Under the pieces are notes generated by a model. That model had not been told where the DNA came from. It saw only the letters and a program-made list of their open reading frames with translations, and did not search any database. Both the position numbers and the translations under genes were made by a program. Positions 1 to 64,000 of a stretch of DNA of 64,000 nucleotides are shown here, piece after piece. Source of the DNA: Ehretia macrophylla (Eukaryota > Streptophyta > Magnoliopsida > Boraginales > Ehretiaceae); contig CM075783.1 in NCBI GenBank assembly GCA_037974665.1, forward strand, positions 14,478,762 to 14,542,761, written 5' to 3'. Position 1 is the first letter of the stretch, and the number at the start of each line of letters is the position of its first letter.

Positions 1-763
1 AGATGAGTTAAATCCATTAGTTTATCCTAAAATCCCTCTGGGTAAAATGGATTTATCTTATCAGTTATTGCTTATATTAATTCAGTAAATTATACTTGTA
101 TTATTGAATGCTAATGTCATCCACTTTCTTCCGAATCAAGTTAACCCATGCTGCTAGTGGGTTCAAAGGTTTCCTACACCAAACCTTGTACAAGCAGGTT
201 TTTCGACAATTCCATCCTATGCCGATTCCAACTGAGATGTCCAAAATGGTTGGTAACTATAAATTTTCAATTTTAATATATTTTCACTTTTTGTGTATTA
301 GCTACGGATAATACACAAAATCCATTTCCATTCAAATGGATTATGTAAGGGTTTGCTAAATTCTGTGTTAATTAGTAGATGAGTTAAATCCATCAGTTTA
401 TCCTAAAATGCCATTGGGTAAAATTGATATATCTTATGAGTTATTGCAAATATTAATTCAGTAAATTATACTTGTATTATTGAATGCTAATGTCATCCAC
501 TTTCTTCCGAATCAAGTTAACCCATGCTGCTAGTGGGTTCAAAGGCTCCCCACACCAAATCTTGCACAAGCAGGTTTTTCGACAATTCCATCCCATGGCG
601 ATTCCAAATGAGATGCCCAAAATGGTTGGTAACTAGAATTTTCAATTTTAATATATTTTAACTTTATTTGTATTAGCTACGGATAATACACATAATCCAT
701 TCCTATTCAAATGGATTCTGTAAGGGTTTGCTAAATTCTGTGTTAATTAGTAGATGAGTTAAA
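1..763. repeat. 376-bp satellite array, tract 1 (2 units)
   Basis: Tandem copies of an AT-rich monomer. The landmark 'taacccatgctgctagtggg' recurs about every 376 bp. The tract begins before the window and is cut at 763 by solo LTR A1; the monomer resumes in register at 3229 after a duplicated TTAAA. The two units carry linked diagnostic variants (see the monomer-subtype finding). The 67-codon open frame in one unit is a by-product of the monomer and is not called as a gene. I do not recognise the satellite family. Confidence 0.95.
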
Positions 764-2256
764 TATGACACCCGAGAATTTCACCCTAAATTTATTATAA
801 TCGTTGCATACTTATGTGCGCATTTCTATGTGCATCATTTTTCTTGTTTAATTGTTTTTGTTGTGGGTTACTATTCATAGTATTTTCGACTGTTTCGAAA
901 GCTTGATTTTAAATTTTTCCTAAGTCACTCGACATTTAAAAGGAACCAAGAAATTTTCGTTTTGAACTTTCGAGCTTAGGAGTATGCATTTGAAAAATAT
1001 TTTCCGTGAGCTTTAAATAGTGTTACGTTAGAATAGTGCTAGTTATTAATTAAAAAGCATTTGTAATTGCAATTAGCCTTAATTGATCAATATTTGAGAC
1101 TACATAGCTTAGAATATTAATTATATACAACATATAAAACAACTAACTCATCAAATTAAAAGACACATAACATATTAGCTCATAAAAACATTTGCAAAAA
1201 TTCCATTCATGTCCCCATTTGGCCGTCCACTTCAAGGAGGAAAAAGGAGAAATTTTGCTTCTTCAATCCTGCACTTTGGGCTCTTAGATTGATCTTGGGA
1301 GGATTTTGAGCAACTTAGGACCTTCAACAACCTTCTTCATCTTCAAAAATTGTGAGGGAGTCTCATTTTCTTGATTTTAAAGTTTATGTGCATATGTTCA
1401 ATTTTATTGATTTGTCAATTATAGCTATATAACTTGTTATGAATGCTTCCTATGAGTTATTTAATGTCTCTAGAGCTAACTTTTGAGGTTTGATAACATA
1501 GTTAATGGTTGAATGTTGAATTTGATCAAAGAGATGATGAATAGTGCTTAGAACTAGGGTTTTGAGAAAATCTACAAATTGGCTTGAATTGATGCCTCAA
1601 TTAGGTGCTCTAGACCTTAGGGAAGATAGTTGAAAAGCCACGTTAAGTTGAAACACTCGAATTTGAACTTAATTGCATAATAAGCTTACTTTAGAAAAAG
1701 GGTTTTATACGTTAAGAAATCCGGGCAAATTTGGGCATCGATTTGGGTATCCTTGAGCTAAGGAAGCACCTTTGGTGCTTTCGTTTCGTGAAATTTGGGT
1801 TCGGTTAGTATGGCTATAGTTCAAACCCGTTCGGGGCCTTCCCGAACTTTTGCTTCAAAAATGAGTTTTAGTGACTTTAAAGGGTACCTTTGAGCTTAAT
1901 TAGGAATATAGAAAGACTAGGGTATGATTGGGAATTTCGAACCATGCTTAGGAGAAAGAAAGCTCGGTTAAAGAAAGGGGAAAAGTAGTTTTTTTGCCTT
2001 TTTAGTTGCAATTGGAACTTGTTGTGTGTTAGTAATGCCTTGCCTTGAATATTTAGGATGTATTTAAGTTATTTGAGTAGATTATTGGAATTAATTGTGT
2101 TGATTGCTTCTTTTGGCATCTATTAGTTAATATCGTGCATATATGAATTTTTATCGTGCATATATGTGAGGGCGGCCTACTTTGTGGTCCCTTTTACGTG
2201 TTATGTGATATATTGATTGTTTGTGACTTGTATTGGGTTGCGCAACCTATATCGGA

Positions 2257-2316
2257 CATGGTAGCGTCGAGAAACACGGGCGGCGTCGGGCTTGCCGTGC
2301 TCCCTCGACTACCATG
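2257..2316 (+). other. GC-rich stem-loop in LTR A1
   Basis: CATGGTAG (2257-2264) and TCGAG (2267-2271) pair with CTCGA (2304-2308) and CTACCATG (2309-2316), with only a two-base bulge between the two helices. The enclosed sequence contains the motif GGGCGGCGTCGGGCTTGCC, which can form an inner stem CACGG/CCGTG. The same arrangement is present in A2, A3 and both LTRs of C. A perfect 12-bp palindrome GGTTGCGCAACC lies just upstream (2236-2247). Function is unknown; an RNA fold in the transcript leader or a protein-binding site are both possible. Confidence 0.6.
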
Positions 2317-2517
2317 GTGCCTATTCCCTTTCTCGCTGAGGCATACTCCCCTACCCCAGAGGCGTGGTTCACCTGCTGGGCATGGACCTACCTCGGGAGA
2401 AAGGGTCGTAGGATCGGGATACATCCGGAGTATCCCAATTGTGGTGTTTGGGGTTTGCCGGCATGTTCGTGATGCTCGTGGATCGTGGCTCGTGGATGAA
2501 GTCTTGGAAGTGGAACC

Positions 2518-2678
2518 GTATCCTTTTTAAAGTGATTAATAGTTTGACTTATTGTCTTGATAGTTTATGTGGCTTGTATGTGTTTACTTGTGTTGCATAT
2601 CATATTGCACGTTGGCATGCTGCATCACCTCCCTCGCTGGGCAACTTTGTTGCTCACTCCTCATTTGAAATGTTTCAG
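2518..2678 (+). other. Intron-like cassette in LTR A1
   Basis: A T-rich 161-nt segment opening with GTATCCTTTTT, an exact match to the U12-type donor consensus RTATCCTTT, and closing with ATGTTTCAG. A hairpin GGGCAAC-TTT-GTTGCTC sits at 2639-2655, 23 nt before the final AG. The sequence before it is GC-rich and the sequence after it is purine-rich (GAGAAG then GAAGAAGAAGAAG), a contrast typical of plant exon/intron edges. It is followed by a short open frame (2681-2752) starting EAEVNPQL. No transcript evidence is available here. Confidence 0.45.
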
Positions 2679-3228
2679 GAGAAGCTGAGGTGAATCCCCA
2701 ACTGTTAGAAGTAGGAGAAGAAGAAGAAGTTCAAGTAGATCAGAATCCGTGATCTTGTGTGCTGAGGTGGATTTTATGTGCTTCTTGCGTGGAGTTCTTG
2801 TTATTAATGTATTTTGAGACTTTGGAGTCTTGTATATATATATGTCTAGTAGATGGGTACTAGGATGTTAAAGAAAGTTGTTGGATTGTAATAATGAATT
2901 CTAGACTTTAATTTCCCTTGCATGCTTGGAGTGTTTGTTAATCTTCATATGGAACTTAGAATTTTATTGTTTTTAATTACTTATGACTAAAACCAGCTTA
3001 TCTCGCATGCTTGTGTGCTTTAGTAGAATATTGTTGCTCCAAGGCTTGGATGGCCTTGTGATTGTGTTTTGGCTTTGGAGTTATTGTTGATAAGTTGTTG
3101 CTTTTAGTTCAGATGTCTTGAATGAATGTTTACAGGTAACAGTTTTGTCCTAGGTACAGAGGAGACTCTGTCCGAGTGACGGGTCCGAGCCTGACTATTA
3201 GCGTGGGGGTTGTGTTCGGGGCGTTACA

Positions 3229-4423
3229 TTAAATCCATCAGTTTATCCTAAAATCCCATTGGGTAAAATGGATTTATCTTATGAGTTATTGCTTATATTA
3301 ATTCAGTAAATTATACTTGTATTATTGAATGCTAATGTCATTCACTTTCTTCCGAATCAAGTTAACCCATGCTGCTAGTGGGTTCAAAGGCTCCCTACTC
3401 CAAACCTTGCACAAGCAGGTTTTTCGACAATTCCATCCCATGTCGATTCCAACTGAAATGCCCAAAATGATTGGTAACTATAAATTTTCAATTTTAATAT
3501 ATTTTCACTTTTTGTGTATTAGCTACGGATAATACACAAAATCCATTCCCATTCAAATGGATTCTTTAAGGGTTTGCTAAATTAAGTGTTAATTAGTAGA
3601 TGAGTTAAATCCATCAATTTATCTTAAAATCCCATTGGGTAAAATGGATTTATCTCATGAGTTATTTCTTATATTAATTCAGTAAATTATACTTGTATTA
3701 TTGAATGCTATTGTCATCCACTTTCTTCCGAATCAAGTTAACCCATGCTGCTAGTGGGTCCAAAGGCTCCCTACACCAAACCTTGCACAAGCAGGTTTTT
3801 CGACAATTCCATCCCCTGCCGATTCCAACTGAGATGCCCAAAATGGTTGGTAACTATAAATTTTCAATTTTAATATATTTTCACTTTTTGTGTATTAGCT
3901 ACGGATAATAGATAATACACAAAATCCATTCCCATTCAAATGGATTTTGTAAGGGTTTGCAAAATTCTGTGTTAATTAGTAGATGAGTTAAATCCATCAG
4001 TTTATTCTAAAATCCCATTGGACAAAATGGATTTATCTTATGAGTTATTGCTTATATTAATTCAATAAATTATACTTGTATTATTGAAGGCTAATGTCAT
4101 CCACTTTCTTCCAAATCAAGTTAACCCATGCTGCTAGTGGGTTCAAAGGCTCCCTACACCAAACCTTCCACAAGCAGGTTTTTTGACAATTCCATCCCAT
4201 GTCGATTCCAAATGAGATGCCCAAAATGGTTGGTAACTAGAATTTTCAATTTTAATATATTTTCACATTTTGTGTATTAGCTACGGATAATACACAAAAT
4301 CAATTCCGATTCAAATGGATTCTGTAAGGGTTTGCTAAATTCTATGTTAATTAGTAGATGAGTTAAATCCATTAGTTTATCCTAAAATCCCATTGCGTAA
4401 AATGGATTTATCTTATGAGTTAT
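3229..4423. repeat. 376-bp satellite array, tract 2 (3 units)
   Basis: Three monomers in phase with tract 1, bounded by solo LTRs A1 and D. Each monomer carries two inverted repeats built on the same half-site: TAAATCCAT/ATGGATTTA (3230-3238 and 3268-3276) and AATCCATT/AATGGATT (3540-3547 and 3556-3563, loop of 8). Unit spacing is 376 bp, for example landmark starts at about 3329 and 3705. Confidence 0.95.
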
Positions 4424-7400
4424 TGTAACGCCTCGATCCCTCACGAGACCGGAGGCTCTAATAACCATGCTATTCTCAACCCAATACCAAACCCGGTCAT
4501 AAAATTTTAGGGAAAGATAGACAGAGTTTCCTCTGTACCGCGGACATTTTTCGAACCTGTAAATGCTCAAATTAGCCACAATATACTAAAACAAGCTTTT
4601 ATAATTAAAATTCAAAGGTTCAAGGTCATCCAAGCCAGGAGACAAACAACAACTCCAAATCACACATGCATGCACCCAACTTAACTTTTCATTAAACCTT
4701 TTTAACATGCCATCCTATGATAACATTAGAGCAATTTTAGAAGTTGAAATCAACACCTCTAAACATACACCCCCAAGCATGCAAGAACTAAAAGGAGAAT
4801 TAAAAGTTATTACAAGCCATAATATCTCAAAGCTAACATTACAACCAGCAGCTTTCGACTTGCAACTACAAGAATATACATAACCTTAAGGCCACAAAAT
4901 AGATCATGTTATAGCAATACAAGTACACCATGTAACAACAAGAAGGCAAATCCACCTTAGACAACAAACACATAACAACTAGGGCAAAGGCTCAGTCTGA
5001 ACTTTTTCCTCTTCCACTAGCACCTCAACTAGTTGGGGTTCACCCTCAGCACTTCCTAAAACATGTTTAGCGAGGTATGAGCAATCACAATTGCTCAGTG
5101 AGGGATAAGGTCTACCGAGGATGTGCAATGCAGCAACTTAACACAATTAATACAATAGATAAATAGTGAATAACAATTCTAATACCACATTTTAAAAGGA
5201 TACAATCGATAACCCTTATCACTCCAAATCTTCGATCCCCGATCCACGAACCACGATCTCGATCTCGATATGCCGGCATCCCTTACACCAATGGGTACTC
5301 CGGATGTACTCGATCCTACGACCCAACACCCCCTGGCAATCTCCTGACCAGGCGAGTGAGGGAATAGCAGACAGAGCTAAGGCAACCAACACTGGCAAGC
5401 CCGATGCCGCCCAGCGAGGCCATCGCATCCGCCGCAACAATGAGGTTGCGCAACCACGATGCAATGCAAGAATGATAACAATGACAATATAATTAGGAAA
5501 CACATTTAAGGACAAAAAGTAAGTTGTTCTCGCACCAAGTTACAATTTAGCAACAATAAGCATATATCAATTACGCAATTATACTAAACAATATACTCTT
5601 TTAGAAAGAAAATAAACTATGATGCACGTAAGGATGCAGGTCCCTCACCTCTACCGAGCTCCAAGATGTAAGTTTGAATCACATCATTTCCAGTCACCTT
5701 GAACCTATGAGCAAACATTACTTCAATTACTCTTTAACTACAACATTCATTAATTATTCAGCTAGGTTAGCTAACTTATAACTTCGCTTATTTAGCATAT
5801 ATACAATATCTATTAGAATTCTATTTTTAATAAAACACCACTTTTATATACTTTAACTTAACATATATTCCATATTTTCAATAGTCTACAAGTTAATTAA
5901 GAAGATAGTTCAAAAACTTAAAGGAGAATGATTCAACCAGCATGCTATAACTAGATATAAACCGAGCTAAAATTTAGTTTAACTAAGATCAACACATGAG
6001 CCTGCAGTTACTCATACTATTTCTCATTTATTTTAGTTAATAACTTGTACAAGAAACTAATTCACTCCACATACAATAAACTAGCCATTAACTCAACTCA
6101 AAGAATTTCTCCAAAGAATTTATAGATAATAAAGGTTAGGTTACTTTAATGTTCAAATGACACATTCATTCACAATGACACTACCCAGTCTTTTACTACT
6201 TTAATGAACTTCTAATTCATATTCTACTTTACTTACAATAGTTAGTAATATCTCTATGAAGATAGCCCAACATTAGCACATAGGGAAAGAAATGCATTTA
6301 TCAACTAATAGAAAAGTTAACTATCAACCATTTAATAACTAACATACTATTTTAGTAAAATAACTATACTTCAAGCTAAGATTCTAACATATCACTAGTA
6401 GTATTAACTTAAGTTAATTACATTTAACATATAATAGACAACTATCAACTTACAATTAACCTTACATGTAGTTTCAAAAAGCATTAAACACATTCTTCCA
6501 CATAGTTTACTTGACCTTTCTAAGTGGTCACTAGTTGCACATTGATAACAACAACTAATTCTAACAGTTAAATTGTTTAGCATATATAGAAACATTACCT
6601 ATGTCTAAAGGTGGTGACCATCACAACTCTACTAGCATTTCTCATTCACAGTCGAATAGAATAGCTTTCAATTTAAATTAACTTTACTAGCAATTAGATT
6701 TCAATTACAATTCATGAAAACAACATAACTATAAGAGCCCCATTACGTTATTAATCATCCAAGGACACTACACAATAAGGTCTTGATCGAATACATCCAA
6801 TTAGAACTGAATTATATCATTACTATAGCAAAATAACAACAAAATTCAGATTCTCGCGTAACAGGGCATTTCTGACACATCTCACCAAAATGATCATAAC
6901 TTGCTCTAGACAACTCCGATTAATGCACCGTAAAAAGCTGTAGAAACTAGACTCGTATGGCTTTCTAATGGTATATAATTCAACCCCTAATCCTTCTCCA
7001 ATTAATACAGTTTTAAGCTCGAAGTTGCCTCAATGCAGTTAGAATAGAAGTAGTTTATACAAGCAAATAAGCAGTTTTACAAAAGGGCATATACAAGATA
7101 TAATTAGAATTACATCAAAAGTTCCAAACCAACTTGAAACTACATTTAAACATTCAAGAAGTCATGCCAAGGTCTTAGAAGCGCGAGACAACCGAAATTG
7201 CACCTAAACCCCTTTGTTATTCAAGTTATTTCTCCTCCAAACCAAAGTTAATGATTCAAATTCAAAGGGAAACTCTACCAACCTTCTAACTAACCCTCAA
7301 GGAACCCTTTCAACCCTTTAACTCATTCAAATGCCCGCAATAACCCCGAAAGCCCCAAATTCCCTCTTATAGCTTTACACTACACCTACCTCATCCGGGC

Positions 7401-8424
7401 TTCAAACAAGGATTAGCAAAACTTCTATAGCACCTAGGTAGCCTAAGAATACTAAAGGTGAAGCCCGAATCCACCCGGATTCGCATTTACCCCGAAACCC
7501 CTTTGTTAAAGTCGACTATTTCACGTTTTATGCAATTTTAGAGCAATCCAAGTGTACGGGGCTATTAGACTATCTTCATTAGCACCTAAAACATCTATTA
7601 TGAGTGTTGAATCAAGCTAATACGTGCAATTACACAAAACCTTAGAAAAACGTCACTATTCACCTCATAAATCAAACTAACGATTCTAACCGTTTAAAAA
7701 GCAAAACAATGGCTCAAATATGTTCTCTAGCACTCATATACAAGGTATAATAGCATAGATAAACAATACATTAGCATTTGGTCACATTTTCAACAAATCA
7801 AGAAAATAGCAACTATTTTAAAATGCGAAAATAAGCCATGAAATCCATCACCAATGCGCGTAGGAACACCTAGGAGGCTTGCACACACCCTAAACTATTT
7901 GCTCTAGGCTTGGATGGGCTTGGATTGAAGAGTTGGAGAGCAAAACTTCCTTCTTTCTTCCTGTTTGCTGCTGTCCGTTTTTCTGCTTCTGTTTTCAGCT
8001 TTTTTTTTTTTTTTTTTTGTATATTATGAGCTTAAGTGGTGTTGTGTGAGTTATATATTAATGTGGGTCAAGTTGGGTGCTTATGTGGGTTATTTAAATG
8101 AGTCTAACAAGCTCTAAAACGAGTCTAAGGTGCAAAACGAATGCTAGTTAATTAAAACACTAAGTTAAATTACGTAACACTATTCCTAGTTTGCTAAAAC
8201 ATTTTCTAAACGAGTGCTCCTATCGCTCCTAGCTCAAAAGCATATTTTTCTCATTCCTAAAATAATTAATATGATTTAATAAAAATGCTAATTCATTAAT
8301 ATAATGCAGTTGAAAAATGGAATGAATAGTAACTAAGAAAGACAATAAGTAAAGCACAGAATAAAATTCGCAATTAATGGGTGCAACAGTTAAAAATGTG
8401 TACGGTAGAATTTCGGGTGTCACA
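4424..8424 (-). mobile_element. Solo LTR D (Ty3/gypsy, 4001 bp)
   Basis: Flanked by a perfect 5-bp duplication GTTAT (4419-4423 and 8425-8429) and by TG...CA ends. Read on the minus strand it begins TGTGACACCCGAAATTCTACC and ends GGCGTTACA, the same edges as family A. Its first ~400 bases resemble A2/A3, and the A-tract at 8018-8000 (minus sense) falls at the same offset as in A2 and A3. It is about 1.5 kb longer than family A because of extra AT-rich sequence in the middle. It keeps the GGGCGGCATCGGGCTTGCC motif near 5413-5395 and the intron-like cassette. No coding domain, primer site or polypurine tract was found, so a solo LTR is the simplest reading. Confidence 0.85.
5056..5203 (-). other. 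Intron-like cassette in LTR D
   Basis: Minus-strand, U-rich, 148 nt, opening GTATCCTTTT and closing CATGTTTTAG. Hairpin GAGCAAT-TGTG-ATTGCTC at 5096-5079 lies 23 nt before the acceptor-like AG, the same spacing as in families A, B and C although the stem sequence differs. A short open frame of 24 codons (5053-4979, beginning SAEGEPQLVE and ending in a stop) follows in the same phase as in the other families. Confidence 0.42.
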
Positions 8425-10706
8425 GTTATTGCTTATATTAATTCAGCAAATTATACTTGTATTATTGAATGCTAATGTCATCCACTTTCTTCCGAATCAA
8501 GTTAACCCATGCTGCTAGTGGGTTCAAAGGCTTCCTACACCAAACCTTGCACAAGCAGGTTTTTCGACAATTCCATCCCATGCCGATTCCAAATGAGATG
8601 CCCAAAATGGTTGGTAACTAGAATTTTCAATTTTAATATGTTTCCACTTTTTGTGTATTAGCTACGGATAATACACAAAATCCATTCCGATTCAAATGGA
8701 TTCTATAAGGGTTTGCTAAATTCTGTGTTAATTAGTAGATGAGTTAAATCCATCAGTTTATCCTAAAATCCCATTGCGTAAAATGGATTTATCTTATGAG
8801 TTATTGCTTATATTAATTCAGTAAATTATACTTGTATTACTGAATGCTAATGTCATCCACTTTCTTCCGAATCAAGTTAACCCATGCTGCTAGTGGGTTC
8901 AAAGGCTCCCTACACCAAACCTTGCACAAGCAGGTTTTTCGACAATTTCATCCCATGCCGATTCCATTTGAGATGCCCAAAATGGTTGGTAACTATAAAT
9001 TTTCAATTTTAATATATTTTCACTTTTTGTGTATTAGTTACGGATAATACACAAAATCCATTCCCATTCAAATGGATTCTGTAAGGGTTTGCAAAATTCT
9101 GTGTTAATTAGCAGATGAGTTAAATCCATCAGTTTATCCTAAAATCCCATTTCGTAAAATGGATTTATCTTATGAGTTATTGCTTATATTAATTCAGTAA
9201 ATTATACTTGTATTATTGAATGCTAATGTCATCCACATTCTTCCTAATCAAGTTAACCCATGCTGTTAGTGGGTTCAAAGGCTCCCTAAACCAAACTTCG
9301 CACAAGCAGGTTTTTCGACAATTCCATCCCATGCCGATTCCAAATGAGATGCCCAAAATGGTTGGTAACTAGAATTTTTAATTTTAATATATTTTCACTT
9401 TTTGTGTATTAGCTACGGATAATACACAAAGTCCATTCCGATTCAAATGGATTATGTAAGGGTTTGCTAAATTCAGTGTTAATTAGTATATGAGTTAAAT
9501 CCATCAGTTTATCCTAAAATCCCATTGCGTAAAATGGATTTATCTTATGAGTTATTGCTTATATTAATTCAGTAAATTATACTTGTATTATTGAATGCTA
9601 ATGTCATCCACTTTCTTCCGAATCAAGTTAACCCATGCTGCTAATGGGTTCAAAGGCTCCCTACACCAAACCTTGCACAAGCAGGTTTTTCGACAATTCC
9701 ATCCCATGTCGATTCCAAATGAGATGCCCAAAATGGTTGGTAACTAGAATTTTCAATTTTAATATATTTTCACTTTTTGTGTATTAGCTACGGATAATAC
9801 ACAAAATCAATTCCGATTCGAATGGATTCTGTAAGGGTTTGCTAAATTCTATGTTAATTAGTAGATGAGTTAAATCCATCAGTTTATCCTAAAATCCCAT
9901 TGCGTAAAATGGATTTATCTTATGAGTTATTGCTTATATTAATTCAGTAAATTATACTTGTATTATTGAATGCTAATGTCATCCACTTTCTTCTGAATCA
10001 AGTTAACCCATGCTGTTAGTGGGTTCAAAGGCTCCCGACACCAAACCTTGCACAAGTAGGTTTTTCGACAATTCCATCCCATGTCGATTCCAAATGAGAT
10101 GCCCAAAATGGTTGGTAACTAGAATTTTCAATTTTAATATATTTTCACTTTTTGTGTATTAGCTACGGATAATACACAAAATCCATTCCGATTCAAATGG
10201 ATTCTTTAAGGGTTTCCCAAATTCTGTGTTAATTAGTAGATGAGTTAAATCCATCAGTTTGTCCTAAAATCCCATTGCGTAAAATGGATTTATCTTATGA
10301 GTTATTGCTTATATTAATTCAGTAAATTATACTTGTATTATTCAATGTTAATGTCATCCACTTTCTTCCGAATCAAGTTAACCCATGCTGCTAGTGGGTT
10401 CAAAGGCTCCCTACACCAAACCTTGCACAAGCAGGTTTTTCGACAATTCCACCCCTTGCCGATTCCAACTGAGATGCCCAAAATGGTTGGTAACTAGAAA
10501 TTTTCAATTTTTATATATTTTCACTTTTTGTGTATTAGCTACGGATAATACACAAAATCCATTCCCATTCAAATGGATTATGTAAGAGTTTGATAAATTC
10601 TGTGTTAATTAGTAGATGAGTTAAATCCATCAGTTTATCCTAAAATCCCATTGGGTAAAATGGATTTATCTTATGAGTTATTGCTTATATTAATTCAGTA
10701 AATTAT
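8425..10706. repeat. 376-bp satellite array, tract 3 (6 units)
   Basis: Six monomers continuing the array after LTR D, ending at the ATTAT target site of element B2 (10702-10706). Most units are the 'aaatgagat ... actagaat' subtype. The unit near 10380 combines variants of both subtypes. Confidence 0.95.
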
Positions 10707-11341
10707 TGTCACGCCCCAACTCGACCCTCCTATAATCAGTCAGGACGCAACGGAATTTTGGCAGTATAACGACAGTAAATAGGATACCGAGGCTCTAAAC
10801 CAACCTCAATAGACATCATACATCAACTCCACAAACCATACAACAAACAACTCCTCAATAATAACAACATACATCATAACCATATTATACAATAAACATT
10901 CCTCGTTATACGCCTCCGTTCCAACATAATACATGAACCTTTAATATACATTACCAAGAACATGTTGAGCCAATCTAGCAACCTAATCATAAACAAAAGA
11001 AAGGCTACTAGGACAACATCAACTAATTCATTAACTTAATAACATCTTATACATTATAAACTACAAAGCAGATAAAAGTCTACTAAGTTAATTTACAAGA
11101 TAATAAAACATGTACGACATCACGGATAAGACTCTGGAACATAGGACTCATCCACGTAAGGCACGTTTTCCACATTCTCCACTTCAGGAGGCACGTACCC
11201 GTAATCCTGCGAAAGTACACCTGTATGCATGCAATAATAGAGAGTGAGCTTATATAAAATAAGCCCAGCTAAGATCCGATAGATCTCGAGCAAGGTCTAC
11301 TAAACTCCTTAGAATAATCCTTTGAGTCACTAGACACACAA
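10707..11341 (-). repeat. B2 3' LTR, segment 1 of 4
   Basis: Matches 41981-42614 of the right B2 LTR almost base for base. Interrupted at 11341 by B1, whose target duplication CACAA is at 11337-11341 and 21205-21209. It includes the acceptor-like end of the B2 intron-like cassette, so B1 landed inside that cassette. Confidence 0.93.
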
Positions 11342-13774
11342 TGTCACGCCCCAACTCGACCCCATCTACGATCAGTCAGGACGCAACGGAATTTCGGCGG
11401 CATAACGACAGTAAACAGATTTCCGAGGTTCTAAACCAACCTCATTAAACATCATACATCCAGAAATTCCTCAATACAAACAACAACATACAACACAACC
11501 ATATTATACAATAAAACATCCTCGTTATACGCCTCCGTTCCAACATGACATACAATACCTCAACTTTATCATACATTTCAAAAGTAAGTTGAGACACAAC
11601 TACAATTTAACCATAGACAAAAGGAAGCCACTAAATATTAACATCATTTGGATCATCATCTTTTCAATAACTATTACACTAAGAACCGAAAAGCATATAA
11701 AAGTCCATTAAGCTAATATACATGACATTTAACAACATAGAATCATGGATAAGACTCAGGGACATATGACTCATCCACGAAAGGCACGTTTTCCACATTC
11801 TCCTCTTCAGGAGGCACGTACCCGTAATCTTGTGAAAGTACACCTGAAACATGCATTAATAGGGAGTGAGCTTATATACATAAGCCCAGTGAGGATCCGA
11901 TAGATCTCGACAGCATTCACTACGCTCCTTGGATTTAGTCCTTTGAGCAAGTAAACACACAACAACATAATAACATAAATAAAGCTATCATCACATAACT
12001 ATATGACCATTCAATAAGGATACTCTATTTGGTGTAGCTCCAAACGCCATCACGATCTCAACCGTTCTTCTTATAACTCCCCATTACTCACGCACCCGAG
12101 GTACCTCACTAGCCCCTTCCCTCCATGACATCTCCGTCATGCGAGCTGGGGGTAGCCTATGGCAGTCATGCCGTTATCAACCCGACAGCCCGACGCTGCC
12201 CGAGAGGTGGCACACACATACCAAGACTCCATATTCATCAATCATCATGCAAGCATAAATCAATCAATCAATTGGGAGATCAGCAACAAGAGTGCCCGAT
12301 TCCCGCATTCAATAATAATCAATCAATAACATCAATATAACATCAATATTAAATTAAACAACAAACAACGTAGTTAGATGACAAAGTAGGCCATCTAACC
12401 GGACATGCATAATATACATAATTAAACCCTAAATTACTCAACAACGACTCACCATTCATCACTCGAACACTACCCAACCATCTAAGGCCTCGTTCAAGAA
12501 ATTAAAGAATGACAACCTAAACTTCTAAAATTCATAACTTACAATCTACTAATCCAAACATTGCCAAATCAGTTCCTATCACTCACCCATTCAACCTACT
12601 ACATTAGCCCTCTCGGAAATCCACCATAACACCTCTAAATCATGCCCGATAACCCTAAAACCCTAAGATGTCATGGCTGGATTTTCCGGATTTTCACACA
12701 AACAATGTAATCGAAAATTCGGCATTACAACAGCGCTAACACGTAATTATCAAGTATTTAAAAATCGACGGCAATCGATTTCGAGCAACGCAACTCAATT
12801 AAATCAACTTTGAACATTTTAATCAAAATTAAATACCCGGAAAATAAAAATTATGCTATATCCGACAGAAATTCGTAGTATTAGTATATAATGATCCCTA
12901 GCATGCAAGGAGCAATAATCTAACATCAGATTACAATTCTAACGGTTCAATCTTCATTTATACGCAAAAACACAAAAATGACATTTTGAGATCTAGAATT
13001 TTTCTCTCACCTTAGATGCGATATAAGCCTAGGAATGCGTGCTATGCGTGCCCAACAAGCAGAATCCAAGTCGGTGCGAAGTTTCACGGACAAAAACTAG
13101 GTTTTTCTTTGAAAAATTGGATTGAAAGCTTGAGTTTTCTCTTCTCTTTTTCTCTCCTCAACCTCACGGCAATGTGTGTGTGTGGTGGTGTTTTTGTGTT
13201 GTGTGAGTGTGTGTTGAGGACATTAGCTTATAAGGTCAATTATTTAATTAAAGTCAAAGTTATTTTAATAGGTATTTTTGTGTTTTTAATGACTTTAATT
13301 GCATTTTAGTGATCACCAAGTTAAAATTAATTATGCAACCCCCAAGATATCTCAAGTGAGTTATTTTTAGGTGACAAGAAGTTTTACATTCAAAGAATTC
13401 CACCCGAGTCGGCTTAAAACTCGATTTTTGCAAAAGTCGGTGTAAAAACCCTAATAAATTCTTAAGCCGATTTTAAAACTGTTTTCATCAAACACAGGTC
13501 TATTAAAGTCCGTGGACTAGGTCTAGAAGGGTTAAAAAGACCAGTTTCAAAATTATAGCGGACGTGTTTCGAAAACACTATTCACTGAAAATCGACGATA
13601 AAATTTCTGACTCCGTTTTTGATGAAAATTTCATGAATGCACATTTAGCACGTATTAGGAGTATTGAAATCAAAATTATAACTTTCTAGGTCCTATAGCA
13701 CATAAACAGATCATATGCACGCAAAACGAGGTAAAGCACGTAAAACGAGATAAGCAAGAAAGTGGGGTTTCACA
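11342..13774 (-). repeat. B1 3' LTR (2433 bp)
   Basis: On the minus strand it begins TGTGAAACCCCAC (13774) and ends GGGGCGTGACA (11342). It contains the GC-rich block around 12110-12220 (minus-sense GGGCAGCGTCGGGCTGTCG), an inverted repeat CATGAC/GTCATG (12125-12142) and the intron-like cassette (12023-11844). The 71-codon plus-strand open frame seen in this region recurs in other B LTRs as antisense of the GC-rich block and is not called. Confidence 0.93.
11844..12023 (-). other. Intron-like cassette in B1 left LTR
   Basis: Minus-strand 180-nt T-rich segment opening GTATCCTTA and ending CATGTTTCAG. Hairpin GGGCTTAT-GTAT-ATAAGCTC at 11887-11868 lies 24 nt before the AG. The next two bases are GT, then an open frame ending in the tail DESYVPESYP and a stop at about 11752. 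That tail is nearly identical in every B LTR in the window. Confidence 0.42.
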
Positions 13775-13810
13775 TTCTCCCCCCCTTATAGAAATTTCGT
13801 CCTCGAAATT
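13775..13810 (-). promoter_or_regulatory. B1 polypurine tract and adjacent hairpin
   Basis: Minus-strand AAGGGGGGGAGAA directly abuts the LTR and is the expected plus-strand primer. Immediately upstream in sense is the perfect inverted repeat AATTTCG-AGGA-CGAAATT (13810-13793). Equivalent hairpins occur in B2, B3, B4 and C with paired base changes. Confidence 0.75.
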
Positions 13811-13846
13811 CTTACTTGATGTACGGAATAGATCTGGGTATTGTTG

Positions 13847-16800
13847 CTACATCTGATCTCGTCTCTCCCACGTAGCTTCCTCAATGCCGTGATGCTTCCA
13901 CAACACCTTAACCATCGGAATCCTCTTCGACCTCAACTCTCGGTCCATCTGATCTAGAATACGAATCGGACGCTCGTCATAAGTCAAATTCTCTCGAAGC
14001 TGGAACGGCTCTGGCTCAATAATATGAGAAGGATCCGGATTGTATTTCCGCAAATTAGACACGTGAAACACATCGTGGACATTAGAGAAGTTTTCCGGTA
14101 GAGCCAACCGATATGCCAACTTACCAACCCTGCCAATAATCTCAAACGGCCCAACAAATCTCGGACTCAGCTTACCACCTTTACCATAACGAACAAACCC
14201 CTTTCGAGGAGACAATCTCAAGAAAACCCGATCTCCAACTGCAAACTCCAAGTCTCGACGACGCTTATCAGCATAACTCTTGAATCTACTCTGCGCCGTA
14301 AGCATTCTCTGCCTGATCAACTGGACATTCTCGATCTTCTCAAGAAATTCTGGCATAATAGTCGGATCAATAGTCTTCATCTCTCCTACCTCGTCCCAAT
14401 ATAAAGGTGAACGGCACTTACGACCGTAAAGAGCTGCAAAAGGTGCCATTCCAATAGTAGCTTGATAACTATTGTTATAGGCAAACTCGGCAAGTGGTAG
14501 ATGTTTCTCCCAGTTCTTCCCGAAGTCCAGAACACAAGCCCTAAGCATATCTTCCAGAATCTGAATAGTCCGCTCAGACTGACCGTCGGTCTGTGGATGA
14601 TACGCGGTACTGAAGTTCAACTGAGTACCTAAGGTCTCCTGAAGTTTCTCCCACAAACGAGAAGTAAATCGAGGATCTCGATCAGAGACAATACTAGATG
14701 GAATACCGTGAAGTCTAACAATCTGATCCAGATAGAGATCCGTCAGCTTTGTAACCTCATCTCCTAACCTCATGGCAATAAAATGAGCTGTCTTCGTCAA
14801 ACGATCCACGACAACCCAAACTGCATCATTACCCCTCGGTGATCTAGGCAAACCAGTGACGAAGTCCATCGTAATATGCTCCCATTTCCACTCTGGTATA
14901 GCCAACGGCTGAAGCAAACCTGCTGGTCGTTGATGCTCGGCTTTCACTCTCTGACAAGTCAAACATCTAGACACAAACTGAGCAACCTCCCTCTTCATGT
15001 TGTTCCACCAGTAATGCTGTTTCAAATCCCGATACATCTTGGTTCCACCGGGATGAATAGTATATTTAGAATTATGAGCTTCCTCCAGAATACCTCGTCT
15101 CAAGCCCGGTTCATCGGGAACACAAACCCTGTTCCGAAACCGAAGAATACCGTCCTCATGCACTTTAAAGTCAGACTGATCATCCGAAATCTGATCCTTG
15201 ATCTTCTGAAGTTTAACATCAAGCTGCTGAGCTTCCCTGATATGAGACAACAATAAAGACTGAATACGGAGATGTGAACACATCATCCCAACCTGAGTGA
15301 ACTCTGGTCTCCAATAACTAAACTCCTCAAGAACCTCCCACTTTTTGACAGCCAAACAAGAAATACTAGCCTTCCGGCTGAGAGCATCTGCTACAACATT
15401 TGCCTTTCCAGGCAGATAATTGATAGAACAATTATAATCTCCAAGAAGCTCCATCCACCTCCTCTGGCGCATATTCAACTCCTTCTGTGAGAATAAATAC
15501 TTAAGACTCTTATGATCAGTGAAAATCTCGAACTTACTGCCCCACAGATAATGACGCCACTTCTTGAGTGCAAAGACAACTGCTGCCAACTCAAGATCAT
15601 GAGTCGGATAATTCACCTCATAAGGCTTCAACTTTCGAGAAGCATAGGCAATAACTCGGCCATCCTGCATAAGAACACATCCCAAGCCCTCCTTGGACGC
15701 ATCACTGTAAATGACCATATTATCGGTCCCCTCTGGTAGAGCAAGTACTGGAGCGGTAGTTAGCCTCTTTTTCAACTCCTGAAATCCACTCTCACACTTC
15801 TCGTCCCAATTAAAGATAGTCCGTTTCTGAGTCAACTTAGATAGTGGCCCCGCAATGTTTGAGAAGTCCTTGACAAACCTACGGTAATAACCCGCCAAGC
15901 CAAGAAAACTACGGACATCAGTAACACTCTCTGGCCGCTTCCCAGACATCACCGATTCAATCTTAGTGGGATCTACAGAAATACCACTCTGTGTAATAAC
16001 ATGGCCAAGAAAAGAAATCCGTTGCAGCCAAAATTCACATTTGCTGAACTTGGCAAACAACTGATGCTCCTGCAACTTCTCTAATACAAGCCGTAGATGT
16101 TGCTCGTGCTCCAATTCAGATTTAGAATAGACCAAGATATCATCAATAAAAATCACCACGAACTGGTCCAAGTACGGCTGAAAGACTCGATGCATAAGAT
16201 CCATGAATGCTGCCGGTGCATTAGTCAAACCAAAGGGCATGACAACAAACTCATAATGCCCGTACCGAGTTCTGAAGGCAGACTTCGGAACATCGTCTGA
16301 GCGAATCCGAAGTTGATAATACCCCTGCCTCAAATCAAACTTAGAGTAGACTTTGGCTCCCTGAAGTTGATCAAACAACTCATCAATCAGTGGCAAAGGA
16401 TATTTATTCTTGATGGTCACCTGATTCAAACCACGGTAATCAATACATAATCTCAAGGTGCCATCCTTCTTCTTCACAAACAAAACAGGAGCTCCCCAAG
16501 GTGAAGAACTCTGCTGAATAAATCCTTTCTCCAACAACTCCTGTAACTGAGTCTTCAACTCCTTCAACTCAGCTGGTGCCATCCGGTACGCCGATTTAGA
16601 AATAGGTTGAGTACCGGGAACAAGATTAATCACAAACTCTATATCCCTATCTGGCGGCAATCCTGGCAACTCCTCGGGAAATACATTAGGATATTCCCGG
16701 ATAATAGGGACTTCTTCTAGCTGTAGCTTATCAGATGGCTTGTTGATCAAATAAGCTAGATAACCCGAACACCCCTTACTCACCAACTTAACGGCTTTAG

Positions 16801-18499
16801 TTGCTGAGATAACAAAACTCGTCTTAGCACCCCGGTTACCCGCTACCTCAACTACTGGCTGATCTGGCAAACGAAACTGTACTACCTTGGTTCTACAGTT
16901 CAACTGGGCATCATACTTAGAAAGCCAATCCATACCCAAGATAACATCATACCCCCGGATAGGAAATAAGATAAGGTCCGAAGGAAAATTATGCCCCTTA
17001 ACATGTATTAAACAATCCTTACATACTAAGCCAGTAACATACTTATCAGTCAAAGAGGTACTAATTTCAACCACATAAGGCAATCTTTCAGGTTGCAATT
17101 TAACACGTTGCACACAAGCAGGAGTAATGAAAGAATGCGTAGCACCAGAATCAATCAACACTTTAACAAGTTGATCAAGTATAAGAAAGTTACCTTCCAC
17201 AACTGCAGTCTCCTCAGGCATCTCCTCTAAGTCAACTGCATAAGCCCGAGCCTGAACCCGCTGCTGCTGTGGTACACTGCCCGTAGGCCTACCCTGGTAA
17301 CCCTGAGTCGCTGCCCGACCCTCAGTCCTCGCATATTTAGGGCAATCCTTCGCCCTATGATCGATGCTACCACAACCCAAACATGTTCCTGCCTTTACCC
17401 TGCAGTCGGACTCTACATGCCCTGGGCGCTTGCAGTAATTACACTGCGATGATGTGGCACTAACACTGCCCCTAGAATAACCAGAAGCTGAAGAAGCAGC
17501 TGATACAGCCTGCTGCTGAGGTCTCACCACACTAGGCCTATACTGACCCTGAGACTGGGCTGGCCTATACTGAGTCTGAACCTGATATGGCCTCTGTTGA
17601 AACTGAGGCTGATAGTAACTCTGCTGACTCTGTGGCCTATAAGAACCCTGCTGGGCAGGTGGCCTGTAGACAACCTGCTGTACTGGAGGCCTATATAAAA
17701 CCTGCTGGCCCTGCGGCTGATACGGCCTCTTACTCGGCTGACTGGAGACAATCTGATCCCCTTTCCTCTTCTCTAATCTAGAAGCTGCATCAAAAGCCTC
17801 AGTGAAAATATCATAACGATTCAGAGCCATCACATCCTGAATCTCGGGCCGCAACCCCAACATAAACCTGCGAGTCCTCCGCTCCTCGTCTACCACATAC
17901 TCCGGTGCATACCGGGACAATCGAGTAAATGTGGCCTCATATTGAGCCACTGTAGCATCTCCCTGGACCAAGGCTAGAAACTCGGCCTCTCTCCGTTCCC
18001 TGCAAATCCTCGGGACATACTTTGCTCGGAAAGCCATCAGAAAGGTACCCCAAACATAAGGAATACCCTGTGCCGCCCAGCTAGTCCTTACCGTGCGCCA
18101 CCACTCCTCTGCCTCGTCATCTAACAAATACACGGCAAAAGAGACTTTCTGCTCATCAGTATAGCCAAGTGGATCATAAATCTTCTCCAACTTGCTAATC
18201 CATACCTCCGCCTTCCTATCATCCGGCTCCCCCTGAAATCTCGGTGGGTGATATCCTAAAAAATCCTTCAGGGTACCACGCCCGTGGTTACCACCCTGAA
18301 TATTCAGAAGCTGAGCCTGCATAGCCTGATTCTGGGCAGCCTGCCCTGCTAATAACTGTGCCTGACTAGCCACTAACTCTGCAATCCGCTCCATAGCTGC
18401 TCCAAATCGGTCATCACCCCCGTCACGGCCCGGTGCCACGTTACTCGGAGTCTCATCAGTCAACTCAGACCTACCTCTGGTTCTCGGTCGACCGGCCAT
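13847..18499 (-). CDS. Gag-Pol polyprotein of chromovirus B1
   Basis: A single frame of 1550 codons plus stop. The start is taken at MAGRPRTRG because the B2 copy begins with the same words; an in-frame Met lies 21 codons upstream. Approximate domain order: gag capsid-like region (residues 75-250, with EEWWRTV); Q/Y/P-rich linker; two CCHC zinc knuckles near 351-386 ([14 protein letters not shown] and [14 protein letters not shown]); aspartic protease with DSGATHSF near 448; reverse transcriptase with [10 protein letters not shown] near 783; RNase H with DASKEGLGC near 932; integrase HHCC finger near 1140-1180, then the D,D,E core ([22 protein letters not shown]); a GPF/Y-type module (RFVGPFEI) near 1440; C-terminal chromodomain ([16 protein letters not shown]). 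Family knowledge: Gag packages RNA, Pol copies it, and the chromodomain steers integration to heterochromatin, which fits this setting. Confidence 0.93.
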
Positions 18500-18769
18500 T
18501 CTACTAATCAAAGAGTTAGCACAGTTATAGCACGTAGACAGGTTATAAACAACTATTAACACATAAATAACAAACTCATATAAAACACATAAACAAATTG
18601 ATCACATAATCACATAAGCACTTAAATCACATAATCACTTAATCAATTAATCATACCAATACATATTTCATTTTTCTTTCCTTTCATACATATTTCATGC
18701 TAAGACCATTACCCACATTCCGAGAATACCCCGGCTGACAACTAACATGAGCTCTGATACCACTTAAAC
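18500..18769 (-). other. B1 leader with tRNA-iMet primer-binding site
   Basis: The minus-strand TGGTATCAGAGC at 18762-18751 is complementary to the 3' end of initiator methionine tRNA and lies a few bases inside the 5' LTR. Further downstream the leader holds a degenerate run of words such as CATAATCACATAAG (plus strand, about 18560-18660). The same words are expanded in C and B4. Confidence 0.85.
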
Positions 18770-21204
18770 TGTCACGCCCCAACTCGACCCCACCTACGAT
18801 CAGTCAGGACGCAACGGAATTTCGGCGGCATAACGACAGTAAACAGATTTCCGAGGTTCTAAACCAACCTCATTAAACATCATACATCCAGAAATTCCTC
18901 AATACAAACAACAACATACAACACAACCATATTATACAATAAAACATCCTCGTTATACGCCTCCGTCCCAACATGACATACAATACCTCAACTTTATCAT
19001 ACATTTCAAAAGTAAGTTGAGACACAACTACAATTTAACCATAGACAAAAGGAAGCCACTAAATATTAACATCATTTGGATCATCATCTTTTCAATAACT
19101 ATTACACTAAGAACCGAAAAGCATATAAAAGTCCATTAAGCTAATATACATGACATTTAACAACATAGAATCATGGATAAGACTCAGGGACATATGACTC
19201 ATCCACGAAAGGCACGTTTTCCACATTCTCCTCTTCAGGAGGCACGTACCCGTAATCTTGTGAAAGTACACCTGAAACATGCATTAATAGAGAGTGAGCT
19301 TATATACATAAGCCCAGTGAGGATCCGATAGATCTCGACAGCATTCACTACGCTCCTTGGATTTAGTCCTTTGAGCAAGTAAACACACAACAACATAATA
19401 ACATAAATAAAGCTATCATCACATAACTATATGACCATTCAATAAGGATACTCTATTTGGTGTAGCTCCAAACGCCATCACGATCTCAACCGTTCTTCTT
19501 ATAACTCCCCATTACTCACGCACCCGAGGTACCTCACTAGCCCCTTCCCTCCATGACATCTCCGTCATGCGAGCTGGGGGTAGCCTATGGCAGTCATGCC
19601 GTTATCAACCCGACAGCCCGACGCTGCCCGAGAGGTGGCACACACATACCAAGACTCCATATTCATCAATCATCATGCAAGCATAAATCAATCAATCAAT
19701 TGGGAGATCAGCAACAAGAGTGCCCGATTCCCGCATTCAATAATAATCAATCAATAACATCAATATAATATCAATATTAAATTAAACAACAAACAACGTA
19801 GTTAGATGACAAAGTAGGCCATCTAACCGGACATGCATAACATACATAATTAAACCCTAAATTACTCAACAACGACTCACCATTCATCACTCGAACACTA
19901 CCCAACCATCTAAGGCCTCGTTCAAGAAATTAAAGAATGACAACCTAAACTTCTAAAATTCATAACTTACAATCTACTAATCCAAACATTGCCAAATCAG
20001 TTCCTATCACTCACCCATTCAACCTACTACATTAGCCCTCTCGGAAATCCACCATAACACCTCTAAATCATGCCCGATAACCCTAAAACCCTAAGATGTC
20101 ATGGCTGGATTTTCCGGATTTTCACACAAACAATGTAATCGAAAATTCGGCATTACAACAGCGCTAACACGTAATTATCAAGTATTTAGAAATCGACGGC
20201 AATCGATTTCGAGCAACGCAACTCAATTAAATCAACTTTGAACATTTTAATCAAAATTAAATACCCGGAAAATAAAAATTATGCTATATCTGACAGAAAT
20301 TCGTAGTATTAGTATATAATGATCCCTAGCATGCAAGGAGCAATAATCTAACATCAGATTACAATTCTAACGGTTCAATCTTCATTTATACGCAAAAACA
20401 CAAAAATGACATTTTGAGATCTAGAATTTTTCTCTCACCTTAGATGCGATATAAGCCTAGGAATGCGTGCTATGCGTGCCCAACAAGCAGAATCCAAGTC
20501 GGTGCGAAGTTTCACGGACAAAAACTAGGTTTTTCTTTGAAAAATTGGATTGAAAGCTTGAGTTTTCTCTTCTCTTTTTCTCTCCTCAACCTCACGGCAA
20601 TGTGTGTGTGTGTGGTGGTGTTTTTGTGTTGTGTGAGTGTGTGTTGAGGACATTAGCTTATAAGGTCAATTATTTAATTAAAGTCAAAGTTATTTTAATA
20701 GGTATTTTTGTGTTTTTAATGACTTTAATTGCATTTTAGTGATCACCAAGTTAAAATTAATTATGCAACCCCCAAGATATCTCAAGTGAGTTATTTTTAG
20801 GTGACAAGAAGTTTTACATTCAAAGAATTCCACCCGAGTCGGCTTAAAACTCGATTTTCGCAAAAGTCGGTGTAAAAACCCTAATAAATTCTTAAGCCGA
20901 TTTTAAAACCGTTTTCATCAAACACAGGTCTATTAAAGTCCGTGGACTAGGTCTAGAAGGGTTAAAAAGACCAGTTTCAAAATTATAGCGGACGTGTTTC
21001 GAAAACACTATTCACTAAAAATCGACGATAAAATTTCTGACTCCGTTTTTGATGAAAATTTCATGAATGCACATTTAGCACGTATTAGGAGTATTGAAAT
21101 CAAAATTATAACTTTCTAGGTCCTATAGCACATAAACAGATCATATGCACGCAAAACGAGGTAAAGCACGTAAAACGAGATAAGCAAGAAAGTGGGGTTT
21201 CACA
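18770..21204 (-). repeat. B1 5' LTR (2435 bp)
   Basis: Pairs with 11342-13774 at about 99.5% identity. It carries the same GC-rich block, and its intron-like cassette lies at 19451-19272 (180 nt). Expected to hold the promoter for B1; I could not fix a transcription start from sequence alone. Confidence 0.93.
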
Positions 21205-22554
21205 CACAAGAACAACAATAATAATATCATCACATAACTATATGACCATTCAATAAAGGACACTCTAGTTGGTGTAGCTTCAAACACCATCACGATCATA
21301 ACAGCCTTCTTATGACTCCCATAAACTCACGCACCCGGGGTACCCCCAATAACCTCGCCTTCAATGACACCTCCGTCATGCGAGTTGGAGGCAATCTCTG
21401 ATAGTCATGCCGCTATCAACCCGACAGTCCAATGTTGCCCGAGAGGTGGCACACACATACCAGAGACCCAGCAATAATAATAAACATCAATTATTCACAG
21501 GAGGACAATCTAGCAGAACTGTTTATCTCCCGGCATCAATCATCAATCAATAATCATATTATCATCATAATAATCATCAATAGTCAATTAAACAACAAAA
21601 TAACTAAGTTAGATGACAAAGTAGGCCATCCAACCGAACATGTATTAAACATACAATCAAACTCTAAATTACCCATCAACAACTCACAATTCAATCACTC
21701 AACCCACACCCAATTAACTAAGGCTCAATTCAATAATTTAAAGAAAGATAACCTAACTTCAAAAATTCATAACCTACATTCTACTAATCCAAACAACTCC
21801 AAATCAGTTTCTATCACTCACCCATTCAACCAACTACATTAGCCCCCTTGGAAAACCACTATAACACCTCCAAAGCATGCCCGATAACCCTAAAACCCTA
21901 AGGTGTCAAGGCTGAATTTTCCAGATTTTTACCCAAACATCATAATCGAAAATTCGGCATTACAACGGCGCTACCACGTAATTATCAAACATTTAGAAAT
22001 TGACGGCAATCGATTCCGATCAACACAACTCAATTTAATCAACATTGAACAAATTAATCAATTTAAATACCCGAAAAATAAAAATTATGCTACAACCGAT
22101 AAAAACTCGTAGTAAGACAACTAAATGATCCCTAGCATGCAAGAAGCAATAATCTACCATCAGATTAGAATTCTAACGGTTCAATTTTCATTTATATGCA
22201 AAAATGCAAAAGACAACTTTTGAAATCTAGAATTTTTCTCTCACCTTTGATCCAAAGTAAAGCTAGGAATGCGTGCAATAGGTGCCCAACAAGTGGAATC
22301 CAGCCCGGTTTGAAAAGATTCGGACTTTAAATGAGTTTTCTAAGGCAAAATTACTTTGAAAATAAGTTGAATAAAATCTCTTTTTTTCCTAAGCTTTCAT
22401 GGCTGCAATGTGTGTGTAAATGTGGTGTTTTGCTTTGTTTCATTGTGTGTTGGTGATATATGCATGAAAGTCAACAAGTCAAATGAAAGTCAAAGTTGAA
22501 ACTTTAGTATTTTTAGTGTTTTCTTGACTTTAAATGCATTTTATTGATCACCAA
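21205..22554 (-). repeat. B2 3' LTR, segment 2 of 4
   Basis: Continues the B2 LTR after B1, beginning with the duplicated CACAA and ending with ACCAA, the A2 target site (22550-22554). Corresponds to about 42610-43957 of the right B2 LTR with roughly 3% differences and a few small length changes. The 136-codon plus-strand open frame here is antisense to the LTR and shares its fate in both LTRs. Confidence 0.92.
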
Positions 22555-25061
22555 TGTGACACCCGAGATTTTAGCCGTGCATTCAATTACTGTTGCATCC
22601 CTTGTTTGCGCATTTCCTTCTGTGCAGTATTAACTGTCTTCTTAAATTACTATTCACTCCGTTTTTAACTTCATGCTATTAGCGAATTTGTATTTTTATT
22701 AAATCATATTAATTGTTAAAGTAGTGGGAAAAATGTGCATTTGAGCTAGAGGCGATAGGAGAGCTCGTTTAGAAAATGATTTTTGTAGTTGTATGAATAG
22801 TGTTACGTAACATAACTTAGGGAATGAATTAGCTAGCATTCATTTTACTATCTAGGCTCGTTTTAAGCTAACTAAGTGCATTTAGTGAACCATTTAAGCA
22901 AGCAACTTAGCCCCATTTAATATATAACTCACACAACACACACATTAGCTCATAACTTAGCAAAAAAAAAAAAAAGAGAGCATGCTGAAAACACTGTAGC
23001 AAATCCGAGAATTGCATAGGAGAAGGAAAAGATGAGATTTTGCTTCAACAACCTTGCATCTTGAGCTTCTAGATTGATCTTGGGAGGGTTTTGAGCAACC
23101 TAGGGACTTCTACAAGCTTCATCATCTTCAAAAATTGTGAGGGAGTTTCATTTTCTTGATTTTAAAGTTTATGTGCATATGTTAATTTTCTTGAATTGTC
23201 AATTATAGCTATATAACTTGTTATGAATGCTTCCTATGAGTTATTTAATGTCTCTAGAGCTAACTTTTGAGGGTTGATAACAAAGTTAATGGTTGAATGT
23301 TGAATTTGATCAAAGAGATGATGAATAGTGCCTAGAACTAGGGTTTTGAGAAAATTTGCTAATTGGCTTGAATTGATGCATCAATTAGGTGCTCTAGACC
23401 CTAGGGAAGTTAGTTGAAAAGCCACGTGAGGTTGAATCACTCGAATTTGAACTTAATTGCATAAATAGCTTACTTTAAAAAGGGGGCTTTACACGTAAAG
23501 CAATCCGGGCAAGTTTGGACACTGATTCGGGTATCCTTGAGCTAAGGAAGCACCTTTGGTGCTTTCGTTTCGCGAAAATGGGGTTCGGTTAGTATGGCTA
23601 TAGTTCAAACCCGTTCGGGGCCTTCCCGAACTTTTGCTTCAAAAATGAGTTTTAGTGACTTTAAAAGGTACCTTTGAGGTTAATTAAGGATATAGAATGA
23701 CTAGGATATAGTTTGGGAATCTTGAACCCTGCTTAGGAGAAAGAAAATTCGGTTAAAGAAAGGGAAAATGTAGTTTTTAGACATTTGAGTTGCATTTAGA
23801 ACTTGTTGAGGAATCTTAGTGCCTTACATTGAATATTTAGCATATAATTAAGCTATGTGAGTAGATTGTGGGATTTAATTGTGTTGATTGCTTCTTTTGG
23901 CATCTATTAGTTAATATCGTGCTTATATGAACTTTTATCGTGCATAAATGTGAGGGAGGCCTACTTTGTCGTCCCTCTTATGTGTTATGTGTTATATTGA
24001 TTGCTTGTGACTTGTATTGGGTTGCGCAACCTCTTTCGGACATGGTAGCGTCGAGAAACACGGGCGGCGTCGGGTTTGCCGTGCTCCCTCGACTACCATG
24101 GTGCCTATTCCCTTTCTCGCTGAGGCATACTCCACTACCCCAAAGGCGTGGTTCACCTGCTGGGCATAGACCTACCTCGGGAGAAAGGGTCGTAGGATCG
24201 GGATACATCCGGAGTATCCCAATTGTGGTGTTTGGGGTTTGCCGGCATATTCGTGATGCTCGTGGTTCGTGGCTCGTGAATGAAGACTTGGAAGTGGAAC
24301 CGTATCCTTTTTAAAAGTGGTTAATTGCTTGGTTTATTGTCTTGTTGGTTTATGTGGATTATATATGTTTTCTTGTGTTTGCATATCATATTGCACGTTG
24401 GCATGTTGCATCACCTCCCTCGCTGGGCAACATTGTTGCTCATTCCTCATTTAATATGTTTCAGGTGAAGCTGAGGTGAATCCTCAGCTAATAGAAGAAG
24501 AGGAAGAAGTGCTAGTTAAACAATTTCGGTGACTTCTTGTGTGATAAGGTTGTCTAAAATGAGAAGCTTGCGTGGAGTTGTTGTTGATTGCCTTTTTGTG
24601 ACCTTGGGGTCTTGAGTATAAATGGTGAATGTAATAATTTGTAATCTTGTATGTTGGATATAAAGTGGAATGACATGTAATAATCCATAGTAAACTTATT
24701 CTTTTGCATGCTTGTGTGATTAACAAACTTGGAAGTAGAACTTGGCTATTGTTGTATCTAACTACCTATAGTTAAAATTAGAAATGCTTTGCTTGCTTGT
24801 GTGTTATATGTAATTGTTGTTCTAAGGCTCGGATGGCCTTGTGATCGCGGGTGGCCCATAAAAATCTTGGAGGATTGGTTATAAGAGTTGCTGTTTGTGG
24901 ATCTAGCATCATGGGTGTCCTTGTGCAGGTACCAGTTTAGTCCTATAAACAGGGGAGACTCCGTCCATTTTCCCTTAAAATTTTGTGCCCGGGGTTTGGA
25001 ATTGGGTGAGAATAGCATGATAAATAGGAGTCCCGGTCTTGTGAGGGATCGGGGCATTACA
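22555..25061 (+). mobile_element. Solo LTR A2 (family A, 2507 bp)
   Basis: Starts TGTGACACCCGAG and ends GGGGCATTACA, flanked by ACCAA at 22550-22554 and 25062-25066. The uninterrupted sequence is visible in the right LTR of B2. No internal domain, so a solo LTR. It is a patchwork: the first ~480 bp resemble A3, the middle (about 23040-24000) is close to A1, and the last ~1.1 kb is close to A3 and C. An A-tract of about 15 lies near 22966, some 410 bp from the start. Confidence 0.9.
24302..24464 (+). other. Intron-like cassette in LTR A2
   Basis: A 163-nt segment opening GTATCCTTTTT and ending ATATGTTTCAG, with hairpin GGGCAAC-ATT-GTTGCTC at 24425-24441 ending 23 nt before the AG. Followed by an open frame (24467-24532) reading EAEVNPQLIEEEEEV and onward to a stop. 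Confidence 0.45.
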
Positions 25062-25511
25062 ACCAAAGTTCAAAACAATTATTCAACACCCAAGATAGCT
25101 CAATTAGGTTATTTTTAGGTGACAAGAAGTTTTACAATCGAACAATTTCACCCGAGTCGGCTTAAAACTTGATTTTCGCAAAAGTCGGTGTAAAAACCCT
25201 AATAAATTCCTAAGCCGATTTTAAAACCGTTTTCATCAAACACAGGTCTATTAAAGTCCGTGGACTAGGTCTAGAAGGGTTAAAAAGACCAGTTTCAAAA
25301 TTTTAGCGGACGTGTTTCAAAAATACTATTCACTAAAAATCGATGATAAAATTTCTGACTCCGTTTTTTATGAAAATTTCATGAATGCACATTTAGCACG
25401 TATTAGGAGTATTGATATCAAAATTATAACATCTAGGCGCTATAGCACATAAACAGGTCATATGCACGTAAAACGAGACAAAGCACGTAAATCAAGTTAA
25501 AGTAGATAAGT
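25062..25511 (-). repeat. B2 3' LTR, segment 3 of 4
   Basis: LTR sequence between A2 and C, beginning with the duplicated ACCAA and ending with TAAGT, the target of C (25507-25511). Matches about 43953-44403 of the right LTR. It contains the conserved 'gtccgtggactaggtctagaa' zone present in all B LTRs. Confidence 0.92.
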
Positions 25512-28500
25512 TGTGACGACCGAAAACCTTTTCATATTCATTTTAAATTGTTGAATGTTTTATTTGAGTATTAAATGTACATTTATTCAATTTTTAGTAT
25601 AAGACACTATTCATAAAGAAAATTTACTGTTTAACTTTTTTGAAACTGTATTTTTCTCCTGTCACATATCATGTAGGAGGAATGTGAAAATTATTATTTT
25701 CTATATTTAATGTTGGGAGTATGCATTTAGAAAATAGTTTTCGTTTTAAATGAATAGTGTTATGAAAGAATAGTAACTTTTTGTAGGATTTTTATTTGGG
25801 CTTCTAGTGAATTAGCTAGACTTTGGACTTTTATTAGACCCTTAAATATGTTTAATTAAACCCTATTTACTAACCTAACTCATTATTTCCTTAGTCTATT
25901 ACCTATATAATATAATAAGAGCCCGAACTAAAATTTTTATTATCTTATTTTCCGGATTTCATATTTTTCTATTATTACTTAACTTATAATTAGCCTATGT
26001 TCACAAAAATAATATTCATTGCATATATGACGAGTGATTTGCAAAAATATCTTGATATTATATAAATAGTAAAACTATGTATTATTTTGGGGTTTAAAGA
26101 AGTTTTCTTATATTTATTATAATACACCCAAACTCAAATCCATTTTAACCCACAACCCAAACCCAATATCTAACCCATCAACCCATATAATTATCCTATA
26201 TATATATATATATATACCAAACAAACAAACAAAAAACACACAAAACAGTAAAAGAAGTCAAAAAAGGACAAAAATCAGCCAAAAAAGCCATTACGGGAAT
26301 AGTGATTTTCTTGCCAATTTTGCTCAATTTGATCTTCCAAGCTTTGTCAAGTCTTCTCCAAGTGGTTCCAAGCTTCTCCAAGCCCTATCCTAGCTTCCTT
26401 GCACGTTTTTGGTGAGAGAGTTGCATCATTTTCATGATTTAAAGTTTATGTCAAGTTTTTTTTAATTTTCGGATTTTGCTATTATGGAGCTACAACATGC
26501 TTGTTTCTTGCTTTATATAGTATGTATACATGTTAGAGAACATCCATATACAATATTATAGCTTGGTGTTGAGTTTTTAGCAAAGTGTTACTTGAGGAAG
26601 ATGATAAATAGTGTAATTTCTAGGGTTCCGAAAATTTGAGCAATTTAATTTGATTCAATGCTTCTAGTAGTTGCTAATTAGGTCCTTGAGCGTGTGAAAA
26701 ATATTCGTTATACTTGCCATGTGAAAAATTTGAGAATTTTGATCAAAATAGGCTACTTTAATTGGGGATTTCGGGGTTAACTTGAATCCGGGCACATTTT
26801 GAGGTTATGGCTAGTCTTTATTAAGTATTGAAGCCTTAGAAGTGCATTCGTTTTGCTTGTTTGGGTTCTGAAATTGGTACTTGTAGTATAAACGCACAAA
26901 GAGGAAATCGGGGATTTAATGGTAAACGAGGTTTAACGGGTGAACTCGATGGTCCTTGGGGTGCTATAAGGTGTGGTTTGAAGGATATGATAACTCGTTT
27001 GGAAATCTTGAACCTTGCCTTTCGGTTTGGAGCTTAATAGCAAAGATTGACAAAGGGGTTTCGGGTTGAAAGTGAATTCGGGTGCGTTCGGGCATTAGGG
27101 CTAGTGTCTAGTAAGTGAGGAGGTGCTAGAAATGTATTCGCTTCGCTTAGTTGAGCTCCGATTAGAGTACTTGTAGTGTAATGCATAAAGAGGTAAATTC
27201 GGACTTTTGGGGTAATTGTACTTTAAAGTGAGATTTCAAGGGCTTAACTGGTGCCATAAAGTGTCATTAGAGATGTAGTATAGTTAGATTTGAGGTTCAT
27301 TATCTTGTGTGAAGTTTAGAGCTTGTTTTGTGAGCATTTAGAAAGAGATATGTTGGACTTCTTGTCAAATAGTTAGTCTTATTGCATAATTAGTTATTTG
27401 AATTGCTATAGTTGCTACATTTGATTGTTAATCAAGTAAACTATAAAGTTAGCTCATCTAGTTAGATGATTATTGATTGTTGTAGTAAAGTAATTGAAAT
27501 TTATAGCTTATAATCTTAACTTAATGATATTTTGATGCTTCTAATGCCTTCTATGCTAACTAATGAGGTGGTAGAGTGAACTTTCTAGCTTAATTACATG
27601 TGAAAAATGAGTTTGTGTACAAGTGAATTGAAGAAGAAAATAAATAGTAACTTGATTAAAGAATGTGAATTTATTGCTTATGGTGTTTTAGTGTTAATAA
27701 GAGTGTCATTTTAACATGTCTTGTAATCTAAAGTAGTTAGTGTATGTTTAATGATCTTAGAAAAAAATAGATAATCTTGTACATGATTTCACTTTGGATA
27801 ATGCATATTAGAGTTCTTTTAACATGTTTAGTAATTGAATAATGCTTAGTATTTAAGCGTAATAGCATGTATTAAGTGTTTAACTTGAAGGCTGTGTGAT
27901 TCATGCTATCTTATGAGTTAAGTTGTATATTTAGGCTATATGCATATTAGAGTTAATCATGATAATAGAATTGCAATGGATAATGAAAGTGTTATACTTA
28001 TATGAATAACTAGGGGTTGCACATTTGAGTGGATTCAAAGAGGTTTGGAGTGTCCTAATAACGTGTTTAGGAGTTCAAAGTAGTCTAGTGCATGGTTAAT
28101 GGAATTATGGAAGTTAATGTTGCCTTCAAGCTTGTTAATTAACTTTTGATTAACGTAAGCACATCATTTAGCCTTAGCATGAAATATGCATGTTTAGTAT
28201 TCTTAGATCATACTAATCGAGCTATAGTTTGATGATTATATAAAATGTGACTATTGCACACAAATTAACTATTTTAATGTGAATGAGTTGTCTTTAAGTT
28301 GAATAGTATTGTTGTGTTAGGTAGTGGTTATTAAAGAGATTGGTGCTTTCGGAGAGTATTGGAGAGATTGGCTAAATTCTCGCAGGCTTGTTTTTAAAAA
28401 GGTGAGGGAGTTACATTCTTTTGTGCATCTTAATTTGTTTTACTGCTCATAAATTGTATAGTTTAATATGATTGCTTATAATTACGTGTACTTTGATATG

Positions 28501-29692
28501 AATAGACTAAATATACACTTGACTTTTATTTATATTGTTATATGGCTTATTTATTGTAATCTACGTGCGAGGGCAACCTACTTTGTTGTCCCTCATTTAT
28601 GTGATTCTTGAATTATATTGTCATTGCTTGAATTATTGTGATCGAATATCGGGTTGCGCAACCTTTTCGGACATGGTAGTGTCGAGAAACACGGGCGGCG
28701 TCGGGCTTGCCGTGCTCCCTCGACTACCATGGTGCCTATTCCCTTTCTCGCTGAGGCATACTCCACTACCCTAGAGGCGTGGTTCACCTGCTGGGCATGG
28801 ACCTACCTCGGGAGAAAGGGTCGTAGGATCGGGATACATCCGGAGTATCCAAATTGTTGGTGTTTGGGGTTTGCCGGCATGTTCGTGAAGTTCGTGGTTC
28901 GTGGCTCGTGATTGAAGACTTGGAAGTGGAACTGTATCCTTTTAAAAGTGATTAATTGCTTGGCTTGTTATCTTGCTGGTCTACGTGGCTTATATATGTT
29001 TTCTTGTGTTTGCATATCATATTGCATGTTGGTATGTTGCATCACCTCCCTCGCTGGGCAACTTTGTTGCTCATTCCTCATTTAATATGTTTTAGGAGCA
29101 ATTGAGGTGAATCCCCAGCTGATAGAAGAAGAGAAGGAAGTGCTAGTTAAGCAATTTCCGTGACTTCTTGTGTGATAAGGTTGTCTAAAATGTGAAGCTT
29201 GCGTGTAGTTGTTGTTGGTTGCCTTTTTGAGACCTTGGGGCCTTGAGTATATTTGGTGAATGTAATAATTTGTAATCTTGTATATTGGATATGAAGTGGA
29301 ATGACATGTAAAAATCCATAGTAAACTTATCATTTTGCATGCTTGTGTGATTAACAAAACTTGGAAGTAGAACTTGGCTATTGTTGTATCTAACTACCTA
29401 TAGTTAAAATTAGAAATCCTTTGCTTGCTTGTATGTTATATGTAATTGTTGTTCCAAGGCTCGGATGGCCTTGTGATTGCTGGTGGCCCATAAAAATCTT
29501 GGAGGATTGGTTGTAAGAGTTGCGGTTTGTGGATCTAGCATCATAGATGTCTTTGTGCAGGTACCAGTTTAGTCCTATAAACAGGGGAGACTCTGTCCGT
29601 TTTCCCCTAAATTTCGTGCTCGGGGTTTAGATTTGGGTGAGAATAGCATGATAAATAGGAGTCTCGGTCTCGTGAGGGATCGGGGCGTTACA
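25512..29692 (+). repeat. Element C 5' LTR (4181 bp)
   Basis: The first ~3 kb is AT-rich and specific to C; a TA microsatellite is at about 26200-26216 (continuing to the AAAC-rich run near 26240). The last ~1.1 kb (from about 28560) is strongly similar to the ends of A2 and A3. Shared parts include the palindrome GGTTGCGCAACC (28652-28663), the GC-rich fold, and the cassette at 28934-29095. Donor-like GTGAGAGAG and GTGAGGGAG words occur near 26412 and 28400. Confidence 0.93.
28934..29095 (+). other. Intron-like cassette in C 5' LTR
   Basis: A 162-nt segment opening GTATCCTTTT and closing TATGTTTTAG, with hairpin GGGCAAC-TTT-GTTGCTC at 29056-29072. An open frame follows (29098-29163) with the core EVNPQLIEEEKEV. 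The 3' LTR repeats all of this at 33686-33847. Confidence 0.45.
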
Positions 29693-30263
29693 GAAGTGGT
29701 ATTAGAGCTTAGCTAGTTAGCTAGGCGCAAGCCGGGATAGGGTCTTCGGCTTGTGGGGTAGTGGCCTTAGTGTCAATGTGTTTAGAAAGTGTATGTGCAT
29801 GTCTTATGTGATAAGAGAGTTAATGTGATCAATGTGCTTATGTGATCAACATGTTTTATTTGTTGAGTGAACTAGTTGTGGTTTATGTGCTTGTGTGATA
29901 AGTGAAATGGATGTGGTTAACGTGCTTGATGTGTTTATGTGATTAATGTGAGCTATGTGATTAACGCGCCTTGTGTGAATTATGTGCTTTGTGTACTTGA
30001 GTGCTCGATATGCTTTATATGACTAATATGCATATGTGATTAACTTGTTTTATGTAAAGTAGTTGTTTAAATGACTAGTAGTTTATAATTTGTGTATGTG
30101 AACTTGTTGCTTATGTGACTTTACTTGTTATAAATTGTTAACGTGATCAATGTGTTTTATGTGTTAAGCATGCTTACGTGAAACAATGTGTTTTATGTAT
30201 GAGGGTAACTTGCTTGTATGTGTAAGAAATTGCGAGGACGCAATTCTTGTAAGGAGGGGAGAG
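29693..30263 (+). other. Element C interior: primer site, GT-rich leader, hairpin and polypurine tract
   Basis: The primer site is at 29697-29708. The next ~60 bp align with the leader of B4 (shared words such as AGCCGGG, GGGTAGTGG). About 29790-30215 is a degenerate run of words like CTTATGTGATCAATGTG. The end holds hairpin AATTGCG-AGGA-CGCAATT (30228-30245) and the polypurine tract. No protein domain is present. Confidence 0.88.
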
Positions 30264-33200
30264 TATGACGACCGAAAACCTTTTCATATTCATTTTAAAT
30301 TGTTGAATGTTTTATTTGAGTATTAAATGTACATTTATTCAATTTTTAGTATAAGACACTATTCATAAAGAAAATTTACTGTTTAACTTTTCTGAAACTG
30401 TATTTTTCTCCTATCACATATCATGTAGGAGGAATGTGAAAATTATTATTTTCTATATTTAATATTGGGAGTATGCATTTAGAAAATAGTTTTCGTTTTA
30501 AATGAATAGTGTTACGAAAGAATAGTAACTTTTTGTAGGATTTTTATTTGGGCTTCTAGTGAATTAGCTAGACTTTGGACTTTTATTAGACCCTTAAATA
30601 TGTTTAATTAGACCCTATTTACTAACTTAACTCATTATTTCCTTAGTCTATTACCTATATAATATAATAAGAGCCCGAACTAAAATTTTTATTATCTTAT
30701 TTTCCGGATTTCATATTTTTCTATTATTACTTAACTTATAATTAGCCTATATTCACAAAAATAATATTCATTGCATATATGACGAGTGATTTGCAAAAAT
30801 ATCTTGATATTATATAAATAGTAAAACTATGTATTATTTTGGGGTTTAAAGAAGTTTTCTTCTATTTATTATAATATACCTAAACTCAAATCCATTTTAA
30901 CCCACAACCCAAACCCAATATCTAACCCATCAACCCATATAATTATCCTATATATATATATATACCAAACAAAAAAAAACACACACACACACAAAACACT
31001 AAAAAAAGTCAAAAAAGGCCAAAAATCAGCCAAAAAAGCCATTACGGGAATAGTGATTTTCTTGCCAATTTTGCTCAATTTGATCTTCCAAGCTTTGTCA
31101 AGTCTTCTCCAAGTGGTTCCAAGCTTCTCCAAGCCCTATCCTAGCTTCCTTGCACGTTTTTGGTGAGAGAGTTGCATCATTTTCATGATTTAAAGTTTAT
31201 GTCAAGTTTTTTTTTAATTTTCGGATTTTGCTATTATGGAGCTATAACATGCTTGTTTCTTGCTTTATATAGTATGTATACATGTTAAAGAACATCCATA
31301 TGCAATATTATAGCTTGGTGTTGAGTTTTTAGCAAAGTGTTACTTGAGGAAGATGATGAATAGTGTAATTTCTAGGGTTCCGAAAATTTGAGCAATTTAA
31401 TTTGATTCAATGCTTCTAGTAGTTGCTAATTAGGTCCTTGAGCGTGTGAAAAATATTCGTTATACTTGCCATGTGAAAAATTTGAGAATTTTGATCAAAA
31501 TAGGCTACTTTAATTGGGGATTTCGGGGTTAACTTGAATCCGAGCACATTTTGAGGTTATGGCTAGTCTTTATTAAGTATTGAAGCCTTAGAAGTGCATT
31601 CGTTTTGCTTGTTTGGGTTCCGGAATTGGTACTTGTAGTATAAACGCACAAAGAGGAAATCAGGGATTTAATGGTAAACGAGGTTTAACGGGTGAACTCG
31701 ATGGTCCTTGGGGTGCTATAAGGTGTGGTTTGAAGGATATGATAACTCGTTTGGAAATCTTGAACCTTGCCTTTCGGTTTGGAGCTTAATAGCAAAGATT
31801 GACAAAGGGGTTTCGGGTTGAAAGTGAATTCGGGTGCGTTCGGGCATTAGGGCTAGTGTCTAGTAAGTGAGGAGGTGCTAGAAATGTATTCGCTTCGCTT
31901 AGTTGAGCTCCGATTAGAGTACTTGTAGTGTAATGCATAAAGAGGTAAATTCGAACTTTTGGGGTAATTGTACTTTAGAGTGAGATTTCAAGGGCTTAAC
32001 TGGTGCCATAAAGTGTCATTAGAGATGTAGTATAGTTAGATTTGAGGTTCATTATCTTGTGTGAAGTTTAGAGCTTGTTTTGTGAGCATTTAGAAAGAGA
32101 TATGTTGGACTTCTTGTCAAATAGTTAGTCTTATTGCATAATTAGTTATTTGAATTGCTATAGTTGCTACATTTGATTGTTAATCAAGTAAACTATAAAG
32201 TTAGCTCATCTAGTTAGATGATTATTGATTGTTGTAGTAAAGTAATTGAAATTTATAGCTTATAATCCTAACTTAATGATATTTTTATGCTTCTAATGCC
32301 TTCTATGCTAACTAATGAGGTGGTAGAGTGAACTTTATAGCTTAATTACATGTGAAAAATGAGTTTGTGTACAAGTGAATTGAAGAAGAAAATAAATAGT
32401 AACTTGATTAAAGAATGTGAATTTATTGCTTATGGTGTTTTAGTGTTAATAAGAGTGTCATTTTAACATGTCTTGTAATCTAAAGTAGTTAGTGTATGTT
32501 TAATGATCTTAGAAAAAAATAGATAATCTTGTACATGATTTCACTTTGGATAATGCATATTAGAGTTCTTTTAACATGTTTAGTAATTGAATAATGATTA
32601 GTATTTAAGCGTAATAGCATGTATTAAGTGTTTAACTTGAAGGCTGTGTGATTCATGCTATCTTATGAGTTAAGTTGTATATTTAGGCTATATGCATATT
32701 AGAGTTAATCATGATAATAGAATTGCAATGGATAATGAAAGTGTTATACTTATATGAATAACTAGGGGTTGCACATTTGAGTGGATTCAAAGAGGTTTGG
32801 AGTGTCCTAATAACGTGTTTAGGAGTTCAAAGTAGTCTAGTGCATGGTTAATGGAATTATGAAAGTTAATGTTGCCTTCAAGCTTGTTAATTAACTTTTG
32901 ATTAACGTAAGCACGTCATTTAGCCTTAGCATGAAATATGCATGTTTAGTGTTCTTAGATCATACTAATCGAGCTATAGTTTGATGATTATATAAAATGT
33001 GACTATTGCACACAAATTAACTATTTTAATGTGAATGAGTTGTCTTTAAGTTGAATAGTATTGTTGTGTTAGGTAGTGGTTATTAAAGAGATTGGTGCTT
33101 TCGGAGAGTATTGGAGAGATTGGCTAAATTCTCGCAGGCTTGTTTTTAAAAAGGTGAGGGAGTTACATTCTTTTGTGCATCTTAATTTGTTTGACTGCTC

Positions 33201-34443
33201 ATAAATTGTATAGTTTAATATGATTGCTTATAATTACGTGTACTTTGATATGAATAGACTAAATATACACTTGACTTTTATTTATATTGTTATATGGCTT
33301 ATTTATTGTAATCTATGTGCGAGGGAAACCTACTTTGTTGTCCCTCATTTATGTGATTCTTGAATTATATTATCATTGCTTGAATTATTGTGATCGAATA
33401 TCGGGTTGCGCAACCTTTTCGGACATGGTAGTGTCGAGAAACACGGGCGGCGTCGGGCTTGCCGTGCTCCCTCGACTACCATGGTGCCTATTCCCTTTCT
33501 CGCTGAGGCATACTCCACTACCCTAGAGGCGTGGTTCACCTGCTGGGCATGGACCTACCTCGGGAGAAAGGGTCGTAGGATTGGGATACATCCGGAGTAT
33601 CCAAATTGTTGGTGTTTGGGGTTTGCCGGCATGTTCGTGAAGTTCGTGGTTCGTGACTCGTGATTGAAGACTTGGAAGTGGAACCGTATCCTTTTAAAAG
33701 TGATTAATTGCTTGGTTTGTTATCTTGCTAGTCTACGTGGCTTATATATGTTTTCTTGTGTTTGCATATCATATTGCACATTGGTATGTTGCATCACCTC
33801 CCTCGCTGGGCAACTTTGTTGCTCATTCCTCATTTAATATGTTTCAGGAGCAGCTGAGGTGAATCCCCAGCTGATAGAAGAAGAGAAGGAAGTGCTAGTT
33901 AAGCAATTTCCGTGACTTCTTGTGTGATAAGGTTGTCTAAAATGTGAAGCTTGCGTGGAGTTGTTGTTGGTTGCCTTTTTGAGACCTTGGGGCCTTGAGT
34001 ATATTTGGTGAATGTAATAATTTGTAATCTTGTATATTGGATATGAAGTGGAATGACATGTAAAAATCCATAGTAAACTTATCATTTTGCATGCTTGTGT
34101 GATTAACAAAACTTGGAAGTAGAACTTGGCTATTGTTGTATCTAACTACCTATAGTTAAAATTAGAAATGCTTTGCTTGCTTGTATGTTATATGTAATTG
34201 TTGTTCCAAGGCTCGGATGGCCTTGTGATTGCTGGTGGCCCATAAAAATCTTGGAGGATTGGTTGTAAGAGTTGCGGTTTGTGGATCTAGCATCATAGAT
34301 GTTTTGTGCAGGTACCAGTTTAGTCCTATAAACAGGGGAGACTCTGTCCGTTTTCCCCTAAATTTCGTGCCCGGGGTTTGGATTTGGGTGGGAATAGCAT
34401 GATAAATAGGAGTCCCGGTCTCGTGAGGGATCGGGGCGTTACA
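30264..34443 (+). repeat. Element C 3' LTR (4180 bp)
   Basis: Direct repeat of 25512-29692 at about 98.7% identity. The microsatellite near 30950-30995 differs in length and composition from its partner, as expected for a fast-changing tract. The cassette at 33686-33847 ends in TTTCAG. Confidence 0.93.
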
Positions 34444-34459
34444 TAAGTGGGGTTTCACA
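34444..34459 (-). repeat. B2 3' LTR, segment 4 of 4
   Basis: The last bases of the B2 LTR after C: the TAAGT duplication followed by GGGGTTTCACA. The polypurine tract of B2 follows immediately. With this piece the four segments sum to about 2.44 kb, the length of the intact right LTR. Confidence 0.88.
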
Positions 34460-37342
34460 TTCTCCCCCCCTTAAAGAAATTTCGCCCTCGAAATTCTTAC
34501 TTGATGTACTGAACAAATCTAGGTACTGTTACTGCATCTGATCCCGTCTCTCCCAAGTAGCTTCCTCGATACCGTGATGCTTCCACAACACCTTAACCAT
34601 CGGAATCTTCTTCGACCTCAACTCTCGTTCCATCTGATCAAAAATACGAACCGGATGCTCGTCATAAGTCAGATTCTTACAAAGCTATAACGGCTCTGGC
34701 TCAAGAATATGAGAAGGATCCGGATTATATTTCCGCAAATTAGACACGTGAAATACATCGTGGACATTAGAGAAGTTCTCCGGTAAAGCCAACCGATATG
34801 CCAACTTACCAACCCTGCCGGTAATCTCAAACGGCCCAACAAATCTCGGACTCAGCTTTCCACCTTTACCATAACGAACAAACCCCTTACGAGAAGACAA
34901 TCTCAAGAAAACCCGATCTCCACTACAAACTCCAAGTCCCGTCGACGCTTATCAGCATAACTCTTGAATCTACTCTGCGCCGTAAGCATTCTTTGCCTGA
35001 TCAATTGAACATTCTCAATCTTTTCTATAAGCTTTGGCATGATAGTCGGATCAATAGTCTTCATCTCTCCTACCTCGTCCCAATATAAAGGTGAACGGCA
35101 CTTACGACCGTAAAGAGCTGCGAAAGGTGCCATCCCAATAGTAGCTTGATAACTATTGTTATAGGCAAACTCGGCAAGTGGTAGATGTTTTTCCCAATTC
35201 TTCCCGAAGTCCAGAACACAAGCCCTAAGCATATCCTCCAGAATCTGAATAGTCCGCTCAGACTGACCGTCGGTCTATGGATGATACGTGGTACTGAAGT
35301 TCAACTGAGTACCTAAGGTCTCCTGAAGTTTCTCCCACAAACGAGAAGTAAATCGAGGATCTCGATCTGAGACAATACTAGATGGAATCCTGTGAAGTCT
35401 AACAATCTGATCCAAATAAAGATCCGTCAACTTTGTAACCTCATCTCCCATCCTCATCGAAATAAAATGAGCTGTCTTCGTCAAACGATCTACGACAACC
35501 CAAACTGCATCATTACCCCTCGGTGTTCTAGGAAAACCAGTGACGAAGTCCATCGTAATATGCTCCCATTTAAACTCTAGTATAGCCAATGGCTGAAGCA
35601 AACCTGCTGGTCGTTGATGCTCGGCTTTCACCCTCTGACAAGTCAAACATCTAGATACAAACTGAGCAACCTCCCTCTTCATATTATTCCACCAGTAATG
35701 TTGCTTCAAATCCCGATACATCTTGGTTCCACTGGGATGAATAGTGTACTTAGAATTATGAGCTTCCTCCAAAATACCTCGCCTCAAGCCCGGTTCATCG
35801 GGAGCACAAACCCTGTTCCGAAACCGAAGAATACCATCCTCATGCAGTTTAAAGTCAGACTGATCATCCGTGATCTGATCCTTGATCTTCTGAAGTTTAA
35901 CATCAAGTTGCTGAGCTTCTCTGATCTGAGACAACAATAAAGGCTGAATACGGAGATGTGAACACATCACCCCAGCCTGAGTCAACTCTGGTCTCCAATA
36001 AGTGAATTCCTCAAGCACCTCCCATTTCTTGACAGCTAAACAAGAGATACTCGCCTTCCGACTGAGAGCATCTGCTACAACATTTGCCTTGCCAGGCAGA
36101 TAATTGATAGAACAATTATAATCTCCAAGAAGCTCCATCCACCTCTGCTGGCGCATATTCAACTTTTTCTGTGAGAATAAATATTTCAGACTCTTATGAT
36201 CAGTGAAAATCTCGAACTTACTGCCCCACAGATAATGATGCCACTTCTTCAGTGCGAAGACAACTGTTGCCAACTCAAGATCATGAGTCGGATAATTCAC
36301 CTCATAAGGCTTCAACTTCCAGGAAGCATAGGCAATAACTCGGCCATCCTGCATAAGAACACATCCCAAGCCCTCCTTGGATGCATCGCTGTAAACGACC
36401 ATATTATCGGTCCCCTCTGGTAGAGCAAGTACTGGAGCAGTAGTCAACCTCTTTTTCAACTCCTGAAACCCACTCTCACACTTCTCATCCCAATTAAAGA
36501 TAGTCCGTTTCTGAGTCAACTTAGAAAGTGGGCCAGCAATCTTCGAGAAGTCCTTAACAAACCTACGATAATTGCCCGCCAAGCCAAGAAAGCTACGGAC
36601 CTCAGAAACATTCTCTGGTTGTTTCCAAGACATCACCACCTCAATCTTAGTGGGATCTACAGAGATACCGCTCTGTGTAATAACATGGCCAAGAAAAGAT
36701 ATGCGTTGCAGCCAAAATTCACATTTGCTGAACTTGGCAAATAACTGATGCTTCTGCAGCTTCTGTAAGACAAGTCGTAGATGTTGCTCGTGCTTCGATT
36801 CAGATTTAGAATAGACCAAGATATCATCAATAAAGATTACCACGAATTGGTCTAAATACGGCTGGAAAACCCGATGCATAAGATCCATGAATGCTGCCAG
36901 TGCATTAGTTAATCCAAAGGGCATAACAACAAACTCATAATGCCCGTACCGAGTCCTGAAGGCAGACTTCGGAAGATCCTCCGTGCGAATCCGAAGCTGA
37001 TAATACCCCTACCTCAAATCAAATTTAGAATAGACTTTGGCTCCCTGAAGTTGATCGAACAACTCGTCAATCAGTGGCAAAGGATACTTGTTCTTGATGG
37101 TCACCTGATTCAAACCACGGTAATCAATACACAACCTCAAGGTACCATCCTTCTTCTTCACAAATAAGATTGGAGCTCCCCAAGGTGAAGAACTCTGCTG
37201 AATGAATCCCTTCTCTAATAACTCCTGCAACTGAGTCTTCAACTCCTTCAACTCAGCTGGTGCCATCCGGTACGCTGATTTAGAAATAGGTTGAGTACCG
37301 GGAATAAGATTGATCACAAACTCTATATCCCACTCTGGCAGT

Positions 37343-39855
37343 TGTGACGCCTGAGATTTTAGCCGTACATTCATTTACTGTTGCATCTATTGTTTGCGCA
37401 TTTCCTTCTGTGCTTTATAAACTGTCTTCTTTAGCTACTATTCATCCCGTTTTCAAACTATATTCTATTAGTGAATTAACATTTTTATTAAATCACATTA
37501 ATTGTTAGAGGAATGGCAAAAATGTGCAATTGAGCTAGAGGCGATAGGAGAGCTCGTTTAGAAAATGTGTTTAGTAGTTAAGTGAATAGTGTTACGTAAC
37601 AAACTTAGAGATTTAAATAACTAACATTACTTTTCACCTTAGGCTCGTTTTTAAGTTAATAACGCGCATTCTAGTGACCTTTTAAATACCCAAACTTGAC
37701 ATCACCTCAACTTAACCTTAGATAATTCACCTAAGCTCATTAAAACACAAAAAAAAAAAAAAGAGAACAAATGTGCAGGAATTACTGTAGCAGGGCCGAA
37801 AATACCCAAGGAGAAGGAAAAGTGGAGATTTTGCTTCAACAACCTTGCATCTTGAGCTCCTAGCTTGATCTTGGGAGGGTTTTGAGCATCCTAGGGCCTT
37901 CAACAAGCTTCCTTGTCTTCAAAAATTGTGAAGGAGATGCATTTTATTGTTTTTAAAGTTTATGTTCATATGTTGAATTTTCTTGATTTGTCAATTATAG
38001 CTATAAAACTTGTTATGAATGGTTATTATGAGTACATTAGAGCCTATAGAGTTAACTTTCATAGCTTGATAAGGAATTCCATGGTTGAATGTAGAGATTG
38101 AAGGAAGAAGACGATGAATAGTGCCTAGAATTAGGGTTTTGAGAAAAATTGCTAATTAGCTTAAATTGAGGCTTCAATCAGGTGCTCTAGATCCTAGTGA
38201 AGTTAGTTGAAAAGCCCCGTGAGGTTAAATCACTCGAAACCGAACTTAATTGCATAAATAGCCGACTTTAAAAAGAGGACTTTTTTCGTTGAGCAATCCG
38301 GGCAAGTTTGGGCATTGATTCGAGTATCCTTGAGCTAAGGAAGCACCTTTGGTGCTTTCGTTTCGCGGAAATGGGGTTCGGTTAGTATAGTTGTAGTTCA
38401 AACCCGTTCGGGGCCTTCCCGAACTCTTGTTTCTAAAATGAGTTTTTATGATCCTAAAAGGTGCCTTTGGGCTTAATTAAGAATATAGAAAGACTAGGAT
38501 ATGATTTGGAACTCTTGAACTATGCATAGGAGAAAGAAAACTCGGTTAAAGAAAGGGGAAAAAGTAGTTTTGGCTATATTTGATGCAATTGGCACTTGTA
38601 TTTAAGTTATCTTGTATTGTATTGAATATTTAGGATATAATTAAGCTATTTGAGTAGATTGTGGGAATTAATTGTGTTGATTGCTTCTTTTGGAATCTTT
38701 AAGCTAATCTCGTGCTTATGTGAACGTATTTCGTGCTTATTTGTGAGGGAGGCCTACTTTGTCGTCCCTCTTGTGTGTTATGTGATATTTTGATTGCTTG
38801 TGACTTCTCTCGGGGTTGCGCAACCTTTTCGGACATGGTAGCGTCGAGAAACACGGGCGGCGTCGGGCTTGCCGTGCTCCCTCGACTACCATGGTGCCTA
38901 TTCCCTTTCTCGCTGAGGCATACTCCACTACCCCAGAGGCGTGGTTCACCTGCTGGGCATGGACCTACCTCGGGAGAAAGGGTCGTAGGATCGGGATACA
39001 TCCGGAGTATCCCAATTGTTGGTGTTTGGGGTTTGCCGGCATGTTCGTGATGCTCGTGGTTCGTGGCTCGTGATCGAAGACTTGGAAGTGGAACCGTATC
39101 CTTTTTAAAAGTGATTAATTGCTTGGCTTATTGTCTTGTTGGTTTATGTGGCTTATATATGTTTTCTTGTGTTCGCATATCACATTGCACGTTGGCATGT
39201 TGCATCACCTCCCTCGCTGGGCAACATTGTTGCTCATTCCTCATTTAATATGTTTCAGGTGAAGCTGAGGTGAATCCTCAGCTGATAGAAGAAGAGGAAG
39301 AAGTGTTAGTTAAGCAATTTCGGTGACTTCTTGTGTGATAAGGTTGTCTAAAATGAGAAGCTTGCGTGGAGTTGTTGTTGATTGCCTTTTTGTGACCTTG
39401 GGGTCTTGAGTATAAATGGTGAATGTAATAATTTGTAATCTTGTATGTTGGATATAAAGTGGAATGACATGTAATAATCCATAGTAAACTTATTCTTTTG
39501 CATGCTTGTGTGATTAACAAACTTGGAAGTAGAACTTGGCTATTGTTGTATCTAACTACCTATAGTTAAAATTAGAAATGCTTTGTTTGCTTGTGTGTTA
39601 TATGTAATTGTTGTTCCAAGGCTCGGATGGCCTTCGTGATCGCGGGTGGCCCATAAAAATCTTGGAGGATTGGTTATAAGAGTTGTTGTTTGTGGATCTA
39701 GCATCATGGGTGTCTTTGTGCAGGTACCAGTTCAGTCCTATAAACAGGGGAGACTCCGTCCGTTTTTCCCTAAATTTTGTGCCCGGGGTTTGGAATTGGG
39801 TGAGAATAGCATGATAAATAGGAGTCTCGGTCTCGTGAGGGATCGGGGCGTTACA
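37343..39855 (+). mobile_element. Solo LTR A3 (family A, 2513 bp)
   Basis: TGTGACGCCTGAG...GGGGCGTTACA with GCAGT at 37338-37342 and 39856-39860. It is inserted antisense to B2 between its protease and RT regions. The last ~1.1 kb is nearly identical to A2; the middle differs from A2 by perhaps 15%. An A-tract of about 14-15 lies near 37750. Palindrome GGTTGCGCAACC is at 38814-38825. No internal domain. Confidence 0.9.
39096..39258 (+). other. Intron-like cassette in LTR A3
   Basis: A 163-nt segment opening GTATCCTTTTT and closing ATGTTTCAG, with hairpin GGGCAAC-ATT-GTTGCTC at 39219-39235. Followed by an open frame at 39261-39326 starting EAEVNPQLIEEEEEV. Confidence 0.45.
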
Positions 39856-41704
39856 GCAGTTACCCTGGAAACTCCTCGGGAAGTACATTAGGATATTCCT
39901 GAATAATAGGGACTTCCTCTAGCTATAGCTTATCAGATGGCTTGTTGATCAGATAAGCCAGATAACCCGAACACCCCTTACTCACCAACTTAACGGCTTT
40001 AGTTGCTGAAATAACAAAACTCGTCTTTGCACCCCGGTTCCCTACTACCTCAACTACTAGCTGATCTGGCAAACGAAACTGTACTACCTTGGTTCTACAG
40101 TTCAACTGGGCATCATACTTAGAAAGCCAATCCATACCCAAGATAACATCATACCCCTGGATAGGAAATAAAATATGGTCCGAAGGAAAATTATGCCCCT
40201 TAACATGTATTATACAATCCTTACATACTAAGCCAGTAACATACTTATCAGTCAAAGAGGTACTAATCTCAACCACATAAGGTAATCTTTCAGGTTGCAA
40301 ATTAACACGTTGCACACAAGCAGGAGTAATGAAAGAATGCGTGGCACCAGAATCAACCAACACTTTAACAAGTTGATCAAGTATAAGGAAGTTACCTTCC
40401 ACAACTGCAGTCTCCTCAAGCATCTCCTCTAAGTCAACTGCGTAGGCCCGAGCCTAAACCCACTGCTGCTGTTGAGGTGCACTGGCCGCAGGTCGGCCCT
40501 GATAACCCTGAGTCACTGTCCGACCCTCAGTCCTCGCATACCTAGGGCAATCCCTCGCCCTGTACTGATTGCTATCGCAACCCAAACACGTCCCTGCTTT
40601 TACCCTGTAGTCGGACTCCACATGCCCTGGGCGCTTGCAGTAATTACACTGCGATGATGTGGCACTAACACTGCCCCTGGAAGAACCAGAAGCTGAAGGA
40701 ACAGCTGAAACAGCCTGCTGTTGAGGTCTCACCATACTAGGCCTATACTGACCCTATGACTGGGCTGGCCTATACTGAGTCTGAACCTAATATGGCCCCT
40801 GCTGAAACTGAGGCCGATAGTAACTCTATTGACCCTGTGGCCTAAAAGAACCCTGCTGCACTGGTGGTATGAACCCAACCTGCTGTACGGGAGGCCTATA
40901 CGTGCCCTGCTGATACTGCAGCTGATGCGGCCTCTTGCTGGGCTGACTAGACATAAGCTGGTCCCCCTTTCTCTTTTCTAGTATGGAAGCTGCCTCAAAA
41001 GCCTCGGTGAAAATATCATACCGATTCAGTGCCATCACAACCTGAATCTCGGGCCTCAACCCCAGCATAAATCTGCGAGTCCTCCGCTCCTTGTCTGCCA
41101 CATACTTCGGTGCATACCGGGACAATCGAGTAAATGTGGCCTTATATTGAGCCACTGTAGCATCTCCCTAGACCAAGGCTAGAAACTCTGCCTCTCTCCG
41201 TTCCCTCGCAATCCTCGGGACATACTTTGCCCGGAAAGCCATCAGAAAGGTACCCCAAACATAAGGAATACCCTGTGCCGCCCAGCTAGTCCTTACCGTG
41301 CGCCACCACTCCTCTGCCTCGTCATCTAACAAGTACACGGCAAAAGAGACCCTCTGCTCATCAGTATAGCCAAGTGGATCATAAATCTTCTCCAACTTGC
41401 TAATCCATGCCTCCGTCTTCCTATCATCCGGCTCCCCCTGAAATCTCGGTGGATGATATCCTAAAAACTCCTTCAGGGTACCACGCCCGTGGTTACCACC
41501 CTGAATATTCAGTAGCTGAGCCTGCATAGCGTGATTCTGGGCAGCCTGCCCTACTAATAACTGTGCCTGACTAGCCACCAACTCTGCAATCCTCTCCATA
41601 GCTGCCCTTAATGGGTCATCACCCCCGTCACGGCCCGGGGCCGCGTTACCCGGAGTCTCATCAGTCATCTCAGGCCTACCTCTGGTTCTCGGTCGACCGG
41701 CCAT

Positions 41705-41980
41705 CTACTAATCAAAGAGTTAGCACAGGTTATAGCACGTAAACAGGTTATGAGCAACTATTATCACATAAACAACAAAGTCATATAAAACACGTAAACA
41801 AATTGATCACATAATCACATAAGTACTAAATCACATAATCACATAATCACTTAATCATTTAATCATATTAATACAAAGATCACTTTTCTTTCAATTCATA
41901 CATACTTTCATGCTAAGACCATTACCCACATTCCGAGAATACCCCGGCTGACAACTAACCTGGCTCTGATACCACTTAAA
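41705..41980 (-). other. B2 leader with primer-binding site
   Basis: The minus-strand TGGTATCAGAGC (41974-41963) lies just inside the 5' LTR. The zone around 41760-41880 holds the CACATAA-type degenerate repeat seen in B1. Confidence 0.82.
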
Positions 41981-44413
41981 TGTCACGCCCCAACTCGACC
42001 CCTCCTATAATCAGTCAGGACGCAACGGAATTTTGACAGTATAATGACAGTAAATAGGATACCGAGGCTCTAAACCAACCTCAATAGACATCATACATCA
42101 ACTCCACAAACCATACAACAAACAACTCCTCAATAATAACAACATACATCATAACCATATTATACAATAAACATTCCTCGTTATACGCCTCCGTTCCAAC
42201 ATAATACATGAACCTTTAATATACATTACCAAGAACATGTTGAGCCAATCTAGCAACCTAATCATAAACAAAAGAAAGGCTACTAGGACAACATCAACTA
42301 ATTCATTAACTTAATAACATCTTATACATTATAAACTACAAAGCAGATAAAAGTCTACTAAGTTAATTTACAAGATAATAAAACATGTACGACATCACGG
42401 ATAAGACTCTGGAACATAGGACTCATCCACGTAAGGCACGTTTTCCACATTCTCCACTTCAGGAGGCACGTACCCGTAATCCTGCGAAAGTACACCTGTA
42501 TGCATGCAATAATAGAGAGTGAGCTTATATAAAATAAGCCCAGCGAAGATCCGATAGATCTCGAGCAAGGTCTACTAAACTCCTTAGAATAATCCTTTGA
42601 GTCAGTAGACACACAATAACAACAATAATATTATCATCACATAACTATATGACCATTCAATAAAGGACACTCTAGTTGGTGTAGCTTCAAACACCATCAC
42701 GATCATAACAGCCTTCTTATGACTCCCATAAACTCACGCACCCGGGGTACCCTCAATAACCTCGCCCTCCATGACACCTCCGTCATGCGAGCTGGAGGCA
42801 ATCTCTAATAGTCATGCCGTTATCAACCCGACATCACAATGTTGCCCGAGAGGTGGCACACACATACCAGAGACCCAGCAATAATAATAAACATCAATCA
42901 TTCACAGGAGGACAGTCTAGCAGAACTGTTTATCTCCCGGCATCAATCATTAATCAATAATCATATTATCATCATAATAATCATCAATAGTCAATTAAAC
43001 AACAAAATAACTAAGTTAGATGACAAAGTAGGCCATCCAACCGAACATGTATTAAACATACAATCAAACTCTAAATTACACATCAACAACTCACAATTCA
43101 ATCACACAACCCACACCCAATTAACTAAGGCTCAATTCAATAATTTAAAGAAAGATAACCTAACTTCAAAAATTCATAACCTACATTCTACTAATCCAAA
43201 CAACTCCAAATCAGTTTCTATCACTCACCCATTCAACCAACTACATTAGCCCCCTTGGAAAACCACCATAACACCTCCAAAGCATGCCCGATAACCCTAA
43301 GGTGTCAAGGCTGAATTTTCCGGATTTTCACCCAAACATCATAATCAAAAATTCGGCATTACAACGACGCTACCATGTAATTATCAAACATTTAGAAATT
43401 GACGGCAATCGATTCCGATCAACACAACACAATTTAATCAACATTGAACAAATTAATCAAATTTAAATACCCGGAAAATAAAAATTATGCTACAACCGAT
43501 AAAAACCCGTAGTAATACAACTAAATGATCCCTAGCATGCAAGGAGCAATAATCTATCATCAGATTAGAATTCTAACGGTTCAATTTTCATTTATACGCA
43601 AAAATGCAAAAGTCAACTTTTGAGATCTAGAATTTTTCTTTCACCTTTGATCCGAAGTAAAGCTAGGAATGCGTGCAATTGGTGCCCAACAAGCGGAATC
43701 CAGCCCGGTTTGAAAAGATTCGGACTTTAAATGAGTTTTCTAAGGCAAAATTACTTTGAAAATAAGTTGAATAAAATCTATTTTTTTCCTAAGCTTTCAC
43801 GGCTGCAAGGTGTGTGTAAATGTGGTGTTTTGCTTTGTTTCATTGTGTGTTGGTGATATATGCATGAAAGTCAACAAGTCAAATGAAAGTCAAAGTTGAA
43901 ACTTTAGTATTTTTAGTGTTTTCTTGACTTTAAATGCATTTTATTGATCACCAAAGTTCAAAACAAATATTCAACACCCAAGATAGCTCAAGTAGGTTAT
44001 TTTTAGGTGACAAGAAGTTTTACAATCGAATAATTTCACCCGAGTCGGCTTAAAACTCGATTTTCGTAAAAGTCGGTGTAAAAATCCTAATAAATTCCTA
44101 AGCCAATTTTAAAACCGTTTTCATCAAAAACAGGTCTATTAAAGTCCGTGGACTAGGTCTAGAAGGGTTAAAAAGACCAGTTTCAAAATTTTAGCGGACG
44201 TGTTTCGAAAACACTATTCACTAAAAATCGACGATAAAATTTCTGACTCCGTTTTTTATGAAAATTTCATGAATACACATTTAGCATGTATTAAGAGTAT
44301 TGATATCAAAATTATAACATTCTAGGCCCTATAGCACACATAAACAAGTCATATGCACTCAAAACAAGACAAAGCACGTAAATCAAGTTAAAGTAGATAA
44401 GTGGGGTTTCATA
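41981..44413 (-). repeat. B2 5' LTR (2433 bp)
   Basis: The uninterrupted partner of the split left LTR. It serves as the empty-site reference for the B1, A2 and C insertions. The cassette at 42670-42496 (175 nt) opens GTGTCCTTT, one base off the form in the other copies, and keeps the hairpin GGGCTTAT...ATAAGCTC. Confidence 0.93.
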
Positions 44414-47400
44414 ATTATACTTGTATTATTGAATGCTAATATCATCCCTTTTCTTCCGAATCAAGTTAACCCATGCTGCTTGTTTGTTCAAAGGCTCCCT
44501 ACACAAAACCTTGCACAAGCATGTTTTTCGACAATTTCATCCCATGCCGATTCCAAATGAGATGCCCAAAATGGTTGGTAACTAGAATTTTCAATTTTAA
44601 TATATTTTCACTTTTTGTGTATTAGCTACGGATAATACACAAATTCCATTCCGATTCAAATGGATTCTATAAGGATTTGCTAAATTCTGTGTTAATTAGT
44701 AGATGAGTTAAATCCATCAGTTTATCCTAAAATCCCATTGGGTAAAATGGATTTATCTTATGAGTTATTGTTTATATTAATTCAGTAAATTATACTTGTA
44801 TTATTGATTGCTAATGTCATCCACTATCTTCCGAATCAAGTTAACCCATGCTGCTAGGGGGTTCAAAGGCTCCCTACAACAAACCTTGCACAAGCAGGTT
44901 TTTCGACAATTCCATCCCATGCCGATTCTTACTGAGATGCCCAAAATGGTTGGTAACTAGAATTTTCAATTTTAATATATTTTCACTTTTTGTGTATTAG
45001 CTACGGATAATACACAAAATCCATTTCGATTCAAAAGGATTCTGTAAGTGTTTGCTAAATTCTGTGTTAATTAGTAGATGAGTTAAATCCATCAGTTTAT
45101 CCTAAAATCCCATTGGGTAAAATGGATTTATCTTATGAGTTATTGCTTATATTAATTCAGTAAATTATACTTGTATTATTGAATGCTAATGTCATCCACT
45201 TTTTTTCTGAATCAAGTTAACCCATTCTGCTAGTGGGTTCAAAGGCTCCCTACACCAAACCTTGCACAAGCAGGTTTTTCGACAATTCCATCCCATACCG
45301 ATTCCAACTGAGATGCCCAAAATGGTAGGTAACTATAAATTTACAATTTTAATATATTTTCAATTTTTGTGTATTAGCGACGGATAATACACAAAATCCA
45401 TTCCCATTCAAATGGATTCTGTAAGGGTTTGCTAAATTCTGTGTTAGTTAGTAGATGAGTTAAATCCATCTGTTTATCCTAAAATCCTATTGGGTAAAAT
45501 GGATTTATCTTATGAGTTATTGCTTATATTAATTCAGTAAATTATACTTGTATTATTGAATGCTAATGTCATCCACTTTTTCCGAATCAAGTTAACCCAT
45601 GCTGCTAGTGGGTTCAACGGCTCCCTACACCAAACCTTGCACAAGCAGATTTTTCGACAATTCCATCCCATGCCAGCTCCAACAGAGATGCCCAAAATGG
45701 TTGGTAACTATAAATTTTCAATTTTAAAATATTTTCACTTTTTGGGTATTAGCTATGCATAATACACAAAATCCATTCCGATTCAAAAGGATTCTGTAAG
45801 GGTTTGCTAAATTCTGTGTTAATTAGTAGATGAGTTAAATCCATCAGTTTATCCTAAAATCCCGTTGGGTAAAATGGATTTATCTTATGAGTTATTGCTT
45901 ATATTAATTCAGTAAATTATACTTGTATTATTGAATGCTAATGTCATCCACTTTCTTCCGAATCAAGTTAACCCATGCTGTTAGTGGGTTCAAAGGCTCC
46001 CTACACCAAACCTTGCACAAGCAGGTTTTTTGACAATTCCATCCCATGCCGATTCTAAATGAGATTCCCAAAATGGTTGGTAACTAGAATTTTCAATTTT
46101 AATATATTTTCACTTTTTGTGTATTAGCTACGGATAATACACAAAATCCATTCCCATTCAACTGGATTCTGTAAGGGTTTGCTAAATTTCTTTGTTAATT
46201 AGTAGATAAGTTAAATCCATCAGTTTAACCTAAAATCCCATTGGGTAAAATGGATTTATCTTATGAGTTATTGCTTATATTAATTCAGTAAATTATACTT
46301 ATATTATTGAATGCTAATGTCATCCACTTTCTTCCGAATCAAGTTAACCTATGCTACTAATGGGTTCAAAGGCTCCCTAAACCAAACCTTGCACAAGCAG
46401 GTTTTTCGACAATTCCGTCCCATTCCAATTCCAACTGAGATGCCCAAAATGGTTGGTAACTAAAAATTTTCAATTTTAATATATTTTCACTTTTTGTGCA
46501 TTAGCTACGGATAATACACAAAATCCATTCCCATACAAATGGATTCTGTAACAGCTTGCAAAATTCTGTGTTAATTAGTAGATGAGTTAAATCCATCAGT
46601 TTATCCTAAAATCCCATTGGGTAAAATGGATATATATCTTATGACTTATTGCTTATATTAATTCAGTAAATTATGCTTGTATTATTGAATGCTAATGTCA
46701 TCCACTTTCTTCCGAATCAAGTTAACCCATGCTGCTAGTGGGTTCAAAGGCTCCCTACACCAAACCTTGCACAAGCAGGTTTTTCGACAATTCCATCCCA
46801 TGCCGATTCCAAATGAGATGCCCAAAATGGTTGGTAACTAGAATTTTCAATTTTAATATATTTTCACTTTTTGTGTATTAGCTACGGATAATACAAAAAA
46901 TCCATTCCCATTCAAACGGATTCTGTAAGGGTTTGCTAAATTCTGTGTTAATTAGTAGATGAGTTAAATTCATCAGTTTATCCTAAAATCCCATTGGGTA
47001 AAATGGATATATCTTACGAGTTATTGCTTATAATAATTCAGTAAATTATACTTGTATTATTGAATGCTAATGTCATCCACTTTCTTCCGAATCAAGTTAA
47101 CCCATGTTGCTAGTAGGTTCAAAGGCTCCCTACACCAAACCTTGCACAAGCATGTTTTTTGACAATTCCATCCCTTGCCGATTCCAAATGAAATGCCCAA
47201 AATGGTTGGTAACTAAAATTTTCAATTTTAATATATTTTCACTTTTTTGTGTATTAGCTAAGGATAATACACAAAATCTATTCTGATTCAAATGGATTCT
47301 GTAATGGTTTGCTAAATTCTGTGTTAATTAGTAGATGAGTTAAATCTATCAGTTTATCCTAAAATCCCATTGGGTAAAATGGATTTATCTTATGAGTTAT

Positions 47401-50400
47401 TGCTTATATTAATTCAGTAAATTATACTTGTATTATTGAATGCTAATGCCATCCATTTTCTTCCGAATCAAGTTAACCCATGCTGATAGTGGGTTCAAAG
47501 GCTCCCTACACCAAACCTTGCACAAGAAGGTTTTTCGACAATTCCATCCCATGCCAATTCCAAATGAGATGCCCAAAAAGGTTGGTAACTAGAATTTTCA
47601 ATTTTAATATATTTTCACTTTTTGTGTATTACCTACGGATAATACACAAAATCCAATCCGATTCAAATGGATTCTGTAAGGGTTTGCTAAATTCTTTGTT
47701 AATTAGTAGATGAGTTAAATCCATCAATTTATCCAAAAATCCCATTGGGTAAAATGGATTTATCTTATGAGTTATTGCATATATTAATTCAGTAAATTAT
47801 ACTTGTATTATTGAAAGCTAATGTCATCCACTTTCTTCCGAATCAAGTTAACCCATGCTGATAATGGGTTCAAAGGCTCCCTACACCAAACCTTGCACAA
47901 GCAGGTTTTTCGACAATTCCATCCCATGCCAATTCCAAATGAGATGCCCAAAATGGTTGGTAACAAGAATTTTCAATTTTAATCTATTTTCACTTTTTGT
48001 GTATTAGCTACAGATAATACACAAAATCCAATCCGATTCAAATGGATTCTGTAAGGGTTTGCTAAATTCTGTGTTAATTAGTAGATGAGTTAAATCCATC
48101 AATTTATCCTTAAATCCCATTGGGTAAAATGCATTTATTTTATGAGTTATTGCTTATATTAATTCAGTAAATTATATTTGTATTATTGAATGCTAATGTC
48201 ATCCACTTTTTCCCGAATCAAGTTAACCCTTGCTGCTAGTGGGTTCAAAGGCTCCCAACACCGAACCTTGCACAAGCAGGTTTTTCGACAATTCCATCCC
48301 AAGCCGATTCCAACTGAAATGCCCAAAATGGTTGGTAACTATAAATTTTCAATTTTAATATATTTTCACTTTTTGTGTATTAGCTACGGATAATACACAA
48401 AATCCATTCCCATTCAAATGGATTCTGTAAGGGTTTGCTAAATTCTGTGTTAATTAGTAGATGATTTAAATCCATCAGTTTTTCCTATAATCCCATTGGG
48501 TAAAATGGATTTATCTTATGAGTTATTGCTTATATTAATTCAGTAAATTATACTTATATTAATGAATGCTAATATCATCCACTTTCTTCCGAATCAACTT
48601 ACCCATGTTGCTAGAGGGTTCAAAGGCTCCCTACACCAAACCTTGCACAAGCAGGTTTTTCGACAATTCCATCCCATGCCGATTCCAAATGAGATGCCAA
48701 AATGGTTGGTAACAATAAATTTTCATTTTAAAATATTTTCACATTATGGGTATTAGCTACGGATAATACACAAAATTCATTCCTATTCAAATGGATACTG
48801 TAAGGGTTTGCTAGATTCTGTGTTAATTAATAGATGAGTTAAATCATCAGTTTATGCTAAAATCCCATTGGGTAAAATGGATTTATCTTATGAGTTATTG
48901 CTTATATTAATTCCGTAAATTATACTTGTATTATTGAATGCTATTGTCATCCACTTTCTTCCGAATCAAGTTAACCCATGCTACTAGTGGGTTTAAAGGC
49001 TCCCTACACCAATCCTTGCACAAGCAGGTTTTTCGACAATTCCATCCCATGCCGATTCCAAAAGAGATGCCCAAAATGGTTGGTAATTAGAATTTTCAAT
49101 TTTAATATATTTTCACTTTTTGTGTATTAGCTACGGATAATACACAAAATCCATTCCCATTCAAATGGATTCTGTAAGGGTTTGCTAAGTTCTACGTTAA
49201 TTAGTTGATGAGTTAAATCCATCAGTTTATCCTAAAATCCCATTGGGTAAAATGGATTTATCTTATGAGTTATTGCTTATATTAATTCAGTAAATTATAC
49301 TTGTATTATTGAATCCTAATGTCATCCACTTTCTTCCGAATCAAGTTAACCCATGCAGCTAGTGGGTTCAAAGGCTCCCTATACCAAACCTTGCACAAGC
49401 AGGTTTTTCGACAATTCCATCCCATGCCGACTCCAACTGAGATGCCCAAAATGGTTGGTAACTATAAATTTTCCATTTTAAAATATTTTCACTTTTTGGG
49501 TATTAGCTACGGATAATACACAAAATCCATTCCTATTCAAATGGATTCTGTAAGGGTTTGCTAAATTATATGTTAATTAGTAGATGAGTTAAATCCATCA
49601 GTTTATCCTAAAATCCCATTAGGTAAAATGGATTTATCTTATGAGTTATTGCAAATATTAATTCAGTAAATTATACTTGTATTATTGAATACTAATGTCA
49701 TCCACTTTCTTCCGAATCAAGTTAACCCATGCTGCTAGTGGGTTCAAAGGCTCCCCACACCAAACCTTGCACAAGCAGGTTTTTCGTCAATTCCATCCCA
49801 TTCCGATTCCAACTAAGATGCACAAAATGGTTGGTAACTATAAATTTTCAATTTTAATATATTTTCACTTTTTGTGTATCAGCTACGGATAATACACAAA
49901 ATCCATCCCGATTCAAATGGATTCTATAAGGGTTTGCTAAATTCTGTGTTAATTAGTAGATGAGTTAAATCCATCAGTTTATCCTAAAATCCCATTGGGT
50001 TAAATGGATTTATCTTATGAGTTATTGTTTATATTAATTCAGTAAATTATACTTGTAATATTGAATGCTAATATCATCCACTTTCTTCCGAATCAAGTTA
50101 ACCGATGCTGCTAGTGAGTTCAAAGGCTCCCTACACCAAACCTTGCACAAGCAGGTTTTTTGACAATTCCATCCCATGCCGATTCCAACTGAGATGCCCA
50201 AAATGGTTGGTAACTATAAATTTTCAATTTTAATATATTTTCACTTTTTGTGTATTAGCTACGGATAATACACAAAATACATTCCGATTCAAATGGATTC
50301 TGTAAGGGTTTTCTAAATTTTATGTTAATTAGTAGATGAGTTAAATCCATCAGTTTTTCCTAAAATCCCATTGGGTAAAATGGATTTATCTTATGAGTTA

Positions 50401-52765
50401 TTGCTTATATTAATTCAGTAAATTATACTTGTATTATTGAATGCTAATATCATCCACTTTCTTCCTAATCAAGTTAACCGATGCTGCTAGTGAGTTCAAA
50501 GGCTCCCTACACCAAACCTTGCACAAGCAGGTTTTTTGACAATTCCATCCCATGCCGATTCCAACTGAGATGCCCAAAATGGTTGGTAACTATAAATTTT
50601 CAATTTTAATATATTTTCACTTTTTGTTTATTAGCTACGGATAATACACAAAATCCATTCCCATTCAAATGGATTCTGTAAGGGTTTGCTAAATTCTGTG
50701 TTAATTAGTAGATGATTTAAATCCATCAGTTTTTCCTATAATCCCATTGGGTAAAATGGATTTATCTTATGAGTTATTGCTTATATTAATTCAGTAAATT
50801 ATACTTGTATTATTGAATGCTAATATCATCCACTTTCTTCCTAATCAAGTTAACCCATGCTGCTAGTGGATTCAAAGGCTCCCTACACCAAACCTTGCAC
50901 AAGCAGGTTTTTCGAAAATTCCATCCCATGCCGATTCCAAATGAGATGCCCAAAATGGTTGGTAACTATAAATTTTCAATTTTAATATATTTTCACTTTT
51001 TGTGTATTAGCCACGTATAATACACAAAATCCATTCCGATTCAAATGGATTCTGTAAGGGTTTGCTAAATTCTGTGTTAATTAGTAGACGAGTTAAATCC
51101 ATCAGTTTATCCTAAAATCCCATTGGGTAAAATGGATTTATCTTATGAGTTATTGGAAATATTAATTCAGTAAATTATACTTGTATTATTGAATGCTAAT
51201 GTCATCCACTTTCTTCCGAATCAAGTTAACCCATGCTGCTTGTGGGTTCAAAGGCTCCCGACACCAAACCTTCCACAAGCAGGTTTTTCGACAATTCCAT
51301 CCCATCCCTATTCCAACCGAGATGCCCAAAATGGTTGGTAACTATAAATTTTCAATTTTAACATATTTTCACTTTTTGTGTATTAGCAACGGATAATACA
51401 CAAAATCCATTCCCATTCAAATGGATTCTGTAAGGGTTTGCTAAATTCTGTGTTAATTAGTAGATGAGTTAAATCTATCAGTCTATCCTAAAATCCCATT
51501 GGGTAAAATGGATTTATCTTATGAGTTATTGCTTATATTAATTCAGCAAATTATACTTGTTTTATTGAATGCTAATGTCATCCACTTTCTTCCGAATCAA
51601 GTTAACCCATGCTGCTTGTGGGTTCAAAGGTTCCCGACACCAAACCTTCCACAAGCAGGTTTTTCGACAATTCCATCCTATGCCTATTCCAACCGAGATG
51701 CCCAAAATGGTTGGTAACTATAAATTTTCAATTTTAACATATTTTCACTTTTTGTGTATTAGCTACGCATAATACACAAAAATCTATTCCCATTCAATTG
51801 GATTCTGTAAGGGTTTACTAAATTATGTGTTAATTAGTAGATGAGTTAAATCCATCAGTCTATCCTAAAATCCAATTGGGTAAAATGGATTTATCGTATG
51901 AGTTATTGCTTATATTAATTCAGTAAATTATACTTGTTTTATTGAATGCTAATGTCATCCACTTTCTTCCAAATCAAGTTAACCCATGCTGCTTGTGGGT
52001 TCAAAGGCTCCCGACACCAAACCTTACACAAGCAGGTTTTTCGACAATTCCATCCCATGCCTATTCAAAACGAGATGCCCAAAACGGTTGGTAACTATAA
52101 ATTTTCAATTTTAATATATTTTCACATTTTGTGTATTAGCTACGGATAATACACAAAATCCATTCCCATTCAAATGGATTCTTTAAGGGTTTGCTAAATT
52201 CTGTGTTAATTAATAGATGAGTTAAATCCATCAGTTTATCCTAAAATCCCTTTGGGTAAAATGGATTTATCTTACGAGTTATTGCTTATATTAATTCAGT
52301 AAATTATACTTGTATTATGGAATGCTAATGTCATCCACTTTCTTCCGAATCAAGTTAACCCATGCTGCTATTGGGTTCAAAGGCTCCCTATACCAAACCT
52401 TGCACAAGCAAGTTTTTCGACAAATCCATCCCATGCCGACTCCACCTGAGATGCACAAAATGGTTGGTAACTATAAATTTTCAATTTTAATATATTTTCA
52501 CTTTTTGGGTATTTGCTACGGATAATACACAAAATCCATTCCGATTAAAATGGATTCCGTAAGGGTTTTCTAAATTCTGTGTCAATTAGTAGAAGAGTTA
52601 AATCAATCAGTTTATCCCAAAACCCTATTGGGTAAAATGGATTTATCTTATGAGTTATTGCAAATATAAATTCAGTATATTATACTTGTATTATTGAATG
52701 CTAATGTCATCCACTTTCTTCCGAATCAAGTTAACCCATGCTGCTTGGGGGTTCAAAGGCTCCCC
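44414..52765. repeat. 376-bp satellite array, tract 4 (about 23 units)
   Basis: The longest uninterrupted tract, about 8.35 kb. Landmarks from about 44463 to 52730 span 22 periods of close to 376 bp. Local duplication is visible: the units near 50100 and 50475 share private variants, as do those near 51224, 51600 and 51977. The tract ends at 52765 where B3 is inserted. The many 60-72-codon plus-strand frames are the same stretch of monomer and are not genes. Confidence 0.95.
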
Positions 52766-55231
52766 TGTCACGCCCCAACTCGGCCCCACTTACAATCAGT
52801 CAGGACGCAACGGAATTTCGGCAGCATAACGACAGTAAATAGATTACCGAGGTTCTAAACCAACCTCATTAATAACATTAAACATCCAATTCTATAACCA
52901 TACAAACAACAACTCCTCAACAGCATAACAACACACAACATAACCTTAATATACAATAATCAGTCTTCGTTATCTGCTTCCGTTCCAACATAACATACAA
53001 TACCTCAACCTTATCATACATTTCAAAAATAAGTTGAGACCCAACTAACAACTTAACCATAAACGAAAGAAAGCCACTAAGTTAACATCATTTGGGTCAT
53101 CATCTTTTCAACATCTATTATAATAGTCTACTAAGCTAATGTACATAACATTAAACAACATAGAATCATGGATAAGACTCAGGAACATATGACTCGTCCA
53201 TGTAAGGCACATTTTCCTCCTCAGGAGGCACGTACCCGTAATCTGGCTCTGCAACACCTGTAAGCATGCAATAATAGAGAGTGAACTTATATACATAAGC
53301 CCAGTAAGGATCCGATAGATCTCGAGCAAGGTCTACTAAACTCCTTGGAATAATCCTTTGAGTCAGTAAACACACAATAACACAAATAATACTATCATCA
53401 CATAGCTATATAACCAATCAATAAAGGATACTCTATTTGGTGTAGCTCCAAACGCCATCACGATCTCTACCGTTCTTCTTATAACTCCCCATTACTCACG
53501 CACCCGAGGTACCTCACTAGCCCTTCCCTCCATGACACCTCCATCATGCGAGCTGGGGGTAGCCTATGGCAGTCATGCCGTTATCAACCCGACAGCCCAA
53601 CGCTGCCCGAGAGGTGGCACACACATACCAAGACTCCATAATCATCATCAATCATCAATCAAACATTTGGGAGATCAGCAACGAAAGTGCCCGATTCCCG
53701 AACTCAATAATAATCAATCAATAATATGGGAGATCAGCAACAAAAGTGCCCGATTCCCGAAATCAATAATAATCAATCAATAACATCAATATAACATCAA
53801 TATTTAATTAAACAACAAACAACTAAGTTAGATGACAAAGTAGGCCATCTAACCGGACATGCATTATATACACAAATAAACCCTAAATTACTCATCAACA
53901 ATTCACCATTCAACACTCAAACACCACCCAACCATCTAAAGGCATCGTTCAAGAAATTAAAGAATGACAACCTAAACTTCCAAAATTCATAACTTAAAAT
54001 CTACTAATCCAAACATTGCCAAATCTGTTTCTATCACTCACCCATACAACCTACTACATTAACTCTCTCTAAAATCCACCATAACACCTCCAAATCATGC
54101 CCGATAACCCTAAAACCCTAGGATGTCTTGGCTGGATTTTCTGGATTTTCACACGAACAATGTAATCGAAAATTCGGCATTACAACAGCGCTAACACGTA
54201 ATTATCAAGTATTTAGAAATTGACGGCAATCGATTTCGATCAACACAACTCATTTAATTCAACTTTGAACATTTTAATCAAAATTAAATACCCGAAAAAT
54301 AAAAATTATGCTACATCCGACAAAAATTCATAGTATTGCATCAAAATGATCCCTAGCATGCAAGGAGCAATAATCTATCATCAGATTTCAATTCTAACGG
54401 TTAAATTTTCATTTATGAGCAAAAGTATAAAAATGACATTTTGAGATCTAGAATTTTTCTCTCATCTTTGATGCGATATAAGCCTAGGAATGCGTGCTAT
54501 GCGTTCCCAACAAGCAGAATCCAAGTCGGTGCGAAGTTCTACGGACAAAAACCAAGTTTTTCTTTGAAAAATTGGATTGAAAAGCTTTGAAATCTCTTTT
54601 CTTTTTCTCTCCTCCTTCTCACGGCAATGTGTGTGTTTGTGATGGTGTTTTTGTGTTGTGTGAGTGTGTGTAGGTGATATAAGCTTATATGGTCAATAAT
54701 TAAATAAAGTCAAGGTTAATTTAAATTGGTATTTTTGTGTTTTAATGACTTTAAACTCATTTTATTGCTCACCAAGGCTCAAAATAATTATGCAACCCCC
54801 AAGATATCTCAAGTGGATTATTTTTAGGTGACAAGAAGTTTTACAATCCAACAATTTCACCCGAGTCGGCTTAAAACTCGATTTTCGCAAAAGTCGGTGT
54901 AAAAACCTTAATAAATTCTTAAGCCGATTTGAAATCCGTTTTCATCAAACACAGGTCTATTAAAGTCCGTGGACTAGGTCTAAAAGGGTTAAAAAGACCA
55001 GTTTCAAAATTTTAGCGGACGTGCGTCCAAAATACTATTTACTAAAAATTGACGATAAAATTTTTGACTCCGTTTTTTATAAAAATTTCATGAATGCACA
55101 TTTAGCACGTATTAGGAGTATTGACATCAAAATTATAACTTTCTAGGTCCTATAGCACATAAACAGATCATATGCACGCAAAACTAGGTATAGCACGTAA
55201 AACGAGATAAGCAGGAAAATGGGGTTTCACA
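52766..55231 (-). repeat. B3 3' LTR (2466 bp)
   Basis: B-family LTR ending TGTCACG at 52766 and starting TGTGAAACCCC at 55231. It contains a 59-bp direct tandem duplication (from 53668 and 53727) absent from other B LTRs. Cassette at 53431-53258 (174 nt) with GTATCCTTT and a hairpin whose 3' arm is ATAAGTTC, still pairable as RNA through G-U pairs. Confidence 0.92.
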
Positions 55232-57135
55232 TTCTCCCCTCCTTATAGAAATTTCGTCCTCAAAATTCTTACTTGATGTACGGAATAGATCTGGGTATTG
55301 CTGCTGCATCTGATCTCGTCTCTCCCACGTAGCTTCCTCAATGCCGTGATGCTTCCACAACACCTTAACCATCGGAATCCTCTTCGACCTCAACTCTCGG
55401 TCCATCTGATCTAGAATACGAATCGGACGCTCGTCATAAGTCAAATTCTCTTGAAGCTGTAACGGTTCTGGCTCAAGAATATGAGAAGGATCCGGATTAT
55501 ACTTCCGCAAATTAGACACGTGAAATATATCGTGGACATTAGAGAAGTTCTCCGGTAAAGCTAACCGATATGCCAACTTACCAATCCTGCCAATAATCTC
55601 AAACGGCCCAACAAATCTCGGACTCAGCTTTCCACCTTTACCATAACGAGCAAACCCCTTTCGAGGAGACAATCTCAAGAAAACCCGATCTCCAACTGCA
55701 AACTCCAAGTCCCGACGATGCTTATCAGCATAACTCTTGAATCTACTCTGCGCCGTAAGCATTCTCTGCCTGATCAACTGAACATTCTCAATCTTCTCAA
55801 GAAGTTCTGGCATAATAGTCGGATCAACAGTCTTCATCTCTCCTACCTCGTCCCAATATAAAGGTGAACGGTACTTACGACCGTAAAGAGCTGCGAAAGG
55901 CGCCATCCCAATAGTAGCTTGATAACTATTGTTATAGGCAAACTCAGCAAGTGGTAGATGTTTCTCCCAGTTCTTCCCGAAGTCCAGAACACAAGCCCTA
56001 AGCATATCTTCCAGAATCTGAATAGTCCGCTCAGACTGACCGTCGGTCTGTGGATGATACGCGATACTGAAGTTCAACTGAGTACCCAAAGTCTCCTGAA
56101 GTTTCTCCCACAAACAAGAAGTAAATCGAGGATCTCGATCAGAGACAATACTAGATGGAATACCGTGAAGTCTAACAATCTGATCCAGATAGAGGTCCGT
56201 CAACTTTGTAACCTCATCTCCCATCCTCATTGTAATAAAATGAGTTGTCTTCGTCAAACGATCCACGATAACCCAAACTGCATCATTACCCCTCGGTGAT
56301 CTAGGCAACCCAGTGACGAAGTCCATCGTAATATGCTCCCATTTCCACTCTGGTATAGCCAACGGCTGAAGCAAACCTGCAGGTCGTTGATGCTTGGCTT
56401 TCACACTCTGACAAGTCAAACATCTAGACACAAACTGAGCAACCTCCCTCTTCATGTTGTTCCACCAGTAATGTTGCTTCAAATCCCGATACATCTTGGT
56501 TCCACTAGGATGAATAGTATATTTAGAATTATGAGCTTCCTCCAGAATACCTCGCCTCAAGCCCGGTTCATCGGGAACACAAACCCTGTTCCGAAACCGA
56601 AGAATACCGTCCTCATGCAGTTTGAAGTCAGACTAATCACCCGTGATCTGATCCTTGATCTTCTGAAGTTTAACATCAAGTTGCTGAGCTTCCCTGATTT
56701 GAGACAATAATAAAGGCTGAATACGGAGATGTGAACACATCACCCCAACCTGAGTCAACTCTAGTCTCCAATAACTAAACTCCTCAAGAACCTCCCACTT
56801 CTTGACAGCCAAACAAGAAATACTAGCCTTCCGGCTGAGAGCATCTGCTACAACATTTGCCTTTCCAGGCAGATAATTGATAGAAAAATTATAATCTCCA
56901 AGAAGCTCCATCCACCTCCGCTGGCGCATATTCAACTCCTTCTGTGAGAACAAGTACTTCAGACTCTTATGATCAGTGAAAATTTCAAACTTACTTCCCC
57001 ACAGATAATGACGCCACTTCTTGAGTGCAAAGACAATGGCTGCCAACTCAAGATCATGAGTCGGATAATTTTCTTCATAAGGTTTCAACTTTCGAGAAGC
57101 ATAGGCAATAACTCGGCCATCCTCCATAAGAACAC
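55232..57135 (-). pseudogene. B3 pol remnant (RNase H to chromodomain)
   Basis: Shows RNase H ([17 protein letters not shown]), integrase ([15 protein letters not shown]), RFVGPFEI and chromodomain [16 protein letters not shown], close to B1. At least one break is present besides the B4 insertion, which removed contact with the upstream part of pol. The hairpin beside the polypurine tract is at 55267-55250. Confidence 0.9.
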
Positions 57136-59549
57136 TGTCACGCCCCAACTCGACCCCACCTACAATCAGTCAGGACACAACGGAATTTCGGCAGTATAAC
57201 GACAGTAAATAGGACTCCGAGGCTCTAAACCAACCTCAACAGAACATCATACATCAACTCCATAAACCATACAACAAACAACTCAATAAAATAACAACAT
57301 ACATCATAACCATGTTATACCATAAACATCCTTCGTTATACGCCTCCGTTCTAACATAATACATAAACCTTAATATACATTACAAAAACATATTTAGCCA
57401 ATCTAGCAACCTAATCATAAACAAAAGGAAGGCTACTAAGACAACATCACTAATTCATTATCTTTTCAACATCTTTTACATAATGAACTACAAAGCATAT
57501 AAAAGTCGATTAAGTTAATTTACAAGATAATAAAACATATACAACATCACGGATAAGACTCTGGAACATAGGACTCATCCACGTAAGGCACATTTTCCTC
57601 TTCAGGAGGCACGTACCCGTAATCCTGCGATAGTACACCTGTAACATGCATTAATAGAGAGTGAGCTTATATACATAAGCCCAGTGAGGATCCGATAGAT
57701 CTCGAGCAAGGTCTACTAAACTCCTTGGAATAATCCTTTGAGTCAGTAAACACACAATAACATCAATAATACTATCATCACATAACTATATGACCATTCA
57801 ATAAAGGATACTCTCTCTAGTTGGTGTAGCTCCAAACGCCATCACGATCTCAACCGTTCTTCTTATAACTCCCCATTACTCACGCACCCGAGGTACCTCA
57901 CTAGCCCCTTCCCTCCATGACATCTCCGTCATGCGAGCTGGGGGTAGCCTATGGCAGTCATGCCGTTATCAACCCGACAGCCCGACGCTGCCCGAGAGGT
58001 GGCACACACATACCAAGACTCCATATTCATCAATCATCATGCAAGCATAAATCAATCAATCAATTGGGAGATCAGCAACAAGAGTGCCCGATTCCCGCAT
58101 TCAATAATAATCAATCAATAACATCAATATAACATCAATATTAAATTAAACAACAAACAACGTAGTTAGATGACAAAGTAGGCCATCTAACCGGACATGC
58201 ATAATATACATAATTAAACCCTAAATTACTCAACAACGACTCACCATTCATCACTCGAACACTACCCAACCATCTAAGGCATCGTTCAAGAAATTAAAGA
58301 ATGACAACCTAAACTTCTAAAATTCATAACTTACAATCTACTAATCCAAACATTGCCAAATCAGTTCCTATCACTCACCCATTCAACCTACTACATTAGC
58401 CCTCTCGGAAATCCACCATAACCCCTCCAATTCATGCCCGATAACCCTAAAATCCTAAGATGTCATGGCTGGATTTTCCGGATTTTCACACAAACAATGT
58501 AATCGAAAATTCGGCATTACAACAGCGCTAACACGTAATTATCAAGTATTTAGAAATCGACGGCAATCGATTTCGATCAACACAACTCATTTAATTCAAC
58601 TTTGAACATTTTAATCAAAATTAAATACCCGAAAAATAAAAATTATGCTACATCCGACAAAAATTCATAGTATTGCATCAAAATGATCCCTAGCATGCAA
58701 GGAGCAATAATCTATCATCAGATTTCAATTCTAACGGTTAAATTTTCATTTATGAGCAAAAGTATAAAAATGACATTTTGAGATCTAGAATCTTTGATGT
58801 GTTTGGATGCAAGAAATGTGTATAATGGATGCCAAACAATCAATTTCAAGCTTTGAATCACTCAATTCGGCTTTGAAACGCAAAATCTGTGAGAAAAATG
58901 CTTTGAAAATGCCTTTATCTTTCTCCTCCAAAGAGCCACGGTTTTGTGTGTGTTTTTGGTGGTGTTTTGCTTTGTTTTTAATGTGTGTTGATCATATATT
59001 AAGCAAAGGTCATATAAATAAATAAAAGTCAAAGTGGAAACTAATTATTTTTAGTGTTTTCTTGACTTTAAATGCATTTTATTGATCACCAAACTTCAAA
59101 ACAATTATTCAACACCCAAGATAGCTCAAGTAAATTATTTTTTGGTGACAAGAAGTTTTACAATCAAACAATTTCACCCGAGTCGGCTTAAAACTCGATT
59201 TTCACAAAAGTCGGTGTAAAAACCCTAATAAATTCTTAAGCCGGTTTTAAAACCGTTTTAATCAAACACAGGTCTATTAAAGTCCGTGGACTAGGTCTAG
59301 AAGGGTTAAAAAGACCAGTTTCAAAATTATAGCGGACGTGTTTCGAAAACACTATTCACTGAAAATCGACGATAAAATTTCTGATCCCGTTTTTGATGAA
59401 AATTTCATGAATGCACATTTAGCACGTATTAGAAGTATTGACATCAAAATTATAACTTTCTAGGTCATATAGCACATAAACAGGTCAAGTGCATGCAAAA
59501 CGAGATAAAACACGTAAATCGGGTTAAAGCAGAAAAGTGGGTTTTCACA
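57136..59549 (-). repeat. B4 3' LTR (2414 bp)
   Basis: The first 1.43 kb (plus-strand order) differs from the right LTR at only about four sites. From about 58570 to 58770 it is identical to B3 (54229 onward) and differs sharply from its own partner. The rest, from about 58795, is a B4-type sequence. The cassette is at 57811-57639 (173 nt). Confidence 0.9.
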
Positions 59550-62333
59550 TTCTCCCCTCCTTAAAACAATTGCGTCCGCGCAATTCTCGAACTGACAGAC
59601 AATTAAATCCTCAATCGTTACACTTAATAATACTTCTCTTAGTTCTCATTTATCTCCTAGGATGACACCTAACCAAAGACCTCAAAAGAACAACCTCTGT
59701 TGACTGCAAGTTGATGATCATAGTTCCAAGACAATCTCCAATTCATAATTCTCTCCTACCTAATATCTTATTGCATATGAAAGAAATCACAACTCCAAAG
59801 TCCTAGCATGACACCACTAATTATCAATCATCTCATACTACACAAAAGAGCTCTATGAACACCCCGAGGGTTTAAAAACTCATTCACGATAACATGAATG
59901 ATTACTGATCAAGGGAATATCTCAAAAGTGATATTTGTCAGAATATGGCTCTTATGAAATTTACAAGGAAATACAAATATGAAAAATCATATTCGAGCCA
60001 ACAATCAAGTGAACAGGAGGTCAAACAGGTTAGAGAATCAAGAGGTTAATAGTTTAATAAGGAAGCATGATAACTAAGATAAGGAATGTCTCAGCACCTA
60101 TCAATTAAATAAGTATGAACAAAGGATGATGATGAGTCAAAACAGTGCTGAGTATGTTGAGCAAAAATTCTTGAACAAGTAGATATTTTCAATTCTCGAT
60201 GATTGTTCAAGGAACCAACAAGTAAGTTGTACTTGAGGCGAAATGAAATTAAGAAATAAGATATGATTAATTCAATAGAAAATATGAGCGTCAAGATAAT
60301 GAGTATCTCAGCACGCAATAACCAAATAAGTATAAATAAGAAAGGACAATGCTGAGTATATTAAATGAGCAATTACAAGCAAAGTAATGGCTCAGGATTT
60401 AATAATGAAACAATAGGATTAACAAGGATCAACAAGAATGACAATGATGTACTTAGGTAGGAAGTACATCAAGCAAGTGGAATTCGAACAAGTAAAATGG
60501 TATACCAATGGAAAAATTACTTTCAAATGAATAGTAATAGGATGAAATGAAATATTGAAACGAATGGCTAGAGATATAGAATGAAATATAGAAGTCTCAA
60601 ACCTTAACTCCAATAAGAGACATTGCTATAAGAAGCAAATATGAATGTTAAGAATGGAAACAATGTCAAATGAGTATAGGATCCATTAATCCAATAAGCA
60701 AAACTTTCAAGAAACAATTGATATGCTAGAAAAGTGTAACTCTCTCTCAAATAAGTGAGAATAGAGTAAAAGATAATAATAAGACTGATAGAATTATGAA
60801 GCACAAGAAGGGTGTCCCACCTACACATTTGAACACCAACAAGTCAAATCCTATAATCTATCTTCCTCCAAATCAAGACACTAAGGAGACCTAGAGAACC
60901 TAAGGAGTCATAACAATCACCAAACAAGATAAATCACTCCAAATTTTTTCATTCCGTACCAGACCAATCACTAAACAAGATAAATCACCGATTACCCAAC
61001 AAGATTAACTAATGAAGACTCCAAAATCTGATAACACAATACAGATTCATATTAACCCACTATAACACAAGAGAATCTCCAATCAACAATTTAGAGAGTC
61101 ATACCACCTAGAACTCAAAAGCTTGATGTAGGTAAGTAAATGTTCAGTCACCAAAATGCATTCTTATTTCCTCAAATAATTCTATCTCCCAACAATTACA
61201 TCCTCGAATAAAGTAACTTTAGTCAGGAATCACTCCAATTGTCTCCAAGGCTTAAAGATCAAAACTCCAAAATATCCATTAATAATATAGCAATCCCAAA
61301 TAGTAGAAATATTCACATGTTATACCACACTTCATTCCATTCACAAATATACATCACTAATTCCTCAAATAAATTCATTCTAAAATAACCTCAAGAAAGT
61401 ATAATCTGAGTTGAGACTCCAAAAATGTCTAATCACAACCCCACAAAAACCTCAACTTATGATTCATCTCCAAGTAATAACAAGTTAAACATGGCAACAA
61501 AAGTAATTATAATCATCAAGATACATTGCTATTTTCCTCGAACAACTTCATTCTCACTAAAGGAACATCAAGATCAATCCACTAAGCCGAAACTAAAATC
61601 CATAAACATAACAATTAAAATCTAACTGATAAACTTCTAGAATAATAATTCAAATCATGGCCTACCTCTATTTCCGAAAACTCTTGCAGTCACCCTAGAC
61701 ATTAAAAGGTTACTCACGAGTTAAAACATGTATGCAACTATATCATATGAAAGACAAGTATAACGTAATGCGCAATTATCATACAATGCAACATTATCAC
61801 ATAACACACAATTCAACATATAAGAAGTCAACATCACATAAACAGGTTATATCACAGAATTAAGTTATAAACAATTAAAGTCACATAAGCAACAAACTTC
61901 ACATAAGACAAGTTGATCACGTAACTCACATTGGTCACTTAAAGTACATTGACCACCTAAAGCACGTTGTTTCACATAAACTAGTTATAAACAATTAAAA
62001 GCACATAAACAACTAACTTCACACAAGGCACAAAATCACATAAAACACAATTGTCACATAATACACATTAATCACATAATGCACATTAATTACAACACAT
62101 TGAGTACGTATAACACGTTATCACATAAAACATATTGACCACATTAGTTCACTTAACACACAAGGCATACTGGTCACATAGAAAGTTAGACACATAAGTA
62201 AATTAATCACATAAACATATTAACATATGTTTCACTTTTCTTTCACTTAATACATACTTGCATGCTTAGACCACTACCCACATTCCGAGGATACCCCGGC
62301 TGACAGCTAATCAAGCTCTGATACCACTTAAAC
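59550..62333 (-). other. B4 interior, non-coding
   Basis: The hairpin AATTGCG-CGGA-CGCAATT (59585-59568) and polypurine tract are at the left end. The middle is AT-rich without any recognisable domain; the longest open frames are under 80 codons. It holds weak internal duplications, for example 'ctcagca...aataagtat...gtgctgagtat' near 60090 and again near 60305. About 61770-62220 is a degenerate run of CACATAA-type words, matching the leader of C in reverse complement. Primer site at 62326-62315. Confidence 0.85.
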
Positions 62334-64000
62334 TGTCACGCCCCAACTCGACCCCACCTACAATCAGTCAGGACGCAATGGAATTTCGGCAGTATAACGA
62401 CAGTAAATAGGACTCCGAGGCTCTAAACCAACCTCAACAGAACATCATACATCAACTCCATAAACCATACAACAAACAACTCAATAAAATAACAACATAC
62501 ATCATAACCATGTTATACCATAAACATCCTTCGTTATACGCCTCCGTTCCAACATAATACATAAACCTTAATATACATTACAAAAACATATTTAGCCAAT
62601 CTAGCAACCTAATCATAAACAAAAGGAAGGCTACTAAGACAACATCACTAATTCATTATCTTTTCAACATCTTTTACATAATGAACTACAAAGCATATAA
62701 AAGTCGACTAAGTTAATTTACAAGATAATAAAACATATACAACATCACGGATAAGACTCTGGAACATAGGACTCATCCACGTAAGGCACATTTTCCTCTT
62801 CAGGAGGCACGTACCCGTAATCCTGCGATAGTACACCTGTAACATGCATTAATAGAGAGTGAGCTTATATACATAAGCCCAGTGAGGATCCGATAGATCT
62901 CGAGCAAGGTCTACTAAACTCCTTGGAATAATCCTTTGAGTCAGTAAACACACAATAACATCAATAATACTATCATCACATAACTATATGACCATTCAAT
63001 AAAGGATACTCTCTCTAGTTGGTGTAGCTCCAAACGCCATCACGATCTCAACCGTTCTTCTTATAACTCCCCATTACTCACGCACCCGAGGTACCTCACT
63101 AGCCCCTTCCCTCCATGACATCTCCGTCATGCGAGCTGGGGGTAGCCTATGGCAGTCATGCCGTTATCAACCCGACAGCCCGACGCTGCCCGAGAGGTGG
63201 CACACACATACCAAGACTCCATATTCATCAATCATCATGCAAGCATAAATCAATCAATCAATTGGGAGATCAGCAACAAGAGTGCCCGATTCCCGCATTC
63301 AATAATAATCAATCAATAACATCAATATAACATCAATATTAAATTAAACAACAAACAACGTAGTTAGATGACAAAGTAGGCCATCTAACCGGACATGCAT
63401 AATATACATAATTAAACCCTAAATTACTCAACAACGACTCACCATTCATCACTCGAACACTACCCAACCATCTAAGGCATCGTTCAAGAAATTAAAGAAT
63501 GACAACCTAAACTTCTAAAATTCATAACTTACAATCTACTAATCCAAACATTGCCAAATCAGTTCCTATCACTCACCCATTCAACCTACTACATTAGCCC
63601 TCTCGGAAATCCACCATAACCCCTCCAATTCATGCCCGATAACCCTAAAATCCTAAGATGTCATGGCTGGATTTTCCGGATTTTCACACAAACAATGTAA
63701 TCGAAAATTCGGCATTACAACAGCGCTAACACGTAATTATCAAGTATTTAGAAATCGACGGCAATCGATTTCGAGCAACGCAACTCAATTAAATCAACTT
63801 TGAACATTTTAATCAAAATTAAATACCCGGAAAATAAAAATTATGCTACATCCGACAGAAACTCGTAGTATTAGTATATAACGATCCCTAGCATGCAAGG
63901 AGCAATAATCTATCATCAGATTTCAATTCTAACGGTTAAATTTTCATTTATGAGCAAAAACATAAAAATGACATTTTGAGATCTAGAATCTTTGATGTGT
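62334..64000 (-). repeat. B4 5' LTR (partial, 1667 bp in window)
   Basis: Begins TGTCACGCC next to the primer site and runs off the window end. The cassette is at 63009-62837 (173 nt). Between about 63764 and 63890 it matches B1-type LTR sequence rather than its own partner, then switches to the B3/B4 type. Confidence 0.88.

What the first reader, a model, noticed from the sequence alone, without database searches (positions are those of the whole stretch)
2518..2678. U12-type-like intron cassette conserved inside LTRs of four divergent families
All 13 LTR copies in the window carry a T-rich 148-180 nt segment in the same place. Positions: A1 2518-2678, A2 24302-24464, A3 39096-39258, C 28934-29095 and 33686-33847, D 5203-5056, B1 12023-11844 and 19451-19272, B2 42670-42496 (its other copy is split by B1), B3 53431-53258, B4 57811-57639 and 63009-62837. 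It opens with GTATCCTT(T/A) in all but the two B2 copies (GTGTCCTTT) and closes with TTTCAG, TTTTAG or a variant such as ATACAG or TTACAG, with YTRAY-like words 8-14 nt before it. Flanks differ widely between families B, D and A/C, so the match is unlikely to be background. GTATCCTTT is the consensus donor of minor (U12) introns. A spliced leader in a chromovirus LTR would be unusual as far as I know.
Basis: partly seen in the sequence, partly recalled or inferred. Interest (0 to 1): 0.75.

Follow-up and report, generated by a model that had tools for sequence, protein, structure and literature searches.

The report
Gag tail exon inside retrotransposon LTRs
A repeated DNA stretch that looked like a rare-type intron in plant mobile elements seems instead to end at a conserved splice site that joins a short coding exon in the element's long terminal repeat to the end of its capsid gene.

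Summary
In detail: all 13 LTR copies carry a 148-180 nt segment opening GTATCCTT (GTGTCCTT in two) and closing in YAG. Genome-wide, 8,688 places match an edge-plus-hairpin pattern; the reversed control matches 0. The reading as one U12 intron is only partly supported. The donor word is perfect, but the U12 branch site is no better than in shuffles. In samples picked without the segment, a U2-like RCTCAY sits 20-24 nt before the YAG in 38 of 40 LTRs.

The YAG edge looks like a real acceptor. Coding constraint starts there, in phase 1, and gives a mostly acidic tail with a stop, while the upstream LTR flank is mostly out of frame. The best partner is a phase-1 AAG|GTA donor at the Gag/protease boundary, whose free codon position is T in 3,033 of 3,054 sites although neighbouring codons vary.

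I propose a Gag-only mRNA, spliced from Gag into the 3' LTR, with an LTR-encoded tail: like BARE1 and EVADE, but with the last coding exon inside the LTR. RNA evidence is missing. The job of GTATCCTTT stays unexplained; a leader intron or a U11 site remains possible.

The parts
2518..2678 (+). A1 segment: GTATCCTTT ... TTTCAG (161 nt)
2638..2656 (+). A1 hairpin before the acceptor (position read; the fold was run on a near-identical A-type stem); its 3' arm runs into GCTCAC, the U2-like branch candidate
2679..2752 (+). A1 tail exon, phase 1 (2 nt + 23 codons + stop), EAEVNPQLLEVGEEEEVQVDQNP*
24302..24464 (+). A2 segment
24465..24532 (+). A2 tail exon
39096..39258 (+). A3 segment
39259..39326 (+). 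A3 tail exon
28934..29095 (+). C1 segment
29096..29163 (+). C1 tail exon
33686..33847 (+). C2 segment
33848..33915 (+). C2 tail exon
5056..5203 (-). D segment (148 nt)
4979..5055 (-). D tail exon
11844..12023 (-). B1 3' LTR segment (180 nt); its last base would be the last base of the proposed Gag-tail intron
11743..11843 (-). B1 3' LTR tail exon, 2 nt + VLSQDYGYVPPEEENVENVPFVDESYVPESYP*
19272..19451 (-). B1 5' LTR segment
19171..19271 (-). B1 5' LTR copy of the tail exon
17194..18499 (-). B1 gag part of the ORF, 1306 nt, ends in phase 1 at ...AVVE G|; Pfam Retrotrans_gag and zinc knuckle
17188..17197 (-). B1 candidate U2-type donor GAAG|GTAACT at the Gag/protease boundary; intron side would start at 17193
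40390..40399 (-). same donor word (GAAG|GTAACT) in a second place in the window
11342..13774 (-). B1 3' LTR
18770..21202 (-). B1 5' LTR (99.5% identical to the 3' LTR)
18751..18762 (-). B1 primer-binding site TGGTATCAGAGC (initiator Met tRNA type; label recalled)
20657..20663 (-). B1 TATA-like word TTATAAG about 220 nt upstream of the GTGAGAG word (by eye; inferred promoter)
20432..20438 (-). B1 U2-like donor word GTGAGAG after ATCTAAG; GTGAGRG found upstream in 21 of 24 representative copies
42496..42670 (-). B2 segment (GTGTCCTTT ... ATACAG)
42395..42495 (-). B2 tail exon
53258..53431 (-). B3 segment
53166..53257 (-). B3 tail exon
57639..57811 (-). B4 segment, first LTR
57547..57638 (-). B4 tail exon, first LTR
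62837..63009 (-). B4 segment, second LTR
62745..62836 (-). B4 tail exon, second LTR

Best explanation
The YAG edge is a U2-type splice acceptor (RCTCAY branch site at the 3' arm of a conserved hairpin, then mostly TTTCAG|G) that opens a terminal coding exon of about 20-32 codons lying inside the LTR. In the 3' LTR it is joined to a donor at the Gag/protease boundary (AAG|GTA, phase 1). This removes protease, RT, RNase H, integrase and the upstream part of the LTR, and gives a Gag-only mRNA whose Gag ends in an LTR-encoded, mostly acidic tail (VVE-G|tail-stop); unspliced RNA makes Gag-Pol and serves as genome. Shown from sequence: the edges, the conserved acceptor neighbourhood, coding constraint on the tail in B and X-type copies, the frozen codons at the Gag donor, and phase agreement. 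Inferred: that the two sites are joined, that Gag output is the purpose, and that unspliced RNA is the replication template. GTATCCTTT is left as a conserved donor-like word whose use (alternative leader donor in the 5' LTR, or U11 site) is open.
For: Coding constraint: codon comparison of B1 with three other B LTRs in the 120-nt window holding the tail gives 19 synonymous and 18 non-synonymous changes in the tail frame, against 1/36 and 5/32 in the other two forward frames. Minimum changes at codon positions 1/2/3: 8/17/28 in 16 distinct B tails and 18/18/37 in 28 distinct X tails. The tail frame opens 2 nt after the YAG and runs 21-32 codons to a stop in 12 of 12 whole window copies. Upstream LTR flank: stop within nine codons or at the joint in 63 of 93. 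Acceptor in samples picked without the segment: YAG|G in 40 of 40, RCTCAY 20-24 nt before it in 38 of 40. Donor: of five AG|GTR-like words in the B1 internal region, two are in phase 1, one of them at the Gag/protease boundary. Degenerate codon pattern for V-V-E-G-x-F: 3,054 sites (reversed control 11), of which 21 have A, C or G at the free third position of Gly. Among 30 distinct forms collected by hand from the 100 sites listed, GAA 30/30, GGT 30/30 and next base A 29/30, while the two Val third positions are G16/T7/A7 and A11/T9/G9/C1. The boundary word is in B, A and E elements. Hairpin: over all 28 distinct forms, 162 of 168 cells of the first six pairs are standard pairs, 22 of 28 forms keep all six, and pairs 6-8 change on both sides between families. 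Precedent for spliced Gag-only RNAs: PMC3735527 and PMC12786077 (passages).
Against: No RNA data. 25 of 93 extracted copies (Y type) have a different downstream stretch (GAVGGVAL...) that I did not test for coding. In 25 of 29 B copies an in-frame ATG lies 10-13 nt before the YAG, so the B tail could be translated without splicing; in D and part of E the unspliced frame is open for 28-54 codons, mostly without ATG. In the A scan some upstream LTR windows score higher than the tail, and in the mixed E scan too, so the coding test is clean only in B and in the pooled X set; in the B scan the first 120 nt of the LTR also give 17/20, with six stop-containing codons. Another acceptor for the Gag donor is possible: a TGTAG 302 nt downstream is in all five copies examined. 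The donor lacks +5G (GTACTT/GTATTT/GTAACT), so it is a weak U2 donor. Frozen GAA GGT could partly reflect shared ancestry. That the split codon is always Gly follows from the G after the YAG, which the extraction of the 93 required. Element C, with only about 566 nt between its repeats, keeps the tail without gag.
Confidence: 0.66

Rival explanations
1. One reading: a U12-type intron in the 5' leader, removed from the GTATCCTT edge to the YAG edge.
For: Donor: 90 of 93 extracted segments have GTATCCTT, 74 of them GTATCCTTT; the other three are one letter off (the extraction pattern itself asked for a near match), and 38 of 40 in samples picked without the word. Unconserved exon side, 41% T, AG|G end. 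A promoter-like TATA lies upstream (by eye), so the 5' LTR copy may be transcribed. Plants have U12 introns (PMC5932401, passage).
Against: No U12 branch site; U2-like branch word at 20-24 nt; mostly no frame continuity; no spliced-out copies in four searches.
Confidence: 0.2
2. The same acceptor in the 5' LTR serves leader splicing from a U2 donor GTGAGRG about 1-1.2 kb upstream (443-532 nt in C, D and L050), removing a GC-rich structured region; the Gag-tail use is the same acceptor in the 3' LTR. Compatible with the best explanation.
For: GTGAGRG is found upstream in 21 of 24 representative copies (A, B, C, D, E, L049, L050) with a variable exon side, and about 200 nt after a TATA-like word in A, B, E and L049 (by eye).
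Against: Not found in L057, B2 and L023 (L023 has little upstream sequence); A copies have a second GTGAGRG near -353. Transcription start and RNA not tested; a 7-letter word is short; leader splicing does not explain coding constraint on the tail.
Confidence: 0.35
3. GTATCCTTT is a U11/U12-binding element that helps or restrains a neighbouring U2 acceptor rather than a donor that is cut (compare the U11-binding splicing enhancer of U11-48K and 65K genes, recalled, not read here).
For: Perfect U12-donor word without a U12 branch site.
Against: The recalled enhancers lie downstream of the acceptor they help; here the word lies upstream. No binding data.
Confidence: 0.15
4. No splicing: a conserved RNA structure plus a small ORF, kept for another reason.
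For: Hairpin with pairs changed on both sides; in-frame ATG in 25 of 29 B copies.
Against: No ATG in the tail frame before the first upstream stop in the A, C, D, L049 and L057 copies; frozen donor codons in gag.
Confidence: 0.12

Closest known systems
Spliced Gag-only RNAs of BARE1 (barley) and EVADE (Arabidopsis), Ty1/copia (PMC3735527 and PMC12786077, passages)
   Same: Splicing near the end of gag, short new C-terminus and stop after the joint, full-length RNA kept for other uses; DNA copies of spliced BARE1 RNA could not be amplified from genomic DNA
   Different: BARE1 loses only 104 nt and EVADE the protease domain; here the acceptor and last coding exon lie in the LTR, about 5.3 kb from the donor in B1
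Drosophila copia Gag RNA (passage in PMC3735527)
   Same: A large pol stretch (2.9 kb) is removed to favour Gag
   Different: Other superfamily and host; whether copia has an LTR tail exon was not checked
CRR splicing in rice centromeric retrotransposons (one sentence in PMC3735527)
   Same: Spliced RNA in a plant Gypsy element
   [quoted passage not shown] original not read
[quoted passage not shown]
   Same: Partial splicing in plant Ty3/gypsy
   Different: There splicing allows the whole polyprotein; here it would remove pol
C. elegans Cer1 protein from spliced mRNA (passage in PMC12786077)
   Same: A spliced isoform encodes a distinct element protein
   Different: There it is needed for export of unspliced RNA; exon layout not checked
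U12-type introns (PMC3584512, PMC5932401, passages)
   Same: Donor word
   Different: No U12 branch site, U2-like branch spacing

Membership tests
U12-type intron | 5' splice site RTATCCTTT | tested here: met
   90 of 93 extracted segments have GTATCCTT (74 with T next), three are one letter off; 38 of 40 in samples chosen without the word
U12-type intron | branch site TTCCTTRAY | tested here: not met
   Mean best match 6.2/9 against 5.7 (sd 0.79) shuffled; 0 of 40 distinct tails reach 8
U12-type intron | branch site 11-13 nt from the 3' splice site | tested here: inconclusive
   Some copies have CTAAC about 11-12 nt out (most Y type, L049, L057), X-type E copies none; the conserved word is at 20-24 nt
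U12-type intron | excision by the minor spliceosome | not testable with these tools
   No RNA data
Spliced Gag-only mRNA of an LTR retrotransposon | conserved splice donor at the end of gag | tested here: met
   3,033 of 3,054 sites keep GGT; GAA GGT in 30 of 30 distinct forms from the 100 listed. Donor-like by sequence; use not shown
Spliced Gag-only mRNA of an LTR retrotransposon | downstream acceptor in matching phase followed by a short coding stretch and a stop | tested here: met
   Phase 1 and stop in 12 of 12 whole window copies; coding signal; weaker in A and E scans
Spliced Gag-only mRNA of an LTR retrotransposon | spliced RNA observed | not testable with these tools
   No transcript data held
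Spliced Gag-only mRNA of an LTR retrotransposon | spliced RNA not found as genomic copies | not tested
   Searched only for the LTR segment joint (0 hits), not for Gag|tail
Tekay chromovirus (Ty3/gypsy) | gag, RT, RNase H, integrase in Ty3/gypsy order | tested here: met
   Pfam hits on three pieces of B1; the rve integrase core is at 32.4 bits, just under its cut-off of 32.6, SH3_Tf2-1 at 89.8
Tekay chromovirus (Ty3/gypsy) | chromodomain after integrase | tested here: inconclusive
   PF00385 E 0.023, 15.1 bits against a cut-off of 25.1
Tekay chromovirus (Ty3/gypsy) | clade by RT phylogeny | not tested

The most novel reading that the evidence does not exclude
The LTRs of this lineage are coding: each holds the last exon of a Gag isoform, read only in the 3' copy. 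The same acceptor, in the 5' copy, is served by two other donors, one of them a perfect U12/U11 word kept in thousands of copies. The element would thus draw the minor spliceosome, or its U11 snRNP alone, into choosing between genome RNA and Gag mRNA, with structured, packaging-like hairpins inside the removed part so that only unspliced RNA is copied.
Probability: 0.17. Interest if true: 0.85.

Novelty: new variant of a known kind. Interest (0 to 1): 0.62.

Why it matters
If right, an LTR is under protein-coding selection, which is not how LTRs are usually read, and thousands of copies in one plant genome carry a hidden alternative end of Gag. It would extend the splicing solution to the Gag/Pol ratio problem (described for Ty1/copia elements and a few others) to an abundant Ty3/gypsy lineage in a new layout, and it gives an exact joint to look for in public RNA reads. 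The unexplained U12-donor word, kept without a U12 branch site, is a testable puzzle about use of the minor spliceosome by mobile elements.

Tried and rejected
Considered and set aside: (1) the segment as an intron between two coding LTR exons: the upstream flank is out of frame in most copies and shows no coding signal in the B scan. (2) Exon a (before GTGAGRG) as the coding partner: by eye no ATG in B1 and a stop just before the joint. (3) A captured host gene: in the B LTR the tail is the clearest coding stretch; in A and E some upstream windows score high too, so this is weaker there. (4) In-frame ATG of B copies as the real start: absent near the edge in the A, C and D copies and in L049 and L057. 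(5) U12 branch site: no clear excess over shuffles. (6) IMG/VR contigs for relatives, one 34-letter hairpin pattern: 0. (7) Palindromic-loop hairpin upstream as a dimer site: folds, but with modest z-scores; left as a lead.

Mended on checking: an early pair count used 19 of the 28 distinct hairpins and left out nine, among them several that break pairs (98.2%); with all 28 it is 162 of 168 cells. The 93 extracted segments were picked by patterns asking for a near-match donor, a hairpin frame, part of the branch word and YAG|G; window copy B3 did not match them, so the 40-copy samples are the fairer counts.

Literature: ten searches answered. Among the titles and abstract starts shown, none reported an LTR-encoded Gag tail or a U12 intron in an LTR. 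Passages of eight papers were seen, none in full. PMC7730604 (passages) reports spliced Gag isoforms in two sunflower Ty1/copia elements and no Tekay in its expressed set. The library holds open-licence papers only, so absence is weak.

Full report
What is there. The window lies in a 1.58-Gb genome of 20 contigs, a plant by its elements (inference), in arrays of a roughly 375-bp satellite with nested LTR retrotransposons. The segments are 148-180 nt; over the 93 extracted they are 41% T.

Is it more than chance. One pair of edges at this spacing turns up in about 2% of shuffled LTR pieces (538 of 24,000), so a single copy proves little. Recurrence does: 8,688 genome places match GTATCCTT plus the downstream hairpin frame, against 0 for the reversed pattern. 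In two samples picked without the segment it stands in 20 of 20 (B-like) and 18 of 20 (E-like) LTRs; the two exceptions differ by one letter.

Testing the U12 reading. The donor is perfect and the exon side free. The branch site is not there: 0 of 40 distinct tails match TTCCTTRAY at 8 or more of 9 positions, and the mean, 6.2, is close to shuffles, 5.7 (sd 0.79). A U2-like RCTCAY lies 20-24 nt before the YAG in 38 of 40 LTRs of the two samples and in 91 of 93 extracted segments, where the extraction favoured it. It follows the 3' arm of a hairpin whose first six pairs hold in 162 of 168 cells over all 28 distinct forms, with inner pairs changed on both sides between families. Before these counts three regex hits were dropped: two with GAG in place of YAG (L038, L050) and one spurious. 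Window copy B3 did not match the extraction.

No intron-less copies. Joint patterns for A, B and two E types gave 0 hits each. DNA copies of spliced BARE1 RNA could not be amplified from genomic DNA either (PMC3735527, passage).

The downstream flank is coding. From two bases after the YAG, 12 of 12 whole window copies read 21-32 codons, mostly acidic, to a stop. Changes at codon positions 1/2/3 are 8/17/28 (B, 16 distinct) and 18/18/37 (X, 28 distinct); two truncated tails were dropped and the 25 Y-type copies were not tested. In the B LTR the tail is the clearest coding stretch. In the A and E scans it ranks high but other windows rank higher. The upstream LTR flank mostly does not continue the frame: a stop lies within nine codons or at the joint in 63 of 93. 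Read upstream without splicing, the frame meets a stop after four codons in A, C, L049, L057 and most Y copies, is open but mostly without ATG in D and part of E, and meets an in-frame ATG 10-13 nt up in 25 of 29 B copies.

The partner donor. The coding sequence upstream in the element is gag-pol. In B1 a phase-1 donor-like GAAG|GTAACT sits where Gag ends and protease begins. A degenerate codon pattern for that peptide finds 3,054 sites; only 21 have A, C or G where any base would code Gly. Among the 100 sites listed, 30 distinct words all read GAA GGT while the two neighbouring Val codons use three and four different third letters. B, A and E elements have it (one E copy has TAAGGT). This is how a splice donor inside coding sequence looks. 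Joined to the LTR acceptor, the split codon is Gly, as G|GN must be. In B1 the intron would run from 17193 to 11844.

How it would work. Full-length RNA gives Gag-Pol and the genome. A share is spliced from the Gag end into the 3' LTR, losing all Pol, and gives Gag with a new tail. This would answer the need for more Gag than Pol, as in BARE1 and EVADE (PMC3735527, PMC12786077, passages), with the last exon moved into the LTR. The joint, the RNA and the protein are not shown. A rival acceptor 302 nt into protease is in all five copies examined.

What remains odd. GTATCCTTT is about as well kept as the acceptor, yet has no U12 branch partner. A U2-like GTGAGRG lies upstream in 21 of 24 representative copies, about 200 nt after a TATA-like word in four families by eye, which suggests a spliced leader in which GTATCCTTT could be a second donor to the same acceptor. 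I rate a true U12 leader intron at 0.2.

Verdict. Observation confirmed; interpretation partly supported; best reading 0.66; a new variant of a known kind.

Noticed in passing
window 262-616, 3107-4566, 8273-10853, 44266 to at least 51701: Arrays of a roughly 375-bp satellite among the LTR elements; could be a centromeric or other heterochromatic array.
   Followed up: no
window 25514-29699 and 30266-34450: Element C: two 4.2-kb repeats 98.5% identical with only about 566 nt between them, so probably a non-autonomous element with very long LTRs; segment copies about 3.5 kb apart in short runs elsewhere suggest more.
   Followed up: partly
L030, L031, L039, L057 and similar, about 100-140 nt upstream of GTATCCTT; A1 near 2417-2437: Hairpin such as GGGGTAC-ATCCGGA-GTACACCC with a self-complementary loop (TCCGGA; TTCGAA in L057), like a kissing-loop dimer site; z-scores modest.
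   Followed up: partly
L029, L039, L002 (part of it in L049), -300 to -240 from the donor: 12-nt palindrome GGTTGCGCAACC at the start of a GC-rich stretch upstream of the segment.
   Followed up: no
L002, L039, L049 and window A1, about +618 to +654 from the donor: TTTACAG|G or TTTGCAG|G shortly before a hairpin-forming stretch (strong folds) near the LTR end: a possible further acceptor; AG|GTGG-like words follow the tail exon.
   Followed up: no
L055 and L056 against L040 and L041: D-type upstream flank and segment joined to Y-type downstream sequence right after the YAG: family mosaics switching at or near the acceptor.
   Followed up: no
L002 and L039 at about -770: A second GTATCCTT word inside the upstream LTR of an A and an E copy.
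   Followed up: no
window 13847-13849 (-): B1, although its LTRs are 99.5% identical, has an in-frame stop near the C-terminal end of pol.
   Followed up: no
L037: A copy lacking about 20 nt between the hairpin and the YAG, with a short TCA repeat at the break.
   Followed up: no
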